A stretch of DNA of 64,000 nt from Staphylococcus piscifermentans (GTDB taxonomy: Bacteria; Bacillota; Bacilli; Staphylococcales; Staphylococcaceae). Below, piece by piece: positions 1-64,000 of the stretch (position 1 is the first letter of the stretch; every line of letters begins with the position of its first letter). The notes below the pieces were generated by a model. The model worked only from the letters and a program-made list of their open reading frames with translations, searched no databases and had not been told where the DNA came from. Location of the stretch: positions 124,001-188,000 of the forward strand of contig NZ_LT906447.1 in the NCBI RefSeq assembly GCF_900186985.1, given 5' to 3'. The position numbers and the translations under genes were made by a program.

Positions 1-756
1 GGTTACGATGTAAACGAAACACCTTCAGCGCAAGATAAAGCTCAGAATCCAAATGATGCAGAAGCAACAACAGAGAATACAACTTCAAACAATAGTGCTG
101 ATCCGCAAAACAATGCAGCAACGACTCAAAATACAACAAATACACAAGTAAACAATCAAGCACAAGATGCTTCAACATATAATCAATCAAATGAACAAAT
201 TTCAAATACACAATCACAAAACGCTACTTCAAGTGCGCAAACACCACAAACTGCACAAGCACCGCAAATAAATAATGCTCAAGACAATGCGGGCGGTTCA
301 AGCGAAGGCACTACAACACAAACACCTGATACGAGTGATAACGGAGACGGCGCTAAAGCACAAGATGCAAGCTGGTTAACAAAACATCCTAAATTACAAG
401 AATACGGACAATATCACGGTGGCGGTGCGCACTACGGTGTTGACTATGGTATGCCAGAAAACACACCCGTTTATTCATTAACAGACGGCACGGTTACACA
501 AGCTGGCTGGAGCAACTATGGCGGCGGTAACCAAGTTACCATCCAAGAGAAAAACAGCGACAACTATCAATGGTATATGCACATGAACAAATTAAACGTG
601 CAACAAGGCCAAAATGTAAATGCAGGTGACCAAATCGGTCAATCAGGCAGTACAGGTAATTCAACTGCACCACACTTACATTTCCAACGCATGCAAGGTG
701 GAGTAGGCAACCAATACAGCGTTAACCCTGATAGTTACATCAATAGTAAACAATAA
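1..756 (+). CDS. lytM: LytM-type M23 glycyl-glycine endopeptidase (5' end outside window)
   Basis: Peptidoglycan hydrolase predicted to cut pentaglycine cross-bridges at the cell surface. The reading frame is open from base 1, so the start and signal peptide lie upstream. Visible residues 1 to about 120 are a low-complexity Asn/Gln/Thr/Ser/Ala linker, followed by the catalytic M23 domain beginning near [12 protein letters not shown]. Zinc ligands are visible as HYGVDYG (HxxxD) and HLHF (HxH). The catalytic part closely resembles S. aureus LytM as I remember it. A strong terminator follows 16 bases after the stop. Confidence is high for the family and good for the symbol. Confidence 0.9.
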
Positions 757-771
757 TAGATAATATTAGAT

Positions 772-820
772 AAAAGAACGTTACGACAAACAGAAAATGT
801 TGTCATAACGTTCTTTTTTT
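772..820 (+). terminator. Bidirectional rho-independent terminator between lytM and the methyltransferase
   Basis: Long inverted repeat (AAAAGAACGTTACGACA paired with TGTCATAACGTTCTTTT) followed by a T run. It can serve both convergent genes. The methyltransferase stop codon lies inside its T tract. Confidence 0.85.
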
Positions 821-1433
821 AATCTTCCACTTTTTCAATATGACCTTGAATCACACTGCCGACACCATTATGCTTGCTGCCCTCATGGCGTTCAACCTCC
901 ACCTTTTCCAAACGATGAACCTTCACCGGCAAATCAGATAAATAATCCTTAATTTCATCCACATCGTACAACATGTTCACATCTTTAGGGCCACCCGTAC
1001 CGAAATTCACCTGATCTTTAGCATAGAATTCAAAATAACTATGACCATGATTAACCAGTGGACGAACCAAATTATTAAACATGCCGGGTTTGTCCTCAGT
1101 CAGCACATGACCAAACACATTAATAGTATAATCAAATGAATTGTCAGCCACTAAATTGGCCTCAGTCACATCACCATAACGCGCATCAATCTTCACACCC
1201 GCTTCACTTGCCAACTTCACTTGCTTCTCAATCCCGACCTTCGACAAATCGTACGTCGTCACTTTATAACCGAGACCCGCTAAATAAACCGCATTCCGGC
1301 CTTCACCTTCAGCAATAATCAGCACCCTCTCAGAATCAGCAGTCTCGCGATTAAATACCTCCTCAATATACGCATTAGGAGATTTCCCATAAATATAATC
1401 CTTCCCATCAAACTTTTTATCCCAAATATACAT
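819..1433 (-). CDS. Class I SAM-dependent methyltransferase
   Basis: 204-residue cytosolic protein with a Rossmann-type methyltransferase fold. The SAM-binding motif I is degenerate but recognisable (VLIIAEGEGRNAVYLA, residues about 37-52), followed by an acidic residue (TYDLS) after strand 2 and GDVTEANL near motif II. The overall pattern resembles the TehB/UbiE-like superfamily; the substrate cannot be told. A good ribosome site (AAGGAGGAAT) precedes the ATG. It stands alone between the lytM terminator and the terminator of the gab operon. Confidence 0.75.
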   Translation of the reverse strand: MYIWDKKFDGKDYIYGKSPNAYIEEVFNRETADSERVLIIAEGEGRNAVYLAGLGYKVTTYDLSKVGIEKQVKLASEAGVKIDARYGDVTEANLVADNSFDYTINVFGHVLTEDKPGMFNNLVRPLVNHGHSYFEFYAKDQVNFGTGGPKDVNMLYDVDEIKDYLSDLPVKVHRLEKVEVERHEGSKHNGVGSVIQGHIEKVED

Positions 1434-1462
1434 TCTAATTCCTCCTTTGAAAAAGAAACCAT

Positions 1463-1500
1463 TAAAAAGCGGAGCACCAGAAAAGTGCCTCCGCTGTATA
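1463..1500 (-). terminator. Terminator of the gabT-permease-gabD operon
   Basis: On the minus strand AGCGGAGGCAC pairs with GTGCTCCGCT and is followed by TTTTT. It lies about 90 bases after the gabD stop and just before the methyltransferase ribosome site. Confidence 0.75.
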
Positions 1501-1585
1501 AAAGCATATTAAGCATAAGAAAGTTTTAAACATGTCGCAAACAAAAGGGACTTGAACAAAATAATGTCCCCGTCCCTTCAAGCAT

Positions 1586-2968
1586 TTACATATTGCCGAT
1601 AGATAAATATTTAGTTTCTAAATAAGGTTGAATACCTTCAATACCGCCTTCACGGCCATAACCGCTCTCTTTCATACCGCCGAATGGAGCATGAGCAGCA
1701 GAAGGACCTCCATCGTTCCAGCCAATGACACCATAATCCAAATGATTATAGAGATGGAAGCCAGTTTTATAATCATTTGTGAAGAAGTAAGCTGCTAAAC
1801 CAAATTCTGTATCGTTCGCATATTGAATCGCATCATCTAATTCAGAATAACTCATCACGGGTGCCACAGGGCCGAACGTTTCTTCATGCATGATTACCAT
1901 ATCTTGATTAACATTAGAAATCACTACAGGCTTCAAGAAATTACCGCCTAATGACTCAATATCTTCCAATGAACGAGAAAGTTTACCGCCTTTAGCTTCA
2001 GCATCTTTAATTTGAGCGACGACTTTGTCTACTGCTTTTTGATTGATTAAAGGACCTACATCAACGCCTTTATCCAGACCATTACCCACTTTCAAAGCAT
2101 CCACTTTTTGAGTTAACTTTTCTACGTAAGTCGATACAATATCCTCATGCACATAAATACGGTTAGCACAAATACACGTTTGACCTGCGTTTCTGAACTT
2201 CGTAGCAATTGTCTGATCCACTGCAAAGTCAATATCAGCATCTTTATGAACAATAACAGGCGCCAGTCCACCTAATTCCATCGTGACATTTTTAACTGAA
2301 TCCGCAGCACCTTCGATTAATTTTTTGCCGACAGGAGTAGAACCTGTAAAAGTAATCTTTTGAATGATTGAGCTTTCTGTGAAAATACGGCCAGCGTCTT
2401 TACCAGAAGCAATGACGTATTGAATCGCATCTTCAGGAATGCCCGCTTCATGCGCAAGTTCTACTAAACGAATCGTCGTTAATGGCGTTTGCACAGCAGG
2501 TTTACACACAATCGTACAGCCGGCAGCTAGGGCAGGGGCCATTTTACGTGTAATCATTGCAGCTGGGAAGTTCCAAGGTGTAATCGCACCTACTACTCCA
2601 ACTGGAAATGACTGAATAATAATCTTCTTAGAAGTCGTATTAGCCGGAATTGTACGTCCATAGAGACGCTTCGCTTCCTCTGCATACCAGTCTACATATG
2701 AACGCGCATAATCCACTTCACCTAAAGCTTCTTTCAAAGGTTTGCCGCCTTCTTTGGTAATCAATTCAGCTAATTCTTCTTTGTGTTCATCGATTAATTG
2801 AGACCAAGCCCATAACTTTTGCGAGCGTGTATGTGCATCTACTTCTCGCCAAGACTCAAAGGCTTTCTGCGCATTTTCAATTTGTTGATGAATCGTTGCT
2901 TCATCTGTGTACTCTAAAGTTTCAATGACATCATTCGTTGCCGGGTTCAAAACTTCTAATTTTACCAT
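1586..2968 (-). CDS. gabD: Succinate-semialdehyde dehydrogenase
   Basis: Oxidises succinic semialdehyde to succinate with NAD(P), the last step of GABA breakdown. 460 residues, a usual length for the aldehyde dehydrogenase family. Visible are the PWNFP motif near residue 131, FTGSTPVGK at 207, the general base Glu231 in MELGG and nucleophile Cys265 in GQTCICANR. The second Cys at 267 forms the CxC pair typical of SSADH enzymes, where it can act as a redox switch. Third gene of a leftward operon: the permease ends 11 bases upstream of its ATG and gabT heads the unit. A second family member is at 15263. Confidence 0.88.
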   Translation of the reverse strand: MVKLEVLNPATNDVIETLEYTDEATIHQQIENAQKAFESWREVDAHTRSQKLWAWSQLIDEHKEELAELITKEGGKPLKEALGEVDYARSYVDWYAEEAKRLYGRTIPANTTSKKIIIQSFPVGVVGAITPWNFPAAMITRKMAPALAAGCTIVCKPAVQTPLTTIRLVELAHEAGIPEDAIQYVIASGKDAGRIFTESSIIQKITFTGSTPVGKKLIEGAADSVKNVTMELGGLAPVIVHKDADIDFAVDQTIATKFRNAGQTCICANRIYVHEDIVSTYVEKLTQKVDALKVGNGLDKGVDVGPLINQKAVDKVVAQIKDAEAKGGKLSRSLEDIESLGGNFLKPVVISNVNQDMVIMHEETFGPVAPVMSYSELDDAIQYANDTEFGLAAYFFTNDYKTGFHLYNHLDYGVIGWNDGGPSAAHAPFGGMKESGYGREGGIEGIQPYLETKYLSIGNM

Positions 2969-2979
2969 TTTTTACCACC

Positions 2980-4323
2980 TCATTTTTCCTCTTTTGAACA
3001 TAGTATAATACTGCTGCCATACCATACAAATACGATCAGCCATTCAGACGGCCATAATAATGATGAAGGCATGCCAGGCAAGTAAATTGCTATGAACGAT
3101 AAACTTAAAATAATTGCGATAACTCCTACAACTTTGCCGTTTTTAATTTTATAAGGGCGTTCTAAATCTGGAGCCGTTTTTCTTAGTTTTAAGAATGATA
3201 ATGCCACTAGGAAATATCCAATTACTACACCTATACCCCCTGCATCTACAATCCATACTAAAGCAGGGCGTCCTAATAATGGTGCTACGAAAGCTAGTAT
3301 TCCTAAGAAGATAATACCATGAGTAGGCGTTTTATATTTTGGATGAATATAAGCGAACCATTTAGGAATCATGCCGTTCTTAGCCATAGCATATAAAATT
3401 CTGCTTCCACCTATAATAAAAGCGTTCCAACTTGTAATAATACCAGCTACTCCTCCGAGAACGAGTAGTACACCGAAACCGCTGCTTCCAAATAAGTTAA
3501 CCATCGCATCAGCAGTCGCTAAATTGCTTGTTTTTAATTCTTTAGGTGTTAAGCCTGTAGCTACACCGAAGACGATTAATAAGTAGAAAAAGACAGATGC
3601 AATGATAGAAATAATCAATATTTTTCCGATTTTCTTAGAAGGGGCTTTTACCTCTTCAGCAATTTGCGGAATAACATCGAAACCAACGAACAAGAACGGA
3701 ATCATAATGAGAATGGACATTGTACCGCCGAAACCATCAACAAATAGTGGTTTCAAATTGTGGAAGTTTCCATTCACACCAGCGCCCCCAACCAGCAGAA
3801 GGCCGACTGCTACAATAAAAACTGTAAAGACTGTCTGCGTAATCGCAGCTGGTTTAATACCAAAATAGTTAAGTGATGTTAAAATGACACTGCCGATGGA
3901 TCCAATCAGTACCCAAGTTAAATAAACATCCCATCCCTGGATATTCCATAAAAATCCTGAGTGTTTGAAAGGAAGCACGTAATCAATTACTGTAGGCAGA
4001 GCCACAGCTTCAAATGTAATAACTGAGACATAACCGAATAAAACAGACCAGCCAGAAATAAAGGCAAGACCCGGTTTAAAGGCTTTTTTAACAAAGACGA
4101 AGCCACCGCCAGTTTCTGGAAATGCTGAGGCTAATTCAGCATATGTCAAACCGATAAAGATAACGAATAATCCACCAATTAGAAATGCAATGATGCTCCC
4201 TAAAAATCCTGCTGTTGAAACCCATTCTCCTGATAATACAACCCATCCCCAACCGAGCATGGCTCCGATGGCAAGAAACAAAACATCCATAATGCTCATG
4301 GATTTATTGAAATGTGATTTCAT
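2980..4323 (-). CDS. APC-family amino acid permease, probably GABA uptake
   Basis: 447-residue integral membrane protein with about 12 hydrophobic segments. The N-terminal signature IMDVLFLAIGAMLGWGWV and the ETGGGFVFVKKAF stretch are typical of APC-superfamily amino acid/amine transporters. Position between gabT and gabD suggests import of GABA or a related amine, so the role is inferred from context. It starts with ATG 29 bases after gabT. It is not obviously GabP of the B. subtilis type; another amine or amino acid substrate is possible. Confidence 0.82.
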   Translation of the reverse strand: MKSHFNKSMSIMDVLFLAIGAMLGWGWVVLSGEWVSTAGFLGSIIAFLIGGLFVIFIGLTYAELASAFPETGGGFVFVKKAFKPGLAFISGWSVLFGYVSVITFEAVALPTVIDYVLPFKHSGFLWNIQGWDVYLTWVLIGSIGSVILTSLNYFGIKPAAITQTVFTVFIVAVGLLLVGGAGVNGNFHNLKPLFVDGFGGTMSILIMIPFLFVGFDVIPQIAEEVKAPSKKIGKILIISIIASVFFYLLIVFGVATGLTPKELKTSNLATADAMVNLFGSSGFGVLLVLGGVAGIITSWNAFIIGGSRILYAMAKNGMIPKWFAYIHPKYKTPTHGIIFLGILAFVAPLLGRPALVWIVDAGGIGVVIGYFLVALSFLKLRKTAPDLERPYKIKNGKVVGVIAIILSLSFIAIYLPGMPSSLLWPSEWLIVFVWYGSSIILCSKEEK

Positions 4324-4352
4324 AACGCATACCCCATTTATTTATCTATTTT

Positions 4353-5675
4353 TTAAACGTTTGTGCTTACATTTTCTAAAATCTCCAATCCTTTATTCAG
4401 TTCTTCGTCTGTAATAACAAGTGGTGTTAAGAAACGTATAACATTGCCTTTAAGACCAGCCGAGAGCAGCAGAAGCCCATTAGCATTCGCTTGTTTTACA
4501 ATTTCTGCAGTTTTCGCTTTATCAGGCGCTCCTGTTTCAGGGTCTACGATTTCCATAGCAACCATTGCGCCAAGACGTCTAATATCTCCTATAAAGTCGA
4601 CTTTTTGTGATAATGCTTCTAGTCTATCTTGAATAACAGCACCGATATGTTCTGCTTTTTCATTAAGATTTTCTTCTTCAATAATTTCAATTACTTTTAA
4701 AGCTGCTTCACAAGCAATAGGGTTACCGCAATAAGTACCGCCCAATTCTCCCGGATTAGCACTATCCATAATTTCTGCACGACCTACAACTCCGCTAAGA
4801 GGGAAGCCGGCTGCAAGTGATTTAGAAACAGTCATCAAGTCAGGTGCTACATCAAAATGTTCCATCGCAAATGTTTTGCCAGTACGAGCAAATCCTGATT
4901 GGATTTCATCTGCTACAAATACGATATTGTGTTCATTACAAATTTCTCTGACAGCTTCTACAAATTTCTGATCTGGAATAATAAATCCACCTTCACCTTG
5001 AACAGGTTCCATTACGATACAAGCTACTGTTTCAGGATCTACAGCTGAAATAAAGAAATCTCGCAGTTGTTGAATTGTATAATCTACATATTCTTCATCG
5101 CTTAATTTGTCGGGCTTTTCTGAAAAATTAGGATAAGGAGCTTGGTAAACATCAGGTGCAAAAGGCCCGAAACCTAATTTATAAGGACGAACTTTACTTG
5201 TCATAGACATTGTTAAGTTAGTACGACCATGGAAACCGCGTACAAAGGATACAACGCCTGTTCTGCCTGTATACTTTCTGGCAATTTTGACCGCATTCTC
5301 AACGGCTTCAGCCCCAGAGTTGAGTAAAATCACTTTTTTATCAAAATCACCCGGTGTCAGATGTGCTAATTTTTCAGCTAACTGCAAGTAACTTTCATAC
5401 ATAATGACATTAAATCCTGGATGTATAAAATCTTCAACCTTCTCTTTAATATGCTCTACAATTTTAGGATGACTGTGACCTACATTCAAAGTACCGATTG
5501 CTGCAGCAAAATCAATATATTCATTGCCTTCAATATCAGTAACCGTAGCACCTTCAGCATGTTTAGCTACATTTAAATTGCCATTGCCAACCCCTCGTGC
5601 TACATAACGATTTCTTAATTCCCCATAAGTTTGGTTACTCATTTCTTTATTTGTTTGATTACCTTGCAATGTCAT
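4353..5675 (-). CDS. gabT: 4-aminobutyrate aminotransferase
   Basis: PLP-dependent class III aminotransferase moving the amino group of GABA to 2-oxoglutarate, giving succinic semialdehyde for gabD. 440 residues. Motifs seen: NSGAEAVENAVKIAR (residues 119-133), cofactor-binding Asp256 in VADEIQSGFARTG and Schiff-base Lys285 in TVSKSLAAG. First gene of the leftward operon, preceded by GGAGGGG. It is divergent from gabR, and two GTACCA repeats lie in the shared promoter region, which suggests activation by GabR. Ornithine or acetylornithine aminotransferases are related, but context favours GABA. Confidence 0.88.
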   Translation of the reverse strand: MTLQGNQTNKEMSNQTYGELRNRYVARGVGNGNLNVAKHAEGATVTDIEGNEYIDFAAAIGTLNVGHSHPKIVEHIKEKVEDFIHPGFNVIMYESYLQLAEKLAHLTPGDFDKKVILLNSGAEAVENAVKIARKYTGRTGVVSFVRGFHGRTNLTMSMTSKVRPYKLGFGPFAPDVYQAPYPNFSEKPDKLSDEEYVDYTIQQLRDFFISAVDPETVACIVMEPVQGEGGFIIPDQKFVEAVREICNEHNIVFVADEIQSGFARTGKTFAMEHFDVAPDLMTVSKSLAAGFPLSGVVGRAEIMDSANPGELGGTYCGNPIACEAALKVIEIIEEENLNEKAEHIGAVIQDRLEALSQKVDFIGDIRRLGAMVAMEIVDPETGAPDKAKTAEIVKQANANGLLLLSAGLKGNVIRFLTPLVITDEELNKGLEILENVSTNV

Positions 5676-5720
5676 AGAATCCCCTCCATTTGTTTATTAG
5701 GAGTATCATACGTTATAAAT

Positions 5721-5761
5721 TGGTACAATGAAAAGAACCAGAAATAGAAAAACAATGGTAC
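5721..5761 (-). promoter_or_regulatory. Candidate GabR operator: direct GTACCA repeats in the gabT-gabR intergenic region
   Basis: Two direct copies of TGGTAC (GTACCA on the gabT strand) at 5721-5726 and 5756-5761, start to start 35 bases. B. subtilis GabR is known to bind directly repeated ATACCA-like boxes between gabR and gabT. The proximal box lies next to a plausible gabT promoter (TTTTCA, 18 bases, TATGAT on the minus strand). Confidence 0.55.
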
Positions 5762-5776
5762 CAGAGGAGGTAAAAG

Positions 5777-7168
5777 ATGACAGATGAGCAAAATTATATA
5801 TATAGAAAAATTTACAATCAGTTGAAAAAAGATATTTTAGATCATAAATATAAAAGTCATGAAAAGCTTTTATCTAAAAGATCCTTAGCAAAAGAAATGA
5901 ATGTCAGTATTAATAGCGTAAAAACAGCTTATGAACAGTTGATCGCGGAAGGTTATATTTATACGAAAGAAAGACAAGGTTATTTTATTGAATCTTTAAA
6001 TGAATTAATTGTAGAACCCAATCATCAATCTGATGGAAAACAATTTAAAGAAAAAGTAGAGGAGAAGTCTCATTTCAAATATACTTTGTCGCATATGTCT
6101 ACAAATTTATCAGAATTTCCGATTGAGACATGGACAAAATTACAAAAACAAGTATTCAAAGAGTCACAAGCACTCTTGTCAGAAGTACCTTACTTTAAAG
6201 GACCTTTGCAATTGAGACAGTCTATAGCTAAATTAGTTTCATTTAAACGTGGTATATCTTGTGATACAGAACAGATTATTGTTGGTTCAGGGACGAATGC
6301 ACTGATTTTATACTTATTGAAATTATTCGATCAAGCCTCGTTAATCGGTATTGAAAATCCTGGTTATACGCGTATGCGACACCTTATTCAGCAGCAGAAC
6401 TTTGAAATATCCCATATTCCTTTGGACAATAAGGGAGCTTCCATACAAACTATTAAAAAGAATAATCCTCATCTTATGTTAACAACACCTTCTCATCAGT
6501 TTCCTATTGGAACTATCATGTCTATTTCTAGAAGAATCGAATTACTCAACTGGGCAACCAGTTTAGAGCATTTTATTATTGAAGATGACTACGATAGCGA
6601 ATATAAATATGGAACAGATAATATACCTTCTTTGTTTAGTTTAGATAAGAATAATAGGGTCATCTATTTAGGTACCTTTTCAAAAACACTTTTACCGGGG
6701 TTAAGAATTAGTTATATGATTTTACCAGAGCAATTAGTAGCAGATTTCGAGGCTGCATTTAAAGATTCAGTATCAGAAATCAGTACTTTAAATGCGTTAA
6801 CATTATCTAAGTTTATTGATAATGGACATTATGAGAGATATATTCGGAAAATGAGCCATTTATATGAACATAAAAGAAAAAAACTCGTGCGCATACTGAA
6901 AACGAGATTAAGTAAAAGTGTCACTATTAAAAATGTAAAAGCAGGCTTACATTTTGTGATATACGTAGATTCACCTTACACATATGAACAAGTCGAGGCA
7001 AGAGCCGAAGATTATGAACTAGAATTGTACACGCTCAATCGTTTTATGCAAGAGGATATCTCTCAACAATTCGCTCAAACTATTATTATAGGTTTTGCGA
7101 ATGTGGAAGATGAAAAAATGCATGAAACGGTGGAGGTATTAGATAAAGTATTGTTTGGAAGTGATTGA
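5777..7168 (+). CDS. gabR: MocR/GabR-type transcriptional regulator (GntR HTH fused to aminotransferase domain)
   Basis: 463-residue regulator. Residues 1-75 form a GntR winged helix (KEMNVSINSVKTAYEQL is the recognition region). Residues about 105-460 are a fold-type I aminotransferase domain with PLP lysine at position 303 in GTFSKTLLPGLR and EDDYDSEY upstream. In this family the PLP domain senses GABA together with PLP and switches the promoter. It is transcribed divergently from gabT with GTACCA repeats between them. Ribosome site GAGGAGG. It may also affect the lactonase gene 105 bases downstream, which has its own promoter and cre. Confidence 0.85.
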   Translation: MTDEQNYIYRKIYNQLKKDILDHKYKSHEKLLSKRSLAKEMNVSINSVKTAYEQLIAEGYIYTKERQGYFIESLNELIVEPNHQSDGKQFKEKVEEKSHFKYTLSHMSTNLSEFPIETWTKLQKQVFKESQALLSEVPYFKGPLQLRQSIAKLVSFKRGISCDTEQIIVGSGTNALILYLLKLFDQASLIGIENPGYTRMRHLIQQQNFEISHIPLDNKGASIQTIKKNNPHLMLTTPSHQFPIGTIMSISRRIELLNWATSLEHFIIEDDYDSEYKYGTDNIPSLFSLDKNNRVIYLGTFSKTLLPGLRISYMILPEQLVADFEAAFKDSVSEISTLNALTLSKFIDNGHYERYIRKMSHLYEHKRKKLVRILKTRLSKSVTIKNVKAGLHFVIYVDSPYTYEQVEARAEDYELELYTLNRFMQEDISQQFAQTIIIGFANVEDEKMHETVEVLDKVLFGSD

Positions 7169-7214
7169 ATAGTAAATTAATTGTAAAAATTAATCAGATT
7201 CTCAACTAATTATT

Positions 7215-7243
7215 TGTAAGCGGTTACATTTATAAAGTAAAAT
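7215..7243 (+). promoter_or_regulatory. cre site overlapping the promoter of the lactonase-alcohol dehydrogenase operon
   Basis: TGTAAGCGGTTACA (7215-7228) fits the CcpA cre consensus TGWNANCGNTNWCA at every defined position. It overlaps a plausible -35 (TTGTAA) with TAAAAT at 7238-7243 as -10. Carbon catabolite repression by CcpA is the likely meaning. Confidence 0.65.
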
Positions 7244-7273
7244 GAAATTATACTCATTAAGGGAGTGGTTGAG

Positions 7274-8122
7274 ATGACAAATATAAAGAAGGATAGAATG
7301 AAGATTTATGTTTTGGACAATGGCACGATGAAGATGGACAAAAATTTAATGATTGCGAATTCAAACCAAGCCACTAGTGATAATCCTAACCAACCGAATG
7401 AAATGCATGAATTTCCTATTTATACTGTTTTTATTGATCATCCTGATGCAAAGATATTATTTGATACTGCTTGTAATCCTAATTCTATGGGAGAAGAAGG
7501 TCGATGGATTACAGCAACACAAAAAGCATTTCCATATTTTGCAGATGAATCATGTCATTTGCCAAATCGATTAGAACAACTTGGAATAGACCCAAAAGAA
7601 GTGGATATAGTAGTAGCTTCACATTTGCATTTAGACCACGCAGGGTGTTTAGAGTATTTTACAAATGCGACAATTATTGTACATGATGATGAATTGAGTG
7701 GAGCAATGAAAGGTTACGCACGTAATCAACAAGCAGGTGCCTATATATGGAGTGATATCGATGCATGGATTAAAAATGATTTAAGTTGGAAAACGATTAA
7801 ACGTGATCAAGATCATCTGAATTTAGTAGAAGGGGTAAAAGTTTTGAATTTTGGAAGTGGTCATGCTTGGGGAATGATTGGATTAGAAATCGAAACGGAA
7901 GAATTAGGCACTGTAATTTTAGCTTCTGATGCTATTTATACTAAAGATAGTATGGAGCCTACTTTAAAACCACCAGGTATTATCTATGATTCTATTGGAT
8001 GGTCTGATTCAGTAGAAAAAATCAAACAACTTGCAGATGAAAAGGATGCACAAATTTGGTTTGGTCATGATGGCGACCAATTTGCTACATTCAGAAAATC
8101 AACAGATGGTTACTATGAATAA
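7274..8122 (+). CDS. Metallo-beta-lactamase-fold lactonase (AttM/AiiA-like)
   Basis: 282-residue cytosolic dinuclear metal hydrolase. Signature HLHLDH (residues 117-122), then SGHAWG (His197), Asp219 in LASDAIY and a C-terminal GHD supply the expected ligands. Relatives open N-acyl-homoserine lactones or gamma-butyrolactone. The next gene is an alcohol dehydrogenase 13 bases away and a succinic-semialdehyde pathway lies just upstream. Hydrolysis of gamma-butyrolactone to gamma-hydroxybutyrate is therefore a better guess than quorum quenching; this is inference. ATG 7274 was chosen because GGGAG lies 8 bases before it; a GTG at 7265 overlaps that ribosome site. Confidence 0.75.
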   Translation: MTNIKKDRMKIYVLDNGTMKMDKNLMIANSNQATSDNPNQPNEMHEFPIYTVFIDHPDAKILFDTACNPNSMGEEGRWITATQKAFPYFADESCHLPNRLEQLGIDPKEVDIVVASHLHLDHAGCLEYFTNATIIVHDDELSGAMKGYARNQQAGAYIWSDIDAWIKNDLSWKTIKRDQDHLNLVEGVKVLNFGSGHAWGMIGLEIETEELGTVILASDAIYTKDSMEPTLKPPGIIYDSIGWSDSVEKIKQLADEKDAQIWFGHDGDQFATFRKSTDGYYE

Positions 8123-8135
8123 GGAGGGATGTTAG

Positions 8136-9263
8136 ATGGAAACTAAAGCCGCCGTATTATATGAAATGGGATTAAAAAGCCCGTATAAAGATTCAAAACC
8201 GCTTAAAGTTGAAACATTGCAACTAGAGTTACCTGAAAATCATGAAGTACTCATTAAAATTCATGCAGCAGGGTTATGCCATTCAGACTTATCTGTAATT
8301 AATGGGAGCAGACCAAGACCTATGCCTATGGCGTTAGGACATGAAGCAGCTGGAGAAATTATTGAAGTAGGAAACGAGGTCACACAATTTGAAGTGGGCG
8401 ACCACGTTGTATGCACGTTTATACCGAGTTGTGGTCATTGTATACCATGTAGAGAAGGACGACCAGCTTTGTGTGAAAATGGAGCAGAATCTAATGAAAA
8501 AGGAGAAATGCTCGAAGGAGGACGGCGTTTATCTAAAGAGGGCAGACCTATTAACCATCACTTAGGTGTTTCAGGTTTTTCTGATTATGCTGTCGTATCA
8601 GAGAATTCAATTGTAAAAGTAGATTCATCTATTCCTTTTGAACGAGCAGCTGTTTTTGGATGTGCGGTCATCACTGGAATAGGAGCTGTAATGAATACGG
8701 CTCAAATCAAGCCTGGAAGTAATGTAGCTATTGTTGGACTAGGAGGAATTGGTTTAAATGCAATATTAGGCGCAAAGTTAGCAGGTGCCAATGAAATTAT
8801 TGCCTTAGATATTAATGAAAATAAATTCCAATTAGCCAAAACCTTAGGTGCTACTGCTGTTTTTAATTCAGGGGATGAGAATATAGTTGAAAAGATTAAA
8901 GATTATGTAGCAGGTGGAGTTGAATACGCATTTGAAACAGCAGGAGTAGTGCCGGCAATGCAAACAGCATATGCTATTACTAAGAGAGGCGGTGCTACTG
9001 TAACAACTGGACTACCTGATCCTAAAGCACAATTTTCTTTTCCACAAGTAACTTTAGCTGCAGAAGAGCGTACAATAAAAGGGTCTTATGTTGGCAGTTG
9101 TGTTCCTGACAGAGATATACCAAGGTTTGTAAGCTTGTATCAGCAAGGAAGACTTAATATTGACCCGCTGATCAGTAAAACATTATCGTTAGATGAAATT
9201 AATGAAGGTTTTGATCAATTAGCAAGCGGAGATGTAGGACGTTTAATAATAAAAATGAACTAA
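8136..9263 (+). CDS. Zinc-dependent medium-chain alcohol dehydrogenase
   Basis: 375-residue MDR enzyme. Catalytic zinc ligands in GLCHSD and GHEAAG, four structural-zinc cysteines in CGHCIPCREGRPALC (CxxCxxC...C), and a nucleotide fold GLGGIGLNA followed by acidic ALDIN, indicating NAD(H). Length and layout resemble class III/AdhC-like enzymes. It forms a two-gene operon with the lactonase, so the substrate could be gamma-hydroxybutyrate, oxidised to succinic semialdehyde for gabD; this rests on context. Ribosome site AAGGAGGG. A terminator follows immediately. Confidence 0.78.
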   Translation: METKAAVLYEMGLKSPYKDSKPLKVETLQLELPENHEVLIKIHAAGLCHSDLSVINGSRPRPMPMALGHEAAGEIIEVGNEVTQFEVGDHVVCTFIPSCGHCIPCREGRPALCENGAESNEKGEMLEGGRRLSKEGRPINHHLGVSGFSDYAVVSENSIVKVDSSIPFERAAVFGCAVITGIGAVMNTAQIKPGSNVAIVGLGGIGLNAILGAKLAGANEIIALDINENKFQLAKTLGATAVFNSGDENIVEKIKDYVAGGVEYAFETAGVVPAMQTAYAITKRGGATVTTGLPDPKAQFSFPQVTLAAEERTIKGSYVGSCVPDRDIPRFVSLYQQGRLNIDPLISKTLSLDEINEGFDQLASGDVGRLIIKMN

Positions 9264-9266
9264 TGA

Positions 9267-9298
9267 AACAGACAGCGCCAAAACGCTGTCTGTTTTTT
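9267..9298 (+). terminator. Terminator of the lactonase-alcohol dehydrogenase operon
   Basis: AACAGACAGCG pairs with CGCTGTCTGTT, followed by TTTTT, four bases after the stop codon. Confidence 0.9.
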
Positions 9299-9348
9299 CG
9301 TCATAAGGTAAAACAATATCTATGTAATAAATGCATTCTTTCACAAAT

Positions 9349-9377
9349 TTGACAATTTCTAAAGTGGAATAGATAAT
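9349..9377 (+). promoter_or_regulatory. Promoter of the eutW-eutV-like operon
   Basis: TTGACA (9349-9354), 17-base spacer, GATAAT (9372-9377): a near-consensus sigma-A promoter. Transcription would begin near 9384, only about five bases before the ATG at 9389, so that ATG has no ribosome site. Confidence 0.6.
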
Positions 9378-9436
9378 AGTATATAATTATGAATAATCAA
9401 AATATTCTAATCTCCGTACTTTGGGAATGATGCGAT

Positions 9437-10855
9437 ATAGAAAATATTCGAGAAATATGTAAACAACATACAAATTTAACTGAAGATGAAATTGAAGAAA
9501 TTGAGGAATTATCCAAACACTTACAAACGATGGCAAAGCTTAATGAAGCTAGTATTTTTATTGATTGTCCTACTGAAAATAACAAGCACATCATTGTAGT
9601 AGCAGAAGCCTCGCCGGACCAAAATAACATGTTATATCATAATTCTGTTATTAAACAAAATGCCTATGAAAGATTCGAACCAGCTGTATTCGAAGTTTTT
9701 AAAACTAAGAAAAGCGTATATCATCATAGAGGAATGTCTCAAGAAGGCAAAGTGATTGAACAAAATGTTACACCTATTATTTATAATAATCGTGTGATTG
9801 CTGCGTTGATTATGGAAAAAGATATCAGTAATCAATTGCTTGAAGAAAATAAAATGAAAGCACTGACTGAAGCAACTTATACGTTGAGTCAAATTGTATC
9901 GCATCCGAGTGAAAAACAGTTGTTTTTCTCAGATATGATTGATGAAAGTTTGTTCGATATCGATCAAGACTTGATTATCCGTTATTTTAATTTAACAGCA
10001 GAAAAGTTAGTAAAAGATATTGTCGGCATTGATTGTAAAATGGGTCTTTCCTTTGTCGACTTGTTTCCTAACATAGAAGAAATGTTGACAGACGGTAAAG
10101 TGATTACCATTAAAGAGCGAAAGCTCCAAGGTCATTACTTCCAAGTAAAGTGTATTCGATTATTTGATGATTTAGGGAATGTATCAGGACATATCATCAT
10201 GCTGCATGATATCACTGACTTAAAGGAAAAAGAGAAAGAACTTATTTCTAAATCTGTTGCGCTTCGCGAAGTGCATCACCGTGTGAAAAATAATCTTCAA
10301 ACAGTTGCAAGCTTATTAAGACTGCAAATGAGAAGAGGAATACCTGAGGAAAGCAAACATTACTTTGAAGAGAGTTTAAACAGAATACTTAGTATTGCTT
10401 CAGTTTACGAAGTGATATTAGATGGTGCGTATGCTGATCAGGTTGATATTGGGAAATTAATAATTAAAATCGGGAATATGCTTGTAAGTACTGGGAATGC
10501 GCAACATTTACATATTCATTTCGACATCCAAGAATCATTTTATCTATCATCTAATATTGCAGTTTCAGTCGCCTTGATTGCTAATGAATTGATTACAAAT
10601 TGTGTCACTCATGCTTTTAATCATCAAGAAGAAGGTCATATCGATGTTATTTTTGAAAAAAATAATAAAACGGGGAAATTAGTATTAATGGTGCAAGATG
10701 ATGGACAAGAAGAACAAGGGAATTATAAGCAATCGTTTGGACTAAATATCATAAATACAATTACTGAGAATGATTTAGAAGGACAATTTACGATTGGACG
10801 CAATCATCTCGGCACTTTGGGAAAGGTGGTATTTGATGATTGGGGGAGTCGCTAA
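9437..10855 (+). CDS. eutW: EutW-like sensor histidine kinase (start codon uncertain)
   Basis: Cytosolic sensor kinase, paired with the ANTAR regulator that follows. It carries an N-terminal sensing region, a PAS-like middle (residues about 110-230 counted from the ATG at 9530), a HisKA_2 dimerisation motif (EVHHRVKNNLQTVASLLRLQ) and an HATPase domain (NELITNCVTHAF; DDGQ). In Firmicutes EutW senses ethanolamine. The family-like N terminus ENIREICKQHTNLTEDE lies upstream of the first in-frame ATG with a ribosome-site problem (9530). The frame is closed by TGA at 9428. I place the start at ATA 9437, where relatives begin; ATG 9530 is the fallback. The symbol is by analogy. Confidence 0.72.
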   Translation: MENIREICKQHTNLTEDEIEEIEELSKHLQTMAKLNEASIFIDCPTENNKHIIVVAEASPDQNNMLYHNSVIKQNAYERFEPAVFEVFKTKKSVYHHRGMSQEGKVIEQNVTPIIYNNRVIAALIMEKDISNQLLEENKMKALTEATYTLSQIVSHPSEKQLFFSDMIDESLFDIDQDLIIRYFNLTAEKLVKDIVGIDCKMGLSFVDLFPNIEEMLTDGKVITIKERKLQGHYFQVKCIRLFDDLGNVSGHIIMLHDITDLKEKEKELISKSVALREVHHRVKNNLQTVASLLRLQMRRGIPEESKHYFEESLNRILSIASVYEVILDGAYADQVDIGKLIIKIGNMLVSTGNAQHLHIHFDIQESFYLSSNIAVSVALIANELITNCVTHAFNHQEEGHIDVIFEKNNKTGKLVLMVQDDGQEEQGNYKQSFGLNIINTITENDLEGQFTIGRNHLGTLGKVVFDDWGSR

Positions 10856-10856
10856 A

Positions 10857-11426
10857 TTGAAAAAAATTATTGTTGCTGAAGATGATTCAATTGTACGTTT
10901 AGATATCGTTGAAACGTTGAAAGAAGCAGGTTATGACGTTGCCTCTGCTGTGGGAAATGGAGAAAAAGCAATTGAACTGAATGAAACAGAAAAACCGGAT
11001 TTAATTATTATGGATATTAAGATGCCGAAGTTAAATGGCTTAAAGGCGAGTAAGATTATCAGTCAGCGACATAATGTACCCATCTTAATCGTTTCTGCAT
11101 TTAGTCAAAGCGAATATATTGAACAAGCTAAAGATGCCAATATTGTGGGATATATCATCAAACCTATTTCAGAATCTCAGTTGCTAACTGCGGTGGAAAT
11201 AGCATTGGCACAATCTGTAAAGATGTCTGCACTTAGACAAGAGTCGCATGAGGCAAAAGAAGAAGTTGAGAATCGCAAACTCATAGAAAAAGCAAAAGGT
11301 TTATTAATGACTGAAATGAAATTAGATGAAGAAGCGGCTTACCAAAAATTACGCAAACTAAGTATGAATCATCATATTTCAATGGAGAAAGTAGCCGCAA
11401 AAGTCATTAAACAGTTGACCAAATGA
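10857..11426 (+). CDS. eutV: EutV-like ANTAR-domain response regulator
   Basis: 189-residue RNA-binding antiterminator. The receiver domain (residues 1-120) has acidic pocket AEDD, phospho-acceptor Asp in LIIMDIKMPKLNG and a conserved Lys in IIKPIS. A coiled linker follows, then the ANTAR domain (about 130-189) with ENRKLIEKAKGLLMTEMKLDEEAA and Tyr at the expected place. ANTAR proteins bind hexaloop hairpins and prevent termination; two candidate targets are at 11455 and 16763. Start TTG 10857 follows GGGGGAG by 8 bases; ATG 10836, after AAAGGTGG, is also possible and would overlap eutW. Confidence 0.85.
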   Translation: MKKIIVAEDDSIVRLDIVETLKEAGYDVASAVGNGEKAIELNETEKPDLIIMDIKMPKLNGLKASKIISQRHNVPILIVSAFSQSEYIEQAKDANIVGYIIKPISESQLLTAVEIALAQSVKMSALRQESHEAKEEVENRKLIEKAKGLLMTEMKLDEEAAYQKLRKLSMNHHISMEKVAAKVIKQLTK

Positions 11427-11454
11427 TATAAATTATAAAAGTGAATAGGATACG

Positions 11455-11500
11455 AAGCAAAGATGCTTACATTGACCAAGAGGTCTGTAGGCATCTTTTT
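11455..11500 (+). promoter_or_regulatory. ANTAR-type attenuator in the eutH leader (antiterminator hairpin overlapping a terminator)
   Basis: Hairpin AAGC-AAAGAT-GCTT at 11455-11468 has a six-base loop with A at position 1 and G at position 4, the known EutV recognition rule. Its loop and 3' arm overlap the 5' arm of a terminator: AAGATGCTTAC (11460-11470) pairs with GTAGGCATCTT (11487-11497), one G-U pair, then a T tract to 11500. The two structures exclude each other. The second hairpin of the usual pair is not clear. Confidence 0.68.
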
Positions 11501-11590
11501 GCATTTTAGGAGGTGGTTTAAAAAAGTATAGCAGAGAATTGAAACAATATTATTTCTAATAAACTCAACGATTTAATGGGGGAATGCTTT

Positions 11591-12874
11591 ATGGAACACA
11601 TTGGTACAGTAATCATATATATCATCATGATTTGTGCAGTATTAGGAGCTTTCGGAGCAATCAGGAATCCTGAAGTTGGAATCGGTAAAGAATTTATGGA
11701 AGGGATATTTACAATTGGTCCTATCTTTGCTAATTCAGCAGGAATTATGGCTTCTATTCCATTTATTTCACGTTTTATTGAGCAGGTGTTCGGGCCGTTA
11801 TTTCATAAAATAGGGGCTGATCCAGCCATTGCTGCAACTTCAATATTAGCCACAGACATGGGTGGCTACCAATTGGCAAATGTTTTGAAAGAGAGTTATG
11901 AAGGATGGATTATGGCAATGATTGTAGGTTTTATGGCAGGTGCTACAATTGTATTCTCTATTCCTTTGGGATTGCCCATGTTAGAAAAAAGAGATCATAA
12001 ATATATGGCATTAGGGATATTATCTGGATTGCTAGCGATTCCTTTTGGTGTATTTATTTCTACATTTATTATGATCATGAGTCATGTAAAAATAAGAACA
12101 ACAATAGAGACAGTAGGCGCAGCTACACATGTATTTTCAATTAGTTTTTCAACAGTGTTGTTGAATTTATTGCCGTTACTCATTTTTGTTATCGTCACAG
12201 CAGCAGGTTTATACTTCTTCTCAGATATTATGATTAAAGGGTTTATTATATTTGGTAAAATATTAGATGTTTGTATCAAACTCGTCTTTGTATTTTCAGT
12301 AGTACAGATTTTTACTGGTTTTTTCACAAATGTATTTGGCGTTTGGGGATTTGACCCTATTATGGCAGATGACAAAGACAAATTCAGGGCGTTAGAAAAT
12401 GCTGGGAATATCGCAATTATGCTTTCTGGAGCTTTTCCAATGGTTTACTTAATTAGAAAATACTTTTCAAATGCATTAACTCGATTTGGACAAAAAGTAG
12501 GATTGAGTGAAGTAGGAAGTGCTGGGATTATTGCTACCATGGCTAATATTTTAGCAATGTTTAAATTAGTTAAAGATATGCCGCCTAAAGATAAAGTCAT
12601 AAATATTTCGTTTGGTGTATGTTCAGCTTTCTTGCTTGGAGACCATCTCTCTTACACTGCTAATTTCCAACCAAATTTAATCCCAGCAGTCATGATTGGT
12701 AAATTCAGCGCTGGACTTATTGCTATTGGGTTTGCTTATCTCTTATGTTTGCCTAAAGCAAGAAAATTGGAAGAAATTGATCGACGTGCAGGTATTATTA
12801 AACCTGATGAATATATCGAAGAAGAAGCAATTGAACGCGGTGAAGAGGTTCCCGAAACGAAATCTAAAATATAA
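11591..12874 (+). CDS. eutH: EutH-type ethanolamine transporter
   Basis: 427-residue membrane protein with about 10-11 hydrophobic segments. Family features include the charged GKEFMEGIFTIGPIFANSAG loop, LATDMGGYQLA, SIPLGLPMLEKRDHKY and LGDHLSYTANFQPN. EutH moves ethanolamine into the cell. Start ATG 11591 follows GGGGGA; an upstream ATG at 11576 overlaps that ribosome site and was not used. It lies downstream of the EutVW-like pair and an ANTAR attenuator. No eutABC or shell genes occur in this window, so the ammonia-lyase route is not encoded nearby. Confidence 0.85.
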   Translation: MEHIGTVIIYIIMICAVLGAFGAIRNPEVGIGKEFMEGIFTIGPIFANSAGIMASIPFISRFIEQVFGPLFHKIGADPAIAATSILATDMGGYQLANVLKESYEGWIMAMIVGFMAGATIVFSIPLGLPMLEKRDHKYMALGILSGLLAIPFGVFISTFIMIMSHVKIRTTIETVGAATHVFSISFSTVLLNLLPLLIFVIVTAAGLYFFSDIMIKGFIIFGKILDVCIKLVFVFSVVQIFTGFFTNVFGVWGFDPIMADDKDKFRALENAGNIAIMLSGAFPMVYLIRKYFSNALTRFGQKVGLSEVGSAGIIATMANILAMFKLVKDMPPKDKVINISFGVCSAFLLGDHLSYTANFQPNLIPAVMIGKFSAGLIAIGFAYLLCLPKARKLEEIDRRAGIIKPDEYIEEEAIERGEEVPETKSKI

Positions 12875-12918
12875 ATAAAATCATATACAAATCAATCTAT
12901 CAAAACTATAAAATACAT

Positions 12919-12960
12919 TAAAACAGAGCTGAAGGGAGTTGATCAGCTCTGTTTTAATTT
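12919..12960. terminator. Bidirectional terminator between eutH and the SDR gene
   Basis: AAAACAGAGCTGA pairs with TCAGCTCTGTTTT, flanked by T-rich sequence on both strands; it lies between convergent genes. Confidence 0.85.
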
Positions 12961-13011
12961 AGGGTTGTTTATTTTATTTAGGAAGGTTTTAGGAGTAATT
13001 TCAGGTTATTC

Positions 13012-13779
13012 TTAGAAATAATTGGCAGTAATACCGCCATCTACATTAATATTTGCACCATTTGTCCAATCGGATTCATCTGAAGCAAGATAGATGGCAC
13101 AATTGATAATATCTTCAGGTTTGCCGAAACGTCCTGCAGGTTGGCGGCCTAAACGGACTGCTTTGGCTTCTTCATCAGATACTAGCCATTCCATTAATAA
13201 AGGTGTTTCTATAGGACCAGGGCTGATAGCATTGGTTCTGATACCTTTCGGACGGAATTGAATGGCTAATGATTTTGTTAATGCGACCACTGCACCTTTA
13301 GATGCAGTATAGGCATCTTGAGGAACCGAGCAACCCATTTGGGCTACAAAAGAAGCGATATTAATAATTGACCCAGAAGCTTGCTTTTCCATAACTGGAA
13401 TAACATATTTTGTCATCAAGAAAATACCTTTGACATTGATATTCATCACTAAGTCCCAAACTGCTTGTTCAGTGTTGATAACAGAGTTGTCAGCTTCAGG
13501 CATTACACCTGCATTATTGTATAACACATCAATGCGGCCATATTCTTCAACAACGCCTTCTACTGCATTTTTTACAGCATCTTCATCAATAATATCGACT
13601 TCAAAGAAAGAAGCATCGCCACCATCTTGGTTGATTTGATCCACAACTTGTTTTCCTGCTTTTTGATCTCTTTCAAATACAGCGACTTTTGCACCTTCTT
13701 TAGAAAACATCTCTGCCGCGACTTTACCCATACCGCCACCGGCACCTGTTATAATGCATACTTTATCTTTTAATCTCAT
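13012..13779 (-). CDS. Short-chain dehydrogenase/reductase (SDR)
   Basis: 255-residue classical SDR. Cofactor motif TGAGGGMGK near residue 12, NNAGVMPE near 89, catalytic Ser in IINIASF and YTASK (Tyr/Lys pair) near 158-162. The Glu in VFERD after strand 2 suggests NAD(H). Third gene of a leftward operon after the aldehyde dehydrogenase and the glutamine-synthetase-like ligase, 41 bases downstream of the latter. In the proposed route it would oxidise the alcohol of gamma-glutamyl-ethanolamide to the aldehyde. This is inferred only from neighbours; similar enzymes include glucose 1-dehydrogenase-like proteins. Ribosome site AGGAGGC. Confidence 0.8.
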   Translation of the reverse strand: MRLKDKVCIITGAGGGMGKVAAEMFSKEGAKVAVFERDQKAGKQVVDQINQDGGDASFFEVDIIDEDAVKNAVEGVVEEYGRIDVLYNNAGVMPEADNSVINTEQAVWDLVMNINVKGIFLMTKYVIPVMEKQASGSIINIASFVAQMGCSVPQDAYTASKGAVVALTKSLAIQFRPKGIRTNAISPGPIETPLLMEWLVSDEEAKAVRLGRQPAGRFGKPEDIINCAIYLASDESDWTNGANINVDGGITANYF

Positions 13780-13820
13780 TTAAAAAGCCTCCTCGTATAA
13801 TAAGTTTATATTGAAAAAGA

Positions 13821-15242
13821 TTAACCTTGTTCAAAGTAACGCGCGCGTTCCCACGTAGTTACAAATGAATCGTATTCATCTTGTTCTGTTTGTGCTGCAT
13901 GTAAATAGTGTTTTGCTACTTCTTCGCCAAGCACTTCTTTCACCACATCACTGTTTTTCCATTCTAAAATTGCTTGATGAAGAGAAGATGGAATACGATC
14001 CACTTCATTTTGTTCATACGCATTACCTTTTAACTCATCAGTTAAAGTTTCTTTATGTTCAATTCCATATAAACCTGCGCCGATTAAAGCAGCATAAGCA
14101 AGATATGGATTCATGTCTGCTCCGCAAATACGGGATTCAAAGCGTAAAGCATTACCTTCACCTACAACACGATAACCAGCAGAACGGTTATCTTTGCTCC
14201 ATGCGATACTTACCGGTGCCCAACTATTTGGAGCAAAACGTTTATAAGAATTAATATTCGGAGCAAACATCAATGCAAAATCTTTCGTATATTTGATGAC
14301 ACCTGCTAAGAAATGCTGCATTGTTTCTGACATTGGATTTGCTGCATCATTACCTGCATAAAAAGCATTTTTGCCAGTATTGGTATCCATCATACTTAAA
14401 TGGATATGGCCGCTTGAGCCTGTCCACTCTTCAAAAGGTTTAGCCATGAAAGTAACAGATTTCTCATTTTGAATACAAATTTCTTTCATTCCATGTTTGA
14501 ACATTAAATGCTGATCTGCTGCATTGATTGCATCTGAATATTTTAAGTTGATTTCATGTTGTCCTTTGTAAGCTTCACCTTTAGAAGATTCAACGATAAT
14601 ATCCATCAGACTCATTTGGCGACGAATTTCTTGATAAAGCGGTTCGTTTTTTGAACCTTGCAATAAATTATAGTCTTCGTTTAAATGTCCTGCTGGTTCT
14701 AATTCATCATAGCCTTGTGCATTTATGTCTTTAAATGAATCATTAAATAAGTAGAATTCTAATTCACTGGCCATATGAGGAGATAGTCCGTAAGCTTCAG
14801 CTTTTTGGATTTGGTGTTGCAAAATATTACGCGGAGCCACGCTGATTGGTTCACTGCCATCTACTGTATATACATCTGCAAAAACCATAGCTGTACGTGA
14901 CATCCAAGGAATTACTTTTAAAGTATTCCAATCTGGCAATGCTAAATAATCACCATATCCTTTATCCCAATTCATGAAATCATAGCCATCATCTGTATCC
15001 ATTTCGAAGTTTGTACCTAAGAGATAGTTACAAAAGTGTGTGCCCTCTGAAATGTCATTTTCTAAAATGAAATCGCCTGTGATACGTTTCCCCATCAAAC
15101 GACCTTGCATATCGCAAAAACCAAGTACCAAAGTATCAATTTCACCTTTTTCAATCATTTCCATCATTTCATCTTTTGTAATGTTTCCTGTTTTCTTTTT
15201 GTTACGACGATGTTTGTTAAAATCATTAATCTCTCTAAACAT
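13821..15242 (-). CDS. Glutamine-synthetase-family gamma-glutamyl-amine ligase (PuuA/GlnA4-like)
   Basis: 473-residue ATP-dependent ligase of the GS superfamily. The N-terminal beta-grasp part contains LVLGFCDMQGRLMGKR. The catalytic part has ASELEFYLF, GQHEINL, the glutamate-site SSGHIHLSM and R(F)ESR in LRFESRICGADMNPY. There is no adenylylation loop of the housekeeping type. It sits between an aldehyde dehydrogenase and an SDR rather than next to glnR, so it is probably a catabolic gamma-glutamylpolyamine or gamma-glutamylethanolamide synthetase. The ANTAR element on the operon leader and eutH next door favour ethanolamine; putrescine remains possible. The gap to the preceding aldehyde dehydrogenase gene is 20 bases. 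Confidence 0.8.
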   Translation of the reverse strand: MFREINDFNKHRRNKKKTGNITKDEMMEMIEKGEIDTLVLGFCDMQGRLMGKRITGDFILENDISEGTHFCNYLLGTNFEMDTDDGYDFMNWDKGYGDYLALPDWNTLKVIPWMSRTAMVFADVYTVDGSEPISVAPRNILQHQIQKAEAYGLSPHMASELEFYLFNDSFKDINAQGYDELEPAGHLNEDYNLLQGSKNEPLYQEIRRQMSLMDIIVESSKGEAYKGQHEINLKYSDAINAADQHLMFKHGMKEICIQNEKSVTFMAKPFEEWTGSSGHIHLSMMDTNTGKNAFYAGNDAANPMSETMQHFLAGVIKYTKDFALMFAPNINSYKRFAPNSWAPVSIAWSKDNRSAGYRVVGEGNALRFESRICGADMNPYLAYAALIGAGLYGIEHKETLTDELKGNAYEQNEVDRIPSSLHQAILEWKNSDVVKEVLGEEVAKHYLHAAQTEQDEYDSFVTTWERARYFEQG

Positions 15243-15262
15243 TTGAACCGCCTCCTTAATAT

Positions 15263-16702
15263 TTATGCATCTAATGAAAGTGAGATATATTTTAATTCTA
15301 AGAAACCATCTAATCCATAATGACCGCCTTCACGACCCATTCCGCTTTCTTTGATACCGCCGAATGGTGCTTGAGGGACACTTAATTGAGTACCATTTAC
15401 ACCAATCATTCCGAAGTCTAATTGTTCACTGACTTGATAGACAGTATTTATATTGTTTGAGAAGAAATAGGCCGCTAAACCGTATGGAGAAGCATTTGCA
15501 ATTTTAATAGCCTCAGCTATTGTGTCGAAAGAAATAATAGGTGCTACAGGTCCGAATATTTCTTCTTTAGCAATAGACATCTCAGGTTTAACATTTGTAA
15601 CGACTGTAGGTTGATAAAATAAGTCAGAAGGTGAATCATCCACTTTTTTACCGCCTGCAGCAATATTTGCACCTTCTTTTTCAGCTTCACTTACAAGTTT
15701 TTCAACTTTTTCGATAGCTCCTGAATTAATTAATGGACCGACTTGAACATCCTTTTGATTGCCAGGACCTACTCTTAACTGGTTCACACGCTCAATGATC
15801 TTAGTTGTAAGTTCATCTCTGATTTCGTTTTGAACAAGTACCGTATTAATGCCATTGCACATCTGGCCTGTGTTTTCGAATTTGTTTTCTACAATGGCAT
15901 CTGCAGCTTGATCTAAATCTGCATCGTTAAGCACGATAGCCGGTGCGTTGCCGCCAAGTTCTAAAGAGATACGCTTCACTTGGTCAGCAGCTTTTTTCAT
16001 TAACAACTTTCCGATTTCTGTAGATCCGGTAAAAGAAATTTTACTGACACGGCGATCATGTAATAGTGTTTCAGAAATGAGTGATGACTTGCCTGTTATC
16101 AAATTTGCTACACCATTATCGATACCGGTTGTCATTAATTCATCCATAATAGCGATTGCTATGCGCGGTGTTTCACTAGACGGCTTAACGATAACCGTAC
16201 AGCCTGCTGCAAGTGCAGGTGAAACTTTTCTAGCTACCATAGCGCCTGGGAAATTCCATGGTGTGATAAGTGCGCAAACACCTACAGGTTGCTTAATAAC
16301 TGAGATGCGTTGGTTAGGGGAAGAAGGGGGGATAATCTCACCGTATATCCGTTTTCCTTCTTCTGCATTCCATTTAATGAATTGAGCGCACCCTTCAATC
16401 TCTCCTAAAGACTCGCTATAAGGCTTGCCTTGTTCTTCTGTCATGATAGAAGCGAGTTTTTCTTTTTTGTGAAGCAAATTTTCAGCCCACGCATGTAAAT
16501 AATCAGCACGTTCAGCTGCTGTTAATGCTGACCAAGAAGAGAATGCTTGGTATGAAGCATCGATTGCATCATTGATTAAAGCTTCAGTTACACTAGGCAC
16601 TTCTCCGATTACTTCGTTTGTTGCTGGATTAGTAACTTTCAAGACGTTGTCAGTTTGAATTTTCTTGCCATTAATCCAGTTATGATTCAAATTATCTCCC
16701 AT
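15263..16702 (-). CDS. NAD(P)-dependent aldehyde dehydrogenase (GabD/PuuC-like)
   Basis: 479-residue aldehyde dehydrogenase. Visible are PWNFPG near residue 148, FTGSTEIGK near 224, general base Glu248 in LELGG and nucleophile Cys282 in GQMCNG. It lacks the CxC of the gabD at 1586. It heads a three-gene operon with the GS-like ligase and SDR. The suggested substrate is the gamma-glutamyl aldehyde formed by the SDR, giving for example gamma-glutamylglycine from ethanolamine; this is context-based. It starts with ATG after AAGGAGG, about 6 bases past the leader terminator, so expression depends on the ANTAR-type attenuator. Confidence 0.83.
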   Translation of the reverse strand: MGDNLNHNWINGKKIQTDNVLKVTNPATNEVIGEVPSVTEALINDAIDASYQAFSSWSALTAAERADYLHAWAENLLHKKEKLASIMTEEQGKPYSESLGEIEGCAQFIKWNAEEGKRIYGEIIPPSSPNQRISVIKQPVGVCALITPWNFPGAMVARKVSPALAAGCTVIVKPSSETPRIAIAIMDELMTTGIDNGVANLITGKSSLISETLLHDRRVSKISFTGSTEIGKLLMKKAADQVKRISLELGGNAPAIVLNDADLDQAADAIVENKFENTGQMCNGINTVLVQNEIRDELTTKIIERVNQLRVGPGNQKDVQVGPLINSGAIEKVEKLVSEAEKEGANIAAGGKKVDDSPSDLFYQPTVVTNVKPEMSIAKEEIFGPVAPIISFDTIAEAIKIANASPYGLAAYFFSNNINTVYQVSEQLDFGMIGVNGTQLSVPQAPFGGIKESGMGREGGHYGLDGFLELKYISLSLDA

Positions 16703-16722
16703 ATAAATATCCTCCTTAACAC

Positions 16723-16776
16723 AAAAAGAGGCCTACACAATTATCCTTTACGGATATTGTATAAGCCTCTTTGCTC
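16723..16776 (-). promoter_or_regulatory. ANTAR-type attenuator in the leader of the ALDH-GS-SDR operon
   Basis: On the minus strand the hairpin GAGC-AAAGAG-GCTT (plus-strand 16763-16776) has a hexaloop with A1 and G4. It overlaps the 5' arm of a long terminator: AAAGAGGCTTATACAATATCC region (16752-16772) pairs with GGATAATTGTGTAGGCCTC (16728-16746), followed by TTTTT. The core GCAAAGANGCTTA is shared with the eutH leader, and AAGTGAAT lies upstream in both. Confidence 0.68.
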
Positions 16777-16823
16777 AATTAAATTCACTTGTATACTTCA
16801 GAAAGTCTAGTGACTTAACAACA

Positions 16824-16852
16824 ATACTACTAAATATTCAGAACCTTGTCAA
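16824..16852 (-). promoter_or_regulatory. Promoter of the ALDH-GS-SDR operon
   Basis: On the minus strand TTGACA (16847-16852), 17 bases, TAGTAT (16824-16829). A start near 16817 leaves a leader of about 115 bases that contains the attenuator. Confidence 0.65.
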
Positions 16853-16906
16853 TATTCAATCTCTAGATTATACTGTGACCTAACTTAAAAGAGAGAAGGT
16901 ATTCCT

Positions 16907-17986
16907 ATGACAAAGACATTAGATTTATTAAAATCATTAATTGAATTTGACAGTTCAACTAAAGATGCAGCGAATAAAACACTTCAATTTTGTAAAGCAT
17001 GGTTGGAACAAGAAGGGTTAGAACCAGTACGATTAACCAACGATGGATTTGATTCTCTTATTTGTAACGTAGGGGCAGGAGAAAAAAGATTAATTTTGAA
17101 TGGACATGTAGATGTTGTGAGCGGTAATCCTGATCAATTTGAACCCAAGGTTGAAGGAAATAAGATTTATGGACGTGGATCTGCTGATATGAAAGCAGGT
17201 GTAAGTGCCATGATGAGTGCTTTGAGCGAATTACAACATAAAGATTTAGGAAATACATCTGTTCAGTTGCAACTTGTAACAGATGAGGAAATTGGCGGAA
17301 AACATGGTGCTAATTTCTTAACAGAACAAGGCTATTTGGGGGATTTTGTAATCTGTGGAGAGCCTACTCAACTTGGTATTGGTTATCAAGCTAAAGGGAT
17401 CCTGCAAATTGATATTCATTTAAAAGGTAAATCAGCGCATGGCAGCCGCCCATGGGAAGGTGATAATGCTATTGAAAAAGCATTGGAAACTTATCAAAAA
17501 ATATTAGAATTACCTTTTGCTAAAGAATCTACAGCATTATTTGATGGGCCGTCTATTAACTTGGCCAAAATCAGAGGGGGAACAGTTTATAACAAAGTAC
17601 CAGATGAAGCGGTCATTTCATATGATATACGATTTTTACCTGGCCAAAATGAAGAAGAAATTTTAAAACAGATTCAAACCATAACGGATGGTGAAATTTC
17701 GGTTCATTTATCAGGTGCTTCTGTGATAAATGAAACAGATAATCCATTAATACAAAAGCTAGTCAAAGAAATTTCTGAGGAAACTCAACAACCTGCTGAA
17801 ACTATCAAATTATTTGGACAGCATGGATTTGCAGACACAAGATATTTTGCTCGATTCGGCACACCTGCTGTTGAGTTCGGTCCTTCTGGTGCAGCATGGC
17901 ATGGGGATAATGAATATGCTGAAATTAACTCTATAGAAACTTACAAAAATATATTGGTGAAATTTGCAGAGTCTTATTCAAAATAA
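16907..17986 (+). CDS. M20 family metallopeptidase (ArgE/DapE-like), copy 1
   Basis: 359-residue cytosolic zinc amidohydrolase. Motifs: NGHVDVV (His and catalytic Asp), RGSADMKAG (bridging Asp), DEEIGG (general base Glu plus metal Glu), CGEPTQ and C-terminal EFGPSGAAWHGDNE (His ligand). Relatives remove acyl groups from amino acids (acetylornithine, succinyl-DAP) or cut dipeptides. It is divergent from the ANTAR-controlled operon, so hydrolysis of a gamma-glutamyl product is conceivable. A closely similar paralogue at 48428 makes the specific annotation unsafe. Ribosome site AGAGAAGG. Confidence 0.78.
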   Translation: MTKTLDLLKSLIEFDSSTKDAANKTLQFCKAWLEQEGLEPVRLTNDGFDSLICNVGAGEKRLILNGHVDVVSGNPDQFEPKVEGNKIYGRGSADMKAGVSAMMSALSELQHKDLGNTSVQLQLVTDEEIGGKHGANFLTEQGYLGDFVICGEPTQLGIGYQAKGILQIDIHLKGKSAHGSRPWEGDNAIEKALETYQKILELPFAKESTALFDGPSINLAKIRGGTVYNKVPDEAVISYDIRFLPGQNEEEILKQIQTITDGEISVHLSGASVINETDNPLIQKLVKEISEETQQPAETIKLFGQHGFADTRYFARFGTPAVEFGPSGAAWHGDNEYAEINSIETYKNILVKFAESYSK

Positions 17987-17995
17987 ATAATTCAT

Positions 17996-18034
17996 AAAGT
18001 ATGGATCTCTAGAAATAAGAGTATTCATACTTTT
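17996..18034 (+). terminator. Terminator after M20 peptidase copy 1
   Basis: AAAGTATG pairs with CATACTTT around an imperfect inner stem (GATCTC/GAGTATT), followed by TTTTAATTTTT. Confidence 0.65.
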
Positions 18035-18166
18035 AATTTTTATATTTTCGACGCTTTAACAGAATAAGCAGATTTATATATTGAATATTCACAATATTAA
18101 AACGATATGATATTCTATATCTACTTGAAAGGGGTTACAACAAAATATAGACAAAGGGGAGATTTT

Positions 18167-19474
18167 ATGAATTTAGCAATTTTAGGCTTTATCATGATTG
18201 TCGTCTTTATGATTTTAATCATGAGCAGGAAAATGTCTGCGTTAGTTGCACTCATCGTAGTTCCAGTAGTCTTCGGCTTGATTGGGGGATTTTATTCAAG
18301 CTTAGGTAAAGATATATTGGAAGGTTTGACTACTGTAGCACCTACCGGGATTATGTTAATTTTTGCAATACTCTATTTTGGGGTCATGATTGATGCAGGA
18401 TTATTCAATCCTATCATCAGCATAATTATGAAAGGTGTTAAAGGTGACCCAGTTAAAATCACTATCGGCACAGTTGCTTTAGCTTCAATTGTAGCGCTGG
18501 ACGGGGACGGCACAACAACTTTTATTATTACAGTAACAGCAATGATGCCGCTTTATAAGAAAATGGGGATGAACCTATACATATTATCTACTTTAGCGTT
18601 GCTCTCAATCGGAGTCATGAATATGACACCATGGGGAGGACCGACAGCCCGCGCGATTTCTTCACTGCAATTAACGACTGAAGAAGTTTTCACACCTCTG
18701 ATTCCAGTTATGGTTGCAGGTATCCTTTTTGCCTTCTTCGCTGCCTATGTTTTAGGTCTCAGAGAAAGAAAAAGAATCGGCATTCAGAATCATCTTTCAC
18801 TCACGTTAGATGAAATGAACAATGCGAATGGAACAAATGAAGAGGATAAAGAATTATTGAGACCGAAATTAACGATAATCAATACGATTTTAACAATTGC
18901 CTTGTTAAGTGCTTTGATTACAAGTTTCTTACCTATTCCGGTACTCTTCATGCTTGGTTTTGCAGTAGCATTGATTATCAACTATCCGCATTTGAATATA
19001 CAATCTGAGATTATTAAACGCCATGCAGGCAATGTATTAGCGGTGGTAAGTTTAGTTTTCGCTTCAGGCGTATTCACAGGTGTCATGAGTGGAACTAAAA
19101 TGGTGGACGCAATGGCCAGTTCATTAGTAAATATTGTACCAGATGCTATGGGAAATCATTTTGCATTAATCACGGCCATTTTAAGTATGCCATTTACCTA
19201 CTTCATGGCAAATGATCCTTTCTATTACGGTATTCTGCCTATTCTTGCAGAATCTGCACATCAATTCGGGATTTCTAAAGCCATGATGGCAAGAGCTTCT
19301 ATTTTAGGTCAGCCTTTGCATGTGCTAAGTCCATTATATGCGGCCGGTTATTTATTGGTAGGTATGCTCGGTATCGATTATGGTACTAATCAGAAAGTTG
19401 TAATGAAGTGGGCAATCGGCTCTTCATTGTTTATGATCTTAGTGGCTGGTTTAATAGGAATTATTACATTTTAA
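18167..19474 (+). CDS. CitMHS-family citrate/organic acid transporter
   Basis: 435-residue membrane protein with about 12 hydrophobic segments. Features typical of CitMHS (citrate-Mg/H symporters) are the FGVMIDAGLF stretch, ALDGDGTTTFIITVTAM, MNMTPWGGPTARA and MANDPFYYGILPI. It brings in citrate with a metal ion or a related organic acid; the specificity is not visible. Start ATG 18167 follows AAAGGGGAG; an upstream in-frame ATG at 18107 lacks a ribosome site. Single gene with its own terminator. Citrate use fits the other catabolic genes near it. Confidence 0.82.
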   Translation: MNLAILGFIMIVVFMILIMSRKMSALVALIVVPVVFGLIGGFYSSLGKDILEGLTTVAPTGIMLIFAILYFGVMIDAGLFNPIISIIMKGVKGDPVKITIGTVALASIVALDGDGTTTFIITVTAMMPLYKKMGMNLYILSTLALLSIGVMNMTPWGGPTARAISSLQLTTEEVFTPLIPVMVAGILFAFFAAYVLGLRERKRIGIQNHLSLTLDEMNNANGTNEEDKELLRPKLTIINTILTIALLSALITSFLPIPVLFMLGFAVALIINYPHLNIQSEIIKRHAGNVLAVVSLVFASGVFTGVMSGTKMVDAMASSLVNIVPDAMGNHFALITAILSMPFTYFMANDPFYYGILPILAESAHQFGISKAMMARASILGQPLHVLSPLYAAGYLLVGMLGIDYGTNQKVVMKWAIGSSLFMILVAGLIGIITF

Positions 19475-19491
19475 ATTAAAAAGGAACACAT

Positions 19492-19529
19492 AAGGTGGTA
19501 ATTGCAATTTAAAGAATTACCATCTTTTT
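19492..19529 (+). terminator. Terminator after the CitMHS transporter
   Basis: 12-bp stem AAGGTGGTAATT/AATTACCATCTT with one G-U pair, then TTTTT. Confidence 0.85.
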
Positions 19530-19596
19530 ATTTGTCAAACAATTCCGAAAAATGATACCGTATTGCTAATTAAACAAAAATGAGGGAGGTAATAGT

Positions 19597-20511
19597 ATGC
19601 AACAACAATCAAAATGGAGACCCTATATTTTAACAATAATAGGTGCAGCTTGTTGGGGAGTAATCGGGTTGTTTATTCAACCACTGTATGACAGAGGGTT
19701 TACAGCTTGGGATGTGGTTACTATTCGAGGAGTATTGACGTTTATTTTTTTAATAGTTTTTATGCTGGCATCAAATCCGAAATCTTTGAAAACAAGATGG
19801 CAAGATCATGTTTATTTTGCGGGTGCAGGAATTTTAAGCATGGTATTTTTCAATTATTTGTATTTTGAAACATTTTCACAGTCATCTTTATCGCTCGCGG
19901 TAACTTTGCTTTATACAGGTCCTATCTTTGTAACTTTACTTAGTCGAATTTTCTTCAAAGAGCCTTTGAATTCTAATAAAATTATTGCGTTGATTTTAGC
20001 TATAACAGGATGTGGTTTTGTTGTTGGATTATTACCTTCATTTAAAGTAGAAGTAAGCACGAAAGTGATTATAACAGGCATTCTTTCAGGGGTATGCTAT
20101 TCACTTTATACAATTTTCACAAAGCCTGTGACTAAGCGTTATTCTGCTTTAACGATTACGACTTATAACTTTCTATATACTAGTCTATTTATGTTGATTT
20201 TCAGTAAAACAACTTCTAAAATTGAAAAATTTGCACATCCAGATGTTATTGGTGCATCCATTGGCTTAGCATTTATTTCAACAGTAATGGCTTATGTACT
20301 TTATACAGCAGGTCTTAAACATTTAGAAGCGAGCAAAGCTTCAATTCTCGCAACACTCGAACCAATTGTAGCGATTTTAACTGGAGTAATTTTCTTAGGT
20401 GATGTATTAAATACGTGGCAAATTTCAGGAATTGTCACTGTAATGTGTGCGGCTGTGATTGTCGGTAGAAATCCTCGAGTGAAAGGACAGGAAGCTTTAA
20501 GTAGATATTGA
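19597..20511 (+). CDS. EamA/DMT-family transporter
   Basis: 304-residue membrane protein with two EamA repeats of five hydrophobic segments each: GAACWGVIGLFIQPL opens the first, and a second begins near IITGILSGVCYSLYTIFTK. The terminal GLKHLEASKASILATLEP element is typical of drug/metabolite transporters. The family exports or imports amino acids and small metabolites; the substrate is unknown. Ribosome site GAGGGAGG. It lies upstream of a TetR gene in the same direction, which might regulate it, but a weak hairpin separates them. Confidence 0.8.
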   Translation: MQQQSKWRPYILTIIGAACWGVIGLFIQPLYDRGFTAWDVVTIRGVLTFIFLIVFMLASNPKSLKTRWQDHVYFAGAGILSMVFFNYLYFETFSQSSLSLAVTLLYTGPIFVTLLSRIFFKEPLNSNKIIALILAITGCGFVVGLLPSFKVEVSTKVIITGILSGVCYSLYTIFTKPVTKRYSALTITTYNFLYTSLFMLIFSKTTSKIEKFAHPDVIGASIGLAFISTVMAYVLYTAGLKHLEASKASILATLEPIVAILTGVIFLGDVLNTWQISGIVTVMCAAVIVGRNPRVKGQEALSRY

Positions 20512-20528
20512 TCTTTGATGTACAAAAA

Positions 20529-20552
20529 TGTTTCGCGTGAAACTTCTTTTTT
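20529..20552 (+). other. parS-like palindrome, or weak terminator, after the EamA gene
   Basis: TGTTTCGCGTGAAACT (20529-20544) matches 14 of 16 bases of the Spo0J/ParB parS consensus TGTTNCACGTGAAACA. It is followed by TTCTTTTTTT. The stem GTTTC-GCGT-GAAAC is only 5 bp, so it could be a weak terminator instead. Confidence 0.4.
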
Positions 20553-20674
20553 TATACACTGTATATTTAACTGTACAATGTAGTATAAATGTGCTTAAAT
20601 AGCAGTATAATCGAATGTAAAAAGATAGTGGATGCTTTACTGAAGTAAGTACATTAGAAAGAGTGAATAAAATA

Positions 20675-21226
20675 ATGAATAAATTAGATTTGCGCGTTGT
20701 ACGTACAAGAAAGTTATTGTTGAATGGGTTATATGAACTTTTAGAGGAGAAAGAGTTTTCTAAGCTTACCATCGACCAGATATGTGACCGTTCTATGGTT
20801 CACCGTACAACGTTTTACAAACATTTTCACGATAAATATGCGTTATTAGAATTAATGTTGAATAATCTAAGTGAAAAATATTTTTCTTATGAATTTAAAG
20901 AACGTATTAATCATCCGTTCAGAGTGACAGAAAAAGGATTTGAAGGGGCTAAGGATTTTCATCGTATCTTAGAAAAGCAGAAAGAAGATAAAGAGTTCAA
21001 CGATTTAATGTTTTCACAATTCATCAAGTTATTACAAAAAGACATCCAAGAAAATATTGATCAAATAGATAAAGATCCTGCCATACCAGATGCTTTGGTG
21101 TTCTATCTTTATGGTGGAGCGATCAAAGGATTTTCTAATTGGATAGAAAATAGTAGTGCTAAAATATCAGCAGAAGAAGCTGATACGTTATTCCATAAAA
21201 TGGTTAACATCAAAGCAAAAGAGTAA
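20675..21226 (+). CDS. TetR-family transcriptional regulator
   Basis: 183-residue regulator. The N-terminal TetR helix-turn-helix is clear (FSKLTIDQICDRSMVHRTTFYKHFHDKYAL, residues about 25-55), followed by an all-helical ligand domain of the TetR_C_7/DhaS-like kind. Ligand and target are unknown; the upstream EamA transporter is a candidate target. The start is uncertain: ATG 20675 was chosen because of the downstream family N terminus, while GTG 20663 is in frame. Neither has a strong ribosome site (GAAAGAG). Strong terminator downstream. Confidence 0.78.
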   Translation: MNKLDLRVVRTRKLLLNGLYELLEEKEFSKLTIDQICDRSMVHRTTFYKHFHDKYALLELMLNNLSEKYFSYEFKERINHPFRVTEKGFEGAKDFHRILEKQKEDKEFNDLMFSQFIKLLQKDIQENIDQIDKDPAIPDALVFYLYGGAIKGFSNWIENSSAKISAEEADTLFHKMVNIKAKE

Positions 21227-21237
21227 ATACTTTATAG

Positions 21238-21274
21238 AAAGGCGTAATTGCAAGATATGCAGTTGCGCTTTTTT
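21238..21274 (+). terminator. Terminator after the TetR gene
   Basis: 15-bp stem AAAGGCGTAATTGCA/TGCAGTTGCGCTTT with a T tract. Confidence 0.85.
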
Positions 21275-21281
21275 GTAGGTA

Positions 21282-21319
21282 AGACTTCGGGTTGTCTGAT
21301 GTTAGACTGTCGGAAGTCT
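21282..21319. repeat. 38-base inverted repeat of unknown role
   Basis: AGACTTC (21282-21288) and GAAGTCT (21313-21319) enclose a second nested pair, GTCT/AGAC. No T tract follows, and it lies between a terminator and the promoter of the next gene, so it may be an operator or a structured leader. Confidence 0.4.
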
Positions 21320-21456
21320 AGAAATGACTCAATGAAAACAAAACAAGTTACTAAAATTATTAAGTGTTTTTACAATTAATGTTTATATCAATATAGCTTC
21401 TATTCATCAATTTAATTATAATAGAGATGAAACTAACATTAAGGGGAAAACAACTT

Positions 21457-22023
21457 ATGAATAAACGTACACGATCTCCGCGAACTATAATTCTTTGGGT
21501 TATTTTAGGAATAATTGGAATAGCTCTCGTAATAAGCATAATATATTTCGCTTTTGCGCTTTTTGACAATAGAAATGATGACTCTAGTGAACCTAAACAT
21601 GAAACAATTCAGCAGACACCGAATAGTAAGAAAGTTGCTATTAAGGTAGACACACCACAATTCAGTCAGGAATTTATGCAGACACCGCAAACAGAAGGAT
21701 ATAAAGGATTTAAAATTGGAGCTTCAAAAGAACAGATTGAAAAGAGATTTGGTAAGTCAGAGGGTACGAGAGAAATTAATGGTAATGACGCCCAGCAGTA
21801 TGGTGATATAGCCGTAACATATAACCAGGATGATAAAGTGGCTCATGTCTATGTAACTCCAAGGCAAATGACTAAAAAAGCTTTTACCGATTTTTATAAC
21901 GAACCTGCTCAAATAAGAGGCGACATTTGGTATTACGATTATAATATATATGATGGTTTCAGTATTAAAGTATTTACAAGTCGTCAATACATTAAAGCGA
22001 TAGAAAATGTACCGCAAAGGTGA
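21457..22023 (+). CDS. Membrane-anchored protein with a C-terminal domain shared with the zinc-ribbon protein at 54219
   Basis: 188 residues: one N-terminal transmembrane helix (IILWVILGIIGIALVISIIY), a polar linker, then a domain of about 125 residues predicted outside the membrane. That domain aligns clearly with the C-terminal domain at 54219: YKGFKIGASKEQIEK against YEGFYIGDSKDSIEK, HVYVTPRQMT against HVYVVPSDMT, GDIWYYD against GDTWYYD, KAIENV against KAIENI. The zinc ribbon of the paralogue is missing. The function is unknown. Start ATG 21457 follows AAGGGGAAA; ATG 21427 precedes that ribosome site and is not used. Confidence 0.75.
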   Translation: MNKRTRSPRTIILWVILGIIGIALVISIIYFAFALFDNRNDDSSEPKHETIQQTPNSKKVAIKVDTPQFSQEFMQTPQTEGYKGFKIGASKEQIEKRFGKSEGTREINGNDAQQYGDIAVTYNQDDKVAHVYVTPRQMTKKAFTDFYNEPAQIRGDIWYYDYNIYDGFSIKVFTSRQYIKAIENVPQR

Positions 22024-22036
22024 ATATTGGAAAATC

Positions 22037-22074
22037 AACTGCAAAGTGAGAGCAATCTCGTTTTGCAGTTTTTT
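22037..22074 (+). terminator. Terminator before the capsule locus
   Basis: AACTGCAAA pairs with TTTTGCAGTT around an inner GAG/CTC stem, followed by TTTT. Confidence 0.85.
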
Positions 22075-22221
22075 CAGCTTAAAATTAAAGTGAATGTAAA
22101 GAGAAGATTAATATTCTCTTTAGTTTTTAAAGGTTTGTTGATATTAATTTTTTATTGGAATATTGTAAAGAAATAGCAGGAATTGTATGGAGATAAAAAT
22201 CTTTTTGAAAAATGTTTGAAA

Positions 22222-22256
22222 TTTACATACAAAAGAGGGAGACAATACTATATAAT
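22222..22256 (+). promoter_or_regulatory. Probable promoter of the capsule operon
   Basis: TTTACA (22222-22227), 18 bases, TACTAT (22246-22251) with an adjacent TATAAT (22251-22256). It lies in the 267-base gap between the preceding stop and capA; the first gene has GGAGGG just before ATG 22291. Confidence 0.4.
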
Positions 22257-22290
22257 AATTTTAACAATACATATATTGCGGAGGGAAATT

Positions 22291-22956
22291 ATGGAAAAAA
22301 CAATTGACTTAAGTAAGTTAATAAAAATACTTAAGAAAAATTTGAAATGGTTGATTATCTTACCAATAATTTTTTTAGTGATTAGTTTGATTTTTACTTT
22401 TACTTTTGTAAAGCCTAAATATTCGGCTTCTACTCAAGTATTAGTAAATCAAAAACAAATGGATAACCAGGTAATGGCCCAACAAGTCCAATCAAATATA
22501 CAACTTGTAAAAACTTATTCGGAAATTATTAAAAGCCCAAGAATTTTAGATAAAGCTTCAAAAAAATTAGATGGTAAATATTCAAGTGGAGATCTTTCTA
22601 ACATGCTTACTGTAACAAATCAGGCAGAATCCCAAATAATGGACATTTCTATTGTAAGTGGAAGTAAGAAAGAGTCTAAAAAAATTGCAAATACTATTGC
22701 AGAAGTATTCAGTAAAGATGCTGATAAAATAATGAACATTGATAATGTTTCTATACTTTCGAAAGCAGAAACAGTAAAACAAGTTTCACCTAAACCTTTA
22801 ATCAGTAGCATTGTAGCCTTATTATTAGGTTTATTAATAGCTTTATTAATTATATCTCTTAAAGAAGTGTTTGATAAGAGAATTAAAACAGATGAAGATG
22901 TTGAAGAGATTTTAAATTTACCAGTATTAGGTTCAATTCCTGATTTAAAAAAGTAA
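22291..22956 (+). CDS. capA: Capsule chain-length regulator / tyrosine kinase adaptor (CapA, Wzz family)
   Basis: 221-residue membrane protein with a Wzz-type layout: a short cytoplasmic N terminus, transmembrane helix 1 (residues about 25-46), an extracellular helical region, a proline-containing segment (VSPKPLISS) and transmembrane helix 2 (about 170-190), then a cytoplasmic tail. In staphylococci CapA activates the BY-kinase CapB and sets polymer length. Start ATG 22291 follows GGAGGG; an in-frame ATG at 22183 has no ribosome site. First gene of a 13-gene operon with capB 18 bases downstream. Confidence 0.85.
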   Translation: MEKTIDLSKLIKILKKNLKWLIILPIIFLVISLIFTFTFVKPKYSASTQVLVNQKQMDNQVMAQQVQSNIQLVKTYSEIIKSPRILDKASKKLDGKYSSGDLSNMLTVTNQAESQIMDISIVSGSKKESKKIANTIAEVFSKDADKIMNIDNVSILSKAETVKQVSPKPLISSIVALLLGLLIALLIISLKEVFDKRIKTDEDVEEILNLPVLGSIPDLKK

Positions 22957-22974
22957 AGGAGAATATTAAACAGT

Positions 22975-23694
22975 ATGAGTAAGAAAAAGAAAATAAACAA
23001 TGAAAAAATGAGCCCTCTGATTGCATACGATAACCCTCGTTCAGTAACGAGTGAAAAATTCAGAGGAATTCGTACAAATATTATGTTTTCAACAGCAGAT
23101 ACAAATGTAAAAACTGTAGTATTCACATCAGAAAAACCTGCAGCAGGTAAATCAACAATTTCAGCTAATGTTGCTGCTACATATGCTCAAGCTGGATATA
23201 AAACTTTACTTATTGATGGGGACATGAGAAAACCAACACAACAATATTTTTTCAGTAAATCTAACATTGATGGTCTATCGAATCTCATTATTGGAAAAAC
23301 CTATTTAGCAAAGGCAGTAAATAAAACTGAAATAGAGAATCTAGAGGTGCTTACTTCTGGTCCTATTCCACCAAACCCATCTGAATTAATCGGTTCTCAT
23401 CAAATGGTTGATCTTCTTGAAGAATTAAAAGAATTGTACGATTTCATCATTATTGATACTCCACCTGTTAACACAGTTACAGATGCTCAGTTATATGCAA
23501 AATTAGCAAAGTATGTTGTTTATATTATTGATTCGAAAAATAATGATCGTAATAGCGTAAAAAAAGGTAAAGAATTAATTGAAAAAACCGGAGCTAAGAT
23601 TTTAGGAGTAGTTTTGAATAAAACTGTAAAAGAAGAAGGATCAAGCTATTATTCATATTACGGAGAGAATGAAAATGGAGAGAAAGAAAAATGA
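22975..23694 (+). CDS. capB: Capsule BY-type tyrosine kinase (CapB)
   Basis: 239-residue cytosolic bacterial tyrosine kinase. Walker A in KPAAGKSTISANVA, Walker A' in LLIDGDMRKP, Walker B in FIIIDTPP, and a short C-terminal tyrosine cluster (SSYYSYYGE) that is autophosphorylated in homologues. It needs the CapA partner encoded upstream and is reversed by the phosphatase encoded downstream, which overlaps it by four bases (ATGA). It controls polymerisation and export of the polysaccharide made by the following genes. Confidence 0.88.
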   Translation: MSKKKKINNEKMSPLIAYDNPRSVTSEKFRGIRTNIMFSTADTNVKTVVFTSEKPAAGKSTISANVAATYAQAGYKTLLIDGDMRKPTQQYFFSKSNIDGLSNLIIGKTYLAKAVNKTEIENLEVLTSGPIPPNPSELIGSHQMVDLLEELKELYDFIIIDTPPVNTVTDAQLYAKLAKYVVYIIDSKNNDRNSVKKGKELIEKTGAKILGVVLNKTVKEEGSSYYSYYGENENGEKEK

Positions 23695-24455
23695 TAGATA
23701 TCCATAATCACGTATTACCCAGATTAGACGATGGACCAAAAAACGAAGAGGAAATGATGAAATTATTAAAACAGGCTTCAAGTCAAGGAATTACTGGTAT
23801 TGTTGCGACCCCTCATCATTTACATCCAAGTTATAGTAATGAATTCAATGATATAGAGAAGCAAGTTGAAAAACTAAATGACAAAACAGAAATTAAAGAG
23901 TTAGGCTTAACACTTTATCCTGGGCAAGAAGTTAGAATTACAGACCAAATTTTCAAGGAAATAGATGAAAATAAGATTCATGGAATTAATTATACTAACT
24001 ATATTTTAATAGAGTTACCTTCAGGAGAAGTTCCACATTACACGAAACGGGTAATCTATGAACTTCAAACTAAAAGCTTTATTCCAGTTATTGTACATCC
24101 GGAACGTAATAAAGCAATTGCTAAGGATATTAATTTGTTATTTGAGCTTATTAATATAGGGGCATTAAGTCAAATTACAGCATCTTCTTTAACGGGTGAA
24201 ATGGGTAGAAATATACAAAATTTAGTATTCAAAATGATTGAACACAACCTTGTTCATTTTGTTGCTTCTGATGCCCATAGAGTTAGTCAACGACCGTTTG
24301 GATTTAAAGAACTTTTTTCAACATCAAAAATTAAAAAATATGAAAATGAGATAAACATCTTTCTCGATAATAATAAAGCTTTAGTTTCTAACGAAAATGT
24401 TAAGAAATATAGACCGGTAGAATATAAAAAGAAAAAAATTTTAGGTTTATTCTAA
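23691..24455 (+). CDS. capC: PHP-type protein tyrosine phosphatase (CapC/CpsB)
   Basis: 254-residue metal-dependent phosphatase of the PHP family. The N-terminal metal motif is MIDIHNHVLPRLDDGPK, then GIVATPHH, PGQEVR, VHPERN and ASDAHR, all placed as in CpsB/CapC. It removes phosphate from the CapB tyrosine cluster. Translation is probably coupled through the ATGA overlap with capB. Confidence 0.87.
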   Translation: MIDIHNHVLPRLDDGPKNEEEMMKLLKQASSQGITGIVATPHHLHPSYSNEFNDIEKQVEKLNDKTEIKELGLTLYPGQEVRITDQIFKEIDENKIHGINYTNYILIELPSGEVPHYTKRVIYELQTKSFIPVIVHPERNKAIAKDINLLFELINIGALSQITASSLTGEMGRNIQNLVFKMIEHNLVHFVASDAHRVSQRPFGFKELFSTSKIKKYENEINIFLDNNKALVSNENVKKYRPVEYKKKKILGLF

Positions 24456-24476
24456 AAAAGAAATAGGGGATTTACA

Positions 24477-26297
24477 GTGGGACATGTGTCTGCGAAAAAA
24501 AGACAAATTTTATTATGGATTATAGATTCACTCATAGTAACTTTCTCAGTATTTTTAAGTTATTTTATTTTAGAACCCTACTTTGAAAATTATTCAATTA
24601 AAAAATTAGTTTTAATTTCAATTGTACTGTTACTATCGCATCATGTATTTGCTCAAATTTTCGACTTATATCATAGGGCATGGGAATATGCTAGTGTAAG
24701 TGAGTTGCTTTTAATAGTTAAATCAGTAACTTGGTCTATTGTTACTTCAATGATAGTAGTCAGTTTAATTACAATGCAACCTCCGTTTGTCAGATTATTT
24801 TTTATTACATGGATGATGCACTTATTACTAATAGGCGGTTCTAGATTATCTTGGAGAGTCTATAGACGTATTTTTAATAAAAAAGATCAGAAAAAGAAAC
24901 CAACTTTAATTGTTGGAGCAGGAAGAGGCGGTTCTCTTTTAATTAGACAAATGATTGCTACACCTAATATGGGAATGGAGCCTGTTCTGGTAGTTGATGA
25001 TGATTCAAACAAACAAAATATTTCTATAACAACTGGAGTAAAAGTACAGGGGTACATTAATGATATTCCTGAACTAGTTAAAAGATTTAGAATCAAAAAG
25101 ATTATAATAGCAATTCCAACGCTTTCTCAAAAGCGTCTCAAAGAAATCACAGCTTTATGTAAAGATATTGAAGTTGAAGTTTTAATTATGCCAGATATTG
25201 AAAGTGTGATGACAGGACAACTAGAAGTTAACCAACTTAAAAAAGTTGAAGTTGAAGACTTATTAGGTAGAGCACCAGTAGAATTAGACATGGCAATGAT
25301 TTCAAAAGAACTAACACATAAAACGATTTTAGTAACTGGTGCTGGAGGTTCTATCGGTTCTGAAATTTGTAGGCAAATTTGTAAGTTCTCACCAGAACGG
25401 ATAATTTTACTTGGTCACGGAGAAAACAGTATATACCTTATCCATAGAGAACTTAACAAGAAATATAAAGGGCAATTCGAAATTGTGCCTGTAATTGCCG
25501 ACGTACAAGATAGAGAATTAATGTTTGAAATTATGGAAAATTACCAACCTTATGTTGTTTACCACGCTGCTGCGCACAAGCACGTACCTTTGATGGAATA
25601 CAATCCGAAAGAAGCAGTGAAAAACAATATTAATGGTACTAAGAATACAGCAGAAGCTGCTAAATCAGCAAAAGTTAATAAGTTTGTAATGATATCCACA
25701 GATAAAGCAGTAAATCCGCCAAATGTGATGGGTGCTTCAAAACGTGTTGCTGAAATGATTATACAAAGCTTAAATACCGAAGATAGTGTGACTGACTTTG
25801 TAGCTGTTCGTTTTGGAAACGTGCTTGGTTCAAGAGGGTCGGTTATTCCGCTTTTTAAAGAACAAATTGCAGCCGGAGGTCCTGTTACAGTTACTCATCC
25901 AGAAATGACAAGGTATTTTATGACAATACCAGAAGCAGCCAGACTTGTGTTACAAGCGGGAGCTCTTGCTACTGGTGGAGAAGTATTTGTATTAGACATG
26001 GGTAAACCTGTTAAAATAATAGATTTAGCTAAAAACCTTATTCGTTTAAGCGGATTTAAGGAAGAAGATATAGGCATTGAATTCAGCGGGATTCGCCCAG
26101 GTGAAAAACTTTTTGAAGAGCTTTTGAAAGAGGATGAAATTCATCCGGAACAAGTTTATGAAAAGATTTATCGTGGGAAAGTCAGCGAAGTTAATAGAGT
26201 GGTTCTAAATGATTTTATTAATGGATTAAATCAGACTTTCAGTAAAACTCAGTTAATAGATTTTGCAAATAATAATAGAGGTGAAAAGCATGAATAA
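24477..26297 (+). CDS. capD: CapD/PglF-type nucleoside-diphosphate-sugar 4,6-dehydratase
   Basis: 606 residues, the usual length of the membrane-bound CapD/WbpM/PglF group. Four N-terminal transmembrane helices (to about residue 120), a first Rossmann domain (LIVGAGRGGS), and a second dehydratase domain with LVTGAGGSIGSEI near residue 284, HAAAHKHVPLME and an MGASKR catalytic region in place of the usual YxxxK, as in this subfamily. It is expected to convert UDP-GlcNAc to the 4-keto-6-deoxy sugar. With the aminotransferase, acetyltransferase and PglC-like genes it suggests a diacetylbacillosamine-type sugar. GTG start after AGGGGA. Confidence 0.82.
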   Translation: MGHVSAKKRQILLWIIDSLIVTFSVFLSYFILEPYFENYSIKKLVLISIVLLLSHHVFAQIFDLYHRAWEYASVSELLLIVKSVTWSIVTSMIVVSLITMQPPFVRLFFITWMMHLLLIGGSRLSWRVYRRIFNKKDQKKKPTLIVGAGRGGSLLIRQMIATPNMGMEPVLVVDDDSNKQNISITTGVKVQGYINDIPELVKRFRIKKIIIAIPTLSQKRLKEITALCKDIEVEVLIMPDIESVMTGQLEVNQLKKVEVEDLLGRAPVELDMAMISKELTHKTILVTGAGGSIGSEICRQICKFSPERIILLGHGENSIYLIHRELNKKYKGQFEIVPVIADVQDRELMFEIMENYQPYVVYHAAAHKHVPLMEYNPKEAVKNNINGTKNTAEAAKSAKVNKFVMISTDKAVNPPNVMGASKRVAEMIIQSLNTEDSVTDFVAVRFGNVLGSRGSVIPLFKEQIAAGGPVTVTHPEMTRYFMTIPEAARLVLQAGALATGGEVFVLDMGKPVKIIDLAKNLIRLSGFKEEDIGIEFSGIRPGEKLFEELLKEDEIHPEQVYEKIYRGKVSEVNRVVLNDFINGLNQTFSKTQLIDFANNNRGEKHE

Positions 26298-27573
26298 GAA
26301 AGATATAAAGATTGCTGTTATTGGATTAGGATATGTTGGTATGCCATTGGCAGTTGCATTTGCAGAGCAATTTGATGTGATCGGCTTCGACATAGACTCT
26401 TCTAAAATTGATTTGTATAACAATAATATTGATCCAACTGGAGAAGTTGGTAGTGAGGGCTTAAAGAAAACGACAATGAAATTCACAGCCAATGCCGATG
26501 ATTTAAAACAAGCTAATTTCTATGTAATTACAGTCCCAACACCAATTAAACAAGATAATACACCTAATTTAGCTCCAATAGAAGGCGCAACAGAATTGGT
26601 AGGCAAATATTTATCTAAGGGAGATGTGGTGGTTTATGAATCCACTGTATATCCTGGGGTCACTGAAGATATATGTGTTCCTTTGTTAAATAAATTATCT
26701 GGATTAATTTGTGAAAAGGATTATAAAGTGGGTTATTCACCCGAAAGAATTAATCCAGGTGACAAAAAGAATACAGTTAAAAATATTACAAAAATTGTAT
26801 CAGGTATTGATGAAGAAGCATTAAATATAATTGCTGATGTATATGGTACTGCTATTCCAGCAGGAGTACATCGTGCACCAAACATTAAAGTCGCAGAAAG
26901 TGCAAAAGTAGTGGAAAACAGTCAAAGAGATATTAATATTGCTTTTATGAACGAGTTATCACAAGTATTTGACCTAATGGGAATCAATACAAATGATGTG
27001 ATTGATGCTATGAATACAAAATGGAATGCTTTAGGCTTCTATCCAGGATTAGTAGGAGGACATTGCATTGGAGTTGATCCATACTATTTTATTTATCAAG
27101 CTGAGAATGTTGGATTCCATTCACAAATTATTTCTGCAGGTAGAAAAATCAATAATTACATGGCAAAATTTGTGTCTACAAACGTTATAAAAGAACTAGT
27201 TAAGAATCATAAAATTAATAATGCAAAAGTTGTAGTGATGGGGTTAACCTTCAAAGAAGATACACCAGATTTTAGGAATTCTAAAATTATTGATGTTGTT
27301 AATGAGTTACAAGAATATGGAATTGAACCGATTATCGTTGATCCATATATTGAAAGTTTTAATGAAGATATTAACGCAAAAACTTATAAAGAATTTTCAG
27401 AAGTTGGAAATGACATTGATTTATTGATATACGGCGTTAATCATAAACAGTTTAAAGAATTAAGTGATGAAACTATAATTGAGAAATTAAGTAAAGATAG
27501 ACCTATTATTGTTGACTTAAAAAATAGATTCAAACCTTACGAAAGTGAAAAATTAACTTATTGGGCACTCTAA
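26290..27573 (+). CDS. Nucleotide-sugar 6-dehydrogenase (TviB/WbpO/UDP-GlcNAc dehydrogenase type)
   Basis: 427-residue enzyme making a UDP-uronic acid in two NAD-linked oxidations. Motifs: VIGLGYVGMPLA near residue 9, VYESTVYPG, EVGS-type substrate loop, catalytic Cys in GGHCIGVDPYY near residue 258 and GLTFKEDTPDFRNSK near 320. It fits the TviB/WbpO branch using UDP-GlcNAc or UDP-GalNAc more than UDP-glucose, which cannot be settled here. Start ATG 26290 follows AGAGGTG and overlaps capD by 8 bases; an upstream ATG at 26263 was rejected. Confidence 0.82.
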   Translation: MNKKDIKIAVIGLGYVGMPLAVAFAEQFDVIGFDIDSSKIDLYNNNIDPTGEVGSEGLKKTTMKFTANADDLKQANFYVITVPTPIKQDNTPNLAPIEGATELVGKYLSKGDVVVYESTVYPGVTEDICVPLLNKLSGLICEKDYKVGYSPERINPGDKKNTVKNITKIVSGIDEEALNIIADVYGTAIPAGVHRAPNIKVAESAKVVENSQRDINIAFMNELSQVFDLMGINTNDVIDAMNTKWNALGFYPGLVGGHCIGVDPYYFIYQAENVGFHSQIISAGRKINNYMAKFVSTNVIKELVKNHKINNAKVVVMGLTFKEDTPDFRNSKIIDVVNELQEYGIEPIIVDPYIESFNEDINAKTYKEFSEVGNDIDLLIYGVNHKQFKELSDETIIEKLSKDRPIIVDLKNRFKPYESEKLTYWAL

Positions 27574-27592
27574 CTAATCGGGGGTAATATTC

Positions 27593-28810
27593 ATGAAAAA
27601 AAGAGAAGTACCATTTTCACCACCAGATATCGATTCACAAGAGATAGAAGAAGTTATAGAAGTATTAAAGTCAGGGTGGATTACTACAGGCCCGCAAACC
27701 AAAAAATTCGAAAAAGAAATTGCAGATTTCATTGGAACAGATATGGCAGTTTGTCTAAACTCATGTACCGCTGCTTTAGAAATGACATTAAGAATATTAG
27801 GGATTGGTGAAGGTGATGAAGTCATTGTTCCTTCGTATACTTATACTGCTACAGCAGCAGCAGTTCAACATACCGGAGCAAAAGTCCAGATGATAGATAC
27901 AGCATTGGATTCATTTGAAATGGATTATGATCAAATATCTTCTAAAATAAATCAAAATACCAAAGCAATTATTCCAGTAGATGTTGCTGGAAAACCCTGT
28001 GATTATGATCAAATTTTTAAGATTGTTGAAAAAAATAAAAAATTATTTAAACCATCTAATAATTTACAAAAACAATTTAATAGGATGATTGTAATTGCAG
28101 ATGGAGCTCACTCATTCGGAGCAGAATACAAAGGAAGAAAAGTTGGACAGGTAGCCGATTTTACTTGTTTTTCTTTTCATGCAGTAAAAAACTTAACAAC
28201 AGGTGAAGGTGGAGCAGTCACTTGGCCTTCACGAAAGAATATAAATAATGAAGAGTTGTATAAACAATATATGTTGTTCAGTTTACACGGCCAGTCTAAA
28301 GACGCACTTTCAAAATCAAAAATTGGTCAATGGGAATACGATATCTTAGAACCATTATATAAATGCAATATGACAGATATTCAAGCAGCTATTGGTCGTA
28401 ATCAGTTAAAACGGTATAAATCTCTTCTTAATAGAAGAAGAGAGATTATTAGTAATTACAATAAAGCTTTTGAGAGTAATGATGAAATTGCAATTTTGAA
28501 ACATCAAGGTAAGGAATTTAGTTCCTCAGGCCATTTGTTTTTAACAAGAATCAAAAACATTGATTCTGAACAACGCAATGAAATAATTGAAAAAATGGGA
28601 GAACGTGGTATTTCTTGTAATGTTCATTACAAACCACTTCCTATGTTAACTGCGTATAAAAATTTAGGCTTTGAAATTGAAAAATTCCCAAACGCTTACC
28701 ACCAATTTAAAAATGAAATTTCTTTACCATTGCATACAAGATTGACTGATGAAGATGTAACTTATGTAGCACGAAATTTTGTTGAAATTATAAATCAGGT
28801 GGTGAAGTAA
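27593..28810 (+). CDS. DegT/DnrJ/EryC1-family sugar aminotransferase (PglE-like)
   Basis: 405-residue PLP enzyme that aminates keto-sugar nucleotides. LNSCTAALEMTLRILG near the N terminus, IADGAHSFGAEYKG (cofactor Asp) and Schiff-base Lys in SFHAVKNLTTGEGG. Together with the upstream PglF-like dehydratase it would form UDP-4-amino-4,6-dideoxy-GlcNAc. The stop codon overlaps the next start (TAATG), so translation is probably coupled. Homologues act in bacillosamine, perosamine and pseudaminic acid synthesis. Confidence 0.84.
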   Translation: MKKREVPFSPPDIDSQEIEEVIEVLKSGWITTGPQTKKFEKEIADFIGTDMAVCLNSCTAALEMTLRILGIGEGDEVIVPSYTYTATAAAVQHTGAKVQMIDTALDSFEMDYDQISSKINQNTKAIIPVDVAGKPCDYDQIFKIVEKNKKLFKPSNNLQKQFNRMIVIADGAHSFGAEYKGRKVGQVADFTCFSFHAVKNLTTGEGGAVTWPSRKNINNEELYKQYMLFSLHGQSKDALSKSKIGQWEYDILEPLYKCNMTDIQAAIGRNQLKRYKSLLNRRREIISNYNKAFESNDEIAILKHQGKEFSSSGHLFLTRIKNIDSEQRNEIIEKMGERGISCNVHYKPLPMLTAYKNLGFEIEKFPNAYHQFKNEISLPLHTRLTDEDVTYVARNFVEIINQVVK

Positions 28811-29427
28811 TGTATAAAAATACTTTGAAAAGAACATTTGATTTAGTGATCAGCATATTAGTTATGCCTTTCTTCATAATTATATCATTAATGGTTGGAT
28901 TGCTTATAAAAAGAGAAGATAAGGGACCAATCTTTTATACAAGCAAAAGACTTGGTAAAGATAAAAAGACATTTAATATTTATAAATTTCGTTCTATGAA
29001 AGTAAACGCTCCTGATATTAGAAATGAAGATGGTTCAACATTTAATGCAGAAAATGATCCTCGTATAACAAACATTGGTAAATTAATTAGAAAAACAAGC
29101 ATAGATGAATTACCTCAATTATTAAATGTTATAAAAGGAGACATGAGTATTGTAGGTCCTAGACCAGATACTCCTGAAGCATTGAAAGTTTATAAAGGTG
29201 AAGAATCAAGAAAGTTAGAAGTTAGACCAGGTATAACTGGTTATAATCAAGCATATTTCAGAAATTCAATACCACAAAGTCAAAAGTTTGAAAATGATGT
29301 AATATATGTTGATAATGTCAGTTTCTTATTTGATTGTAAGATTATATTGAAAACAATTTCAAGTGTGGTATTCAGAAAAAATATTAATAACAAGGTGGTA
29401 AAGAATGCCAACGAATCAAGAAGTTAA
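28810..29427 (+). CDS. Monotopic phosphoglycosyl transferase (PglC/CapM-like initiating sugar transferase)
   Basis: 205-residue membrane enzyme that moves a phospho-sugar from a UDP-sugar to undecaprenyl phosphate and so starts the repeat unit. N-terminal re-entrant hydrophobic helix (DLVISILVMPFFIIISLMVG), KFRSM motif, catalytic Asp-Glu pair in SIDELPQ, and VGPRP near residue 118. Its short length (no extra N-terminal helices) is that of PglC. Given the upstream bacillosamine-type genes, UDP-diacetylbacillosamine is a reasonable substrate; this is inference. Confidence 0.86.
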   Translation: MYKNTLKRTFDLVISILVMPFFIIISLMVGLLIKREDKGPIFYTSKRLGKDKKTFNIYKFRSMKVNAPDIRNEDGSTFNAENDPRITNIGKLIRKTSIDELPQLLNVIKGDMSIVGPRPDTPEALKVYKGEESRKLEVRPGITGYNQAYFRNSIPQSQKFENDVIYVDNVSFLFDCKIILKTISSVVFRKNINNKVVKNANESRS

Positions 29428-29923
29428 ACTCAGAGGATTGACTTTTAAAGATGAAAAACTAATATTTGACTGGAAAAGTGATGAACAACTTAGAGAATTG
29501 CTAGGCACAACTTACCCTATTTCTGAATTAGAACATCATAAGTGGTTTGAAAATAAAATGTTAGAAAGTAAAAATAAACATTTTATGATTCTATACAACG
29601 ATGAAGCTGTTGGAATGATTGGCTTTAATAATGTTGATTTTATAAACCGTAATGCTGAAATTTTCATATTTATCGGCGACGAAAATTATTGGGGGAAAGG
29701 TATAGGGACACAAGCGATTCAGGAATTAGAAAAAATAGCATTTAAAAATATGAATTTGCATATGATTTATCTTCATGTTTTTTCTTTTAATAAAAGAGCA
29801 ACAGAAATGTATAAAAAAATAGGGTTTGAAATTGATGGAATGTTAAGAGAAAGCAAATATTTAAACGGAAAATATTATGACAATATCTTAATGTCTAAAG
29901 TATCAAAAGATAAGGAGGTATAG
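29405..29923 (+). CDS. GNAT N-acetyltransferase, probably amino-sugar acetylating
   Basis: 172-residue GNAT protein: acceptor region FDWKSDEQLRELLG, acetyl-CoA loop region NYWGKGIGTQAI (RGxGxA-like), and C-terminal EMYKKIGFEIDGMLRES. It resembles RimJ/PseH-type acetyltransferases that acetylate 4-amino sugars. It would replace the left-handed-helix acetyltransferase (PglD) usual in bacillosamine pathways. It overlaps the preceding gene by 23 bases and is followed after 2 bases by an ATP-grasp gene. Confidence 0.8.
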   Translation: MPTNQEVKLRGLTFKDEKLIFDWKSDEQLRELLGTTYPISELEHHKWFENKMLESKNKHFMILYNDEAVGMIGFNNVDFINRNAEIFIFIGDENYWGKGIGTQAIQELEKIAFKNMNLHMIYLHVFSFNKRATEMYKKIGFEIDGMLRESKYLNGKYYDNILMSKVSKDKEV

Positions 29924-29925
29924 CA

Positions 29926-31116
29926 TTGAAGAAAGTTTTTATTTTGGGAGGCAGTGCGCTACAAGTGCCATTGATAAAAACAGCTAAAAATTTAGGATTA
30001 TATGTAATCGTAATTGATTTAAACCCAGAGGCTGTTGGTTTCAAATATGCTGATGAGAAATACGTAATCAGTACACGAGATGGTGAAAGTATAGCTGAAT
30101 TGGCTGAAGAAATCGGACCCGAAGCGATTATAACTGCAGCAACAGATATGCCGATGAGAACCATAGCAGAAGTAGGCGAAAAGTTGGGATATAATACTTT
30201 GTCCTATGAAACATCTTTGAAGGCCACTGATAAGTTTTTAATGAGAGAAGCATTAAAAGTAAACAAAGTTGCAATACCTAAGTATTTTCTAGCTGAAAGT
30301 AAAAAAGATTTTAATGAGGCAATAAAAGCAATAGATGGACCGAAAATTATAAAACCAGTTGATTCTTCTGGGAGTAGAGGTATTTATTTATTAAATGATG
30401 AAAGTAAAAGAGATGAAGCTTTTAGCCATGCGTTAAGACATTCTAATAACAAGAAAATTTTAATTGAAGAATACATGCGTGGAAATGAAGTCAGCGTAGA
30501 AACGCTCACAATAAATGGTAAAACATCTGTGATCGCAATAACTGATAAGTTAACTACAGGGGCACCCCATTTTATTGAAACAGGTCACCATATACCGAGT
30601 TTAGTCAGTGAAGAAATGCAAAATGAGATTAAGAAAATTACTATCCAAGCTATTGAAGCGATTGGTATTAAAAATGGGCCATCACATACCGAAATTATAG
30701 TTACACCGAACGGTCCTAAAATTGTCGAGTTAGGAGCACGACTTGGTGGAGATTTCATTACAAGTCATCTAGTGAAGTATGGTACAAGTATAGATTTAAT
30801 ACAGTTACATATCTTGTTGAGCATGGGAGAGTTAACATCTTTAGATGAAGAAGTAGATTATTACGGTTCGGCAATTCGCTATTTTCAAGTTTCCCCAGGT
30901 ATCGTAAAAGATATTACAGTTCCTGAATATATTGTAGAAGATGAAAATTTAGTTGAACTTGAATTTAATTATTCTATTGGTGATAAAGTTGATGAAGTTA
31001 AAAGTAGTGCTAATAGATTCGGTTATATTATATGTAAGGGTGAAACAACGGAATCTGCAATAAATTTATGTGAAAAGTTTATGAGTGAAATTAATATATC
31101 AATCGAAGAGGTATAA
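29926..31116 (+). CDS. ATP-grasp ligase of the polysaccharide locus
   Basis: 396-residue carbamoyl-phosphate-synthase-like ATP-grasp protein. An N-terminal pre-ATP-grasp Rossmann part (FILGGSALQVPLIKTAKNLG) leads to the central ATP-binding domain with KPVDSSGSRGIYL, the IEEYMRGNEVSVET segment and EIIVTPNGPKIVELGARLGGD carrying metal-binding acids. Such enzymes join a carboxylate to an amine. In this locus it may add an amino acid to an amino sugar or uronic acid, but no substrate can be read from the sequence. TTG start 11 bases after AAGGAGG. Confidence 0.78.
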   Translation: MKKVFILGGSALQVPLIKTAKNLGLYVIVIDLNPEAVGFKYADEKYVISTRDGESIAELAEEIGPEAIITAATDMPMRTIAEVGEKLGYNTLSYETSLKATDKFLMREALKVNKVAIPKYFLAESKKDFNEAIKAIDGPKIIKPVDSSGSRGIYLLNDESKRDEAFSHALRHSNNKKILIEEYMRGNEVSVETLTINGKTSVIAITDKLTTGAPHFIETGHHIPSLVSEEMQNEIKKITIQAIEAIGIKNGPSHTEIIVTPNGPKIVELGARLGGDFITSHLVKYGTSIDLIQLHILLSMGELTSLDEEVDYYGSAIRYFQVSPGIVKDITVPEYIVEDENLVELEFNYSIGDKVDEVKSSANRFGYIICKGETTESAINLCEKFMSEINISIEEV

Positions 31117-31128
31117 GAAGGTGTAAAG

Positions 31129-32355
31129 ATGAAGATTTGGATTGTTTCAGATGGAGAGCCGCTCCCTGTTGATAATGAAAATGTTAGATTGCGAAGAATG
31201 GGAAATTTAGCCAGTATTTTGAGCGAAAGAGGCCACGAAGTGCTTTGGTTTTCATCTAATTTTGAACATTATAATAAAATTTTCAGAACAGAAACAGACG
31301 CAGTGTTTCCAATAAATAAAAATTATAAAATTGTATTATTAGCTACTAAAGGTTATAAACGAAATGTTTCACTAGCTAGGTTGCTACATTTTAAGCTTTT
31401 TGCAAAAAAATTTGCAACTATAGCCAAAGAATTAAGTAAACCTGATGTTATTTTAACTACAATGGCTCCTATCCAAGCTTCTAGAGAAGTCGAGAAATTT
31501 GCAACCGAATATAAGGTGCCATTTGTCGTAGACATTAGAGATTTATGGCCAGAAATTTATTATGAAGTTACACCTAAAATTTCACATCCTTTAATAAAAA
31601 TTTTAGTTGAAAATAACATTAAAACTTTAAAACAAATTTTACAAAAAAGTACAGGTATTGTTGGTGTAACAGCCAAGTTTTTAGAGTATGGATTAAACGT
31701 TGCTGACATGAAGCGCAGATATACTGATAGTGTTTTTCATACAGCCTACCCAGATATTATTAAAAAAGACAAATGTTTAACAGATGATTGGAACAATAAC
31801 GGTCTAGAAGATGGGGATTTTGTGGTAACTTTCGTAGGAAACTTTGGGAAACAATTTGATTTGGAAACTGTATTTAAAGCTATAGATTTAATAGATGAAA
31901 AGAAAATTAAATTTGTTTTGTGCGGTGTCGGTGAAAAGTACGATTATTATGTTCAAAAATATAAAAATAATGATCATGTAATACTGCCAGGCTGGGTAGG
32001 TAAAAATGAAATTGTTTCTTTACTGAAACGCTCTTCAGTAGGCGTAGCTCCTTATATCGATAGTATTAATTTTAGATTAAATATGCCTAATAAATTCGGT
32101 GAATATCTTGCTGCTTCTCTGCCCGTGTTGGTTGGAGTTTCGGGAATGATGGAAGAAATGTTGAATGAAAATAATAATGGATATCATTATAGCAATGAAT
32201 ATGAACTGAAAGATAAAATTCTAAAACTTTATAATGATGAAAGATTGTTGAAAGACATGTCGTCTGCTTCACGAAATCTTTATATAAATCAATTTAATGT
32301 TGGAACAGTGTATACGCAATTCGCCAAGTATTTAGAAAATATCGGCATGAGATAA
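31129..32355 (+). CDS. GT4-family glycosyltransferase (WbuB-like)
   Basis: 408-residue GT-B fold glycosyltransferase. The N-terminal acceptor half opens with IWIVSDGEPLPVDNENVR and has VVDIRDLWPE. The C-terminal donor half contains VTFVGNFGKQFDLET, LCGVGEKYDYY and VGVAPYIDSINFRLNMPNKFGEYLA with the donor-binding region. It resembles the WbuB group that transfers acetamido-deoxy sugars. It builds the repeat unit on the inner membrane face. Donor and linkage are unknown. Confidence 0.8.
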   Translation: MKIWIVSDGEPLPVDNENVRLRRMGNLASILSERGHEVLWFSSNFEHYNKIFRTETDAVFPINKNYKIVLLATKGYKRNVSLARLLHFKLFAKKFATIAKELSKPDVILTTMAPIQASREVEKFATEYKVPFVVDIRDLWPEIYYEVTPKISHPLIKILVENNIKTLKQILQKSTGIVGVTAKFLEYGLNVADMKRRYTDSVFHTAYPDIIKKDKCLTDDWNNNGLEDGDFVVTFVGNFGKQFDLETVFKAIDLIDEKKIKFVLCGVGEKYDYYVQKYKNNDHVILPGWVGKNEIVSLLKRSSVGVAPYIDSINFRLNMPNKFGEYLAASLPVLVGVSGMMEEMLNENNNGYHYSNEYELKDKILKLYNDERLLKDMSSASRNLYINQFNVGTVYTQFAKYLENIGMR

Positions 32356-32414
32356 AAATAATTTGTAATAATATAAATTTTAATTTTTTATTTAATTAAT
32401 TGAGGTGAGATGCG

Positions 32415-33533
32415 GTGAAAATTTTACATTTGAATTCTAATTTTGTCCATAGTAAATTGTATGGCAACCAATTAAATAATATGTCTGTAGATTTTGAACA
32501 CATTATTTATAACCCGATAAAACAAAATGTAAAAGTAAAAGATGAGGGTGACCCTTATACATTATTTATTCCAAGAAATTTAAATAAATTAGACAGTCTT
32601 TTGAGCTTTAGACGTAGACATAAATCATTAAAATATTTAAAAAGAAATTTAGACTTATCTGAAATTTCGTTATCACATGCACATACTTTAACTAATGACG
32701 GTATCTTAGCTTACTCTCTATTTCAAAAATATAATATTCCTTATGTACTAACTATTAGAAATACTGATGTCAATTTTTCAATTAAATATAAAAAACACTT
32801 AAAACCATTATTTAATAAAACTATTAAAAGTGCTGAATTAATAATTTTTCCTAATCATGTTTATAAAGATAAATTGATGACATTATTTAAAGGTAATGCA
32901 GAGGTCGAAAAAAAACTTGAAAAATCGATAGTTATTCCGAATGGGATAGATGGCTATTGGCATAAAAATAAAAAGGCAGAAAGAAAAACATTAGAAAATA
33001 AAAAAGTGATTGATCTTATCTATGTAGGTAGAATATATAAAAATAAGAACTTGCATAGAGTTCTTAAAGCTATTACAGAAATTAATGAGCAGAAAAAATA
33101 CAAGTTGAAATTTAACGTTGTAGGTAAAGTTATCAACCAAAAATATTTTAAAAACTTAAAGAAAAATTATAAATTTAAATATTTTGGAACTAAAAATAAA
33201 GAAGAAATTTCTGAGATTATGAAAAGTATGGATATATTCACGATGCCTTCTGAAAATGAAACTTTCGGATTAGTTTTTTTAGAGGCATTGAGTCAAAATT
33301 TACCTATTGTGTATACAAAAGATGAAGGAATTGATCGTTATTTCTCGGAAAATGTGTATGGGGTGGCTGCTCATTCTAAGGATTACCAAGACATTAAAAA
33401 AGCAATTATCTATATTATAAATAATTATAATGAAATGCAGAAAAATCTTGATGACAAAGAATTTTTAAATGAATTTAAATGGGAAACTATTGGCAAGAAA
33501 TATGACAAAATATATCGAGAAAAATGTTTATGA
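32415..33533 (+). CDS. GT4-family glycosyltransferase
   Basis: 372-residue glycosyltransferase, GT-B fold. Donor half: IVIPNGIDG, LIYVGRIYKNKNLHRVLKA (conserved Lys) and ENETFGLVFLEALSQNLPIV, the classical EX7E motif. GTG start 8 bases after GAGGTGAG. The 59-base gap before it is AT-rich but has no clear terminator, so it probably stays in the capsule operon. The last bases overlap the flippase gene (ATGA). Confidence 0.82.
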   Translation: MKILHLNSNFVHSKLYGNQLNNMSVDFEHIIYNPIKQNVKVKDEGDPYTLFIPRNLNKLDSLLSFRRRHKSLKYLKRNLDLSEISLSHAHTLTNDGILAYSLFQKYNIPYVLTIRNTDVNFSIKYKKHLKPLFNKTIKSAELIIFPNHVYKDKLMTLFKGNAEVEKKLEKSIVIPNGIDGYWHKNKKAERKTLENKKVIDLIYVGRIYKNKNLHRVLKAITEINEQKKYKLKFNVVGKVINQKYFKNLKKNYKFKYFGTKNKEEISEIMKSMDIFTMPSENETFGLVFLEALSQNLPIVYTKDEGIDRYFSENVYGVAAHSKDYQDIKKAIIYIINNYNEMQKNLDDKEFLNEFKWETIGKKYDKIYREKCL

Positions 33534-34723
33534 AACGGTTTTTAAAAGACTCATCAATTAATATTATCTCTAACCTAGTGGTTGTGGTAGCCATCCAATT
33601 GTTGACTTTCCCACTTATATCCAAAGGAGAAAGTGAACAAAGTTTCGCTGAGCTAGTTGTGTTATATGGTATTGCTTTAATTTTTGCTACAACTTTTGGC
33701 AACACGTTGAATAATGTAAGGTTATTGCATAATCCTAATCTAGAACACAAAATAAAAGAAAAAGTTTTTTCTAAGTTTTTTGTTATTATCTTAATATTTA
33801 ACGCTATAACTCTTACAGTTATTTTCTTTTTCTATGTTAAAGAATTTGGAATTAATCAAATTCTTTTCGTAGTATTTTCCTTATTGTTAACTGCAAGATA
33901 TTATCTCCAAGTCTACTTTAGAGAAAATTTGAATTATACTCGAATTTTAATTACAAATGTTTGCGTAGCACTTGGTTATCTTATTGGATTGATGATTTAC
34001 AAGTTTATTATACATGAATCTTCTCTTCCTTTCTTGTTAGGGGAAGGTATTGGTTTTGTTTATTTGGTTCTAAATACTGAAGTAAAATTCAAAATACACA
34101 AAGATATAAAAATAACATACGGTGGAATATTAAGAGATTATTCTAACTTTTCCTCTATAAACTTAATTATTAATATATTGAACTACTTAGATAGATTAAT
34201 ATTGCTTCCTATTATAGGAGCAACAGCAGTAACTACTTATTTTATCGGATCTACAGCTAGTAAAATGATTTCTTTAATAACCACTCCTATGAATAATGTT
34301 ATTTTGTCTTACTTGTCAATAGGGACAAATAATATTCACAAGAAAGATTTTAATAAATTACAGTTATTACTTTTAATTGCTATAGTACCTTTATTCTTTA
34401 TAATTAAATATATGTCACTATTAATTATTTACATCATATACAAGAATTATTTTGATCAAGCTAAATCTATTATAGATTTGGTGACAATCATATGCTTATT
34501 ATCAATTTACAATAGTATTATTCACCCTTTTGGAATGAAAATATTAAAGTCTAAATTACTTTTATATATACAGGTTGGGTACGCAATCATTTATTTATCA
34601 CTTGCTTTAGTAGGGAGTTATACATATAACTTAATCGGGTTTTGTATAGCAACAGTTATTGCAATGGCATTGAAGTTAGTTTATACAAATATAAAGATTT
34701 CTGAAGTAATTAAAAAAGTTTAG
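33530..34723 (+). CDS. wzx: Polysaccharide flippase (Wzx-like, MVF/MATE-type)
   Basis: 397-residue integral membrane protein with about 12 hydrophobic segments and a Wzx-like N terminus (FLKDSSINIISNLVVVVAIQ, then LTFPLISKGES). It is predicted to flip the lipid-linked repeat unit to the outer face. The family is highly divergent, so assignment rests on topology, size and the adjoining polymerase-like gene. Start ATG 33530 overlaps the previous stop as ATGA; ATG 33524 is two codons earlier. Confidence 0.75.
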   Translation: MKRFLKDSSINIISNLVVVVAIQLLTFPLISKGESEQSFAELVVLYGIALIFATTFGNTLNNVRLLHNPNLEHKIKEKVFSKFFVIILIFNAITLTVIFFFYVKEFGINQILFVVFSLLLTARYYLQVYFRENLNYTRILITNVCVALGYLIGLMIYKFIIHESSLPFLLGEGIGFVYLVLNTEVKFKIHKDIKITYGGILRDYSNFSSINLIINILNYLDRLILLPIIGATAVTTYFIGSTASKMISLITTPMNNVILSYLSIGTNNIHKKDFNKLQLLLLIAIVPLFFIIKYMSLLIIYIIYKNYFDQAKSIIDLVTIICLLSIYNSIIHPFGMKILKSKLLLYIQVGYAIIYLSLALVGSYTYNLIGFCIATVIAMALKLVYTNIKISEVIKKV

Positions 34724-34733
34724 GAGAGCTGAT

Positions 34734-35957
34734 ATGGAACAAACAATTAAACAAACAAATACACTTGGTCATACGACAATTATATTATTGACTATTGTAC
34801 TATTCTATATCGGTACTTTAAATGCAATCGGATCTTCTAAAATCGGAATTCTTTGTCTTGGATTAGGTGTATTGTTGTGTGGCTTGAATTTTATTTTTAC
34901 TGTTTTCAAAGGATTTGAGTTGAAAATAGCTTACATTATAATACTATCATTTTCGTTTTTATACTTAATAACAGCAATTTACTCAGGAAGAGAAGGTAAT
35001 TTTGTTAAAGAGCTAATTAATCCTATTCAGTTTTTAGTTTGTATTGCAGTTGCTTGCTCTTTTTCTGTAATTAATTTAACAGCTTCACGAATTAATATTA
35101 TGTTTTATGCAACTGTAGTTTTTGTAGTGTTTCATTTTATTATTTGGATAAAAAGCGGTTTCTCGTCACAATTTGCAAGTATTTATCCTAACTCGAATTT
35201 AGTTGGTCCATATATGTTTATTGCAATTTTCTTTATACTCCTTAAAATGACTTCTACTAAACGAAAGGCACTAGCTTTTGTAACGATGATTATGGCTTTC
35301 CTCGTTCTTTTAGCCAGCGATACACGTTCAGTTTTACTTGCAATGTTTGCAGGATTGTTAGTGTATATATTTTGGAGAGGTATATCAAAAAACTTAGTAA
35401 CAGGAACTGTTTTTTTTGGAACTTTTATTTCTTTTATATTTGCTGTGATTTTTCTATACCCTAATTTACCTAAGTGGAGATTTTATTCTATTGCAGAGAA
35501 TTGGATGAGAGAAAATACAGGAAAAAGTTTGATGTCAGGTAGAGGAGAAATATGGTCCTCTTTGAATGGTTATCTTTCTTTAAAACCGTTTTTTGGATAC
35601 GGACCAAGTACAGTTGCTTCTGATCTTATAGGAAGACAAGCTTCTTCTCATAATCTATACTTAAATATTGCGTTACAAGTAGGGTTAATCGGATTATTTA
35701 TATTCATCATTTTATTGTATATGCTTTTCATTATGATGTTAAAACGAAAACAATCTAGGACCGTACGTTTAGCTGCATCATTTTACATTGCAATTTTAAC
35801 CCATCAAATTTTTGAAATAACTCTAATACAAAACCAACTATCTATTGGTGTTTTCCAATGGGCTATTATTGGGATAGGACTTATGCCGTTTTTATCTAAG
35901 AATTATGTAGATGATTTTGACTATAAGTTATTTAAATTCAAATACAAATACAAATAA
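34734..35957 (+). CDS. wzy: O-antigen polymerase/ligase-family protein (Wzy-like)
   Basis: 407-residue protein with about 11 hydrophobic segments and one larger external loop (residues about 250-300) containing SGRGEIWSSL and FGYGPSTVASDL...ASSHNLYLNIALQVG, the Wzy_C signature. It is predicted to polymerise repeat units outside the membrane. Last gene of the operon, 10 bases after wzx and directly before a strong terminator. Confidence 0.8.
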   Translation: MEQTIKQTNTLGHTTIILLTIVLFYIGTLNAIGSSKIGILCLGLGVLLCGLNFIFTVFKGFELKIAYIIILSFSFLYLITAIYSGREGNFVKELINPIQFLVCIAVACSFSVINLTASRINIMFYATVVFVVFHFIIWIKSGFSSQFASIYPNSNLVGPYMFIAIFFILLKMTSTKRKALAFVTMIMAFLVLLASDTRSVLLAMFAGLLVYIFWRGISKNLVTGTVFFGTFISFIFAVIFLYPNLPKWRFYSIAENWMRENTGKSLMSGRGEIWSSLNGYLSLKPFFGYGPSTVASDLIGRQASSHNLYLNIALQVGLIGLFIFIILLYMLFIMMLKRKQSRTVRLAASFYIAILTHQIFEITLIQNQLSIGVFQWAIIGIGLMPFLSKNYVDDFDYKLFKFKYKYK

Positions 35958-35960
35958 ACC

Positions 35961-36010
35961 AAACCACCCCAACCTTTAGATCTTTATCTAAGGTTCAGGG
36001 TGGTTTTCTT
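35961..36010 (+). terminator. Terminator of the capsule operon (copy 1 of a repeated terminator)
   Basis: AACCACCC pairs with GGGTGGTT around an inner stem CCTTTAGA/TCTAAGG, followed by TTTTCTT. A nearly identical 50-base copy is at 38316. Confidence 0.85.
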
Positions 36011-36069
36011 CATCAAATAAATATTAGGCTTTTAGAATATCTTTTTTAGCATAGTTCCGCTCTTTCACT

Positions 36070-36732
36070 TTAATTTATATAATCATAAACTTTATCAATT
36101 TGTTCTGAGAAGGTACCTTCAAATTTATTATCAAAGAAGGCGCTGCCTACTGTAATCGCCCATGGTGAAATAGCTTTAATCACATCTAGTTTTTCATAGG
36201 TATCTAAACTGCCTGCAATACACACAGGTAGTTCTAGTTGTGTCACGAAGGTATGAATGAGTTCAACGGGATCTCCAACATAGCGATAACCTAGCAAATC
36301 GAAACCAAAGACGCCATGTGAGGAATGGAATTTAGCTTCATTAACGATGTCTTCAATATTTCCTTTTAAAATAGAAGGTCTGTCAGTGATATCTCCTGCA
36401 AAAGGCATATATTTTAAATTATGCTTGATACAAAATTCATTCACTGATGGGAAAAACTTAGTTCCCATTAAAATATCACAACCGCAATCAACTGCTAATC
36501 GAGCTCCTTCCAAACATTCCGGTTCTGTATATTCCACAATTTCTAAGAAGGTAGTCTTACCGCATTGTTTCATATAAGCAAAAAGATTTTTCATCTCTTC
36601 AATAGATATCCCTTTATCTTTAAATCCCCAATACTTAGCCTTTGAATCTTTACAAGCTTCGAAAATATCATATGCATTTTCAACGGTGTAATCATTATGC
36701 GTCAACATCACTATTAATTCACTCTTACTCAT
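36070..36732 (-). CDS. Uncharacterised TIM-barrel protein
   Basis: 220 residues with the beta/alpha rhythm of a ribulose-phosphate-binding-type barrel: strands at LIVMLTHND, KYWGFKD, TTFLEIVEY, CDILMGTKFF, KYMPFAGD, GVFGFDLLGYRY, PVCIAGSLD and AITVGSAFF. Pattern resembles ThiG, NanE or HisA-like enzymes, but I do not recognise a specific family. Key acids and lysines (GFKDKG, FGFDLLG, AGSLD) suggest an enzyme acting on a phosphorylated metabolite. Alone on the minus strand; no clear partner. Confidence 0.65.
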   Translation of the reverse strand: MSKSELIVMLTHNDYTVENAYDIFEACKDSKAKYWGFKDKGISIEEMKNLFAYMKQCGKTTFLEIVEYTEPECLEGARLAVDCGCDILMGTKFFPSVNEFCIKHNLKYMPFAGDITDRPSILKGNIEDIVNEAKFHSSHGVFGFDLLGYRYVGDPVELIHTFVTQLELPVCIAGSLDTYEKLDVIKAISPWAITVGSAFFDNKFEGTFSEQIDKVYDYIN

Positions 36733-36854
36733 TTTTATCCCAAACTCCTTCTTTATAATATAATGTTATGACCTATGATAATCATTTGTAATTTTAATTA
36801 TTTTTTGATATACGAATGTATAAATTAGATAAATAACAATTAATTGAAAACTGA

Positions 36855-36883
36855 TTGACAGTTGTGTAAAGAAAGTTTACACT
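36855..36883 (+). promoter_or_regulatory. Promoter of the YqeG-VanW operon with internal inverted repeat
   Basis: TTGACA (36855-36860), 17 bases, TACACT (36878-36883). An inverted repeat GTGTAAA-N5-TTTACAC (36864-36882) covers the spacer and -10, as a repressor operator would. Confidence 0.5.
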
Positions 36884-36951
36884 TATACATATTATTTTGC
36901 AACGCATATTAATAAAAAAATAACCTGGATTAAAATTAGGGAGGGCACCAA

Positions 36952-37473
36952 GTGTTTAGATTGATTTATCCTTATGCCTATTTAGACAGTGTTTTTGATA
37001 TTGATTATGAGAAATTACGTGAGTTGGGCTATAAAGCAATCATTTTTGATATCGATAGTACACTTGTGCCGCATGGCGCTGATACAACAGATGAGATTGA
37101 CGAATTATTTGTTTATATTCATAACTTAGGACTCAAGACATTATTTCTTTCGAATAATAGTGCAGAACGTATTCAAGATTTCAACAGAAATATCAATAGT
37201 TTATTTATTCCAATGGCGAATAAGCCGCATAAGCCTAATTATTTGAAAGCAATTGAAATGTTAGATGTGAATAAAGATGAAGTTGTGCTGGTTGGGGACC
37301 AATTATTTACAGATGTCCTTGGCGCAAATTTATGTGGGATAAAAAGTATTTTGGTGAAATATCTCTTGCATGAGCATGAACAACACCTAGCAATCGGCAA
37401 GAAACGGCAAGTCGAAAAGGTACTACTGAAATTTTACAAACAAAGATTTCCTAACATTAAAAAAATGAGGTGA
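36952..37473 (+). CDS. YqeG-like HAD-superfamily IIIA phosphatase
   Basis: 173-residue cytosolic HAD phosphatase. The nucleophile motif FDIDSTLVPHG (residues about 31-41) is the YqeG form of DxDxT; motif II Ser in LFLSNNSAERI; motif III/IV in KPNYLKAIEML and VLVGDQLFTDVLGAN. B. subtilis YqeG and relatives act on phosphatidylglycerol-phosphate-like or unknown substrates, so no firm reaction is given. GTG start after AGGGAGG. The following gene starts almost at its stop. Confidence 0.82.
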   Translation: MFRLIYPYAYLDSVFDIDYEKLRELGYKAIIFDIDSTLVPHGADTTDEIDELFVYIHNLGLKTLFLSNNSAERIQDFNRNINSLFIPMANKPHKPNYLKAIEMLDVNKDEVVLVGDQLFTDVLGANLCGIKSILVKYLLHEHEQHLAIGKKRQVEKVLLKFYKQRFPNIKKMR

Positions 37474-37478
37474 ACAAG

Positions 37479-38306
37479 TTGGCTAAAAAAAGAAAGTTAT
37501 TAAGTGAAGTACATCCTGTATTTTATACACTTGCTACTAAGAAGGGCATTATTAAAAGAAATCTTGATGATTTATTCCAACGCAAAAAATTCTCGCAAGT
37601 TAGATCAAACGATTTGCTGCCTAATATTGTATCTCAAAACTCTTCTAATTTAATTAAAACAGGTAAAGGCATCGATCCAGTTCTACAAGAAAATAAAGCC
37701 TATAATATTGAACTGGCTTCCTCAAAAATTGATAAACTGATTATTCGACCAGGAGAAGAATTTTCATTTTGGAATTTAGTAGGAAAAATTAATCGTAAAA
37801 ATGGTTACAGAGATGGTCGCGTGATTATAAACAATAAAATTCAAGCTGGTACTGGCGGAGGGTTATGCAATTTGGCCAATACCATCCATTTATTAGTCTT
37901 ACATAGTCCGCTTACTATTACCGAATTCCATAATCATTCTGATGCCTTAGCTCCAGATCCAGGAGAACGTAAACCTTTCGCTACAGGAACATCTATTTCA
38001 TACAACTATGTGGATTATCGTTTTAAAAATGAAACCGATCAAAATATCCAACTTAGAGTATGGTGTGAAAACAAGAAGCTTTTAGGCGAATTACGCAGTG
38101 AAAAAGTATTTCCATGGACTTACCAACTTGTTGAAGAAAATCACCATTTCGCAAAAGAAGGCGAAAAGTATTATCGCATTTCAACAATCTATAAAGAAAC
38201 ACAAAATCGTGAGAACTCAGAAGTATTGAAAAAAGAACTGATTTTAAATAATCACTCGGAAGTCTTGTTCGACTACGATTTGATACCTAAAGAATTAATC
38301 AGATAA
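37479..38306 (+). CDS. VanW-family protein
   Basis: 275 residues with the VanW domain in the C-terminal two thirds: IRPGEEFSFWNLVG, AGTGGGLCNLANTIHLLVLHSP, HNHSDALAPDPGERKPFATGTS and YNYVDYRFKN. VanW occurs in some glycopeptide-resistance clusters, but its biochemical role is unknown, and no vanHAX is present. No signal peptide is evident. Start TTG 37479 was chosen because GAGGTG lies 8 bases before it; GTG 37470 overlaps the YqeG stop and lacks room for a ribosome site. Confidence 0.8.
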   Translation: MAKKRKLLSEVHPVFYTLATKKGIIKRNLDDLFQRKKFSQVRSNDLLPNIVSQNSSNLIKTGKGIDPVLQENKAYNIELASSKIDKLIIRPGEEFSFWNLVGKINRKNGYRDGRVIINNKIQAGTGGGLCNLANTIHLLVLHSPLTITEFHNHSDALAPDPGERKPFATGTSISYNYVDYRFKNETDQNIQLRVWCENKKLLGELRSEKVFPWTYQLVEENHHFAKEGEKYYRISTIYKETQNRENSEVLKKELILNNHSEVLFDYDLIPKELIR

Positions 38307-38315
38307 TCCCAAATC

Positions 38316-38365
38316 AAACCACCCCAACTTTTAGACTCCCGTCTAAGGTTCAGGGTGGTTTTCTT
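38316..38365 (+). terminator. Terminator of the YqeG-VanW operon (copy 2 of a repeated terminator)
   Basis: Same sequence as 35961-36010 except about seven changes, mostly paired changes in the inner stem (TTTTAGAC/GTCTAAGG). It contains the last codons of the convergent TetR gene. Confidence 0.82.
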
Positions 38366-39002
38366 CAGCCAACAAATGTAAGACTTTCAAAATATCTTCT
38401 TTATTAATATGGCCTACTTGTTTCTTTAATATTTCAATAAACTGTTCTGCTGGAAGATGATTTTCAGGATGCAGCCAATTTAAGAACATATTGATAATGC
38501 CTGCTAAATGATACGTAGTAATTAATCTATCTTCTGGAGTATTGATATAAATACCATCCATATTCAGTATACGAAATTGCAATTGGGTCAGATATTTCAG
38601 TACTACATTGTACAGACCGAGTTCCATCACTTCTAAGATATAGGTACAATTAGTAAATACATAGTGATAGACTTCTACTTCACTGCTTCCGTTTTCAATC
38701 AACATAGTAATATGTCTTAAATCTGTTTCTAATTGTTGAATAACGATATCTTCTTTGTTTTCGTAGTTGCGGTAAAAGGTGGAGCGGTTGATTCCGGCTT
38801 TGGCGCAAATCTTCGTGATGGTAATCTTTTCAAAGGTTTCTTTTTCCAATAAGAGCATGAGGGCTTGGAATACCCATTCTTGGGTGCCGCTCTTCTCTAA
38901 ATTGACTCTCTGGTTGTGCAACAAATCACCCCGTTTTGTGGCTTTCGGCTGGTTAGCGCCGTCTTTGAATTGAATCGCTTTAGGTTTCTCTCTATACTTC
39001 AA
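38343..39002 (-). CDS. TetR-family transcriptional regulator next to the beta-glucosidase
   Basis: 219-residue TetR regulator. Helix-turn-helix in FEKITITKICAKAGINRSTFYRNYENKEDI (residues about 58-87), then a helical ligand domain. It is divergent from the GH3 glucosidase with only about 55 bases between, so it probably controls that gene. The start is uncertain: TTG 39002 gives an unusually long basic N terminus without a ribosome site. TTG 38921, after GGGGTG, would give about 192 residues and leave more promoter room. The C-terminal codons lie within the terminator of the convergent operon. Confidence 0.75.
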   Translation of the reverse strand: MKYREKPKAIQFKDGANQPKATKRGDLLHNQRVNLEKSGTQEWVFQALMLLLEKETFEKITITKICAKAGINRSTFYRNYENKEDIVIQQLETDLRHITMLIENGSSEVEVYHYVFTNCTYILEVMELGLYNVVLKYLTQLQFRILNMDGIYINTPEDRLITTYHLAGIINMFLNWLHPENHLPAEQFIEILKKQVGHINKEDILKVLHLLAEENHPEP

Positions 39003-39057
39003 GGTGTAAAGAGAGATAGTGCCTTATGACTTAATTATAAACAAGGTGGAGATGACA

Positions 39058-41301
39058 ATGAAACAAGAAGCAGATTACAGAGCACAATTGGAACAATTAT
39101 CATTAGAGGATAAAGCGACGTTATTAACGGGTGCGAACTTTTGGAATACTGCAAAGGTATCAGATGTAAATGAAATTTTACTGTCAGACGGCCCATCAGG
39201 CATTCGTAAACAGACAGAAGGCGGAGATGCGCTAGGATTAACAGGCAGTGTGGAGACGATCGCGTTCCCATGCTTGGCGTTGATTGCGAGTACGTTTGAT
39301 AAAGATTTGTTACGTAAATACGGGGAATATTTAGGACAAATTGCCAAGGCGGAAAAGGTCAATGTATTGCTTGGACCAGGTATGAATATCAAACGCAGTC
39401 CGCTTGCTGGGCGCAACTTTGAGTATCTTTCTGAAGATCCGTTCTTAACTGCAGAGTTGGCGATTCAATATATTAATGGTGTGGAATCTCAAGGTATTGG
39501 CACGAGTCCAAAACACTTTGCGGCAAATAATAGAGAGAACGAGCGTTTTACTTCTTCTTCTAATATCCAACCGCGTGCCTTGCATGAAATTTATTTGAGT
39601 GCGTTCAAGCGTGTGGTGGAAGAGGCACAACCTGCTACAATTATGAATTCTTACAATAAAGTGAATCATGTTTTAGTTGTCGAAAATGAATATTTATTGA
39701 CGGATTTATTGAGAAGTCAATGGAATTATGACGGTCTGGTCGTATCTGACTGGGGTGCAGTGAAAGATCGCGTGAAATCATTGCGTGCTGGCCTTGATTT
39801 AGAAATGCCGGGTCAACCAGATTATTCTATTCCACAAGTCGTGGAAGCAGTGAGAAGTGGCAAGTTGGACGAGGCGCTTGTTGACCGTTCTGTCTTACGT
39901 TTGTTGAAATTAATTGATAAATATACATTAGAAGGCGAAGCGCCAAATTATAATAAAGACAATTATCATGAATTTGCACGTACTATCGCAGCGCAAAGTA
40001 TTGTGTTGTTACAAAATGAAGATAATATTTTACCGTTGAAAGATGAGAGCAGCAAAGCGGTAATCGGTGCATTTGCGAAACATCCTAGATACCAAGCGGG
40101 CGGTTCAAGTAAGGTCAATGCTTACAAAGTAGTAACGCCATTCGATGCCTTGAAAGAAGTGTATGGTGATTTCGCTTATGCTGATGGTTACGAATTTGAA
40201 AATCTAGATGCTAACCAACAGTTGATCGATGAAGCAGTAGAAGCGGCGAAAGGTAAAGATGAAGTCATCTTATTTGCAGGCTTCCCAGAAAATGTAGAGT
40301 CTGAAGGCTTTGACAAGACTTCTATCGTCTTGCCGGATAACCAAGTTGCATTGATTGATGCGATAGCGAAAGTGAATCCGAATATCGTAGTCGTACTGCA
40401 AAACGGCAGCGTAGTTGCGACACCTTGGAGACACCAAGTGAAAGGCCTAGTTGAAACTTATTTAGCAGGTGAAGCGGTCGGAGAAGCTACTGCAGATGTA
40501 CTTTCCGGTAAAGTGAACCCATCTGGTAAATTGGCAGAAACTTTCCCAGAACGCATTCAAGACACACCATCTTACTTGACGTTCAACCGCAGCACTGAGG
40601 AAGAGAATTACATGGAAGGCATCTTTGTCGGCTACCGTTACTATGCGACGAAAGATCTGCCGGTCGCATTCCCATTCGGCCACGGCTTGAGCTATACTGA
40701 TTTCGAATATACAGACAGCAAAGTGAACGTCGATAACGATAAAGATCAAATTCAAATCGACGTTACCGTCAAAAATGTTGGTTCAGTGCAAGGCGCTGAA
40801 GTGGTGCAAGTCTACTTGCAAAATCGTGCGAGCAACATTGAGATGGCCGCGAGAGAGTTGAAAGCCTTCGAGAGAGTGGAACTAGAAGCGGGAGAAAGCA
40901 AAACAGTCAGTCTTGTCATTCCATTCGAACGCTTAAAATGGTATAACCCGCAAACAGACTTATGGCAAATTGATAACGGCGACTATACTGTGCATATCGG
41001 CAGCTCTGTTAATGACATTCATACTCATCACGACTTTGAAATCACAAGTATCGATGAGCCGCCAATCCAATTGTCATTAGACTCATCATTGAAAGACATC
41101 ATCGACCTTCAAGACACATTATCTAAAGAAATTGATGAGTTCGGTTTCGACGAAATGATTCATAAAATGACAAGCGAACCGAATTTGCGCGTGCTCGCAG
41201 AACCCGCTCCCATTCGTATGCTCGTAATGTTCGGCTTGAAATTGAGCGACCTTGTGAAATTCGTTGAAAAATGTAACGTACGCTTGAAAACAGGCGAATA
41301 A
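39058..41301 (+). CDS. Glycoside hydrolase family 3 beta-glucosidase
   Basis: 747-residue intracellular enzyme without signal peptide. The GH3 N-terminal barrel contains LSDGPSGIRKQ, GPGMNIKRSPLAGRNFEY, KHFAANNRENER and the nucleophile Asp in LVVSDWGAVKDR near residue 235. A C-terminal alpha/beta sandwich domain (VLLQNEDNILPL, AGFPENVESEGFDKTS) and a fibronectin-III-like domain (VTVKNVGSVQGAEVVQVYL) follow. It splits beta-glucosides. Start ATG 39058 follows AAGGTGGAG; GTG 39019 and ATG 39052 have no proper spacing. Probably controlled by the divergent TetR. Followed by a 42-bp repeat array. Confidence 0.88.
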   Translation: MKQEADYRAQLEQLSLEDKATLLTGANFWNTAKVSDVNEILLSDGPSGIRKQTEGGDALGLTGSVETIAFPCLALIASTFDKDLLRKYGEYLGQIAKAEKVNVLLGPGMNIKRSPLAGRNFEYLSEDPFLTAELAIQYINGVESQGIGTSPKHFAANNRENERFTSSSNIQPRALHEIYLSAFKRVVEEAQPATIMNSYNKVNHVLVVENEYLLTDLLRSQWNYDGLVVSDWGAVKDRVKSLRAGLDLEMPGQPDYSIPQVVEAVRSGKLDEALVDRSVLRLLKLIDKYTLEGEAPNYNKDNYHEFARTIAAQSIVLLQNEDNILPLKDESSKAVIGAFAKHPRYQAGGSSKVNAYKVVTPFDALKEVYGDFAYADGYEFENLDANQQLIDEAVEAAKGKDEVILFAGFPENVESEGFDKTSIVLPDNQVALIDAIAKVNPNIVVVLQNGSVVATPWRHQVKGLVETYLAGEAVGEATADVLSGKVNPSGKLAETFPERIQDTPSYLTFNRSTEEENYMEGIFVGYRYYATKDLPVAFPFGHGLSYTDFEYTDSKVNVDNDKDQIQIDVTVKNVGSVQGAEVVQVYLQNRASNIEMAARELKAFERVELEAGESKTVSLVIPFERLKWYNPQTDLWQIDNGDYTVHIGSSVNDIHTHHDFEITSIDEPPIQLSLDSSLKDIIDLQDTLSKEIDEFGFDEMIHKMTSEPNLRVLAEPAPIRMLVMFGLKLSDLVKFVEKCNVRLKTGE

Positions 41302-41331
41302 AGAGCGATTTGATAGAGATTGGTAGTTTTT

Positions 41332-41534
41332 CTAGACACTAATGAGGAAGAAGTGTCTAGAAAACGGTGTAATCTGGACATTAGCAGAAAAGAAGTGTCT
41401 AGAAAAGGGCATAATCTAGACATTAGCAGAGAAGAAGTGTCTAGAAAACAACATAATCTAGACACTTCCCAAAAAGTAGTGTCTAAAATAATGAGAATCT
41501 GGACATTTCCATTGCGGAAATGCCCAGATTTTTT
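41332..41534. repeat. Array 1 of a 42-bp intergenic repeat (about five units)
   Basis: Units begin at 41332, 41374, 41416, 41458 and 41499 (periods 42, 42, 42, 41). Each holds a dyad of CTAGACA(C) and GTGTCTAG separated by about 13 bases plus an AAAA-rich spacer ending ATAATCTAGAC. The same repeat family is at 48111. The last unit has become a terminator. Confidence 0.8.
41496..41534 (+). terminator. Terminator of the GH3 gene formed from the last repeat unit
   Basis: AATCTGGACATTTCC pairs with GGAAATGCCCAGATT (one mismatch) and is followed by TTTTT. Confidence 0.75.
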
Positions 41535-41604
41535 ACATATTAGAAAGTTCCACGCTCTCCAATTATTGCCTGGGAAATATCCGCACCTCCGCAACTCACC
41601 CCAT

Positions 41605-41640
41605 ACAAAAAAGCTGCAGCTTCCGAAGCTCCAGCTTTTC
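41605..41640 (-). terminator. Terminator of the MscS gene
   Basis: On the minus strand AAAGCTGGAGCTTC pairs with GAAGCTGCAGCTTT and is followed by TTTTG. Confidence 0.75.
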
Positions 41641-41652
41641 AACAACTGCTAT

Positions 41653-42555
41653 TTAGCTATCCATTTCCACGTGAATGCGTTCGCCCACAAGTTCAATACT
41701 GTCTTCAGCATTCAACAATGGCAATATACGTTTATTCAAATCTGATTTCACATCGCTTGCTTTCGGATAATCAGACGGGAAATAACAGCTTAATACTGCC
41801 ATATCTTTATCAATCAGCAGGTGTACTTTATAATCCAGTTTTCCATCAAACAATGCAATCTTCGCTTTGATACGACGTAATTGTTCATCAGAATAGCGGC
41901 AGAGGAACTCTTTCATGTAGTCCTCCAAGGCTTTTTCACAAATAGCAACAGCAGTTTGCCAATCACTATCAATGGCTAAATTGTAATCGACCTCATACCA
42001 GTTGATATGAGAAGCGGCACTGTAATTAACAATCGGTTCTTCCAACAACACGTGATTCGGAATCGTAATGATTTTACCGGTTGCGCCTTCAGTAGAAAGG
42101 TAATTCCCACGTTCTGCGATTTTAAAATGCAGTAGCGAAATCTTGACAACATCGCCGAGATGTCCGCTGATTTCAATCCGATCGTACATTTTAAACAGGC
42201 GACGATTCATTAATAAGAAATAACCGACGACTTCCATGGCTAAATTCTTCAATGAAAAGGCAACCAGCGCCACAATGATTAAAGCTACCACAATCACGGA
42301 GTTAGCTGCATTAATCCAAATACCTAGAATGCAGACCACTGCGATGAACCAAATCAATTGGCGGATGCTTTTCATTACCACCGTAAAGCGTTTAGCATTT
42401 GTGGCATGTCGCACCAAATACTTCGTCACAATGTAATGCAACCAAAAGGCTACAATTAAAATAACAATAGTAAAGACAACTTTATGTGATAAGTTTTGGC
42501 CGTCAAATGCGCCTTTAAATAAATTTTCAATATAGGAGGTAATTTGTTCAATCAC
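41653..42555 (-). CDS. MscS-family mechanosensitive ion channel
   Basis: 300-residue membrane protein: three N-terminal hydrophobic helices (KVVFTIVILIVAFWLHYIV; LIWFIAVVCILGIWI; IVVALIIVALVAFSL), the pore-lining helix ending near NLAMEVVGYFLL, then an MscS beta domain (YDRIEISGHLGDVVKISLL, TIPNHVLLEEPIVNYS). It opens on membrane tension and releases solutes in osmotic downshift. Start GTG 42555 follows AAGAGGTGG; the ATG at 42588 lies before that ribosome site. Confidence 0.82.
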   Translation of the reverse strand: MIEQITSYIENLFKGAFDGQNLSHKVVFTIVILIVAFWLHYIVTKYLVRHATNAKRFTVVMKSIRQLIWFIAVVCILGIWINAANSVIVVALIIVALVAFSLKNLAMEVVGYFLLMNRRLFKMYDRIEISGHLGDVVKISLLHFKIAERGNYLSTEGATGKIITIPNHVLLEEPIVNYSAASHINWYEVDYNLAIDSDWQTAVAICEKALEDYMKEFLCRYSDEQLRRIKAKIALFDGKLDYKVHLLIDKDMAVLSCYFPSDYPKASDVKSDLNKRILPLLNAEDSIELVGERIHVEMDS

Positions 42556-42607
42556 TCGTCCCACCTCTTTTCCTTTCCATTTACACAATATAATTTTATT
42601 TTACCAA

Positions 42608-42642
42608 AATAAAAAGACAACCACCCGTTAAAAAGTGATTGT
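42608..42642 (-). terminator. Terminator of the TauE-like gene
   Basis: Minus strand ACAATCAC pairs with GTGGTTGT, followed by CTTTTTATTTT. Confidence 0.65.
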
Positions 42643-42645
42643 GAC

Positions 42646-43392
42646 TTAAAAAATTAATTCGGTGATTGCAACTACAATCAGAATGCTGATAATCGCCTTC
42701 TGAATGACACTTGGTAAAAGGCGACCAACTTTCAAACCAATCGGCGCAAAAATCACACTGCCGACAATGAGGAAAATCGCATTGCCGAGCGGTACATAAC
42801 CTTGCATCAATTTGATTACAAAGGCACCGATAGAAGACATACAAGCAATCACAATACTGTTGGCAACGACTGTGTTCATCGGTAATTTAAAGATAGCCAG
42901 CAAGACTGGAATAATGATGAAAGCACCACCTGCACCAATTATGCCTGCAACTAATCCGATGATTGCGCCTACAGCAATTAACAACCAATGATTATAAGAG
43001 TGCCCAGCATCCTCATGAGGTTTCACTTTTATAAACATCAGCACCAAAGCCAGCATCGCAATACCGATATAGACAGCATTAATCACTGGCGTCGTCAGCA
43101 AATTGGCTGCCATAGCACCGACAACACTGCCGCCGCCCATATAAAGTACGAGCGGAGGGTTGAAATCAGGCTCTTTAATCGCTCTGATTGAACCGCTTAA
43201 GGTACTAAAGAAAACTTGGCTGGAAGTCAGACCAGACGCAATATACGCACTATATTCCGGTGTGCCGAATAACGGAGGCAACAGTAAAATCGCCGGATAA
43301 ATAATAATAGAACCGCCGATTCCGACTAGTCCCGCAATAAAGCCGCCGCCAACGCCGATTGATAGCATTAACAGAATATGGACTATAGACAT
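42646..43392 (-). CDS. TauE/SafE-family sulfite/anion exporter
   Basis: 248-residue protein with about 8 hydrophobic segments in two repeats: GVGGGFIAGLVGIGGSIIIYPAIL and IIGLVAGIIGAGGAFIIIPVLL carry the family's paired GxxxGxxGxGGxxxxxP elements. Members export sulfite, sulfoacetate or related anions; the substrate is not visible. The ATG has no ribosome site of its own. It starts within TGATG at the end of an 11-codon upstream ORF that does have one (see 43392-43427), so translation is probably coupled. Confidence 0.82.
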   Translation of the reverse strand: MSIVHILLMLSIGVGGGFIAGLVGIGGSIIIYPAILLLPPLFGTPEYSAYIASGLTSSQVFFSTLSGSIRAIKEPDFNPPLVLYMGGGSVVGAMAANLLTTPVINAVYIGIAMLALVLMFIKVKPHEDAGHSYNHWLLIAVGAIIGLVAGIIGAGGAFIIIPVLLAIFKLPMNTVVANSIVIACMSSIGAFVIKLMQGYVPLGNAIFLIVGSVIFAPIGLKVGRLLPSVIQKAIISILIVVAITELIF

Positions 43393-43427
43393 CAGTATGG
43401 CGTCTCGCTTTCTATAATATTCTTCAT
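43392..43427 (-). CDS. 11-residue leader ORF translationally coupled to the TauE-like gene
   Basis: Minus-strand ATG at 43425-43427 encodes MKNIIESETPY and stops with TGA overlapping the next ATG (TGATG). A good ribosome site AGGAGCG lies 7 bases before this ATG, whereas the exporter ATG lacks one. It may be a leader peptide that delivers ribosomes to the exporter. Confidence 0.45.
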   Translation of the reverse strand: MKNIIESETPY

Positions 43428-43654
43428 TTTGAACGCTCCTGTTTTTTTCTTAGTAATTTCATCATACGCATACTCCTATAGAGCGTCAAATGCATATCCA
43501 GCCGAATTAGTCTTTTTACAATATCTTTAGATTACCAATCGAATTGATTAACTATTTTCCTATTACATCATCTCTTATCTATGATATGCTCATATTGAAT
43601 TATTAGCTTTTTTAATAAAAAATAAATCACATAATATCTGAAAGGAGAATAACT

Positions 43655-44578
43655 TTGCAGTACCATTTAAACGAAAGCATGAAACGCACCCAAGAAGATA
43701 CATATCGCAAACGCCCCTCATTATGGGGAGTAACCTTTATTTGTATTGGACTCTTTATAGCAGCGCCTCTCGTAGTAGGTGTCATCAGCGCACTCTTAGT
43801 GCTGCCATTTGCACTCGGCAAACCGAGCCATACCTTCATCAATATTTTATTCTCAGAAAATATGACTTACCTTATTTCTATACTGACATTTCCAGTGCTA
43901 TTACTGTTTGTCTTCCTAGTGAATCACAAACATTACCTTAAATCGTTCGCTTCACTTGGATTTTATGGCACAAACTGGAAAAAGAAATACGCGATAGGCG
44001 CAGGATTAGGATTTGCAACGCTCCTCATCGTTTATGTATTGAATCTTATTTTTCAAACCCTATCTATTCAAATTAATTCTAAATTTAATTTCTTTCTATT
44101 TATCGCAGTATTGATCGGATATTTAATTCAAGGTATGACCGAAGAAGTTATGTTCCGGGGCTTTTTCATGAATATTTTCAGCAGTCAAAAAGGCGTTGTC
44201 TTCGGCATCATCATGAGTGCTGTTTTCTTTGCCATTATGCATATGGGTAATCCAGGCTCACAATTTCTTGCCATTCTCAATATCTTTATTTTTGGTCTCG
44301 TCTTTGCACTGCTCTTCTATTGGAGTAACAATATCTGGCTTACAGGCGCCGCACACAGCTTGTGGAACTTTACCATGGGGCCGATTTTAGGAATCCCGGT
44401 CAGCGGTCAAAGAGACATGACCTCACTCTTCCTAACACACGTAAATACACAACGTTCTTTCATCAACGGCGGCAGTTTCGGTCTCGAGGGTGGAATTATC
44501 GTGACTATCATCGGTGTTATTCTTTGCATCGTTCTATGGCAGCTTTGCCGTAAAAAAGGGCTTGTTACTAACCGATAA
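43655..44578 (+). CDS. CPBP-family intramembrane glutamic endopeptidase
   Basis: 307-residue membrane protein with about 8 hydrophobic segments. The Abi/CPBP motifs are visible: EEVMFRGFF (EExxxR, residues about 167-175), FFAIMHMGNPG (FxxxH) and a third motif AAHSLWNFT. Bacterial members process peptides, membrane proteins or bacteriocin/immunity factors; the target is unknown. TTG start 43655 follows AAAGGAGAAT at good spacing; ATG 43679 (Met9) would lose part of the N terminus. The upstream 260-base gap contains the TauE leader and promoters. Confidence 0.82.
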   Translation: MQYHLNESMKRTQEDTYRKRPSLWGVTFICIGLFIAAPLVVGVISALLVLPFALGKPSHTFINILFSENMTYLISILTFPVLLLFVFLVNHKHYLKSFASLGFYGTNWKKKYAIGAGLGFATLLIVYVLNLIFQTLSIQINSKFNFFLFIAVLIGYLIQGMTEEVMFRGFFMNIFSSQKGVVFGIIMSAVFFAIMHMGNPGSQFLAILNIFIFGLVFALLFYWSNNIWLTGAAHSLWNFTMGPILGIPVSGQRDMTSLFLTHVNTQRSFINGGSFGLEGGIIVTIIGVILCIVLWQLCRKKGLVTNR

Positions 44579-44593
44579 GCGCACATAAATAAC

Positions 44594-44629
44594 AAGCTGG
44601 ACACGCTCATCAGCAGTGCCCAGCTTTTC
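44594..44629. terminator. Bidirectional terminator between the CPBP gene and the PH-domain gene
   Basis: AAGCTGGACAC pairs with GTGCCCAGCTT (one mismatch), followed by TTCT; it lies between convergent genes. Confidence 0.75.
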
Positions 44630-44632
44630 TAA

Positions 44633-44953
44633 TTATTTATTTTGAATATTATCCACGAATTGTTCAGCCTCTTCAAAATTAAAATCTTTCAAAGTAAACG
44701 TTCCGATTTCGAATGTAATATCTAAAGCATCTGTAGTTAACTTGACGTTTTGAATTTCATTGTAACCGATATTGCGGTAATAGAACTCGCCAGCCATATC
44801 AACGTTTAAAATTAAGCGTTCATTTGTAGCAATATATGCAGCTTCAAATACTTTGACCTCACCGTTTATCGGATAGGCCATCTTTCCGAGTACTGAACAT
44901 TCTACTTGTTCCGTTGGGAATAAATCATTTGGATTAATCTTATCTAGAATCAT
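44633..44953 (-). CDS. Small PH-domain (YokE-like) protein
   Basis: 106-residue cytosolic protein made of one bacterial PH-like domain: seven strands including VKVFEAAYIATNERLILNVDM, EFYYRNIGYNEIQNVKLT and ALDITFEIGTFTLKDF, and a C-terminal helix FEEAEQFVDNI. Such domains are of unknown role, perhaps peptide or lipid binding. Start ATG 44953 follows AAGGTG; the upstream TTG at 44974 precedes the ribosome site. It lies directly after the frameshifted tail of katA. Confidence 0.7.
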   Translation of the reverse strand: MILDKINPNDLFPTEQVECSVLGKMAYPINGEVKVFEAAYIATNERLILNVDMAGEFYYRNIGYNEIQNVKLTTDALDITFEIGTFTLKDFNFEEAEQFVDNIQNK

Positions 44954-44975
44954 CAACGACCACACCTTATTCAAA

Positions 44976-46471
44976 TTAATCTGCTGCTTCTAAGTCCACA
45001 TCATTAATATCAATACCTAAAGCTTTTGCGACACCTTTGCCATAGTCTGGATCGGCTTTATAGCAATGACGGATATGACGATATTTCACTTCGTCCGTTG
45101 TGCCGTCCATTTCGTTGCAGTATTGGTGAACATACGCTCTTGTTGTTCTGGAGATTGTAGACGGAATAACTTTCCGGGTTGTTCGAAGTAATTATCATCA
45201 TCTTCACGGAAGTTATATTCATAGGCCTGACCATCTACAACATCCATTGGTGCACGTTTATATTCAGGTTGGCTTTCCATTGCGCCCATACTATTAGGAT
45301 AATAGTGCGTTTTGCCGCCTTGGTTGCCGTCTAAGAAGCGGCCTTGACCATCGCGGCTGAATGGACAAATATTTTCTACACCCACTCCTTGAGGTTGATT
45401 GACTGGAATTTGCCAGTGATTCACACCTAAACGATAACGTTGCGCATCGCCATAAGAGAACAAACGACCTTGCAACATTTTGTCAGGAGAGAAATCAATA
45501 CCCGGTACAATATTTGTCGGTGCGAATGCTGCTTGTTCCACATCCATAAAGTAGTTGTCAGGGTTACGGTTCAACTCAAATTCCCCAACTTCAATGAGTG
45601 GATATTCGTCCTTAAACCATACTTTAGTTAAATCAAATGGGTTGTCTTTGTGATTGCGAGCTTGTTCTTCAGTCATCACTTGAATATACATTTTCCATTT
45701 TGGGAAATCGCCTTCTTCGATCGCATTAAATAAATCACGTTGAGAGGATTCACGATCTTTCGCAATCACTTGTTCAGCTTCTTCAGCACTATAATTTTCA
45801 ATACCCTGTTGTGTACGGAAATGGAATTTCACCCATACACGTTCATTTTTATCATTCACTAAAGAATAAGTATGAGAACCGAAACCATGCATATGTCGGA
45901 AACCTCTAGGGATACCGCGGTCCGTCATTAAGATTGTAACTTGGTGCAACGCTTCAGGTAAGGAAGTCCAGAAATCCCAGTTATTCTGTGCACTACGCAT
46001 ATTCGTACGTGGGTCACGTTTAACAGCATGGTTTAAACTTGCGAACAATTTAGGATCACGGAAGAAGAAGACAGGCGTATTATTGCCGACTAAATCCCAG
46101 TTACCTTGATCTGTATAGAACTTTAATGCGAAACCACGAATATCACGTTCAGCATCCGCAGCGCCACGTTCACCTGCAACTGTAGAAAAACGCGCAAACA
46201 TCGGCGTTTCTTTACCCACTTCAGAGAAAATACTTGCCACAGAATACTCAGTAATATCATTTGTGACCGTGAAAGTACCGAACGCACCAGAACCTTTCGC
46301 ATGCATACGACGTTCCGGAATCACCTCACGATCAAAATGCGCTAATTGCTCCATCAAATAGACATCTTGCATTAAAACAGGTCCACGAGGTCCAGCAGTC
46401 ATAGAATTCTCACGATCACCCACCGGACGGCCAAATAACCCAGTTAACTTTGAATCATCTTGTTTACTCAT
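44976..46471 (-). pseudogene. katA: Catalase KatA with a C-terminal frameshift
   Basis: Heme catalase breaking down hydrogen peroxide. The frame from ATG 46471 codes for 461 residues: [17 protein letters not shown], catalytic His in [14 protein letters not shown], Asn in FFFRDPKLF region and heme Tyr in [12 protein letters not shown]. It ends with a foreign tail (TKWTAQRTK) at 45086. One frame over, from about 45108 to 44976, the expected end continues as [20 protein letters not shown]... to DLEAAD. A single missing base near 45109 explains this. An intact gene would code for about 499 residues. Heme and active-site residues remain, so partial activity or a sequencing error cannot be excluded. 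PerR box upstream. Confidence 0.8.
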
Positions 46472-46489
46472 ACCCCTCACACCCCTTAT

Positions 46490-46504
46490 TTAGAATAATT
46501 ATAA
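46490..46504 (-). promoter_or_regulatory. PerR box upstream of katA
   Basis: TTATAATTATTCTAA on the minus strand matches 14 of 15 bases of the PerR consensus TTATAATNATTATAA. It is 19 bases before the katA ATG, with a TATAAT inside it, so peroxide-responsive repression is likely. Confidence 0.7.
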
Positions 46505-46675
46505 TTAAATACTACCATATCTGTTTGACGGAACATAATTAAATGTACTTAATATTTTGAAAATTATTAATTGCCGATTTATAAGAAGATAGGGGAGTCC
46601 CCTTCGGAAAAGAAAACTTTGGAGAATGAAAGGATGAAGAGAGTGCGTTTGGAGAAGATGTTGGTAAAGATTGCA

Positions 46676-46709
46676 TAAAGAAAAGACGGAAAGCCCACAC
46701 TTTCCGTCT
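46676..46709 (-). terminator. Terminator of the butanediol dehydrogenase gene
   Basis: AGACGGAAAG pairs with CTTTCCGTCT; on the minus strand it is followed by TTTTCTTT. Confidence 0.8.
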
Positions 46710-46732
46710 CAACTTAAAATCCCACTACAAAA

Positions 46733-47785
46733 TTAAGCTTGGTCGCCATTCAGTTTAACTAAAATTTTAGCTTGAGATTTATCGCTGACTAATTTTTCAA
46801 AACCAGCTTCTACAATATCTTCTAATTCGATTTCATCAGTCACAACTGGTTTAACATTTAAGTTGCCTTCACTGATTAAATCAATAGTTTGTTGGAATGT
46901 TGTTGGTGTATAAGCAATTGTAGATGTCAATTTCACACCTGAGTTTGTTAATTGCATTGGATCAAATTGAACAGGGTGACTGAAAATAGAAACGATAACA
47001 ACAGTACCACGAGGACGTGTAATACTAATAGATTGGGCTAATGTTGCAGCTACACCAGCTACTTCGAATGTAACATCTACGCCATTTTCAGTATGTTTAT
47101 TGATGAATTCAACAGGGTCAACTTCACCAGAATTAACTGCATAAGTTGCACCGACTTCTTTGGCTTTTTCTAAACGTTCATCTGATAAATCAAATACGAA
47201 AATTTTACTAGCACCTGCTGCTTTTGCTGCAATAACATTTAATAAACCAATTGGGCCTGCACCGATTACAGCTACAGTATCACCGAATAATAATTCGCCT
47301 TCTTTAACAGCTTGTACTGCTACTGCAGTCGGCTCAACTAAAGCACCTTCTTTAGCAGATACGTTGTCAGGTAAACGATAAACGTTGCCTTCGGGAGCAT
47401 TAGTAAAGTATGCAAATCCACCATCAGCACCTAAACCGATAAATGAATAACCATCGTAAAGATCAATATTCTCCTCTTTCTCTTGTTTAGAAACAGTAGG
47501 GTTCACAACCACGCGGTCACCTTTTTTATACTCAGTCACAGCACTTCCCACTTCTTCAACTACTCCAGAAAATTCATGTCCTAAAGTTACAGGAGCTTTT
47601 TGTCCTAATAACGGATCCGGCTCATCTACTGCAATGAATACAGGTCCTTCTAAGTATTCATGCAAGTCAGTCCCACAAATACCTGTCCAAGATACTTTTA
47701 CGCGGACCTCATCATCTTTTAAAGGCTTAACTTCACGTTCCTCAACACGTACATCCTTTTGACCATACCATACAGCTGCTTTCAT
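46733..47785 (-). CDS. butA-like/bdhA: Zinc-dependent 2,3-butanediol dehydrogenase
   Basis: 350-residue MDR enzyme. Catalytic zinc ligands in GICGTDLHEY and GHEFSGVVEEVG, NAD fold GAGPIGLLNV near residue 178 and acidic FDLSDERL after strand 2. The long insert with EPDPLLGQKAPVT is typical of (R,R)-butanediol dehydrogenases. The structural-zinc cysteine cluster is absent (VNPTVSKQEKEEN), as in several relatives. It interconverts acetoin and 2,3-butanediol in fermentation, reoxidising NADH. Monocistronic; ribosome site GGAGAGG. Sorbitol or threonine dehydrogenase are weaker alternatives. Confidence 0.78.
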   Translation of the reverse strand: MKAAVWYGQKDVRVEEREVKPLKDDEVRVKVSWTGICGTDLHEYLEGPVFIAVDEPDPLLGQKAPVTLGHEFSGVVEEVGSAVTEYKKGDRVVVNPTVSKQEKEENIDLYDGYSFIGLGADGGFAYFTNAPEGNVYRLPDNVSAKEGALVEPTAVAVQAVKEGELLFGDTVAVIGAGPIGLLNVIAAKAAGASKIFVFDLSDERLEKAKEVGATYAVNSGEVDPVEFINKHTENGVDVTFEVAGVAATLAQSISITRPRGTVVIVSIFSHPVQFDPMQLTNSGVKLTSTIAYTPTTFQQTIDLISEGNLNVKPVVTDEIELEDIVEAGFEKLVSDKSQAKILVKLNGDQA

Positions 47786-48110
47786 AAAATAACCTCTCCT
47801 TTTCCTTTATTCTTGATTCGAAAAGAAAACCCTCTATTTTCTCGCAAACCAAGAAAGTTGTCTGATTCATAATGCTATAGAAATTTTGTAAAACCATATC
47901 TGGATAGAAACCTTTTCTATACTATAATTATATTGAAAATTCAGATATTAAACAATGTTTTATCTGCACAATAAATAATAATAATTTGTACATTTAGCTC
48001 AATATTAATAACTTTGGAAATTTAATGGGAGTTTTACATTATAGGAGAGTCGCAACAAATGAAGTGAGTTGAACACTCTAGAGGGGGAATTGTGCGTGTG
48101 AGGCGTGAAT
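47786..48110. other. AT-rich intergenic region upstream of bdhA
   Basis: About 325 bases without a gene. It must hold the leftward bdhA promoter; no consensus promoter or known operator could be picked out with confidence. The repeat array at 48111 follows. Confidence 0.5.
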
Positions 48111-48266
48111 CTAGACACTTCTCGGAAACTAGTGTCTAGAAAAGCATGTAATCTAGACACTTCTCGGAAATTAGTGTCTAGAAAAGCGTATAATCTAGAC
48201 ACTTCTCGGAAATTAGTGTCTAGAAAAGCATATAATCTAGACACAACACAGAAACTAGTGTCTAGA
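48111..48266. repeat. Array 2 of the 42-bp intergenic repeat (about four units)
   Basis: Units begin at 48111, 48153, 48195 and 48237, exact 42-base period. Each unit has CTAGACACTTCTCGGAAA, then TTAGTGTCTAGAAAAGC(A/G)T(A/G)TAAT: a 31-base dyad plus an 11-base spacer. The last unit is cut short and altered (CAACACAGAAAC in the centre). Because 42 is a multiple of three, an open frame with a repeated LDTSRKLVSRKAYN peptide arises by chance. Confidence 0.85.
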
Positions 48267-48427
48267 TTCCCCCGCCCGATCAACAACATCACGCTACCTA
48301 ACTCACATTTCCTTAATATTTTCCTAATATTCGCATTACTTCCGGTCCAAATGAGGTAGTATAGAAATATAAGATAAACAAACTAACCAGCGACTGCCAA
48401 TCCAATAATCATAAAGGAGATGACTCC

Positions 48428-49531
48428 ATGTCAGATACAATCGACCTACTCGAACAACTCATTCAATTCGAAAGTTCCAATCTGGAAAATGCCAACGACA
48501 CTATCGACTTCTGTAAAGAATGGCTCGAAAGTAACGGCTTGCATCCAGAAATACTTACCAACGAAGGCTACAAAATGCTCGTCTGCACAATCGGAGAGGG
48601 TAAGAACCGCCTTATCTACAACGGACACGTCGATGTAGTCAGCGGGCAACCCAACCAATTCCAACCAGAAACTAAAGACGACAAACTTTACGGTCGTGGA
48701 TCCATCGATATGAAAGCAGGCGTCAGTGCTATGATGAACGCCGTTGTAGAACTGCAGAACAAAGACCTTGGCAACACATCTGTTCAACTTCAACTCGTAA
48801 CCGACGAAGAAATCGGCGGCATTCACTGTGCCTCCTACCTGACAGATAACGGCTACCTCGGCGACTTTGTCATCTGCGGCGAGCCCACACAACTCGGCAT
48901 CGGCTACAAAGCGAAAGGCATCTTGCAAGCCGACCTGCATTTTACCGGCAAATCCGCACACGGCAGCCGTCCTTGGGAAGGCGACAACGCGATTGTGAAA
49001 GCCTACAAAGCATTCGAGGCCATTACACAACTACCATTCGCCAAAGAATCAGACGACATTTACGACGGGCCATCCATCAACTTGTCACAAATCAAAGGCG
49101 GAGAGGCTTATAACGTCGTGCCCGATGCGTGCGAGATGTCCATCGATATTCGTTACCTTCCCAAACAGTCTAAAGAAGCTGTTTTAAAAGAAATCCAAGG
49201 TGTGACAGATGCCGATATAGAGATACACCACGCCGCAATTCCCGTGGACAATGATGTAAATAATCCGCATATCCAACTGTTGCTCAGCAGTATCGAACAA
49301 ACTACCGGACAACCGTCACCAAAAGTATTTGGCCAACATGGATATGCCGATACTGGATATTTCATGCAACATGGTGTGCCAGCTATAGAATTCGGACCAT
49401 CAGGTGACAATTGGCACGGCGATAATGAATATGCCGATATCAAATCTGTAGAAACCTATAAAGATATTCTTATCGACTTTGCGCAACGTTTTTCAGATAA
49501 TGATACAGATTTTGCGAGAGAAATGGAGTAG
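48428..49531 (+). CDS. M20 family metallopeptidase (ArgE/DapE-like), copy 2
   Basis: 367-residue zinc amidohydrolase strongly similar along its length to the gene at 16907. It shares NGHVDVVSG, YGRGS(I)DMKAGVSAMM, LQLVTDEEIGG, DFVICGEPTQLGIGY, KSAHGSRPWEGDNAI and EFGPSGDNWHGDNEYA. All metal and catalytic positions are kept. Codon use differs: this copy is rich in C-ending codons whereas the first is AT-rich. Function (deacylase or dipeptidase) is not settled. Ribosome site AAAGGAGATG. Single gene between the repeat array and a terminator. Confidence 0.8.
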   Translation: MSDTIDLLEQLIQFESSNLENANDTIDFCKEWLESNGLHPEILTNEGYKMLVCTIGEGKNRLIYNGHVDVVSGQPNQFQPETKDDKLYGRGSIDMKAGVSAMMNAVVELQNKDLGNTSVQLQLVTDEEIGGIHCASYLTDNGYLGDFVICGEPTQLGIGYKAKGILQADLHFTGKSAHGSRPWEGDNAIVKAYKAFEAITQLPFAKESDDIYDGPSINLSQIKGGEAYNVVPDACEMSIDIRYLPKQSKEAVLKEIQGVTDADIEIHHAAIPVDNDVNNPHIQLLLSSIEQTTGQPSPKVFGQHGYADTGYFMQHGVPAIEFGPSGDNWHGDNEYADIKSVETYKDILIDFAQRFSDNDTDFAREME

Positions 49532-49560
49532 GGGAGTACAACTCAATCTCATACAAAAAC

Positions 49561-49603
49561 AAAAAGCATGCATGTCCTGAAAACTAGGCCGCGCATGCTT
49601 TTT
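49561..49603. terminator. Bidirectional terminator after M20 peptidase copy 2
   Basis: AAAAAGCATGC pairs with GCATGCTTTTT around a 21-base loop. Confidence 0.8.
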
Positions 49604-49665
49604 AACACGTCCGTCACTCTAACTTCAGACAAACGTCAGTCTTACCTCTAGTTAAATTCCGGCAA

Positions 49666-50913
49666 TTAAGCACGTCTTTGCATAAAGGCTGATGCTCCAT
49701 TTTTCTTAACACTATTCCATAAACCTTTCCAAGCACTCAACTGCATCTCAGGTTGTTTGCCGTTCGCCATTAATTCAAATTGTTTTTCATACCAACTCAA
49801 TACAAGTATAGAAGATAATTTCTTATCTAGAGCTTTAACTCCAGTAGTGATATGAGGTGATTCAAGTTTTTCATAAGTGCCGTTCAGAATTTGATTTGGC
49901 AAATCAGGATATATTGCGAACGGTTTCGCAATTCCAACCATATCAACAGAACCACTCTCAAGAGCGTCTTCCATACCTTTAGCAGTACGGAAACCGCCAG
50001 TAACGACAATCGGAGCTTTCACTATTTGACGTGCTTTATCAGCATAATCTAAAAAATATGCTTCACGTTTTTTAGAACTTTCGCGTACATCGCCGCCTTT
50101 AAATATAACGGGATTTTCATAATTTCCACCTGAAATTTCAATCAAATCAATGCCGGCTTCATCAATTGTTTTCAACACTTGCATAGATTCTTCTTCAGTG
50201 AAACCACCACGTTGGAAGTCTGCAGAATTTAGTTTAATACCAATAGGGAAGTCATCGCCGACTTGACGACGCATTTCGCGATACACTTCCATCAAGAAGC
50301 GCATACGATTTTCCGCATTGCCACCCCATTGATCTTCACGCTGGTTATGATGCGGAGACAAGAATTGATTGACTAAATAACCATGAGCACTATGAATTTG
50401 TACACCTGTAAAGCCAGCTTTCTTCGCAATACGCGCAGTGTTGCCAAAACGTTTAATCAAATCCAGAATTTCTTCCTCAGTTAACGCACGAGGCGGATTA
50501 AACGCAACAGCGACTTCGCCAGATAAGGGAATAGCACTTGGAGCCACTGGTTCTTTAGATAAGGATTTCGGAGATTGTTTGCCAGGATGATTAATCTGCA
50601 TCCAAAACTCCGTATTCATTTGCGTTCCAGCTTGCGCCCAACGTTTCAGCATAGGTAGATCACGCTCATCTTCTATCGCCACGTTGCCGGGTTCGCCAAT
50701 CGCATTGCGATCCACCATGACATTACCTGACATTAAAATACCAGCACCGCCACGAGACCAGCGACGATATAAATTCACCAGCCCAACTGTTGGACTATTA
50801 TTACGATCCGCCAATGTCTCACTCATCGCTGATTTAAAAAAGCGATTCTTCGCTGTGAAATTAGGTTGTTCTAACTTTGTTCCTAATAACTTTGTTCCTA
50901 ATAACTTTGCCAT
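49666..50913 (-). CDS. NADH:flavin oxidoreductase (old yellow enzyme family)
   Basis: 415-residue FMN enzyme of the OYE/NADH oxidase family, single-barrel form. Visible: KNRFFKSAMSETLAD at the start, QINHPGKQSP, GVQIHSAHGYLVNQFLSPHHNQREDQWGG (substrate-binding His pair), IGIKLNSADFQRGG, and phosphate-binding VTGGFRTAKGME. It reduces activated double bonds; the natural substrate is unknown. Start ATG 50913 follows AAAGGAGG; ATG 50952 is before it. The first residues contain KLLGT twice, from a 15-base tandem duplication. Confidence 0.82.
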   Translation of the reverse strand: MAKLLGTKLLGTKLEQPNFTAKNRFFKSAMSETLADRNNSPTVGLVNLYRRWSRGGAGILMSGNVMVDRNAIGEPGNVAIEDERDLPMLKRWAQAGTQMNTEFWMQINHPGKQSPKSLSKEPVAPSAIPLSGEVAVAFNPPRALTEEEILDLIKRFGNTARIAKKAGFTGVQIHSAHGYLVNQFLSPHHNQREDQWGGNAENRMRFLMEVYREMRRQVGDDFPIGIKLNSADFQRGGFTEEESMQVLKTIDEAGIDLIEISGGNYENPVIFKGGDVRESSKKREAYFLDYADKARQIVKAPIVVTGGFRTAKGMEDALESGSVDMVGIAKPFAIYPDLPNQILNGTYEKLESPHITTGVKALDKKLSSILVLSWYEKQFELMANGKQPEMQLSAWKGLWNSVKKNGASAFMQRRA

Positions 50914-51214
50914 GTTAAAATCCTCCTTTATCGCATAACTCATAATATTCATCTCATCAACTGAACTATAACACGATTAGACGTTCTATACCTATTGAGA
51001 GAGCCAACGTATACGTTTAAATTTTAAAAGGATTGAACTTACTTGTGATTTAAGGAAAATTAAAGCTATTATTAAAGTTAATTTTAGCATCTTATTGTGA
51101 ATTAAAATGTTTAAAGTTACTAATAGAGTCTTTGTCCTCAATAATTATTTAGCCTTAAACTTGTATTCAATATATAATTTTATATTATATTACAAAATTA
51201 TAGGAGTTACATAA
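50914..51214. other. AT-rich intergenic region between the flavin oxidoreductase and lipoprotein genes
   Basis: About 300 bases between divergent genes; both promoters must lie here. No repeat, operator or small gene could be supported. Confidence 0.5.
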
Positions 51215-51634
51215 ATGAGAAAAATTTGGTTATTAAGTATGCTTTTAGTCGTTTTATTGGTGGGGTGCGGAAAAAACGAGGAATACAAATTTTTAAAAGG
51301 GTCATGGAAGAATACATCATTAAGAACTGGAGATAATAATTATCTAGTTTTTAAAGATAATGGAATTATGAAGCAATTCTCAGATAAGGACTTTAGTTAT
51401 AAATATAAAAAAGAAAATAAATACACTATTGAGCGTTCTAATGGAAAAGATAAATTTATAGTTAAAGAAGAAGCACCGAATATGGTGATGGAATCGACAT
51501 TTAAAAAGATAGATAAAAATACAATTAGAAGAGAATATGTTAAACTTTCTAGCGGCCATTTGAGCCACGAAGGAACTGACAGTGAAGTGTTTTACAGATT
51601 AAAAAAGAAACATTGGTGGAACTTTTTTGACTAA
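51215..51634 (+). CDS. Small lipoprotein of unknown function
   Basis: 139 residues. N-terminal type II signal peptide: basic MRK, hydrophobic core and lipobox LVGC (Cys18). The mature part is Lys-rich and beta-strand rich (LVFKDNGIMKQFSDK, TIERSNGKDKFIVKEE, YVKLSSGHLS), similar in style to staphylococcal lipoproteins with lipocalin-like folds, but no family is recognised. Anchored on the outer membrane face. Ribosome site TAGGAG. Confidence 0.72.
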   Translation: MRKIWLLSMLLVVLLVGCGKNEEYKFLKGSWKNTSLRTGDNNYLVFKDNGIMKQFSDKDFSYKYKKENKYTIERSNGKDKFIVKEEAPNMVMESTFKKIDKNTIRREYVKLSSGHLSHEGTDSEVFYRLKKKHWWNFFD

Positions 51635-51654
51635 TTTCTAAAGTTTATTAAATT

Positions 51655-51700
51655 AAAAAACTGGTTTGGAACAAATTAATGTCCCAAACCAGTTTTTCTT
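51655..51700. terminator. Bidirectional terminator between the lipoprotein gene and tcaA
   Basis: AAAAACTGGTTTGG pairs with CCCAAACCAGTTTTT; it serves both convergent genes. Confidence 0.85.
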
Positions 51701-53006
51701 AATTCCCGTAACCTGAATCGATTTCATCGCCGTGTTCGTCATATTTTCTGACGTAACCATCGCTATCGATTTTATATGAACCGGCTAAATCGCCATCTTT
51801 ATCAGTGTATGAGAAGCCCCATCCACCGCCTGTTTTTTCAGGTTCTTTGAATGTATATTCGTCTGTATCTAATAAATGACCTTCGAATGATTCAACTTTA
51901 TCGATGACGTTATCGCGTGTCACTTCATCGTCGCTAGAGCTGCTGTCATCATCGTCGTCATCTTTAGAGCTTTCTTTTTCCTTAGCTTCAATGTGTTTGG
52001 AAATGGCGTTGTCATCGAATGACAGGTCTACGTTTTCGGTTGAATCTCCATCTCCTGAAATTTTCACAATTTCTTTGTCTGAAGTGAAGTTCTTGCCTTC
52101 GACGTCTGCTACGGCGTAGACTTCAACTTTCTCGTCTGGAGGATATGGGCCGTATTCTTCGCTGGAATCCATTTCGTGTTTCTCGTTATTGATGTATAAC
52201 GTGGTATCGGAATCGTAAATGTTTGAATTGTCGATGTTCACGTGGAATTTAATTTGTTTGAAGTTCGGATTCGCTTGTTTCATATGTTGTGATGAGAAGA
52301 CTTGGAGTTGGCCTTTATAGTCTTTGCCGTCCTCGGTTTTTGTTGCTTTCAACTCGTAATAACCAAGAGGGAAGTCGCCCACTTTACCGTTGTGTCCTAA
52401 CGTATGTGTTTTGCCGTCGCGTGTGAATTTCAGCTTGTCAATATCGGACGTATTATCCACATAGATTTCGTAGCGTGGAAGATCGAATTTATAATCTTTG
52501 AAGAATAGCCATTTGCGACCTTCTTGTTTGATATCCATCACTTTCTCGCCGTTATACTCGACTAAGCCGCTGTCAAGGTGCTGGTCATGCATCCCTTTAG
52601 CTTTGTCTTTCACTTGATCTGCCATTTTGTCTTTCAATTTAGATTCGTTAATCAGTTCTAAGAAGGCGTGCGCTTCTTCTTTCGTTAAAGGTTTACCATC
52701 AGAAGTGACATTCTTCTTCAACTGATCTGCATTATTATTCTTAATTGCTGAAGCAACTGAATCAGCTTTCTTTGTGACGCTCATTTGAGTCTTGCCGATA
52801 AAGAATAGGATGAGTGCAATCACTGCTACTGCGATGATAAGTGCGATAATTACCCATGCTGCAGTCGACATCGGCTTCTTCGGTGGTCTTTGTTGAGACT
52901 GTGATGAACGACGTGGTGGTTGATTCTGGTCAACTGGCGTACCGCATTGCGTACAGACCTTCTGGCCACTTTTAATCTCATGCCCGCAATTCTTACAGTA
53001 GCGCAT
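51699..53006 (-). CDS. tcaA: TcaA-like zinc-ribbon membrane protein
   Basis: 435 residues. N-terminal zinc ribbon (YCKNCGHEIKSGQKVCTQCG), proline/glutamine linker, one transmembrane helix (residues about 48-70), then a long extracellular part with repeated immunoglobulin-like strands. A Ser/Asp/Glu/Lys-rich acidic linker (about residues 345-365) precedes a final small domain. This is the layout of S. aureus TcaA, a protein linked to teicoplanin susceptibility and the cell-wall stress response. It starts at the stop of the upstream membrane gene (TAATG). The symbol is by resemblance of layout; tcaR and tcaB are not adjacent. Confidence 0.75.
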   Translation of the reverse strand: MRYCKNCGHEIKSGQKVCTQCGTPVDQNQPPRRSSQSQQRPPKKPMSTAAWVIIALIIAVAVIALILFFIGKTQMSVTKKADSVASAIKNNNADQLKKNVTSDGKPLTKEEAHAFLELINESKLKDKMADQVKDKAKGMHDQHLDSGLVEYNGEKVMDIKQEGRKWLFFKDYKFDLPRYEIYVDNTSDIDKLKFTRDGKTHTLGHNGKVGDFPLGYYELKATKTEDGKDYKGQLQVFSSQHMKQANPNFKQIKFHVNIDNSNIYDSDTTLYINNEKHEMDSSEEYGPYPPDEKVEVYAVADVEGKNFTSDKEIVKISGDGDSTENVDLSFDDNAISKHIEAKEKESSKDDDDDDSSSSDDEVTRDNVIDKVESFEGHLLDTDEYTFKEPEKTGGGWGFSYTDKDGDLAGSYKIDSDGYVRKYDEHGDEIDSGYGN

Positions 53007-53923
53007 TAATATCCACCTCCGAATGATGGGAAGTCATCCATAATATTCTTGAAAGTTTCCATTAAGGAGTTGCGGACCATTTCGCCGTAAACCATCAAGA
53101 CAATCAGTTGTAGTGCGATGTAAATCAGAATTCCGAAAAAGACTGGAATACGGATAGCGTGGAAGCTGGAATACTTTGTAATGATGTAAATGGCTGCTGA
53201 ATAGAAACTGATAATTCCTAGTAACGTTAAAAAGGAACCGATGGAAATAATTTCTAATCTTAATAGTAAAATCCCGAGAATAAATAGGATAAACGAGAAT
53301 GTATTAACAAAAACGAAGTCAGACAGTAACTTTACAAAGCTGATAGCGTCTTTAATTGTCAAACGTGCTGTCAGCGCTAAAATGCCGTAACCCAGTGCGA
53401 TAAAGAGTACAAGACTAAAGAATAAGTTAGAAACAGCGTTCGCTTTAGAGATACCGAAGATTGATACTTCTTGTGGCACTAAAATAGTGATAACCAATAA
53501 TGAAATAATTAAGAATACGGCAGCTAGAATACCGATAAATTTAAGACTGAATGGTTGGTCTTCAGCTACGACACTATCGTGTGATTTAAAGAGTTTGCTG
53601 AAGAAGCTAGAGCCTTCATGCTTAATTTCATTTGCCTGTTGATTGAATTTGTCTGTGTCAAACGCTGGTTGCTGGTTAGAATTAGTAGGTTGAGTGTGTG
53701 GTTCTTGTTGTGCGTGTTCATTCTTGGAGTGACGTTCAGGTTGTGTTTCAGATGGTGTTTCAGCATGTGTTGCTGCAGATGCGTGAGTGCGGGAAGTGTC
53801 AGGTTGGTCTTCAGTTTTTTGAGCAGTGTCTGTGACTGGTTTAGATTTTGTCAGGTCAGTACCGCATTCGCCACAGAAGCGGTCATCTGGTCCTACAGGT
53901 GTACCGCAATTTGGACAGTACAT
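53006..53923 (-). CDS. Zinc-ribbon polytopic membrane protein
   Basis: 305 residues: N-terminal zinc ribbon (YCPNCGTPVGPDDRFCGECG), a long hydrophilic Thr/Gln/His-rich linker (to about residue 110), then about five hydrophobic helices (FIGILAAVFLIISLLVITIL; LFFSLVLFIALGYGILAL; FVFVNTFSFILFILGILLL and others). The C terminus ends GGGY. Function unknown. It is co-transcribed and translationally coupled with the TcaA-like gene, which suggests a joint envelope-related role. Confidence 0.72.
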   Translation of the reverse strand: MYCPNCGTPVGPDDRFCGECGTDLTKSKPVTDTAQKTEDQPDTSRTHASAATHAETPSETQPERHSKNEHAQQEPHTQPTNSNQQPAFDTDKFNQQANEIKHEGSSFFSKLFKSHDSVVAEDQPFSLKFIGILAAVFLIISLLVITILVPQEVSIFGISKANAVSNLFFSLVLFIALGYGILALTARLTIKDAISFVKLLSDFVFVNTFSFILFILGILLLRLEIISIGSFLTLLGIISFYSAAIYIITKYSSFHAIRIPVFFGILIYIALQLIVLMVYGEMVRNSLMETFKNIMDDFPSFGGGY

Positions 53924-54218
53924 GTTAAGTTCCCCCTTGTTTACTTTTAAAAATTAATTTATTTTGCATACAATTTTGTATGTCAATCAATAACATAGTA
54001 GCACACTCATATTTGAATATCTATATTACAATAAAATTTATTTTTTAAATTTTAGTAGTAGATTTTTTGATTACTCATTCAGTTTTAAGTTGGTATCAAA
54101 CATTTAATTGAATTTAATTTTGTAAAGAAGATTAAAAGAATCTATTTAATCTAGAATCTTCTTAAATTTTTACTTATAATGACTGTAATGCAACTATTTT
54201 CAGAAAGGGGATTTAGTC
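53924..54218. other. Very AT-rich intergenic region between divergent zinc-ribbon genes
   Basis: About 295 bases holding the promoters of two divergent zinc-ribbon genes. A short repeat (AAGATTAAAAGAATC / GATTCTTTTAATC-like) near 54130-54165 is imperfect; nothing else is clear. Confidence 0.4.
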
Positions 54219-54959
54219 TTGAAATACTGTACGCATTGCGGAAAGCCATTAGAGCCGGACGAGAAATTCTGTTCCAAATGCGGGGCAAAAGTGCCAGAAG
54301 AAGATCGAGTACATTACACCTCGTCCAACAATAATAGAAGAAGAGAACCTAACAGATCACAACGACCAGCGCCACAGAAGCAGAAACCAGCCTGGTTGTT
54401 TGCACTGATAGGCTTCGTAATAGCTTTATTAATTGCAGGCATTGGTTACGCAGCATACAATGCCTATCAAAATAAAAACGCTGAACATCATCATAACGAC
54501 CAACCCGCCTCCTCAGAACAAAATCAAAGCAACACCAACAAAGAAAGCGAATTACCTGAAACACAACCTGTGAGCGTAGACGTGAACTCAGACAGTTTCA
54601 GCGAAAATTATATGAACTCAGATAATAGCAACGGCTATGAAGGCTTTTATATCGGAGACAGTAAAGACAGCATCGAAAAGAGCCACGGCAAGCCAGAAGG
54701 CACGATGGATATCAACGGCAACGAAGCACATCTTTATGGCAATATGGCCGTAAGCTACGATAATAATGACCAAGTCGATCACGTCTATGTAGTCCCAAGC
54801 GACATGACTACAGATGCATTCACCGATTTCCATAACACACCAAATGAAAAACGCGGTGACACTTGGTATTACGATAAAAATAAAGATAACAGTTATACCA
54901 TTAAAGTCTATACAGACGGCAGTGACGTGAAGGCGATAGAGAATATAGAGCAGATATAA
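54219..54959 (+). CDS. Zinc-ribbon membrane protein with a C-terminal domain shared with the protein at 21457
   Basis: 246 residues: zinc ribbon (YCTHCGKPLEPDEKFCSKCG, residues 3-22), basic linker, one transmembrane helix (WLFALIGFVIALLIAGIGYAA), a polar Asn/Gln/Glu linker, then an external domain of about 125 residues. That domain is paralogous to the one in the protein at 21457 (YEGFYIGDSKDSIEK; HVYVVPSDMT; GDTWYYD). Function unknown. TTG start follows AAAGGGGA at good spacing. Its zinc ribbon is akin to those of the two leftward genes next to it, so this is a small zinc-ribbon cluster. Confidence 0.75.
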   Translation: MKYCTHCGKPLEPDEKFCSKCGAKVPEEDRVHYTSSNNNRRREPNRSQRPAPQKQKPAWLFALIGFVIALLIAGIGYAAYNAYQNKNAEHHHNDQPASSEQNQSNTNKESELPETQPVSVDVNSDSFSENYMNSDNSNGYEGFYIGDSKDSIEKSHGKPEGTMDINGNEAHLYGNMAVSYDNNDQVDHVYVVPSDMTTDAFTDFHNTPNEKRGDTWYYDKNKDNSYTIKVYTDGSDVKAIENIEQI

Positions 54960-54967
54960 GGGATAAG

Positions 54968-55013
54968 AAAAAGAGAACCTGTACATATAAATATGTTATG
55001 GGTTCTCTTTTGT
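54968..55013 (+). terminator. Terminator after the zinc-ribbon gene
   Basis: AAAAGAGAACC pairs with GGTTCTCTTTT around a 23-base AT-rich loop and is followed by GTGTCTTT. Confidence 0.75.
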
Positions 55014-55167
55014 GTCTTTAAATATTGAAGTTATACATAAATAAGATTCTAGGTAATTCTTCAAGATTCAATAGAGATTAAGAATCTAGTTTATTTTCTT
55101 AATAAGCTGACTTCCCAAATGAATTCATCAATTAGTAGATGTAGAGAGTACGTAAATCAAACAAATA

Positions 55168-55235
55168 TGTAAACGTTTACAAATTTATATTGACAGGCTT
55201 TATTTCTAAATATAAGATTTAAAGTAATCGATTAC
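55168..55235 (+). promoter_or_regulatory. Promoter, cre and MalR-type operator of the maltodextrin ABC operon
   Basis: Perfect palindrome TGTAAACGTTTACA (55168-55181) fits cre. It is followed by TTGACA (55190-55195), 17 bases, TAAGAT (55213-55218), then a second palindrome GTAATCGATTAC (55224-55235) at the transcript start, well placed for a LacI-family repressor. Confidence 0.75.
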
Positions 55236-55262
55236 ATTTTACAAGATGAAAGGAAAATGATT

Positions 55263-56360
55263 ATGGCCGAATTGAAACTAGAACATATCAAAAAAGTTTA
55301 CGACAACCACAACACAGTAGTTAATGACTTTAATCTACACATCAAAGATAAAGAATTTATAGTTTTTGTTGGACCTTCAGGGTGTGGGAAATCTACAACC
55401 CTACGTATGATTGCTGGCTTAGAATCTATTACTGGAGGAGACTTCTACATTGATGATGCACGAATGAATGATGTTGAACCTAAAAATAGAGATATAGCGA
55501 TGGTCTTTCAAAACTATGCACTTTATCCGCATATGACAGTATTTGAAAATATGGCTTTTGGATTGAAATTACGTAAGGTAAACAAACAAGAAATCAAAAA
55601 ACGGGTTGATGATGCAGCAGAAATATTAGGTCTTACTGAATATTTAAATAGAAAACCTAAAGCTTTATCTGGTGGTCAACGTCAGCGTGTTGCTTTAGGA
55701 AGAGCTATTGTCAGAGATGCTAAAGTATTTTTAATGGATGAACCTTTATCTAACTTGGATGCAAAATTGCGTGTACAAATGCGTACAGAGATTTTGAAGC
55801 TTCATAAAAGATTAAATACTACAACAATTTACGTAACTCATGATCAGACAGAAGCTTTGACAATGGCTACACGTATTGTAGTACTTAAAGATGGAGATAT
55901 TATGCAAGTAGGCTCACCAAGAGAAATTTATGACACACCAGACAATATATTTGTAGCACAGTTTATTGGTTCACCAGCAATGAATGTGTTAGATGCTGAG
56001 GTAACTTCGGATGGTATTAAAATCGGTGAGAAAATATTCAATTTAGATAACAAGAAATTCGAAAATTTAAAAAATTATGGTTATGAAAATAAAACAGTTG
56101 TGCTAGGTATTCGTGCAGAAGATATCCATGAAGAACCTATATTTATTCAGTCTTCACCAGGAACTGTATTTAAAGCGGAAGTAATCGTTTCAGAACTATT
56201 AGGGTCTGAAATAATGGTGCATAGTATGTTTGAAGGATTTGAAATTATTGCGAAGTTAGATTCTAGAACAAAGGTAGCAGCTAATGAAAAAATAGAGCTT
56301 GCTTTTGATTTAAATAAAAGTCACTTTTTCGATAAAGAAACTGGAAATCGTATTGTGTAA
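55263..56360 (+). CDS. msmX: Maltodextrin ABC transporter ATPase (MsmK/MalK/UgpC type)
   Basis: 365-residue nucleotide-binding subunit. Walker A GPSGCGKST, Q-loop VFQNYALYPHM, signature LSGGQRQRVALGRA, Walker B VFLMDEPLSNLD, switch His in YVTHDQTEA, and a C-terminal TOBE/regulatory domain (about residues 240-365) as in CUT1 importers. It powers uptake through the two permeases encoded downstream. Start ATG 55263 follows AAAGGA by 8 bases; ATG 55257 is too close. First gene of a four-gene operon. Confidence 0.88.
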   Translation: MAELKLEHIKKVYDNHNTVVNDFNLHIKDKEFIVFVGPSGCGKSTTLRMIAGLESITGGDFYIDDARMNDVEPKNRDIAMVFQNYALYPHMTVFENMAFGLKLRKVNKQEIKKRVDDAAEILGLTEYLNRKPKALSGGQRQRVALGRAIVRDAKVFLMDEPLSNLDAKLRVQMRTEILKLHKRLNTTTIYVTHDQTEALTMATRIVVLKDGDIMQVGSPREIYDTPDNIFVAQFIGSPAMNVLDAEVTSDGIKIGEKIFNLDNKKFENLKNYGYENKTVVLGIRAEDIHEEPIFIQSSPGTVFKAEVIVSELLGSEIMVHSMFEGFEIIAKLDSRTKVAANEKIELAFDLNKSHFFDKETGNRIV

Positions 56361-56374
56361 AGGAGGACACAACT

Positions 56375-57631
56375 ATGAATAAAATTATTAAAGCTATAGC
56401 ATTTTTAATAATAACGGTTGTCTTGCTAAGCGCATGTGGTCCAAATCGTACACAAAAAGATATTGATCAAGCACTTAAAAGTGATGAAAGTAAGACAAAA
56501 CCTGATCAATTAACTATGTGGGTAGATGGTGACAAACAAATTGCTTTTTATAAAAAAATTACAGCTGCTTATACTAAAAAAACTGGGATTAAAGTTAAGT
56601 TGGTGAATGTGGGACAAAATGATCAGTTAGAAAACATCTCTTTGGACGCTCCTGCTGGGAAAGGTCCAGATTTATTTTTCTTAGCACACGATAATACTGG
56701 AAGTGCATACTTACAAGGTCTTGCAGCGGAATTAAAGTTTTCGGATAAAGAATTGCAAGGCTTCAATAAAGATGCGTTGCGCGCTTTGAATTACGATAAT
56801 AAACAACTCGCATTACCATCTATAGTAGAAACAACTGCACTTTTCTATAATAAAAAATATCTAAAAGAAGCTCCGCAAACATTAAAAGAAGTAGAAGCAA
56901 ATGCTGAAAAATATACAAATCATGAAAAAAAGCAATATGGGTTTTTATTTGATGCTAAAAACTTTTATTTCAACTATCCATTCTTATTTAATAACGATGA
57001 TTATATTTTTAAAAAAAATGGCGATAAGTATGATGTAAATAAACTAGGATTGAATAGTAAAGACGTAGTTAAAAATGGTGAAAGGTTACAGCAATGGTAT
57101 AAAAAAGGTTATTTACCAAAAGCTGCTACACATGATGTGATGATTGGATTATTCAAAGATGGAAAAGTTGGTCAATTTGTAACTGGACCTTGGAATTTGA
57201 ATGAATACCAAGAAGTTTTAGGAAAAGATTTAGGTGTAACTACTTTACCTACAGATCATGGTGAAAAAATGAAACCATTTCTTGGTGTAAGAGGATGGTA
57301 TTTATCTGAATATAGTAAATCTAAATATTGGGCTAAAGATTTAATGTTATATATCACAAGCAAAGATACATTACAGAAATATACTAATGAAATGAGCGAA
57401 ATTACAGGTCGTACAGATGTGAAATCATCAAACCCGAATTTGAAAGTATTTGAAGAACAAGCCAAAAATGCTGAACCAATGCCAAACATTCCAGAGATGC
57501 AACAAGTTTGGGAACCAATGGGTAATGCAAGCATCTTTATTTCTAATGGTAAAAATCCTAAAGAATCATTAGACGAAGCAACAGAAGATATAAGACAAAA
57601 TATAGAAATTCTACATCCAGAAGACAAGTAA
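56375..57631 (+). CDS. malE: Maltose/maltodextrin-binding lipoprotein (MalE-like)
   Basis: 418 residues. Lipoprotein signal peptide with lipobox LSAC (Cys21), then a two-lobed periplasmic-type binding protein: LTMWVDGDKQIAFYKKITAAYTKKTGIKV, GPDLFFLAHDNTGSAYLQG and FVTGPWNLNEYQ are MalE/MdxE-like. It captures maltose or maltodextrins outside the cell for the permeases. Aromatic residues at the ligand face (PWNL, RGWYLSEYS) fit sugar binding. Ribosome site AAAGGAGG. Confidence 0.86.
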   Translation: MNKIIKAIAFLIITVVLLSACGPNRTQKDIDQALKSDESKTKPDQLTMWVDGDKQIAFYKKITAAYTKKTGIKVKLVNVGQNDQLENISLDAPAGKGPDLFFLAHDNTGSAYLQGLAAELKFSDKELQGFNKDALRALNYDNKQLALPSIVETTALFYNKKYLKEAPQTLKEVEANAEKYTNHEKKQYGFLFDAKNFYFNYPFLFNNDDYIFKKNGDKYDVNKLGLNSKDVVKNGERLQQWYKKGYLPKAATHDVMIGLFKDGKVGQFVTGPWNLNEYQEVLGKDLGVTTLPTDHGEKMKPFLGVRGWYLSEYSKSKYWAKDLMLYITSKDTLQKYTNEMSEITGRTDVKSSNPNLKVFEEQAKNAEPMPNIPEMQQVWEPMGNASIFISNGKNPKESLDEATEDIRQNIEILHPEDK

Positions 57632-57650
57632 TAATGAAAGGAGCACTAAC

Positions 57651-58919
57651 ATGAAAAAACGTAACCCTAAACTTGCTGCATTACTTTCTGTTATTCCTGG
57701 CTTAGGACAGTTTTATAATAAACGTCCAATCAAAGGAGCAATATTCTTAGTATTTTTCATTAGTTTTATTTCAGTTTTTTATCAATTCTTTAACGTCGGG
57801 TTTTGGGGGCTGTTTACATTAGGGACAGTACCTAAACTTGATGACTCACGTGTATTATTAGCTCAGGGTATCATATCTATGCTGTTAATCGCTTTTGCAA
57901 TATTGCTTTATATTGTAAATATCGTAGATGCATATAAAAATGCGATACGCTACAACCGAAATGAAGAAATAAAGGATCCTAAAGCAAGACGTATCGCAAC
58001 TTGGGATAAAACTTTCCCATATCTACTCATCTCACCTGGAACATTCTTACTAGTATTTGTAGTTGTATTTCCTTTGATATTTATGGGGTTTGTAGCTTTT
58101 ACAAACTATAATTTATACAATTCTCCACCTAGACATACATTGGAATGGGTTGGATTAGATAACTTCAAAACATTATTTACAATTGGCATTTGGAGAAAAA
58201 CTTTCTTCAGTGTAATTACATGGACAATTGTTTGGACATTGGTTGCTACAACCTTACAAATTGCTTTGGGATTATTTTTAGCAATTATCGTTAATCATCC
58301 TGTAGTAAAATTTAAAAAGTTAATCCGAACTGTTTTAATTTTACCGTGGGCAGTTCCAGCTTTTGTAACAATCTTAATCTTTGCGGCAATATTTAATGAT
58401 GAATTTGGTGCAATTAACACTGATATTTTGCAACCATTATTTGGAATAGCACCAGCATGGCTTAATGACCCGTTCTGGACTAAAATAGCGTTGATTGCTA
58501 TTCAAGTATGGCTAGGCTTTCCATTTGTATTTGCATTGTTTACAGGAGTATTGCAAAGTATATCTCCTGACTGGTATGAAGCGGCTGATATGGATGGTGC
58601 GTCAAGTTGGCAAAAATTCAAAAATATTACGTTCCCACATGTCATTTTTGCAACGGCACCGTTGTTGATAATGCAATATGCTGGAAACTTTAACAACTTT
58701 AACCTTATTTACTTATTTAATAAAGGTGGACCGCCTGTACCTGGACAAAATGCTGGTAGCACAGACATTTTGATTTCATGGGTTTATAACTTAACATTTG
58801 AATTCAATAACTTTAACATGGGTGCTGTGGTTTCCCTCATTATTGGTTTTATCGTAGCAATTGTTGCTTTCTTACAATTTAGACGCACGAGTACATTTAA
58901 AGATGAGGGAGGAATTTAA
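57651..58919 (+). CDS. malF: Maltodextrin ABC permease, MalF type
   Basis: 422-residue membrane subunit with about eight helices. An N-terminal small-helix element (KLAALLSVIPGLGQFYNKRPIKGA) as in Firmicute MalF/MdxF is followed by the permease domain from about residue 120 with the EAA loop (YEAADMDGASSWQKFKNITFP), which contacts the ATPase. Ribosome site AAAGGAGC. It is followed after one base by malG. Confidence 0.87.
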   Translation: MKKRNPKLAALLSVIPGLGQFYNKRPIKGAIFLVFFISFISVFYQFFNVGFWGLFTLGTVPKLDDSRVLLAQGIISMLLIAFAILLYIVNIVDAYKNAIRYNRNEEIKDPKARRIATWDKTFPYLLISPGTFLLVFVVVFPLIFMGFVAFTNYNLYNSPPRHTLEWVGLDNFKTLFTIGIWRKTFFSVITWTIVWTLVATTLQIALGLFLAIIVNHPVVKFKKLIRTVLILPWAVPAFVTILIFAAIFNDEFGAINTDILQPLFGIAPAWLNDPFWTKIALIAIQVWLGFPFVFALFTGVLQSISPDWYEAADMDGASSWQKFKNITFPHVIFATAPLLIMQYAGNFNNFNLIYLFNKGGPPVPGQNAGSTDILISWVYNLTFEFNNFNMGAVVSLIIGFIVAIVAFLQFRRTSTFKDEGGI

Positions 58920-58920
58920 C

Positions 58921-59760
58921 ATGAATAAGAAAAAAACAGTTTTAAAAGCAATAGGAATCTATGGATTTATTGCATTGATGTTTGTTATTATTCTATATCC
59001 ATTACTATGGACGTTTGGTATATCATTGAACCCAGGCACAAATTTATATGGGGCAAAAATGATACCTGATAACGCGACATTTAAAAATTATATTTATTTA
59101 CTAACAGATCCGAGCAGTCAATATTTAACTTGGTATAAAAATACATTGATAGTAGCTTCAGCTAATGCTTTATTCAGTGTTGTATTTGTAACATTAACTT
59201 CCTATGCGTTTTCTAGATATCGTTTCGTAGGACGTAAGTATGGTTTGATTACATTTTTAATCCTACAAATGTTTCCTGTATTAATGGCTATGGTAGCGAT
59301 TTACATCTTATTAAATACAGTTGGGTTATTAGATTCATTATTTGGTTTAACTTTGGTTTATATTGGTGGGTCAATTCCTATGAATGCTTTTTTGGTTAAA
59401 GGGTACTTTGATACAATCCCTAAAGAGTTGGATGAATCAGCTAAGATTGATGGTGCGGGACATATGCGTATATTTTTACAAATTATGCTTCCATTAGCAA
59501 AACCAATTCTTGCAGTAGTTGCACTTTTCAATTTTATGGGTCCTTTCATGGACTTTATTTTGCCAAAAATTTTGCTGAGAAGTCCTGAGAAATTCACATT
59601 GGCTGTGGGGTTATTCAATTTCATTAATGATAAGTATGCGAATAATTTCACTGTATTTGCGGCAGGGGCAATGATGATTGCAGTTCCGATTGCTATCGTA
59701 TTCTTGTTCCTACAAAAATATCTAGTTTCTGGCTTAACAGCAGGAGCTACAAAAGGATAA
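58921..59760 (+). CDS. malG: Maltodextrin ABC permease, MalG type
   Basis: 279-residue membrane subunit with six helices and an EAA loop (KELDESAKIDGAGHMRIFLQIMLPLAKP). It pairs with MalF in the channel. Start ATG 58921 follows GAGGAATT; the earlier in-frame ATG at 58861 lies deep in malF and was not used. Followed by a terminator whose stem reuses the operator half-site sequence CGATTACAT. Confidence 0.87.
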   Translation: MNKKKTVLKAIGIYGFIALMFVIILYPLLWTFGISLNPGTNLYGAKMIPDNATFKNYIYLLTDPSSQYLTWYKNTLIVASANALFSVVFVTLTSYAFSRYRFVGRKYGLITFLILQMFPVLMAMVAIYILLNTVGLLDSLFGLTLVYIGGSIPMNAFLVKGYFDTIPKELDESAKIDGAGHMRIFLQIMLPLAKPILAVVALFNFMGPFMDFILPKILLRSPEKFTLAVGLFNFINDKYANNFTVFAAGAMMIAVPIAIVFLFLQKYLVSGLTAGATKG

Positions 59761-59769
59761 ATGGAATAA

Positions 59770-59822
59770 TAAAAAATAGCCGATTACATCTCTTTTTGAG
59801 AATGTAATCGGCTTAAATTCTT
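59770..59822. terminator. Bidirectional terminator between malG and the GH13 gene
   Basis: AGCCGATTACAT (59778-59789) pairs with ATGTAATCGGCT (59802-59813), with an inner CTC/GAG stem; A/T runs on both sides. It contains two operator-like half sites. Confidence 0.8.
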
Positions 59823-59828
59823 TTAATA

Positions 59829-61487
59829 TCAAAGTGATATAACGAATGTTTCAAATGGTTTTATTTCTGATAGGTTAATTTCTGTATCATAATTGTGTAA
59901 TTTAATGTTATCAAATTGAACATCTAAAGATGTATTCAATTTAGCTGTTTCATCAGTTAGATTACCAACAATTAAGACTTTTTTATCTCCTAGAGTACGA
60001 GTATATGCAAAAACTTTTGAGTTTTCTGCATCAACAAGATTGAATTCGCCATAAGTATAAATATCATCTGATTTTTTTAATTGAATTAAATCTTTGTAGA
60101 ATTGAAGAATAGAGTTAGGATCTGCTTCTTGTTGTTCAACATTAATTTCTGTGTAATTTGGATTTACTGGGAACCATGGGTCGACTTCAGAAAATCCTGC
60201 ATAAGCACTATTATTCCATTGCATTGGAGTACGTGAATTATCTCTATTTTCCATTCTATGTTTCTCTAACAATGCTTCTGTATCGCCGCCGTCTTCTTTA
60301 ACTATACGGTATTCATTTTTAACAGAGACATCGTTAAATTGTTCGATACTTGTGAAAGGAAAATTAGTCATTCCAATTTCTTGTCCTTGATAAATAAATG
60401 GTGTGCCTTGTTGTAAAAAGTATACAGCTGCATGACTAGTAGCTGATTCATACCAATACTTGTCGTCATTTCCCCAAGTAGATACACGGCGTGGTTGGTC
60501 ATGGTTTTCAATAAACAAAGCATTCCATCCAGTATTTTCCAATTCCTTTTGCCAACGGTTCAATACATTTTTATAAGACTGGACATCGAATTGAGATTCT
60601 CCTGTATTCCACAAACCTAAATGTTCGAATTGGAATATCATATTAAATTTACCATTTTTTCTTCCCACCCATTCATCAGCATTGTATGGGTTTACACCAT
60701 TTGCTTCACCGACAGTCATAATATCATATTTACTCAACGATTCATCTTTTACTTGTTGAAGCCAATCTTGAAGACCTGGTTGGTTAGTAGCCGCATCATA
60801 TACTGGCGCATATTTTTTATCTTCTGGAATTGATAAATCACCCATTTCAAATGTTTTCTTTACGTGAGTAATTGCGTCTACTCGGAACCCATCAATTCCT
60901 TTGTCAAACCACCAATTCATCATGTCAATAACAGCTTGACGTACCTCTGGATTTTCCCAATTTAAATCTGGTTGTTTTTTACTGAATAAATGGAAGTAGT
61001 ATTGACCTGTTTTTTCATCAAATTCCCAAGTTGACCCATTAAAAATACTTTCCCAGTTATTAGGTTCTGAACCATCCTCTTTAGGATCAGCCCAGAAATA
61101 CCAGTCACGTTTAGGATTATCTAAACTAGAGCGGGATTCAATAAACCATGGGTGTTCATCTGAAGTATGATTAACTACAAGATCTAAAATTAATTTCATA
61201 CCTTTATCATGAACTTTTTCAAGCAACTCATCAAAATCTTCCATAGTTCCGAATTCTTTCATAATGGCATGATAGTCACTGATATCATAGCCGTTATCAT
61301 CATTTGGAGATGCATACATGGGACTTAACCAAATTACATCTATTCCTAAATCTTTTAAGTAGTCTAATTTTTCGATTAATCCACGTAAATCTCCGATACC
61401 ATCATTATTTGAATCATTAAAACTACGAGGATAAACTTGGTATGCAACAGCTTCTTTCCACCACTGTTTGTCTTTTACTTCGGTCAT
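59829..61487 (-). CDS. malL: GH13 alpha-glucosidase / oligo-1,6-glucosidase
   Basis: 552-residue cytosolic enzyme of the GH13 oligo-1,6-glucosidase group. Conserved regions: AYQVYPRSFNDSNNDGIGD, LDLVVNHTSDEHPWF, GFRVDAITHV (nucleophile Asp near residue 199), VGEANG (acid Glu near 256) and FIENHDQPR (third Asp near 325). It splits imported maltose, isomaltose or short dextrins to glucose. Trehalose-6-phosphate hydrolase is related but the maltodextrin context favours this. Two palindromic operators lie upstream on its promoter side. Ribosome site AAAGGAGAG. Confidence 0.85.
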   Translation of the reverse strand: MTEVKDKQWWKEAVAYQVYPRSFNDSNNDGIGDLRGLIEKLDYLKDLGIDVIWLSPMYASPNDDNGYDISDYHAIMKEFGTMEDFDELLEKVHDKGMKLILDLVVNHTSDEHPWFIESRSSLDNPKRDWYFWADPKEDGSEPNNWESIFNGSTWEFDEKTGQYYFHLFSKKQPDLNWENPEVRQAVIDMMNWWFDKGIDGFRVDAITHVKKTFEMGDLSIPEDKKYAPVYDAATNQPGLQDWLQQVKDESLSKYDIMTVGEANGVNPYNADEWVGRKNGKFNMIFQFEHLGLWNTGESQFDVQSYKNVLNRWQKELENTGWNALFIENHDQPRRVSTWGNDDKYWYESATSHAAVYFLQQGTPFIYQGQEIGMTNFPFTSIEQFNDVSVKNEYRIVKEDGGDTEALLEKHRMENRDNSRTPMQWNNSAYAGFSEVDPWFPVNPNYTEINVEQQEADPNSILQFYKDLIQLKKSDDIYTYGEFNLVDAENSKVFAYTRTLGDKKVLIVGNLTDETAKLNTSLDVQFDNIKLHNYDTEINLSEIKPFETFVISL

Positions 61488-61600
61488 TGATATTCTCTCC
61501 TTTTATTTAACTATTCTTGCTGTGTTAATAAATGATTTTTAAACAATTAGAAATATCTATAAGAGTTTTTGGTGATATACTTTACAATTTTGCCACCAAA

Positions 61601-61656
61601 TGTAATCGATTACATTTAAAATATAGCAAGTTTTTTCGGTTTTGTAAACGATTACA
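61601..61656 (-). promoter_or_regulatory. Two palindromic operators upstream of the GH13 gene
   Basis: TGTAATCGATTACA (61601-61614) and TGTAAACGATTACA (61643-61656), centres 42 bases apart. Both fit the LacI/GalR-family (MalR or CcpA) pattern. They lie in the 364-base gap between malL and malR, which otherwise holds AT-rich promoter DNA. Confidence 0.7.
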
Positions 61657-61851
61657 TAAAAGACTAGTTTTAGTATATAATGTAAGTAATTCACTTTGCC
61701 TCGAAAAAGTATCAATAATAAAACTTGACATGCAATATAAGGGGACATATTAATAAATAAGAATATTGATATAAGGATAAAGTGATACGAATGACAATTT
61801 TCTCAAATAACTACTAAATAAATATTTATGTTATTCAAGGGGGATCAAAAA

Positions 61852-62844
61852 ATGACAAATGTAAAAGACGTAGCGAGATTAGCGGAAGTATCTACAGCGA
61901 CTGTCTCAAGAGTTTTAACGAATACAGGAAATGTATCGGAGAAAAATAGAAATAAAGTTTTGGATGCTGTAGAAAAATTAAAATATCATCCAAACAGTAT
62001 CGGTCGACAATTAAGAAAAATGGAAACTAAAACAATTCTAGTAGTGGTGCCTGATATTACAAACTCTTTCTTTTCTAATATCTTGAGAGGTATTGAATAT
62101 ACTGCAGGGGAAAAAGGTTACCAAGTTTTATTAGGCGATGCACAAAATAAAAAAGCAGATGATTATTTTAAATATTTATATGAAAAACAAGTAGATGGTA
62201 TTATCCTACTCACTTCAAAATTAAGTATTGAAAATTTAAAAGATATTTATAAAAATTTCCCAGTAGTTTTAGCATGTGAAACAATAGCTGAACTAGATAT
62301 TCCAACAGTTTCAATTAATAATATTGAAGCAGCAGAAGTTGTAACAGAATATCTTATTAATTTAGGTCATAAGAATATTATGCACGTAACAGGACCGTTG
62401 GATGGAATACTGGGGAAGAACCGTTTACAAGGTTTTGAAAATATGATGAAGAAACACCAATTAATAAACGGAGAAGATTCTTTCAAGGAAGGAGATTTCT
62501 CTTTAGAATCAGGATACAAGATAGGTAAAGAAATTTTAGAGATGAAAGATAAGCCTACAGCTATATTTGCAGCAAATGATGAAATGGCTATAGGAATAAT
62601 AAAGACATTTAAAAGATATAATGTAAAGGTTCCGGAAGATATTTCTATCGTAGGATTCGATAATATCAAATTAGCAGAAATTGTTGATCCTGAATTAACT
62701 ACTTATTCACAACCTAATTATCAAATAGGGGAAAAAGCAATGGAATTATTATTAAATATATTAGAAAATTCCGAGCTGAATTCTAATACTATAGTATTAG
62801 ATGGAGAACTGATTGAAAGAGATTCAAGCATGGCAAAACAATAA
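61852..62844 (+). CDS. malR: LacI/GalR-family repressor, MalR-like
   Basis: 330-residue regulator. N-terminal LacI helix-turn-helix (NVKDVARLAEVSTATVSRVL, residues 2-21) with hinge helix PNSIGRQLRKMET, then a periplasmic-binding-protein-like core with VVPDITNSFFSNILRGIE, GIILLTSK, FAANDEMAIGI and VGFDNIKLAEIVDPELTT. It probably represses the surrounding maltodextrin genes through TGTAAWCGWTTACA-type palindromes and responds to maltose. Start ATG 61852 follows AAGGGGGAT. An operator copy begins at the base after its stop codon. Confidence 0.84.
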   Translation: MTNVKDVARLAEVSTATVSRVLTNTGNVSEKNRNKVLDAVEKLKYHPNSIGRQLRKMETKTILVVVPDITNSFFSNILRGIEYTAGEKGYQVLLGDAQNKKADDYFKYLYEKQVDGIILLTSKLSIENLKDIYKNFPVVLACETIAELDIPTVSINNIEAAEVVTEYLINLGHKNIMHVTGPLDGILGKNRLQGFENMMKKHQLINGEDSFKEGDFSLESGYKIGKEILEMKDKPTAIFAANDEMAIGIIKTFKRYNVKVPEDISIVGFDNIKLAEIVDPELTTYSQPNYQIGEKAMELLLNILENSELNSNTIVLDGELIERDSSMAKQ

Positions 62845-62900
62845 TGTAATCGTTTACAAATGATATTGCATGTGCTAACATCAAAATGTAAACGATTACA
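62845..62900 (+). promoter_or_regulatory. Two palindromic operators upstream of the MFS sugar transporter
   Basis: TGTAATCGTTTACA (62845-62858), directly after the malR stop, and TGTAAACGATTACA (62887-62900), centres 42 bases apart as at the malL side. They probably bind MalR and/or CcpA. Confidence 0.7.
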
Positions 62901-62943
62901 TTTGATGAGAGACAGCATTACATATAGAAAATGATTTCACATC

Positions 62944-62987
62944 AACAGCCTTTGGAGTAATCGTTTACTTCATAGGCTGTTTATTTT
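62944..62987 (+). terminator. Terminator-like hairpin with a nested operator, between malR and the MFS gene
   Basis: ACAGCCT (62945-62951) pairs with AGGCTGT (62974-62980), followed by TTATTTTT. Its loop contains the operator-like GTAATCGTTTAC (62957-62968), which extends the stem with AGTAA/TTACT. The MFS start codon is only 14 bases past it. Confidence 0.6.
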
Positions 62988-63000
62988 TGGGAGGGATATT

Positions 63001-64000
63001 ATGAAAAGTGTGACAGATTTAACGAATGTGCCGGAAGAAAAAACAGAAGAGGAAACGTTAGCTGACAAACTAAATTTGCCGATACTTAAGAAAAGTATAA
63101 TTTTCGCTATGACATTTGGTTTCTTCGGCGTTAATATGGCTTTTTCACTGCAATCAGCTATGATGGCTAGAATTTTCCAAACACTAGGAGCTAATCCTAA
63201 TAAGTTAGGATGGTTCTTTATTTTACCACCTTTAGCGGGATTAATAATACAACCATTAATTGGTTATTATTCTGATCGTACGTGGACAAGATATGGTCGG
63301 AGAATGCCTTATTTATTAGTAGCAGGCCCAATAGGAGCAATTACTCTTGTAATGCTTCCTAATGCAGGATCATTCGGATTTGGATACGCTTCTTTAGCAG
63401 CATTGCTTTTTGGTGCTATCATGACTCTTTTTATGGACTTGACTGCAAACGCTTGCATGCAGCCTTATAAAATGGTTATCGGGGATATGGTTCCTGAAAA
63501 ACAAAGAGACATGGCTTGGTCATGGCAACAAATTTTCTCTAATTTAGGAGGAATTATCGCAACGCTTTTACCATTCTTATTAACTCTTTGGGGTGTAGCC
63601 AATGTAGCACCTAAAGGTGAGGTGCCGTTAACAGTTAAAATTGCGTATTACATTGCAGCGGCTGTACTTTTAATTTCTACAATTTGGACAGTACGTTCAG
63701 TTAATGAATACAACCCTAAACAACATGCATATTATCATGGAATTGACGAAAAAAGAGACCGCAAAAACTCATTGAATCTATGGCAACTACTTAAAAAAGC
63801 ACCTAAGCAATTCTGGCAAATTGCATTAGTAGAATTCTTTATTTGGTTCGCCATTATGTATCTGTGGACTTACACGCCTGGTGCAATTGCACACAATGTG
63901 TGGGGCACTTCAGATCCTTCTTCAGCAGGTTATCAAGAAGCAGGGAATTGGTACGGTGTCTTAACAGGGGTACAGTTTGTTGCTTCTATCTTATTTGGTA
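63001..64000 (+). CDS. MFS (glycoside-pentoside-hexuronide/sucrose-type) sugar transporter, 3' end outside window
   Basis: Open frame from ATG 63001 to the window end (333 residues visible). After a hydrophilic N terminus come repeated hydrophobic segments. The MFS signature between helices 2 and 3 is present as GYYSDRTWTRYGRRMPYL, with PYKMVIGDMVP further on, typical of SLC45/sucrose-maltose permeases. It probably imports maltose or a related disaccharide, as an alternative to the ABC importer. Ribosome site GGGAGGG. It has two operators upstream and a terminator-like hairpin in its leader. Later helices and the stop are not visible. Confidence 0.85.
   Translation, partial: MKSVTDLTNVPEEKTEEETLADKLNLPILKKSIIFAMTFGFFGVNMAFSLQSAMMARIFQTLGANPNKLGWFFILPPLAGLIIQPLIGYYSDRTWTRYGRRMPYLLVAGPIGAITLVMLPNAGSFGFGYASLAALLFGAIMTLFMDLTANACMQPYKMVIGDMVPEKQRDMAWSWQQIFSNLGGIIATLLPFLLTLWGVANVAPKGEVPLTVKIAYYIAAAVLLISTIWTVRSVNEYNPKQHAYYHGIDEKRDRKNSLNLWQLLKKAPKQFWQIALVEFFIWFAIMYLWTYTPGAIAHNVWGTSDPSSAGYQEAGNWYGVLTGVQFVASILFG

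Follow-up and report, generated by a model that had tools for sequence, protein, structure and literature searches.

A candidate cobalamin-free, microcompartment-free ethanolamine regulon with ANTAR-type leaders in Staphylococcus piscifermentans

The locus lies in a 64,000-nt stretch of Staphylococcus piscifermentans NZ_LT906447.1, referred to here as the window. Genes for a EutW-like histidine kinase, an ANTAR regulator and EutH run convergent to an operon encoding an aldehyde dehydrogenase (ALDH), a GS-like ligase and a short-chain dehydrogenase (SDR), and an M20 hydrolase gene is divergent (Table 1). Pfam and NCBIfam profiles found every gene of the kinase, regulator, EutH and ALDH/GS-like/SDR set where the first-pass annotation had placed it. 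The inverted repeat between eutH and the SDR gene is read as a putative bidirectional terminator, and the real start of EutH is likely at 11591. At 1589-7165 of the window, an aminotransferase, a permease, an ALDH and a MocR gene form a cluster that by eye is like GABA catabolism.

Table 1. Genes and RNA elements of the locus, in window coordinates.
Feature	Position	Strand	Evidence
EutW-like sensor histidine kinase	9440..10855	+	Pfam GAF_PdtaS, PAS, HisKA_2, HATPase
EutV-like response regulator	10857..11426	+	Pfam Response_reg and RNA-binding ANTAR
Conserved upstream element AAGTGAATA, eutH leader, P1 position	11439..11447	+	Alignment and pattern search
P2 hexaloop hairpin AGC[AAAGAT]GCT (A1, G4), eutH leader, AGCAAAGATGCT	11456..11467	+	Leader search, alignment
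Intrinsic terminator, eutH leader, 5' arm overlaps P2	11459..11500	+	Covariation
EutH ethanolamine transporter	11576..12874	+	PF04346, 390.7 bits; NF011668 equivalog, 688.6 bits vs cut-off 575
Inverted repeat, A and T runs on flanks	12920..12957	.	Between eutH and SDR; by eye from sequence
SDR, proposed gamma-glutamylethanolamide dehydrogenase	13012..13779	-	PF13561
GS-like ligase, proposed gamma-glutamylethanolamide synthetase	13821..15242	-	Profile, alignment, structural comparison
ALDH, proposed gamma-glutamyl-aminoacetaldehyde dehydrogenase	15263..16702	-	PF00171; conserved ligase neighbour
Whole ANTAR-type leader, ALDH-ligase-SDR operon, terminator overlapping	16723..16796	-	Alignment, covariation
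P2 hexaloop hairpin AGC[AAAGAG]GCT (A1, G4), ALDH-operon leader, AGCAAAGAGGCT	16764..16775	-	Leader search, alignment
Conserved upstream element AAGTGAATT, ALDH-operon leader, P1 position	16782..16790	-	Alignment
M20 (ArgE/DapE-type) metallohydrolase, proposed gamma-glutamylglycine hydrolase	16907..17986	+	PF01546 and PF07687

The regulator is the sole ANTAR match of the whole genome. Its REC and ANTAR domains, adjoining a GAF_PdtaS/HisKA_2 kinase (Pfam), identify a EutVW-type pair. Kinase homology begins near 9440 and continues up to the stop codon at 10855; the first in-frame ATG is at 9530, and no ATG, GTG or TTG start was found in frame in the GAF-domain part before it. The kinase is present in 21/21 ligase-bearing genomes of the genus. 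PMC8934654 gives Arg142, Lys149, Glu160, Tyr164 and Met172 as the EutV RNA-contact residues. The residues on this list (R, K, E, Y, M) occur at identical spacing in the window regulator and throughout the 22 family regulators used for comparison, and 38 of 42 regulators across all loci keep them; the four misses (L151, L152, L155 and L157) are all at lyase loci. Enterococcus faecalis EutVW is alike in its kinase, REC-ANTAR regulator, contact residues and AGCAANGRRGCUY-type P2 over a terminator (PMC3369931, PMC8934654). The E. faecalis pair controls EutBC and shell genes, whereas the staphylococcal pair would control a ligase route. Rfam at gathering thresholds gave 0 matches in the window, so no cobalamin (AdoCbl) riboswitch is seen there.

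The first-pass annotation noted matching hexaloop/terminator leaders at both candidate targets, and both leaders are present. In each, a P2 hexaloop with A1 and G4 overlaps an intrinsic terminator, as in ANTAR target RNAs, and the eutH-leader P2 has one mismatch to the published consensus AGCAANGRRGCUY (PMC3369931). The P2 core alone (GCAANGNNGC) is within chance, with 8 matches in the window vs 4.25 expected. The upstream element combined with P2 has exactly 2 matches in the 2.61-Mb genome, both of them these leaders, and the backward-read control pattern has 0, so that the combination is beyond chance. The leader pair precedes eutH and the ALDH gene in 21/21 genomes of the genus. In the eutH-leader terminators, 95.6% of cells pair and the covariation score was reached by 0/500 shuffles; 10/500 shuffles matched the number of both-side-changed pairs and 418/500 the number of further pair types. 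The ALDH-leader terminators have both-side changes in 8/14 predicted pairs. The motif AAGTRNAT starts 14-17 nt 5' of P2 (18 in the ALDH leader of genome G055) in 21/21 genomes, and the element at the P1 position is conserved in sequence, with its G replaced by A in 7/21 ALDH leaders. A conserved stem was not demonstrable for it in the eutH and ALDH leader alignments. The staphylococcal leaders differ here from those of E. faecalis EutVW, their P1 being a conserved AAGUGAAU with no proven stem.

The block occurs in 21/84 same-genus genomes searched, and across 108 family genomes the EutH, ANTAR and ligase matches coincide, all three picking out one identical set of 21 in the genus. Comparison of staphylococcal neighbourhoods, suggested with the first-pass annotation, found the seven-gene block kept in 21/21 ligase-bearing genomes and the flanks not kept. 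The SDR is 80-84% identical in 17 genus genomes outside the nearest relatives, and adjoins the ligase in other loci too. Outside Staphylococcus, ALDH–ligase–SDR is kept in 25/25 ligase loci examined in Bacilli, with other partners exchanged. EutH is replaced by an Eat-like permease in 8/25 and by a TIGR00907-like permease, scoring below the TIGR00907 model cut-off, in 15/25. The M20 gene is swapped for two other M20 types (M20D and glutamate-carboxypeptidase-like) or a PuuD-like C26. The TIGR00908 ethanolamine permease, unrelated to EutH, adjoins the ligase operon outside staphylococci (two representatives tested). Ligase, SDR and eat lie in a row in Thermomicrobium roseum, and a relative at 45% on an Embleya plasmid (Streptomycetaceae) is accompanied by ALDH, SDR and C26 genes together with one that is Eat-like (37%). 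The ligase (28 genomes at E<=1e-130) and EutB (64 genomes) co-occur in 0/398 Bacilli genomes, where 4.5 were expected. Among 67 EutH-bearing Bacilli genomes, 46 also have EutB and 14 (3 of these being weak matches) have neither EutB nor ligase at the thresholds used, so the presence of EutH does not by itself establish a ligase route.

From these features we infer a ligand, a substrate and each catalytic step of a route. By analogy with EutW, the kinase would sense ethanolamine and phosphorylate the ANTAR regulator. The regulator would then bind the eutH and ALDH-ligase-SDR leaders and hold the P2 hexaloop, so that the overlapping terminator would be prevented. Ethanolamine would enter via EutH, and the GS-like ligase would join it to glutamate at the expense of ATP to give gamma-glutamylethanolamide. 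SDR and ALDH would oxidize the alcohol to the acid, gamma-glutamylglycine, and the divergent M20 enzyme would probably cleave this to glutamate and glycine, which would recycle the glutamate.

The M20 step is the weakest because the leader search found no ANTAR leader upstream of M20 in staphylococci, a 63% identical paralogue lies 31 kb away (48428-49531 of the window) and 7/25 other Bacilli loci have no hydrolase seen nearby. The protein also scores below the cut-off of every NCBIfam family among the matches listed (25 of 51), with 197.9 bits vs 217.6 for TIGR01910. All of these points favor an alternative in which the upper pathway runs as proposed and gamma-glutamylglycine is cleaved by the M20 paralogue or another peptidase, or is excreted; the paralogue in particular adds to its weight. 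However, the M20 gene is at the same place in 21/21 genus genomes, hydrolases of two unrelated superfamilies (other-type M20 and C26) are near the operon in 18/25 of the other loci, and in 5/5 Fictibacillus-type loci a separate ANTAR-type leader belongs to M20D. We judge this alternative unlikely, though a serious contender; most of the preferred explanation could stand alongside it, so the two are not exclusive.

The ligase retains E160, E162, E223, E230, H279, H281, R335, R358, E369 and R371, which are invariant in 37 aligned ligase rows, window included. These are metal, glutamate and ATP residues of the GS catalytic domain. The ammonia-site glutamate of the flap is lost: W341, six residues past the conserved flap Arg, takes the position of Glu327 in GS I and is W in 37/37 rows. 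The Thermomicrobium ligase also has W at the flap, and three proteobacterial/actinobacterial homologues compared have F. The ligase gene is accompanied by genes for alcohol dehydrogenase, ALDH and ethanolamine transporter proteins, and the ligase is predicted to be specific for ethanolamine. Related GS-like ligases of the superfamily act on many amines (PMC6529630), and with the GABA-catabolism-like cluster in the window this favors a ligase that glutamylates another amine (putrescine/polyamine, methylamine, isopropylamine or alaninol), EutH importing something else or being incidental. Such a specificity is improbable: the gamma-glutamylputrescine synthetase (PuuA) model NF045547 gives only 207.4 bits vs a cut-off of 650, two unrelated ethanolamine-transporter families and a EutVW-like regulator accompany the ligase, and MocR of the GABA-like cluster is in just 3/21 neighborhoods, window included (20-kb stretches). 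The GS fold and the TIGR00653 and TIGR03105 matches (E about 1e-72) would fit a glutamine synthetase, whether ordinary or of type III, in an operon that only assimilates ammonia. We consider this very improbable, as the scores (242.7 bits vs 429.15 and 246.5 vs 469.6, respectively) are little over half the curated cut-offs, the flap Trp is invariant, and SDR and ALDH are alongside in all Bacilli loci examined.

EutH, whose usual partner is EutB, would also be explained by a full EutBC lyase locus at another place in the genome. This reading has next to no chance, as the EutB profile search, within its reach, refutes it here. The lack of EutB and shell genes noted in the first pass extends to the one-contig genome, where the two profiles used, EutB and the BMC shell protein PF00936, gave 0 matches each. 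EutB was likewise found in 0/108 family genomes, with E. coli positive as control.

The Puu putrescine pathway (PuuA-PuuB-PuuC-PuuD) consists of a ligase, a two-step oxidation by way of an FAD oxidase, and gamma-glutamyl hydrolysis by a C26 enzyme. The proposed staphylococcal route is alike in its ligase, two oxidation steps and gamma-glutamyl hydrolysis, but has an SDR for the FAD oxidase, M20 for C26 and a ligase far below the PuuA cut-off. In Streptomyces coelicolor, the gamma-glutamylethanolamide pathway around GlnA4 (SCO1611-SCO1615) also combines a GS-like ligase, SDR and ALDH, with gamma-glutamylglycine as proposed product and no microcompartment (PMC6529630). The spacing of the published GlnA4 catalytic residues matches the window ligase except for insertions between E226/H274 and H276/R325, and the GlnA4 flap residue on that list is F where the window ligase has W. 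The GlnA4 system has the EpuRI repressor, no reported EutH or Eat and a glutamine-amidotransferase/amidohydrolase-type last enzyme, in contrast to the ANTAR-type leaders, EutH and M20 of staphylococci. The closest structure to the ligase is Csal_0679 of Chromohalobacter, which, from its number, should neighbor Csal_0678. According to PMC10132767, Csal_0678 is a relative of the ethanolamine-binding protein, the ethanolamine pathway of Chromohalobacter salexigens is demonstrated, and the glutamylation loci of this species and Phaeobacter sp. MED193 differ in using the TRAP transporter EtoVWX and other regulators. In the Paracoccus relative examined, the dehydrogenase is iron-containing and not an SDR. 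A gamma-glutamyl route is already published for Streptomyces, Chromohalobacter and Phaeobacter. What looks new is that in Firmicutes it is linked with EutH and with antitermination of the EutVW type, and that trees suggest a chimeric origin.

The proposal of an ethanolamine regulon without a microcompartment held in its sequence-testable predictions: no EutB, a conserved block, the ligase residues and ethanolamine permease partners. With these genes, their joint inheritance and the anatomy of leaders and terminators, the locus very probably encodes a cobalamin-free, microcompartment-free ethanolamine-utilization regulon controlled by antitermination and using a gamma-glutamyl route. In trees, the regulator is related to lyase-type eut loci and the enzymes to Fictibacillus ligase operons, which suggests a chimera of the two. 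A broader reading, on which we are evenly divided, is that ethanolamine use in Firmicutes is modular, the same EutVW-type switch and leader being re-wired between a B12 lyase in a microcompartment and the ATP-dependent gamma-glutamyl route. In the staphylococcal chimera, a lyase-type eut locus would have supplied EutH and the switch (kinase, regulator and leader), and a Fictibacillus-like ligase operon the enzymes; its P1 would be sequence-conserved and perhaps stemless.

Ethanolamine is a breakdown product of cell membranes. If the proposed regulon is real, EutH and EutVW-like genes in EutB-less staphylococci would have a reason, and membrane lipids would become, in the biology of these species, a source of nitrogen that needs no B12. 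A testable regulon with two leader sites in the genome would also be a clean system for the ligand of the ANTAR kinase and the P1 requirements, and the case suggests how a sensory switch may persist when the pathway that it controls is replaced.

The window spans positions 124001 to 188000 of a single-contig, 2.61-Mb genome of the Staphylococcaceae. The block under study combines an EutVW-like kinase (HK) and ANTAR regulator (RR), EutH, and putative enzymes of gamma-glutamylation, a set that would permit ethanolamine use without B12 or a microcompartment.

Window coordinates of the gene block and of other features discussed
Feature	Position	Strand	Remark
ALDH, APC permease, aminotransferase and MocR-type regulator	1589-7165	-; regulator divergent	GABA-use cluster as judged by eye
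AhlS-type N-acyl homoserine lactonase, then zinc alcohol dehydrogenase (ADH)	7265-9263		upstream of kinase
Stretch at kinase start	9428-9530		stop at 9428; homology from near 9440; no ATG, GTG or TTG until 9530
Whole block	9440-17986		genes in the order below
Kinase		+	
ANTAR regulator		+	
EutH		+	
SDR		-	
GS-like ligase	13821-15242	-	
ALDH		-	
M20 hydrolase	16907-17986	+	89% identity to a Staphylococcus condimenti protein
Second M20 hydrolase	48428-49531		63% identical to the operon-adjacent M20

The block is inherited as a unit. Among 108 family genomes, 84 of them from the same genus, EutH and ANTAR (above cut-off) were each found in 22 and the ligase (E<=1e-60) in 21. The positive members of the genus are the same 21 genomes in all three lists, and carriers include S. 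gallinarum, S. xylosus, S. equorum, S. pseudoxylosus, S. shinii, and S. agnetis. Comparison with other staphylococci, proposed in the first-pass annotation, showed the HK-RR-EutH / SDR-ligase-ALDH / M20 order to be kept in 21/21; in one genome (G052) it is divided between two contig ends, and the ligase match of another (G060) contains one in-frame TAA. The 22nd EutH/ANTAR genome (G017) belongs to a different genus, has a broken EutH and gave no ligase at E<=1e-60. Its locus (L088) is a decaying copy. Kinase and regulator are full-length there and a leader precedes the broken EutH, with no ligase.

Several observations concern the flanks. The stretch without a start codon at the kinase is common to the three nearest relatives; the kinase either starts at an unusual codon or has a GAF domain that is cut short. 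The lactonase scores 542 bits against the NF047976 cut-off of 475, and G038 and G017 likewise carry the lactonase-ADH pair ahead of the kinase. Close homologues (>=82% identity) of the window's flanking genes are otherwise confined to the nearest relatives. The MocR of the putative GABA cluster was seen in 2 of 20 other neighbourhoods (20-kb stretches).

A ligase that is a true glutamine synthetase or PuuA is ruled out by family-profile scores. A hidden lyase locus is ruled out, as far as profile searches reach, by zero hits in the genome for both EutB and BMC shell proteins. A check for eutBC elsewhere in the genome had also been suggested at first pass; the EutB profile showed no lyase locus to explain EutH. 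EutB was absent from all 108 family genomes, and the E. coli control was positive. An even draw of 398 genomes of the class gave the ligase (E<=1e-130) in 28, EutB in 64, and both in none, where 4.5 were expected. The hypergeometric p of 0.006 ignores kinship and is only a guide, because the genomes are an even draw and non-independent. EutH by itself is no proof of the ligase route, because it occurs mostly with EutB (46 of 67 EutH genomes) and in 14 with neither enzyme at the thresholds used, 3 of these being weak EutH hits. The 7 genomes with EutH and ligase all belong to the window's genus.

The first-pass annotation claimed a matching hexaloop/terminator leader at both targets, and the claim holds across the block's carriers in the genus: one leader precedes eutH and one precedes ALDH in 21/21 genomes, and the terminators covary. 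In every leader a conserved AAGTRNAT element is followed by AGCAANGNNGCT and next by a terminator, the 5' arm of which overlaps the latter half of the AGCAANGNNGCT motif. Compared with the 13-nt consensus of EutV targets, AGCAANGRRGCUY (PMC3369931), this motif is a full match in the window's ALDH leader and has one mismatch in its eutH leader. In the eutH-leader terminator, 95.6% of cells pair and 4 pairs are changed on both sides, compared with at most 58.7% pairing in slid controls; the ALDH-leader terminator has double changes at 8/14 pairs. The window regulator keeps all five EutV RNA-contact residues, as taken from PMC8934654. The motif match, the overlapping covarying terminators and the retained contact residues identify a mutually exclusive P2/terminator design as in EutV systems.

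Chance matches are ruled out as the source of the leaders by pattern counts over the 108 genomes (46 compared with 11 for the backward-read control). Of the 46, 42 are the leader pairs of the 21 genus members with EutH; the remaining four lie before the broken EutH of G017, as an extra in G053, and singly in G058 and G066, which have neither EutH nor ANTAR. In the window's genome the leader pattern occurs exactly twice and ANTAR once. Taken by itself, the P2 core (GCAANGNNGC) occurs 8 times in the window where 4.25 occurrences are expected, a count within the reach of chance. Rfam at gathering thresholds gave no family matches there, a result uninformative on ANTAR RNAs. The upstream element at the P1 position, AAGUGAAU, is conserved and in many leaders can be read as a hexaloop AGUGAA with one A-U closing pair; further pairing of a P1 stem was not evident in alignments from the 21 genomes. 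Seven of the 21 ALDH leaders have AAGTAAAT at this element. The main text of PMC8934654 gives no E. faecalis P1 sequences.

Ligase loci of other Bacilli were compared at 25 places, 5 from the genome collection (Fictibacillus, Scopulibacillus) and 20 from the class sample (E<=1e-130), which represent 20 of its 21 non-staphylococcal ligase genomes, G453 being left out. ALDH, ligase, and SDR are together in 25/25, with the SDR of L141 cut by a contig end. Family-profile searches were confined to representatives; the remaining transporters and hydrolases take their names from tblastn matches to these (>=85% of query length). An Eat-like permease (>=88% of query) is present in 8 loci and as a fragment in L128; two representatives score 478 and 481 bits against the TIGR00908 equivalog cut-off of 381.75. 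A TIGR00907-like permease is present in 15, with two representatives at 292 and 365 bits, below the cut-off of 598. No transporter was found at the ligase locus L129. The hydrolase is M20D in 6 loci, a glutamate-carboxypeptidase-like M20 in 6, and C26 in 6, and none was seen in 7. Similar sets occur elsewhere: in Thermomicrobium roseum the ligase gene, the SDR gene and one called eat are consecutive, as are ligase, C26-type hydrolase, ALDH, and SDR on an Arthrobacter plasmid. The plasmid collection holds relatives at 38-51% identity among the matches listed (40 of 172 records). This swapping of unrelated transporters and hydrolases while the chemistry stays constant is the strongest argument that ethanolamine would be the substrate and gamma-glutamyl hydrolysis the end of the pathway. 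The TIGR00907-like permease, elsewhere found in ligase operons, is also carried (83% identical) by a lyase-type eut locus with EutH and EutB at the same place (L158, from G331), which suggests that it is another ethanolamine transporter.

Thirteen of the 25 loci have both the kinase and the ANTAR regulator, and 10 of these have a P2-plus-terminator leader (exceptions L103, L127, and L144). Among the 12 loci without the pair, one has a leader (L135, two hits, upstream element absent). The five Fictibacillus-type loci (L100, L101, L102, L104, and L126) have two to three ANTAR-type leaders each, located before M20D (5/5), the kinase (4/5), and ALDH (5/5); the leader ahead of the kinase is apparent autoregulation. 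The strict upstream element is found in 9/14 Fictibacillus-type leaders compared with 5/5 leaders of other loci. L141 and L143 have the leader ahead of the TIGR00907-like permease.

The staphylococcal regulon may be a chimera, its sensor and transporter genes from a lyase-type set and its enzymes from a ligase-type operon, a reading we regard as evenly balanced. In the kinase+regulator tree (35 rows after 7 of 42 near-identical ones were dropped), staphylococci join the lyase loci G320 and G221 (100/99), apart from the Fictibacillus/Scopulibacillus ligase loci. A constraint uniting staphylococci with the latter was rejected (p 0.008, a test named after the tree was viewed), as was a single clade of all ligase loci (p 2.6e-6). 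The ligase+SDR tree, built by a quick method with 10 named near-identical loci dropped, joins staphylococci to Fictibacillus and Scopulibacillus (SH-aLRT 100). Locus G320 has the HK-RR-leader-EutH order of the window. Its regulator and EutH are separated by a stretch with ACAAGTGAATA...AAGCACAGGCGCTTA, and this EutH shares 66% identity with that of the window. The two trees and these features of G320 fit a chimera. Confidence stays balanced because seven lyase loci only are included, long-branch warnings apply to both trees, with G320 and G221 among the long branches that meet, and the EutV contact residues were not found in the G221 regulator, one of four such lyase-locus regulators.

The operon-adjacent M20 is the best candidate for the last step by linkage. 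It is not the sole candidate, because the genome also encodes the 63% paralogue, located apart from all other genes of the block, and, outside the window, three relatives of lower identity (32-34%).

For S. coelicolor, the whole gamma-glutamyl ethanolamine route has been proposed and its first step shown (PMC6529630); the route is reviewed in PMC9397018 and described for Phaeobacter (PMC10132767). EutVW control of lyase loci is also known (PMC3369931, PMC8934654). Staphylococci go unmentioned in the main text of the covariance survey (PMC3369931), and the main text of the actinobacterial ANTAR survey (PMC8164766) has glutamine synthetase nowhere and ethanolamine only in a reference title. Urine metabolomics of uropathogens including S. 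saprophyticus (PMC11688363) names ethanolamine, references aside, only for E. coli. By title and abstract start, no paper listed in full-text searches of an open-licence library joins EutH or ANTAR to a ligase of this type. The P2/terminator design is like that of EutVW at lyase loci; here it precedes eutH and a ligase operon.
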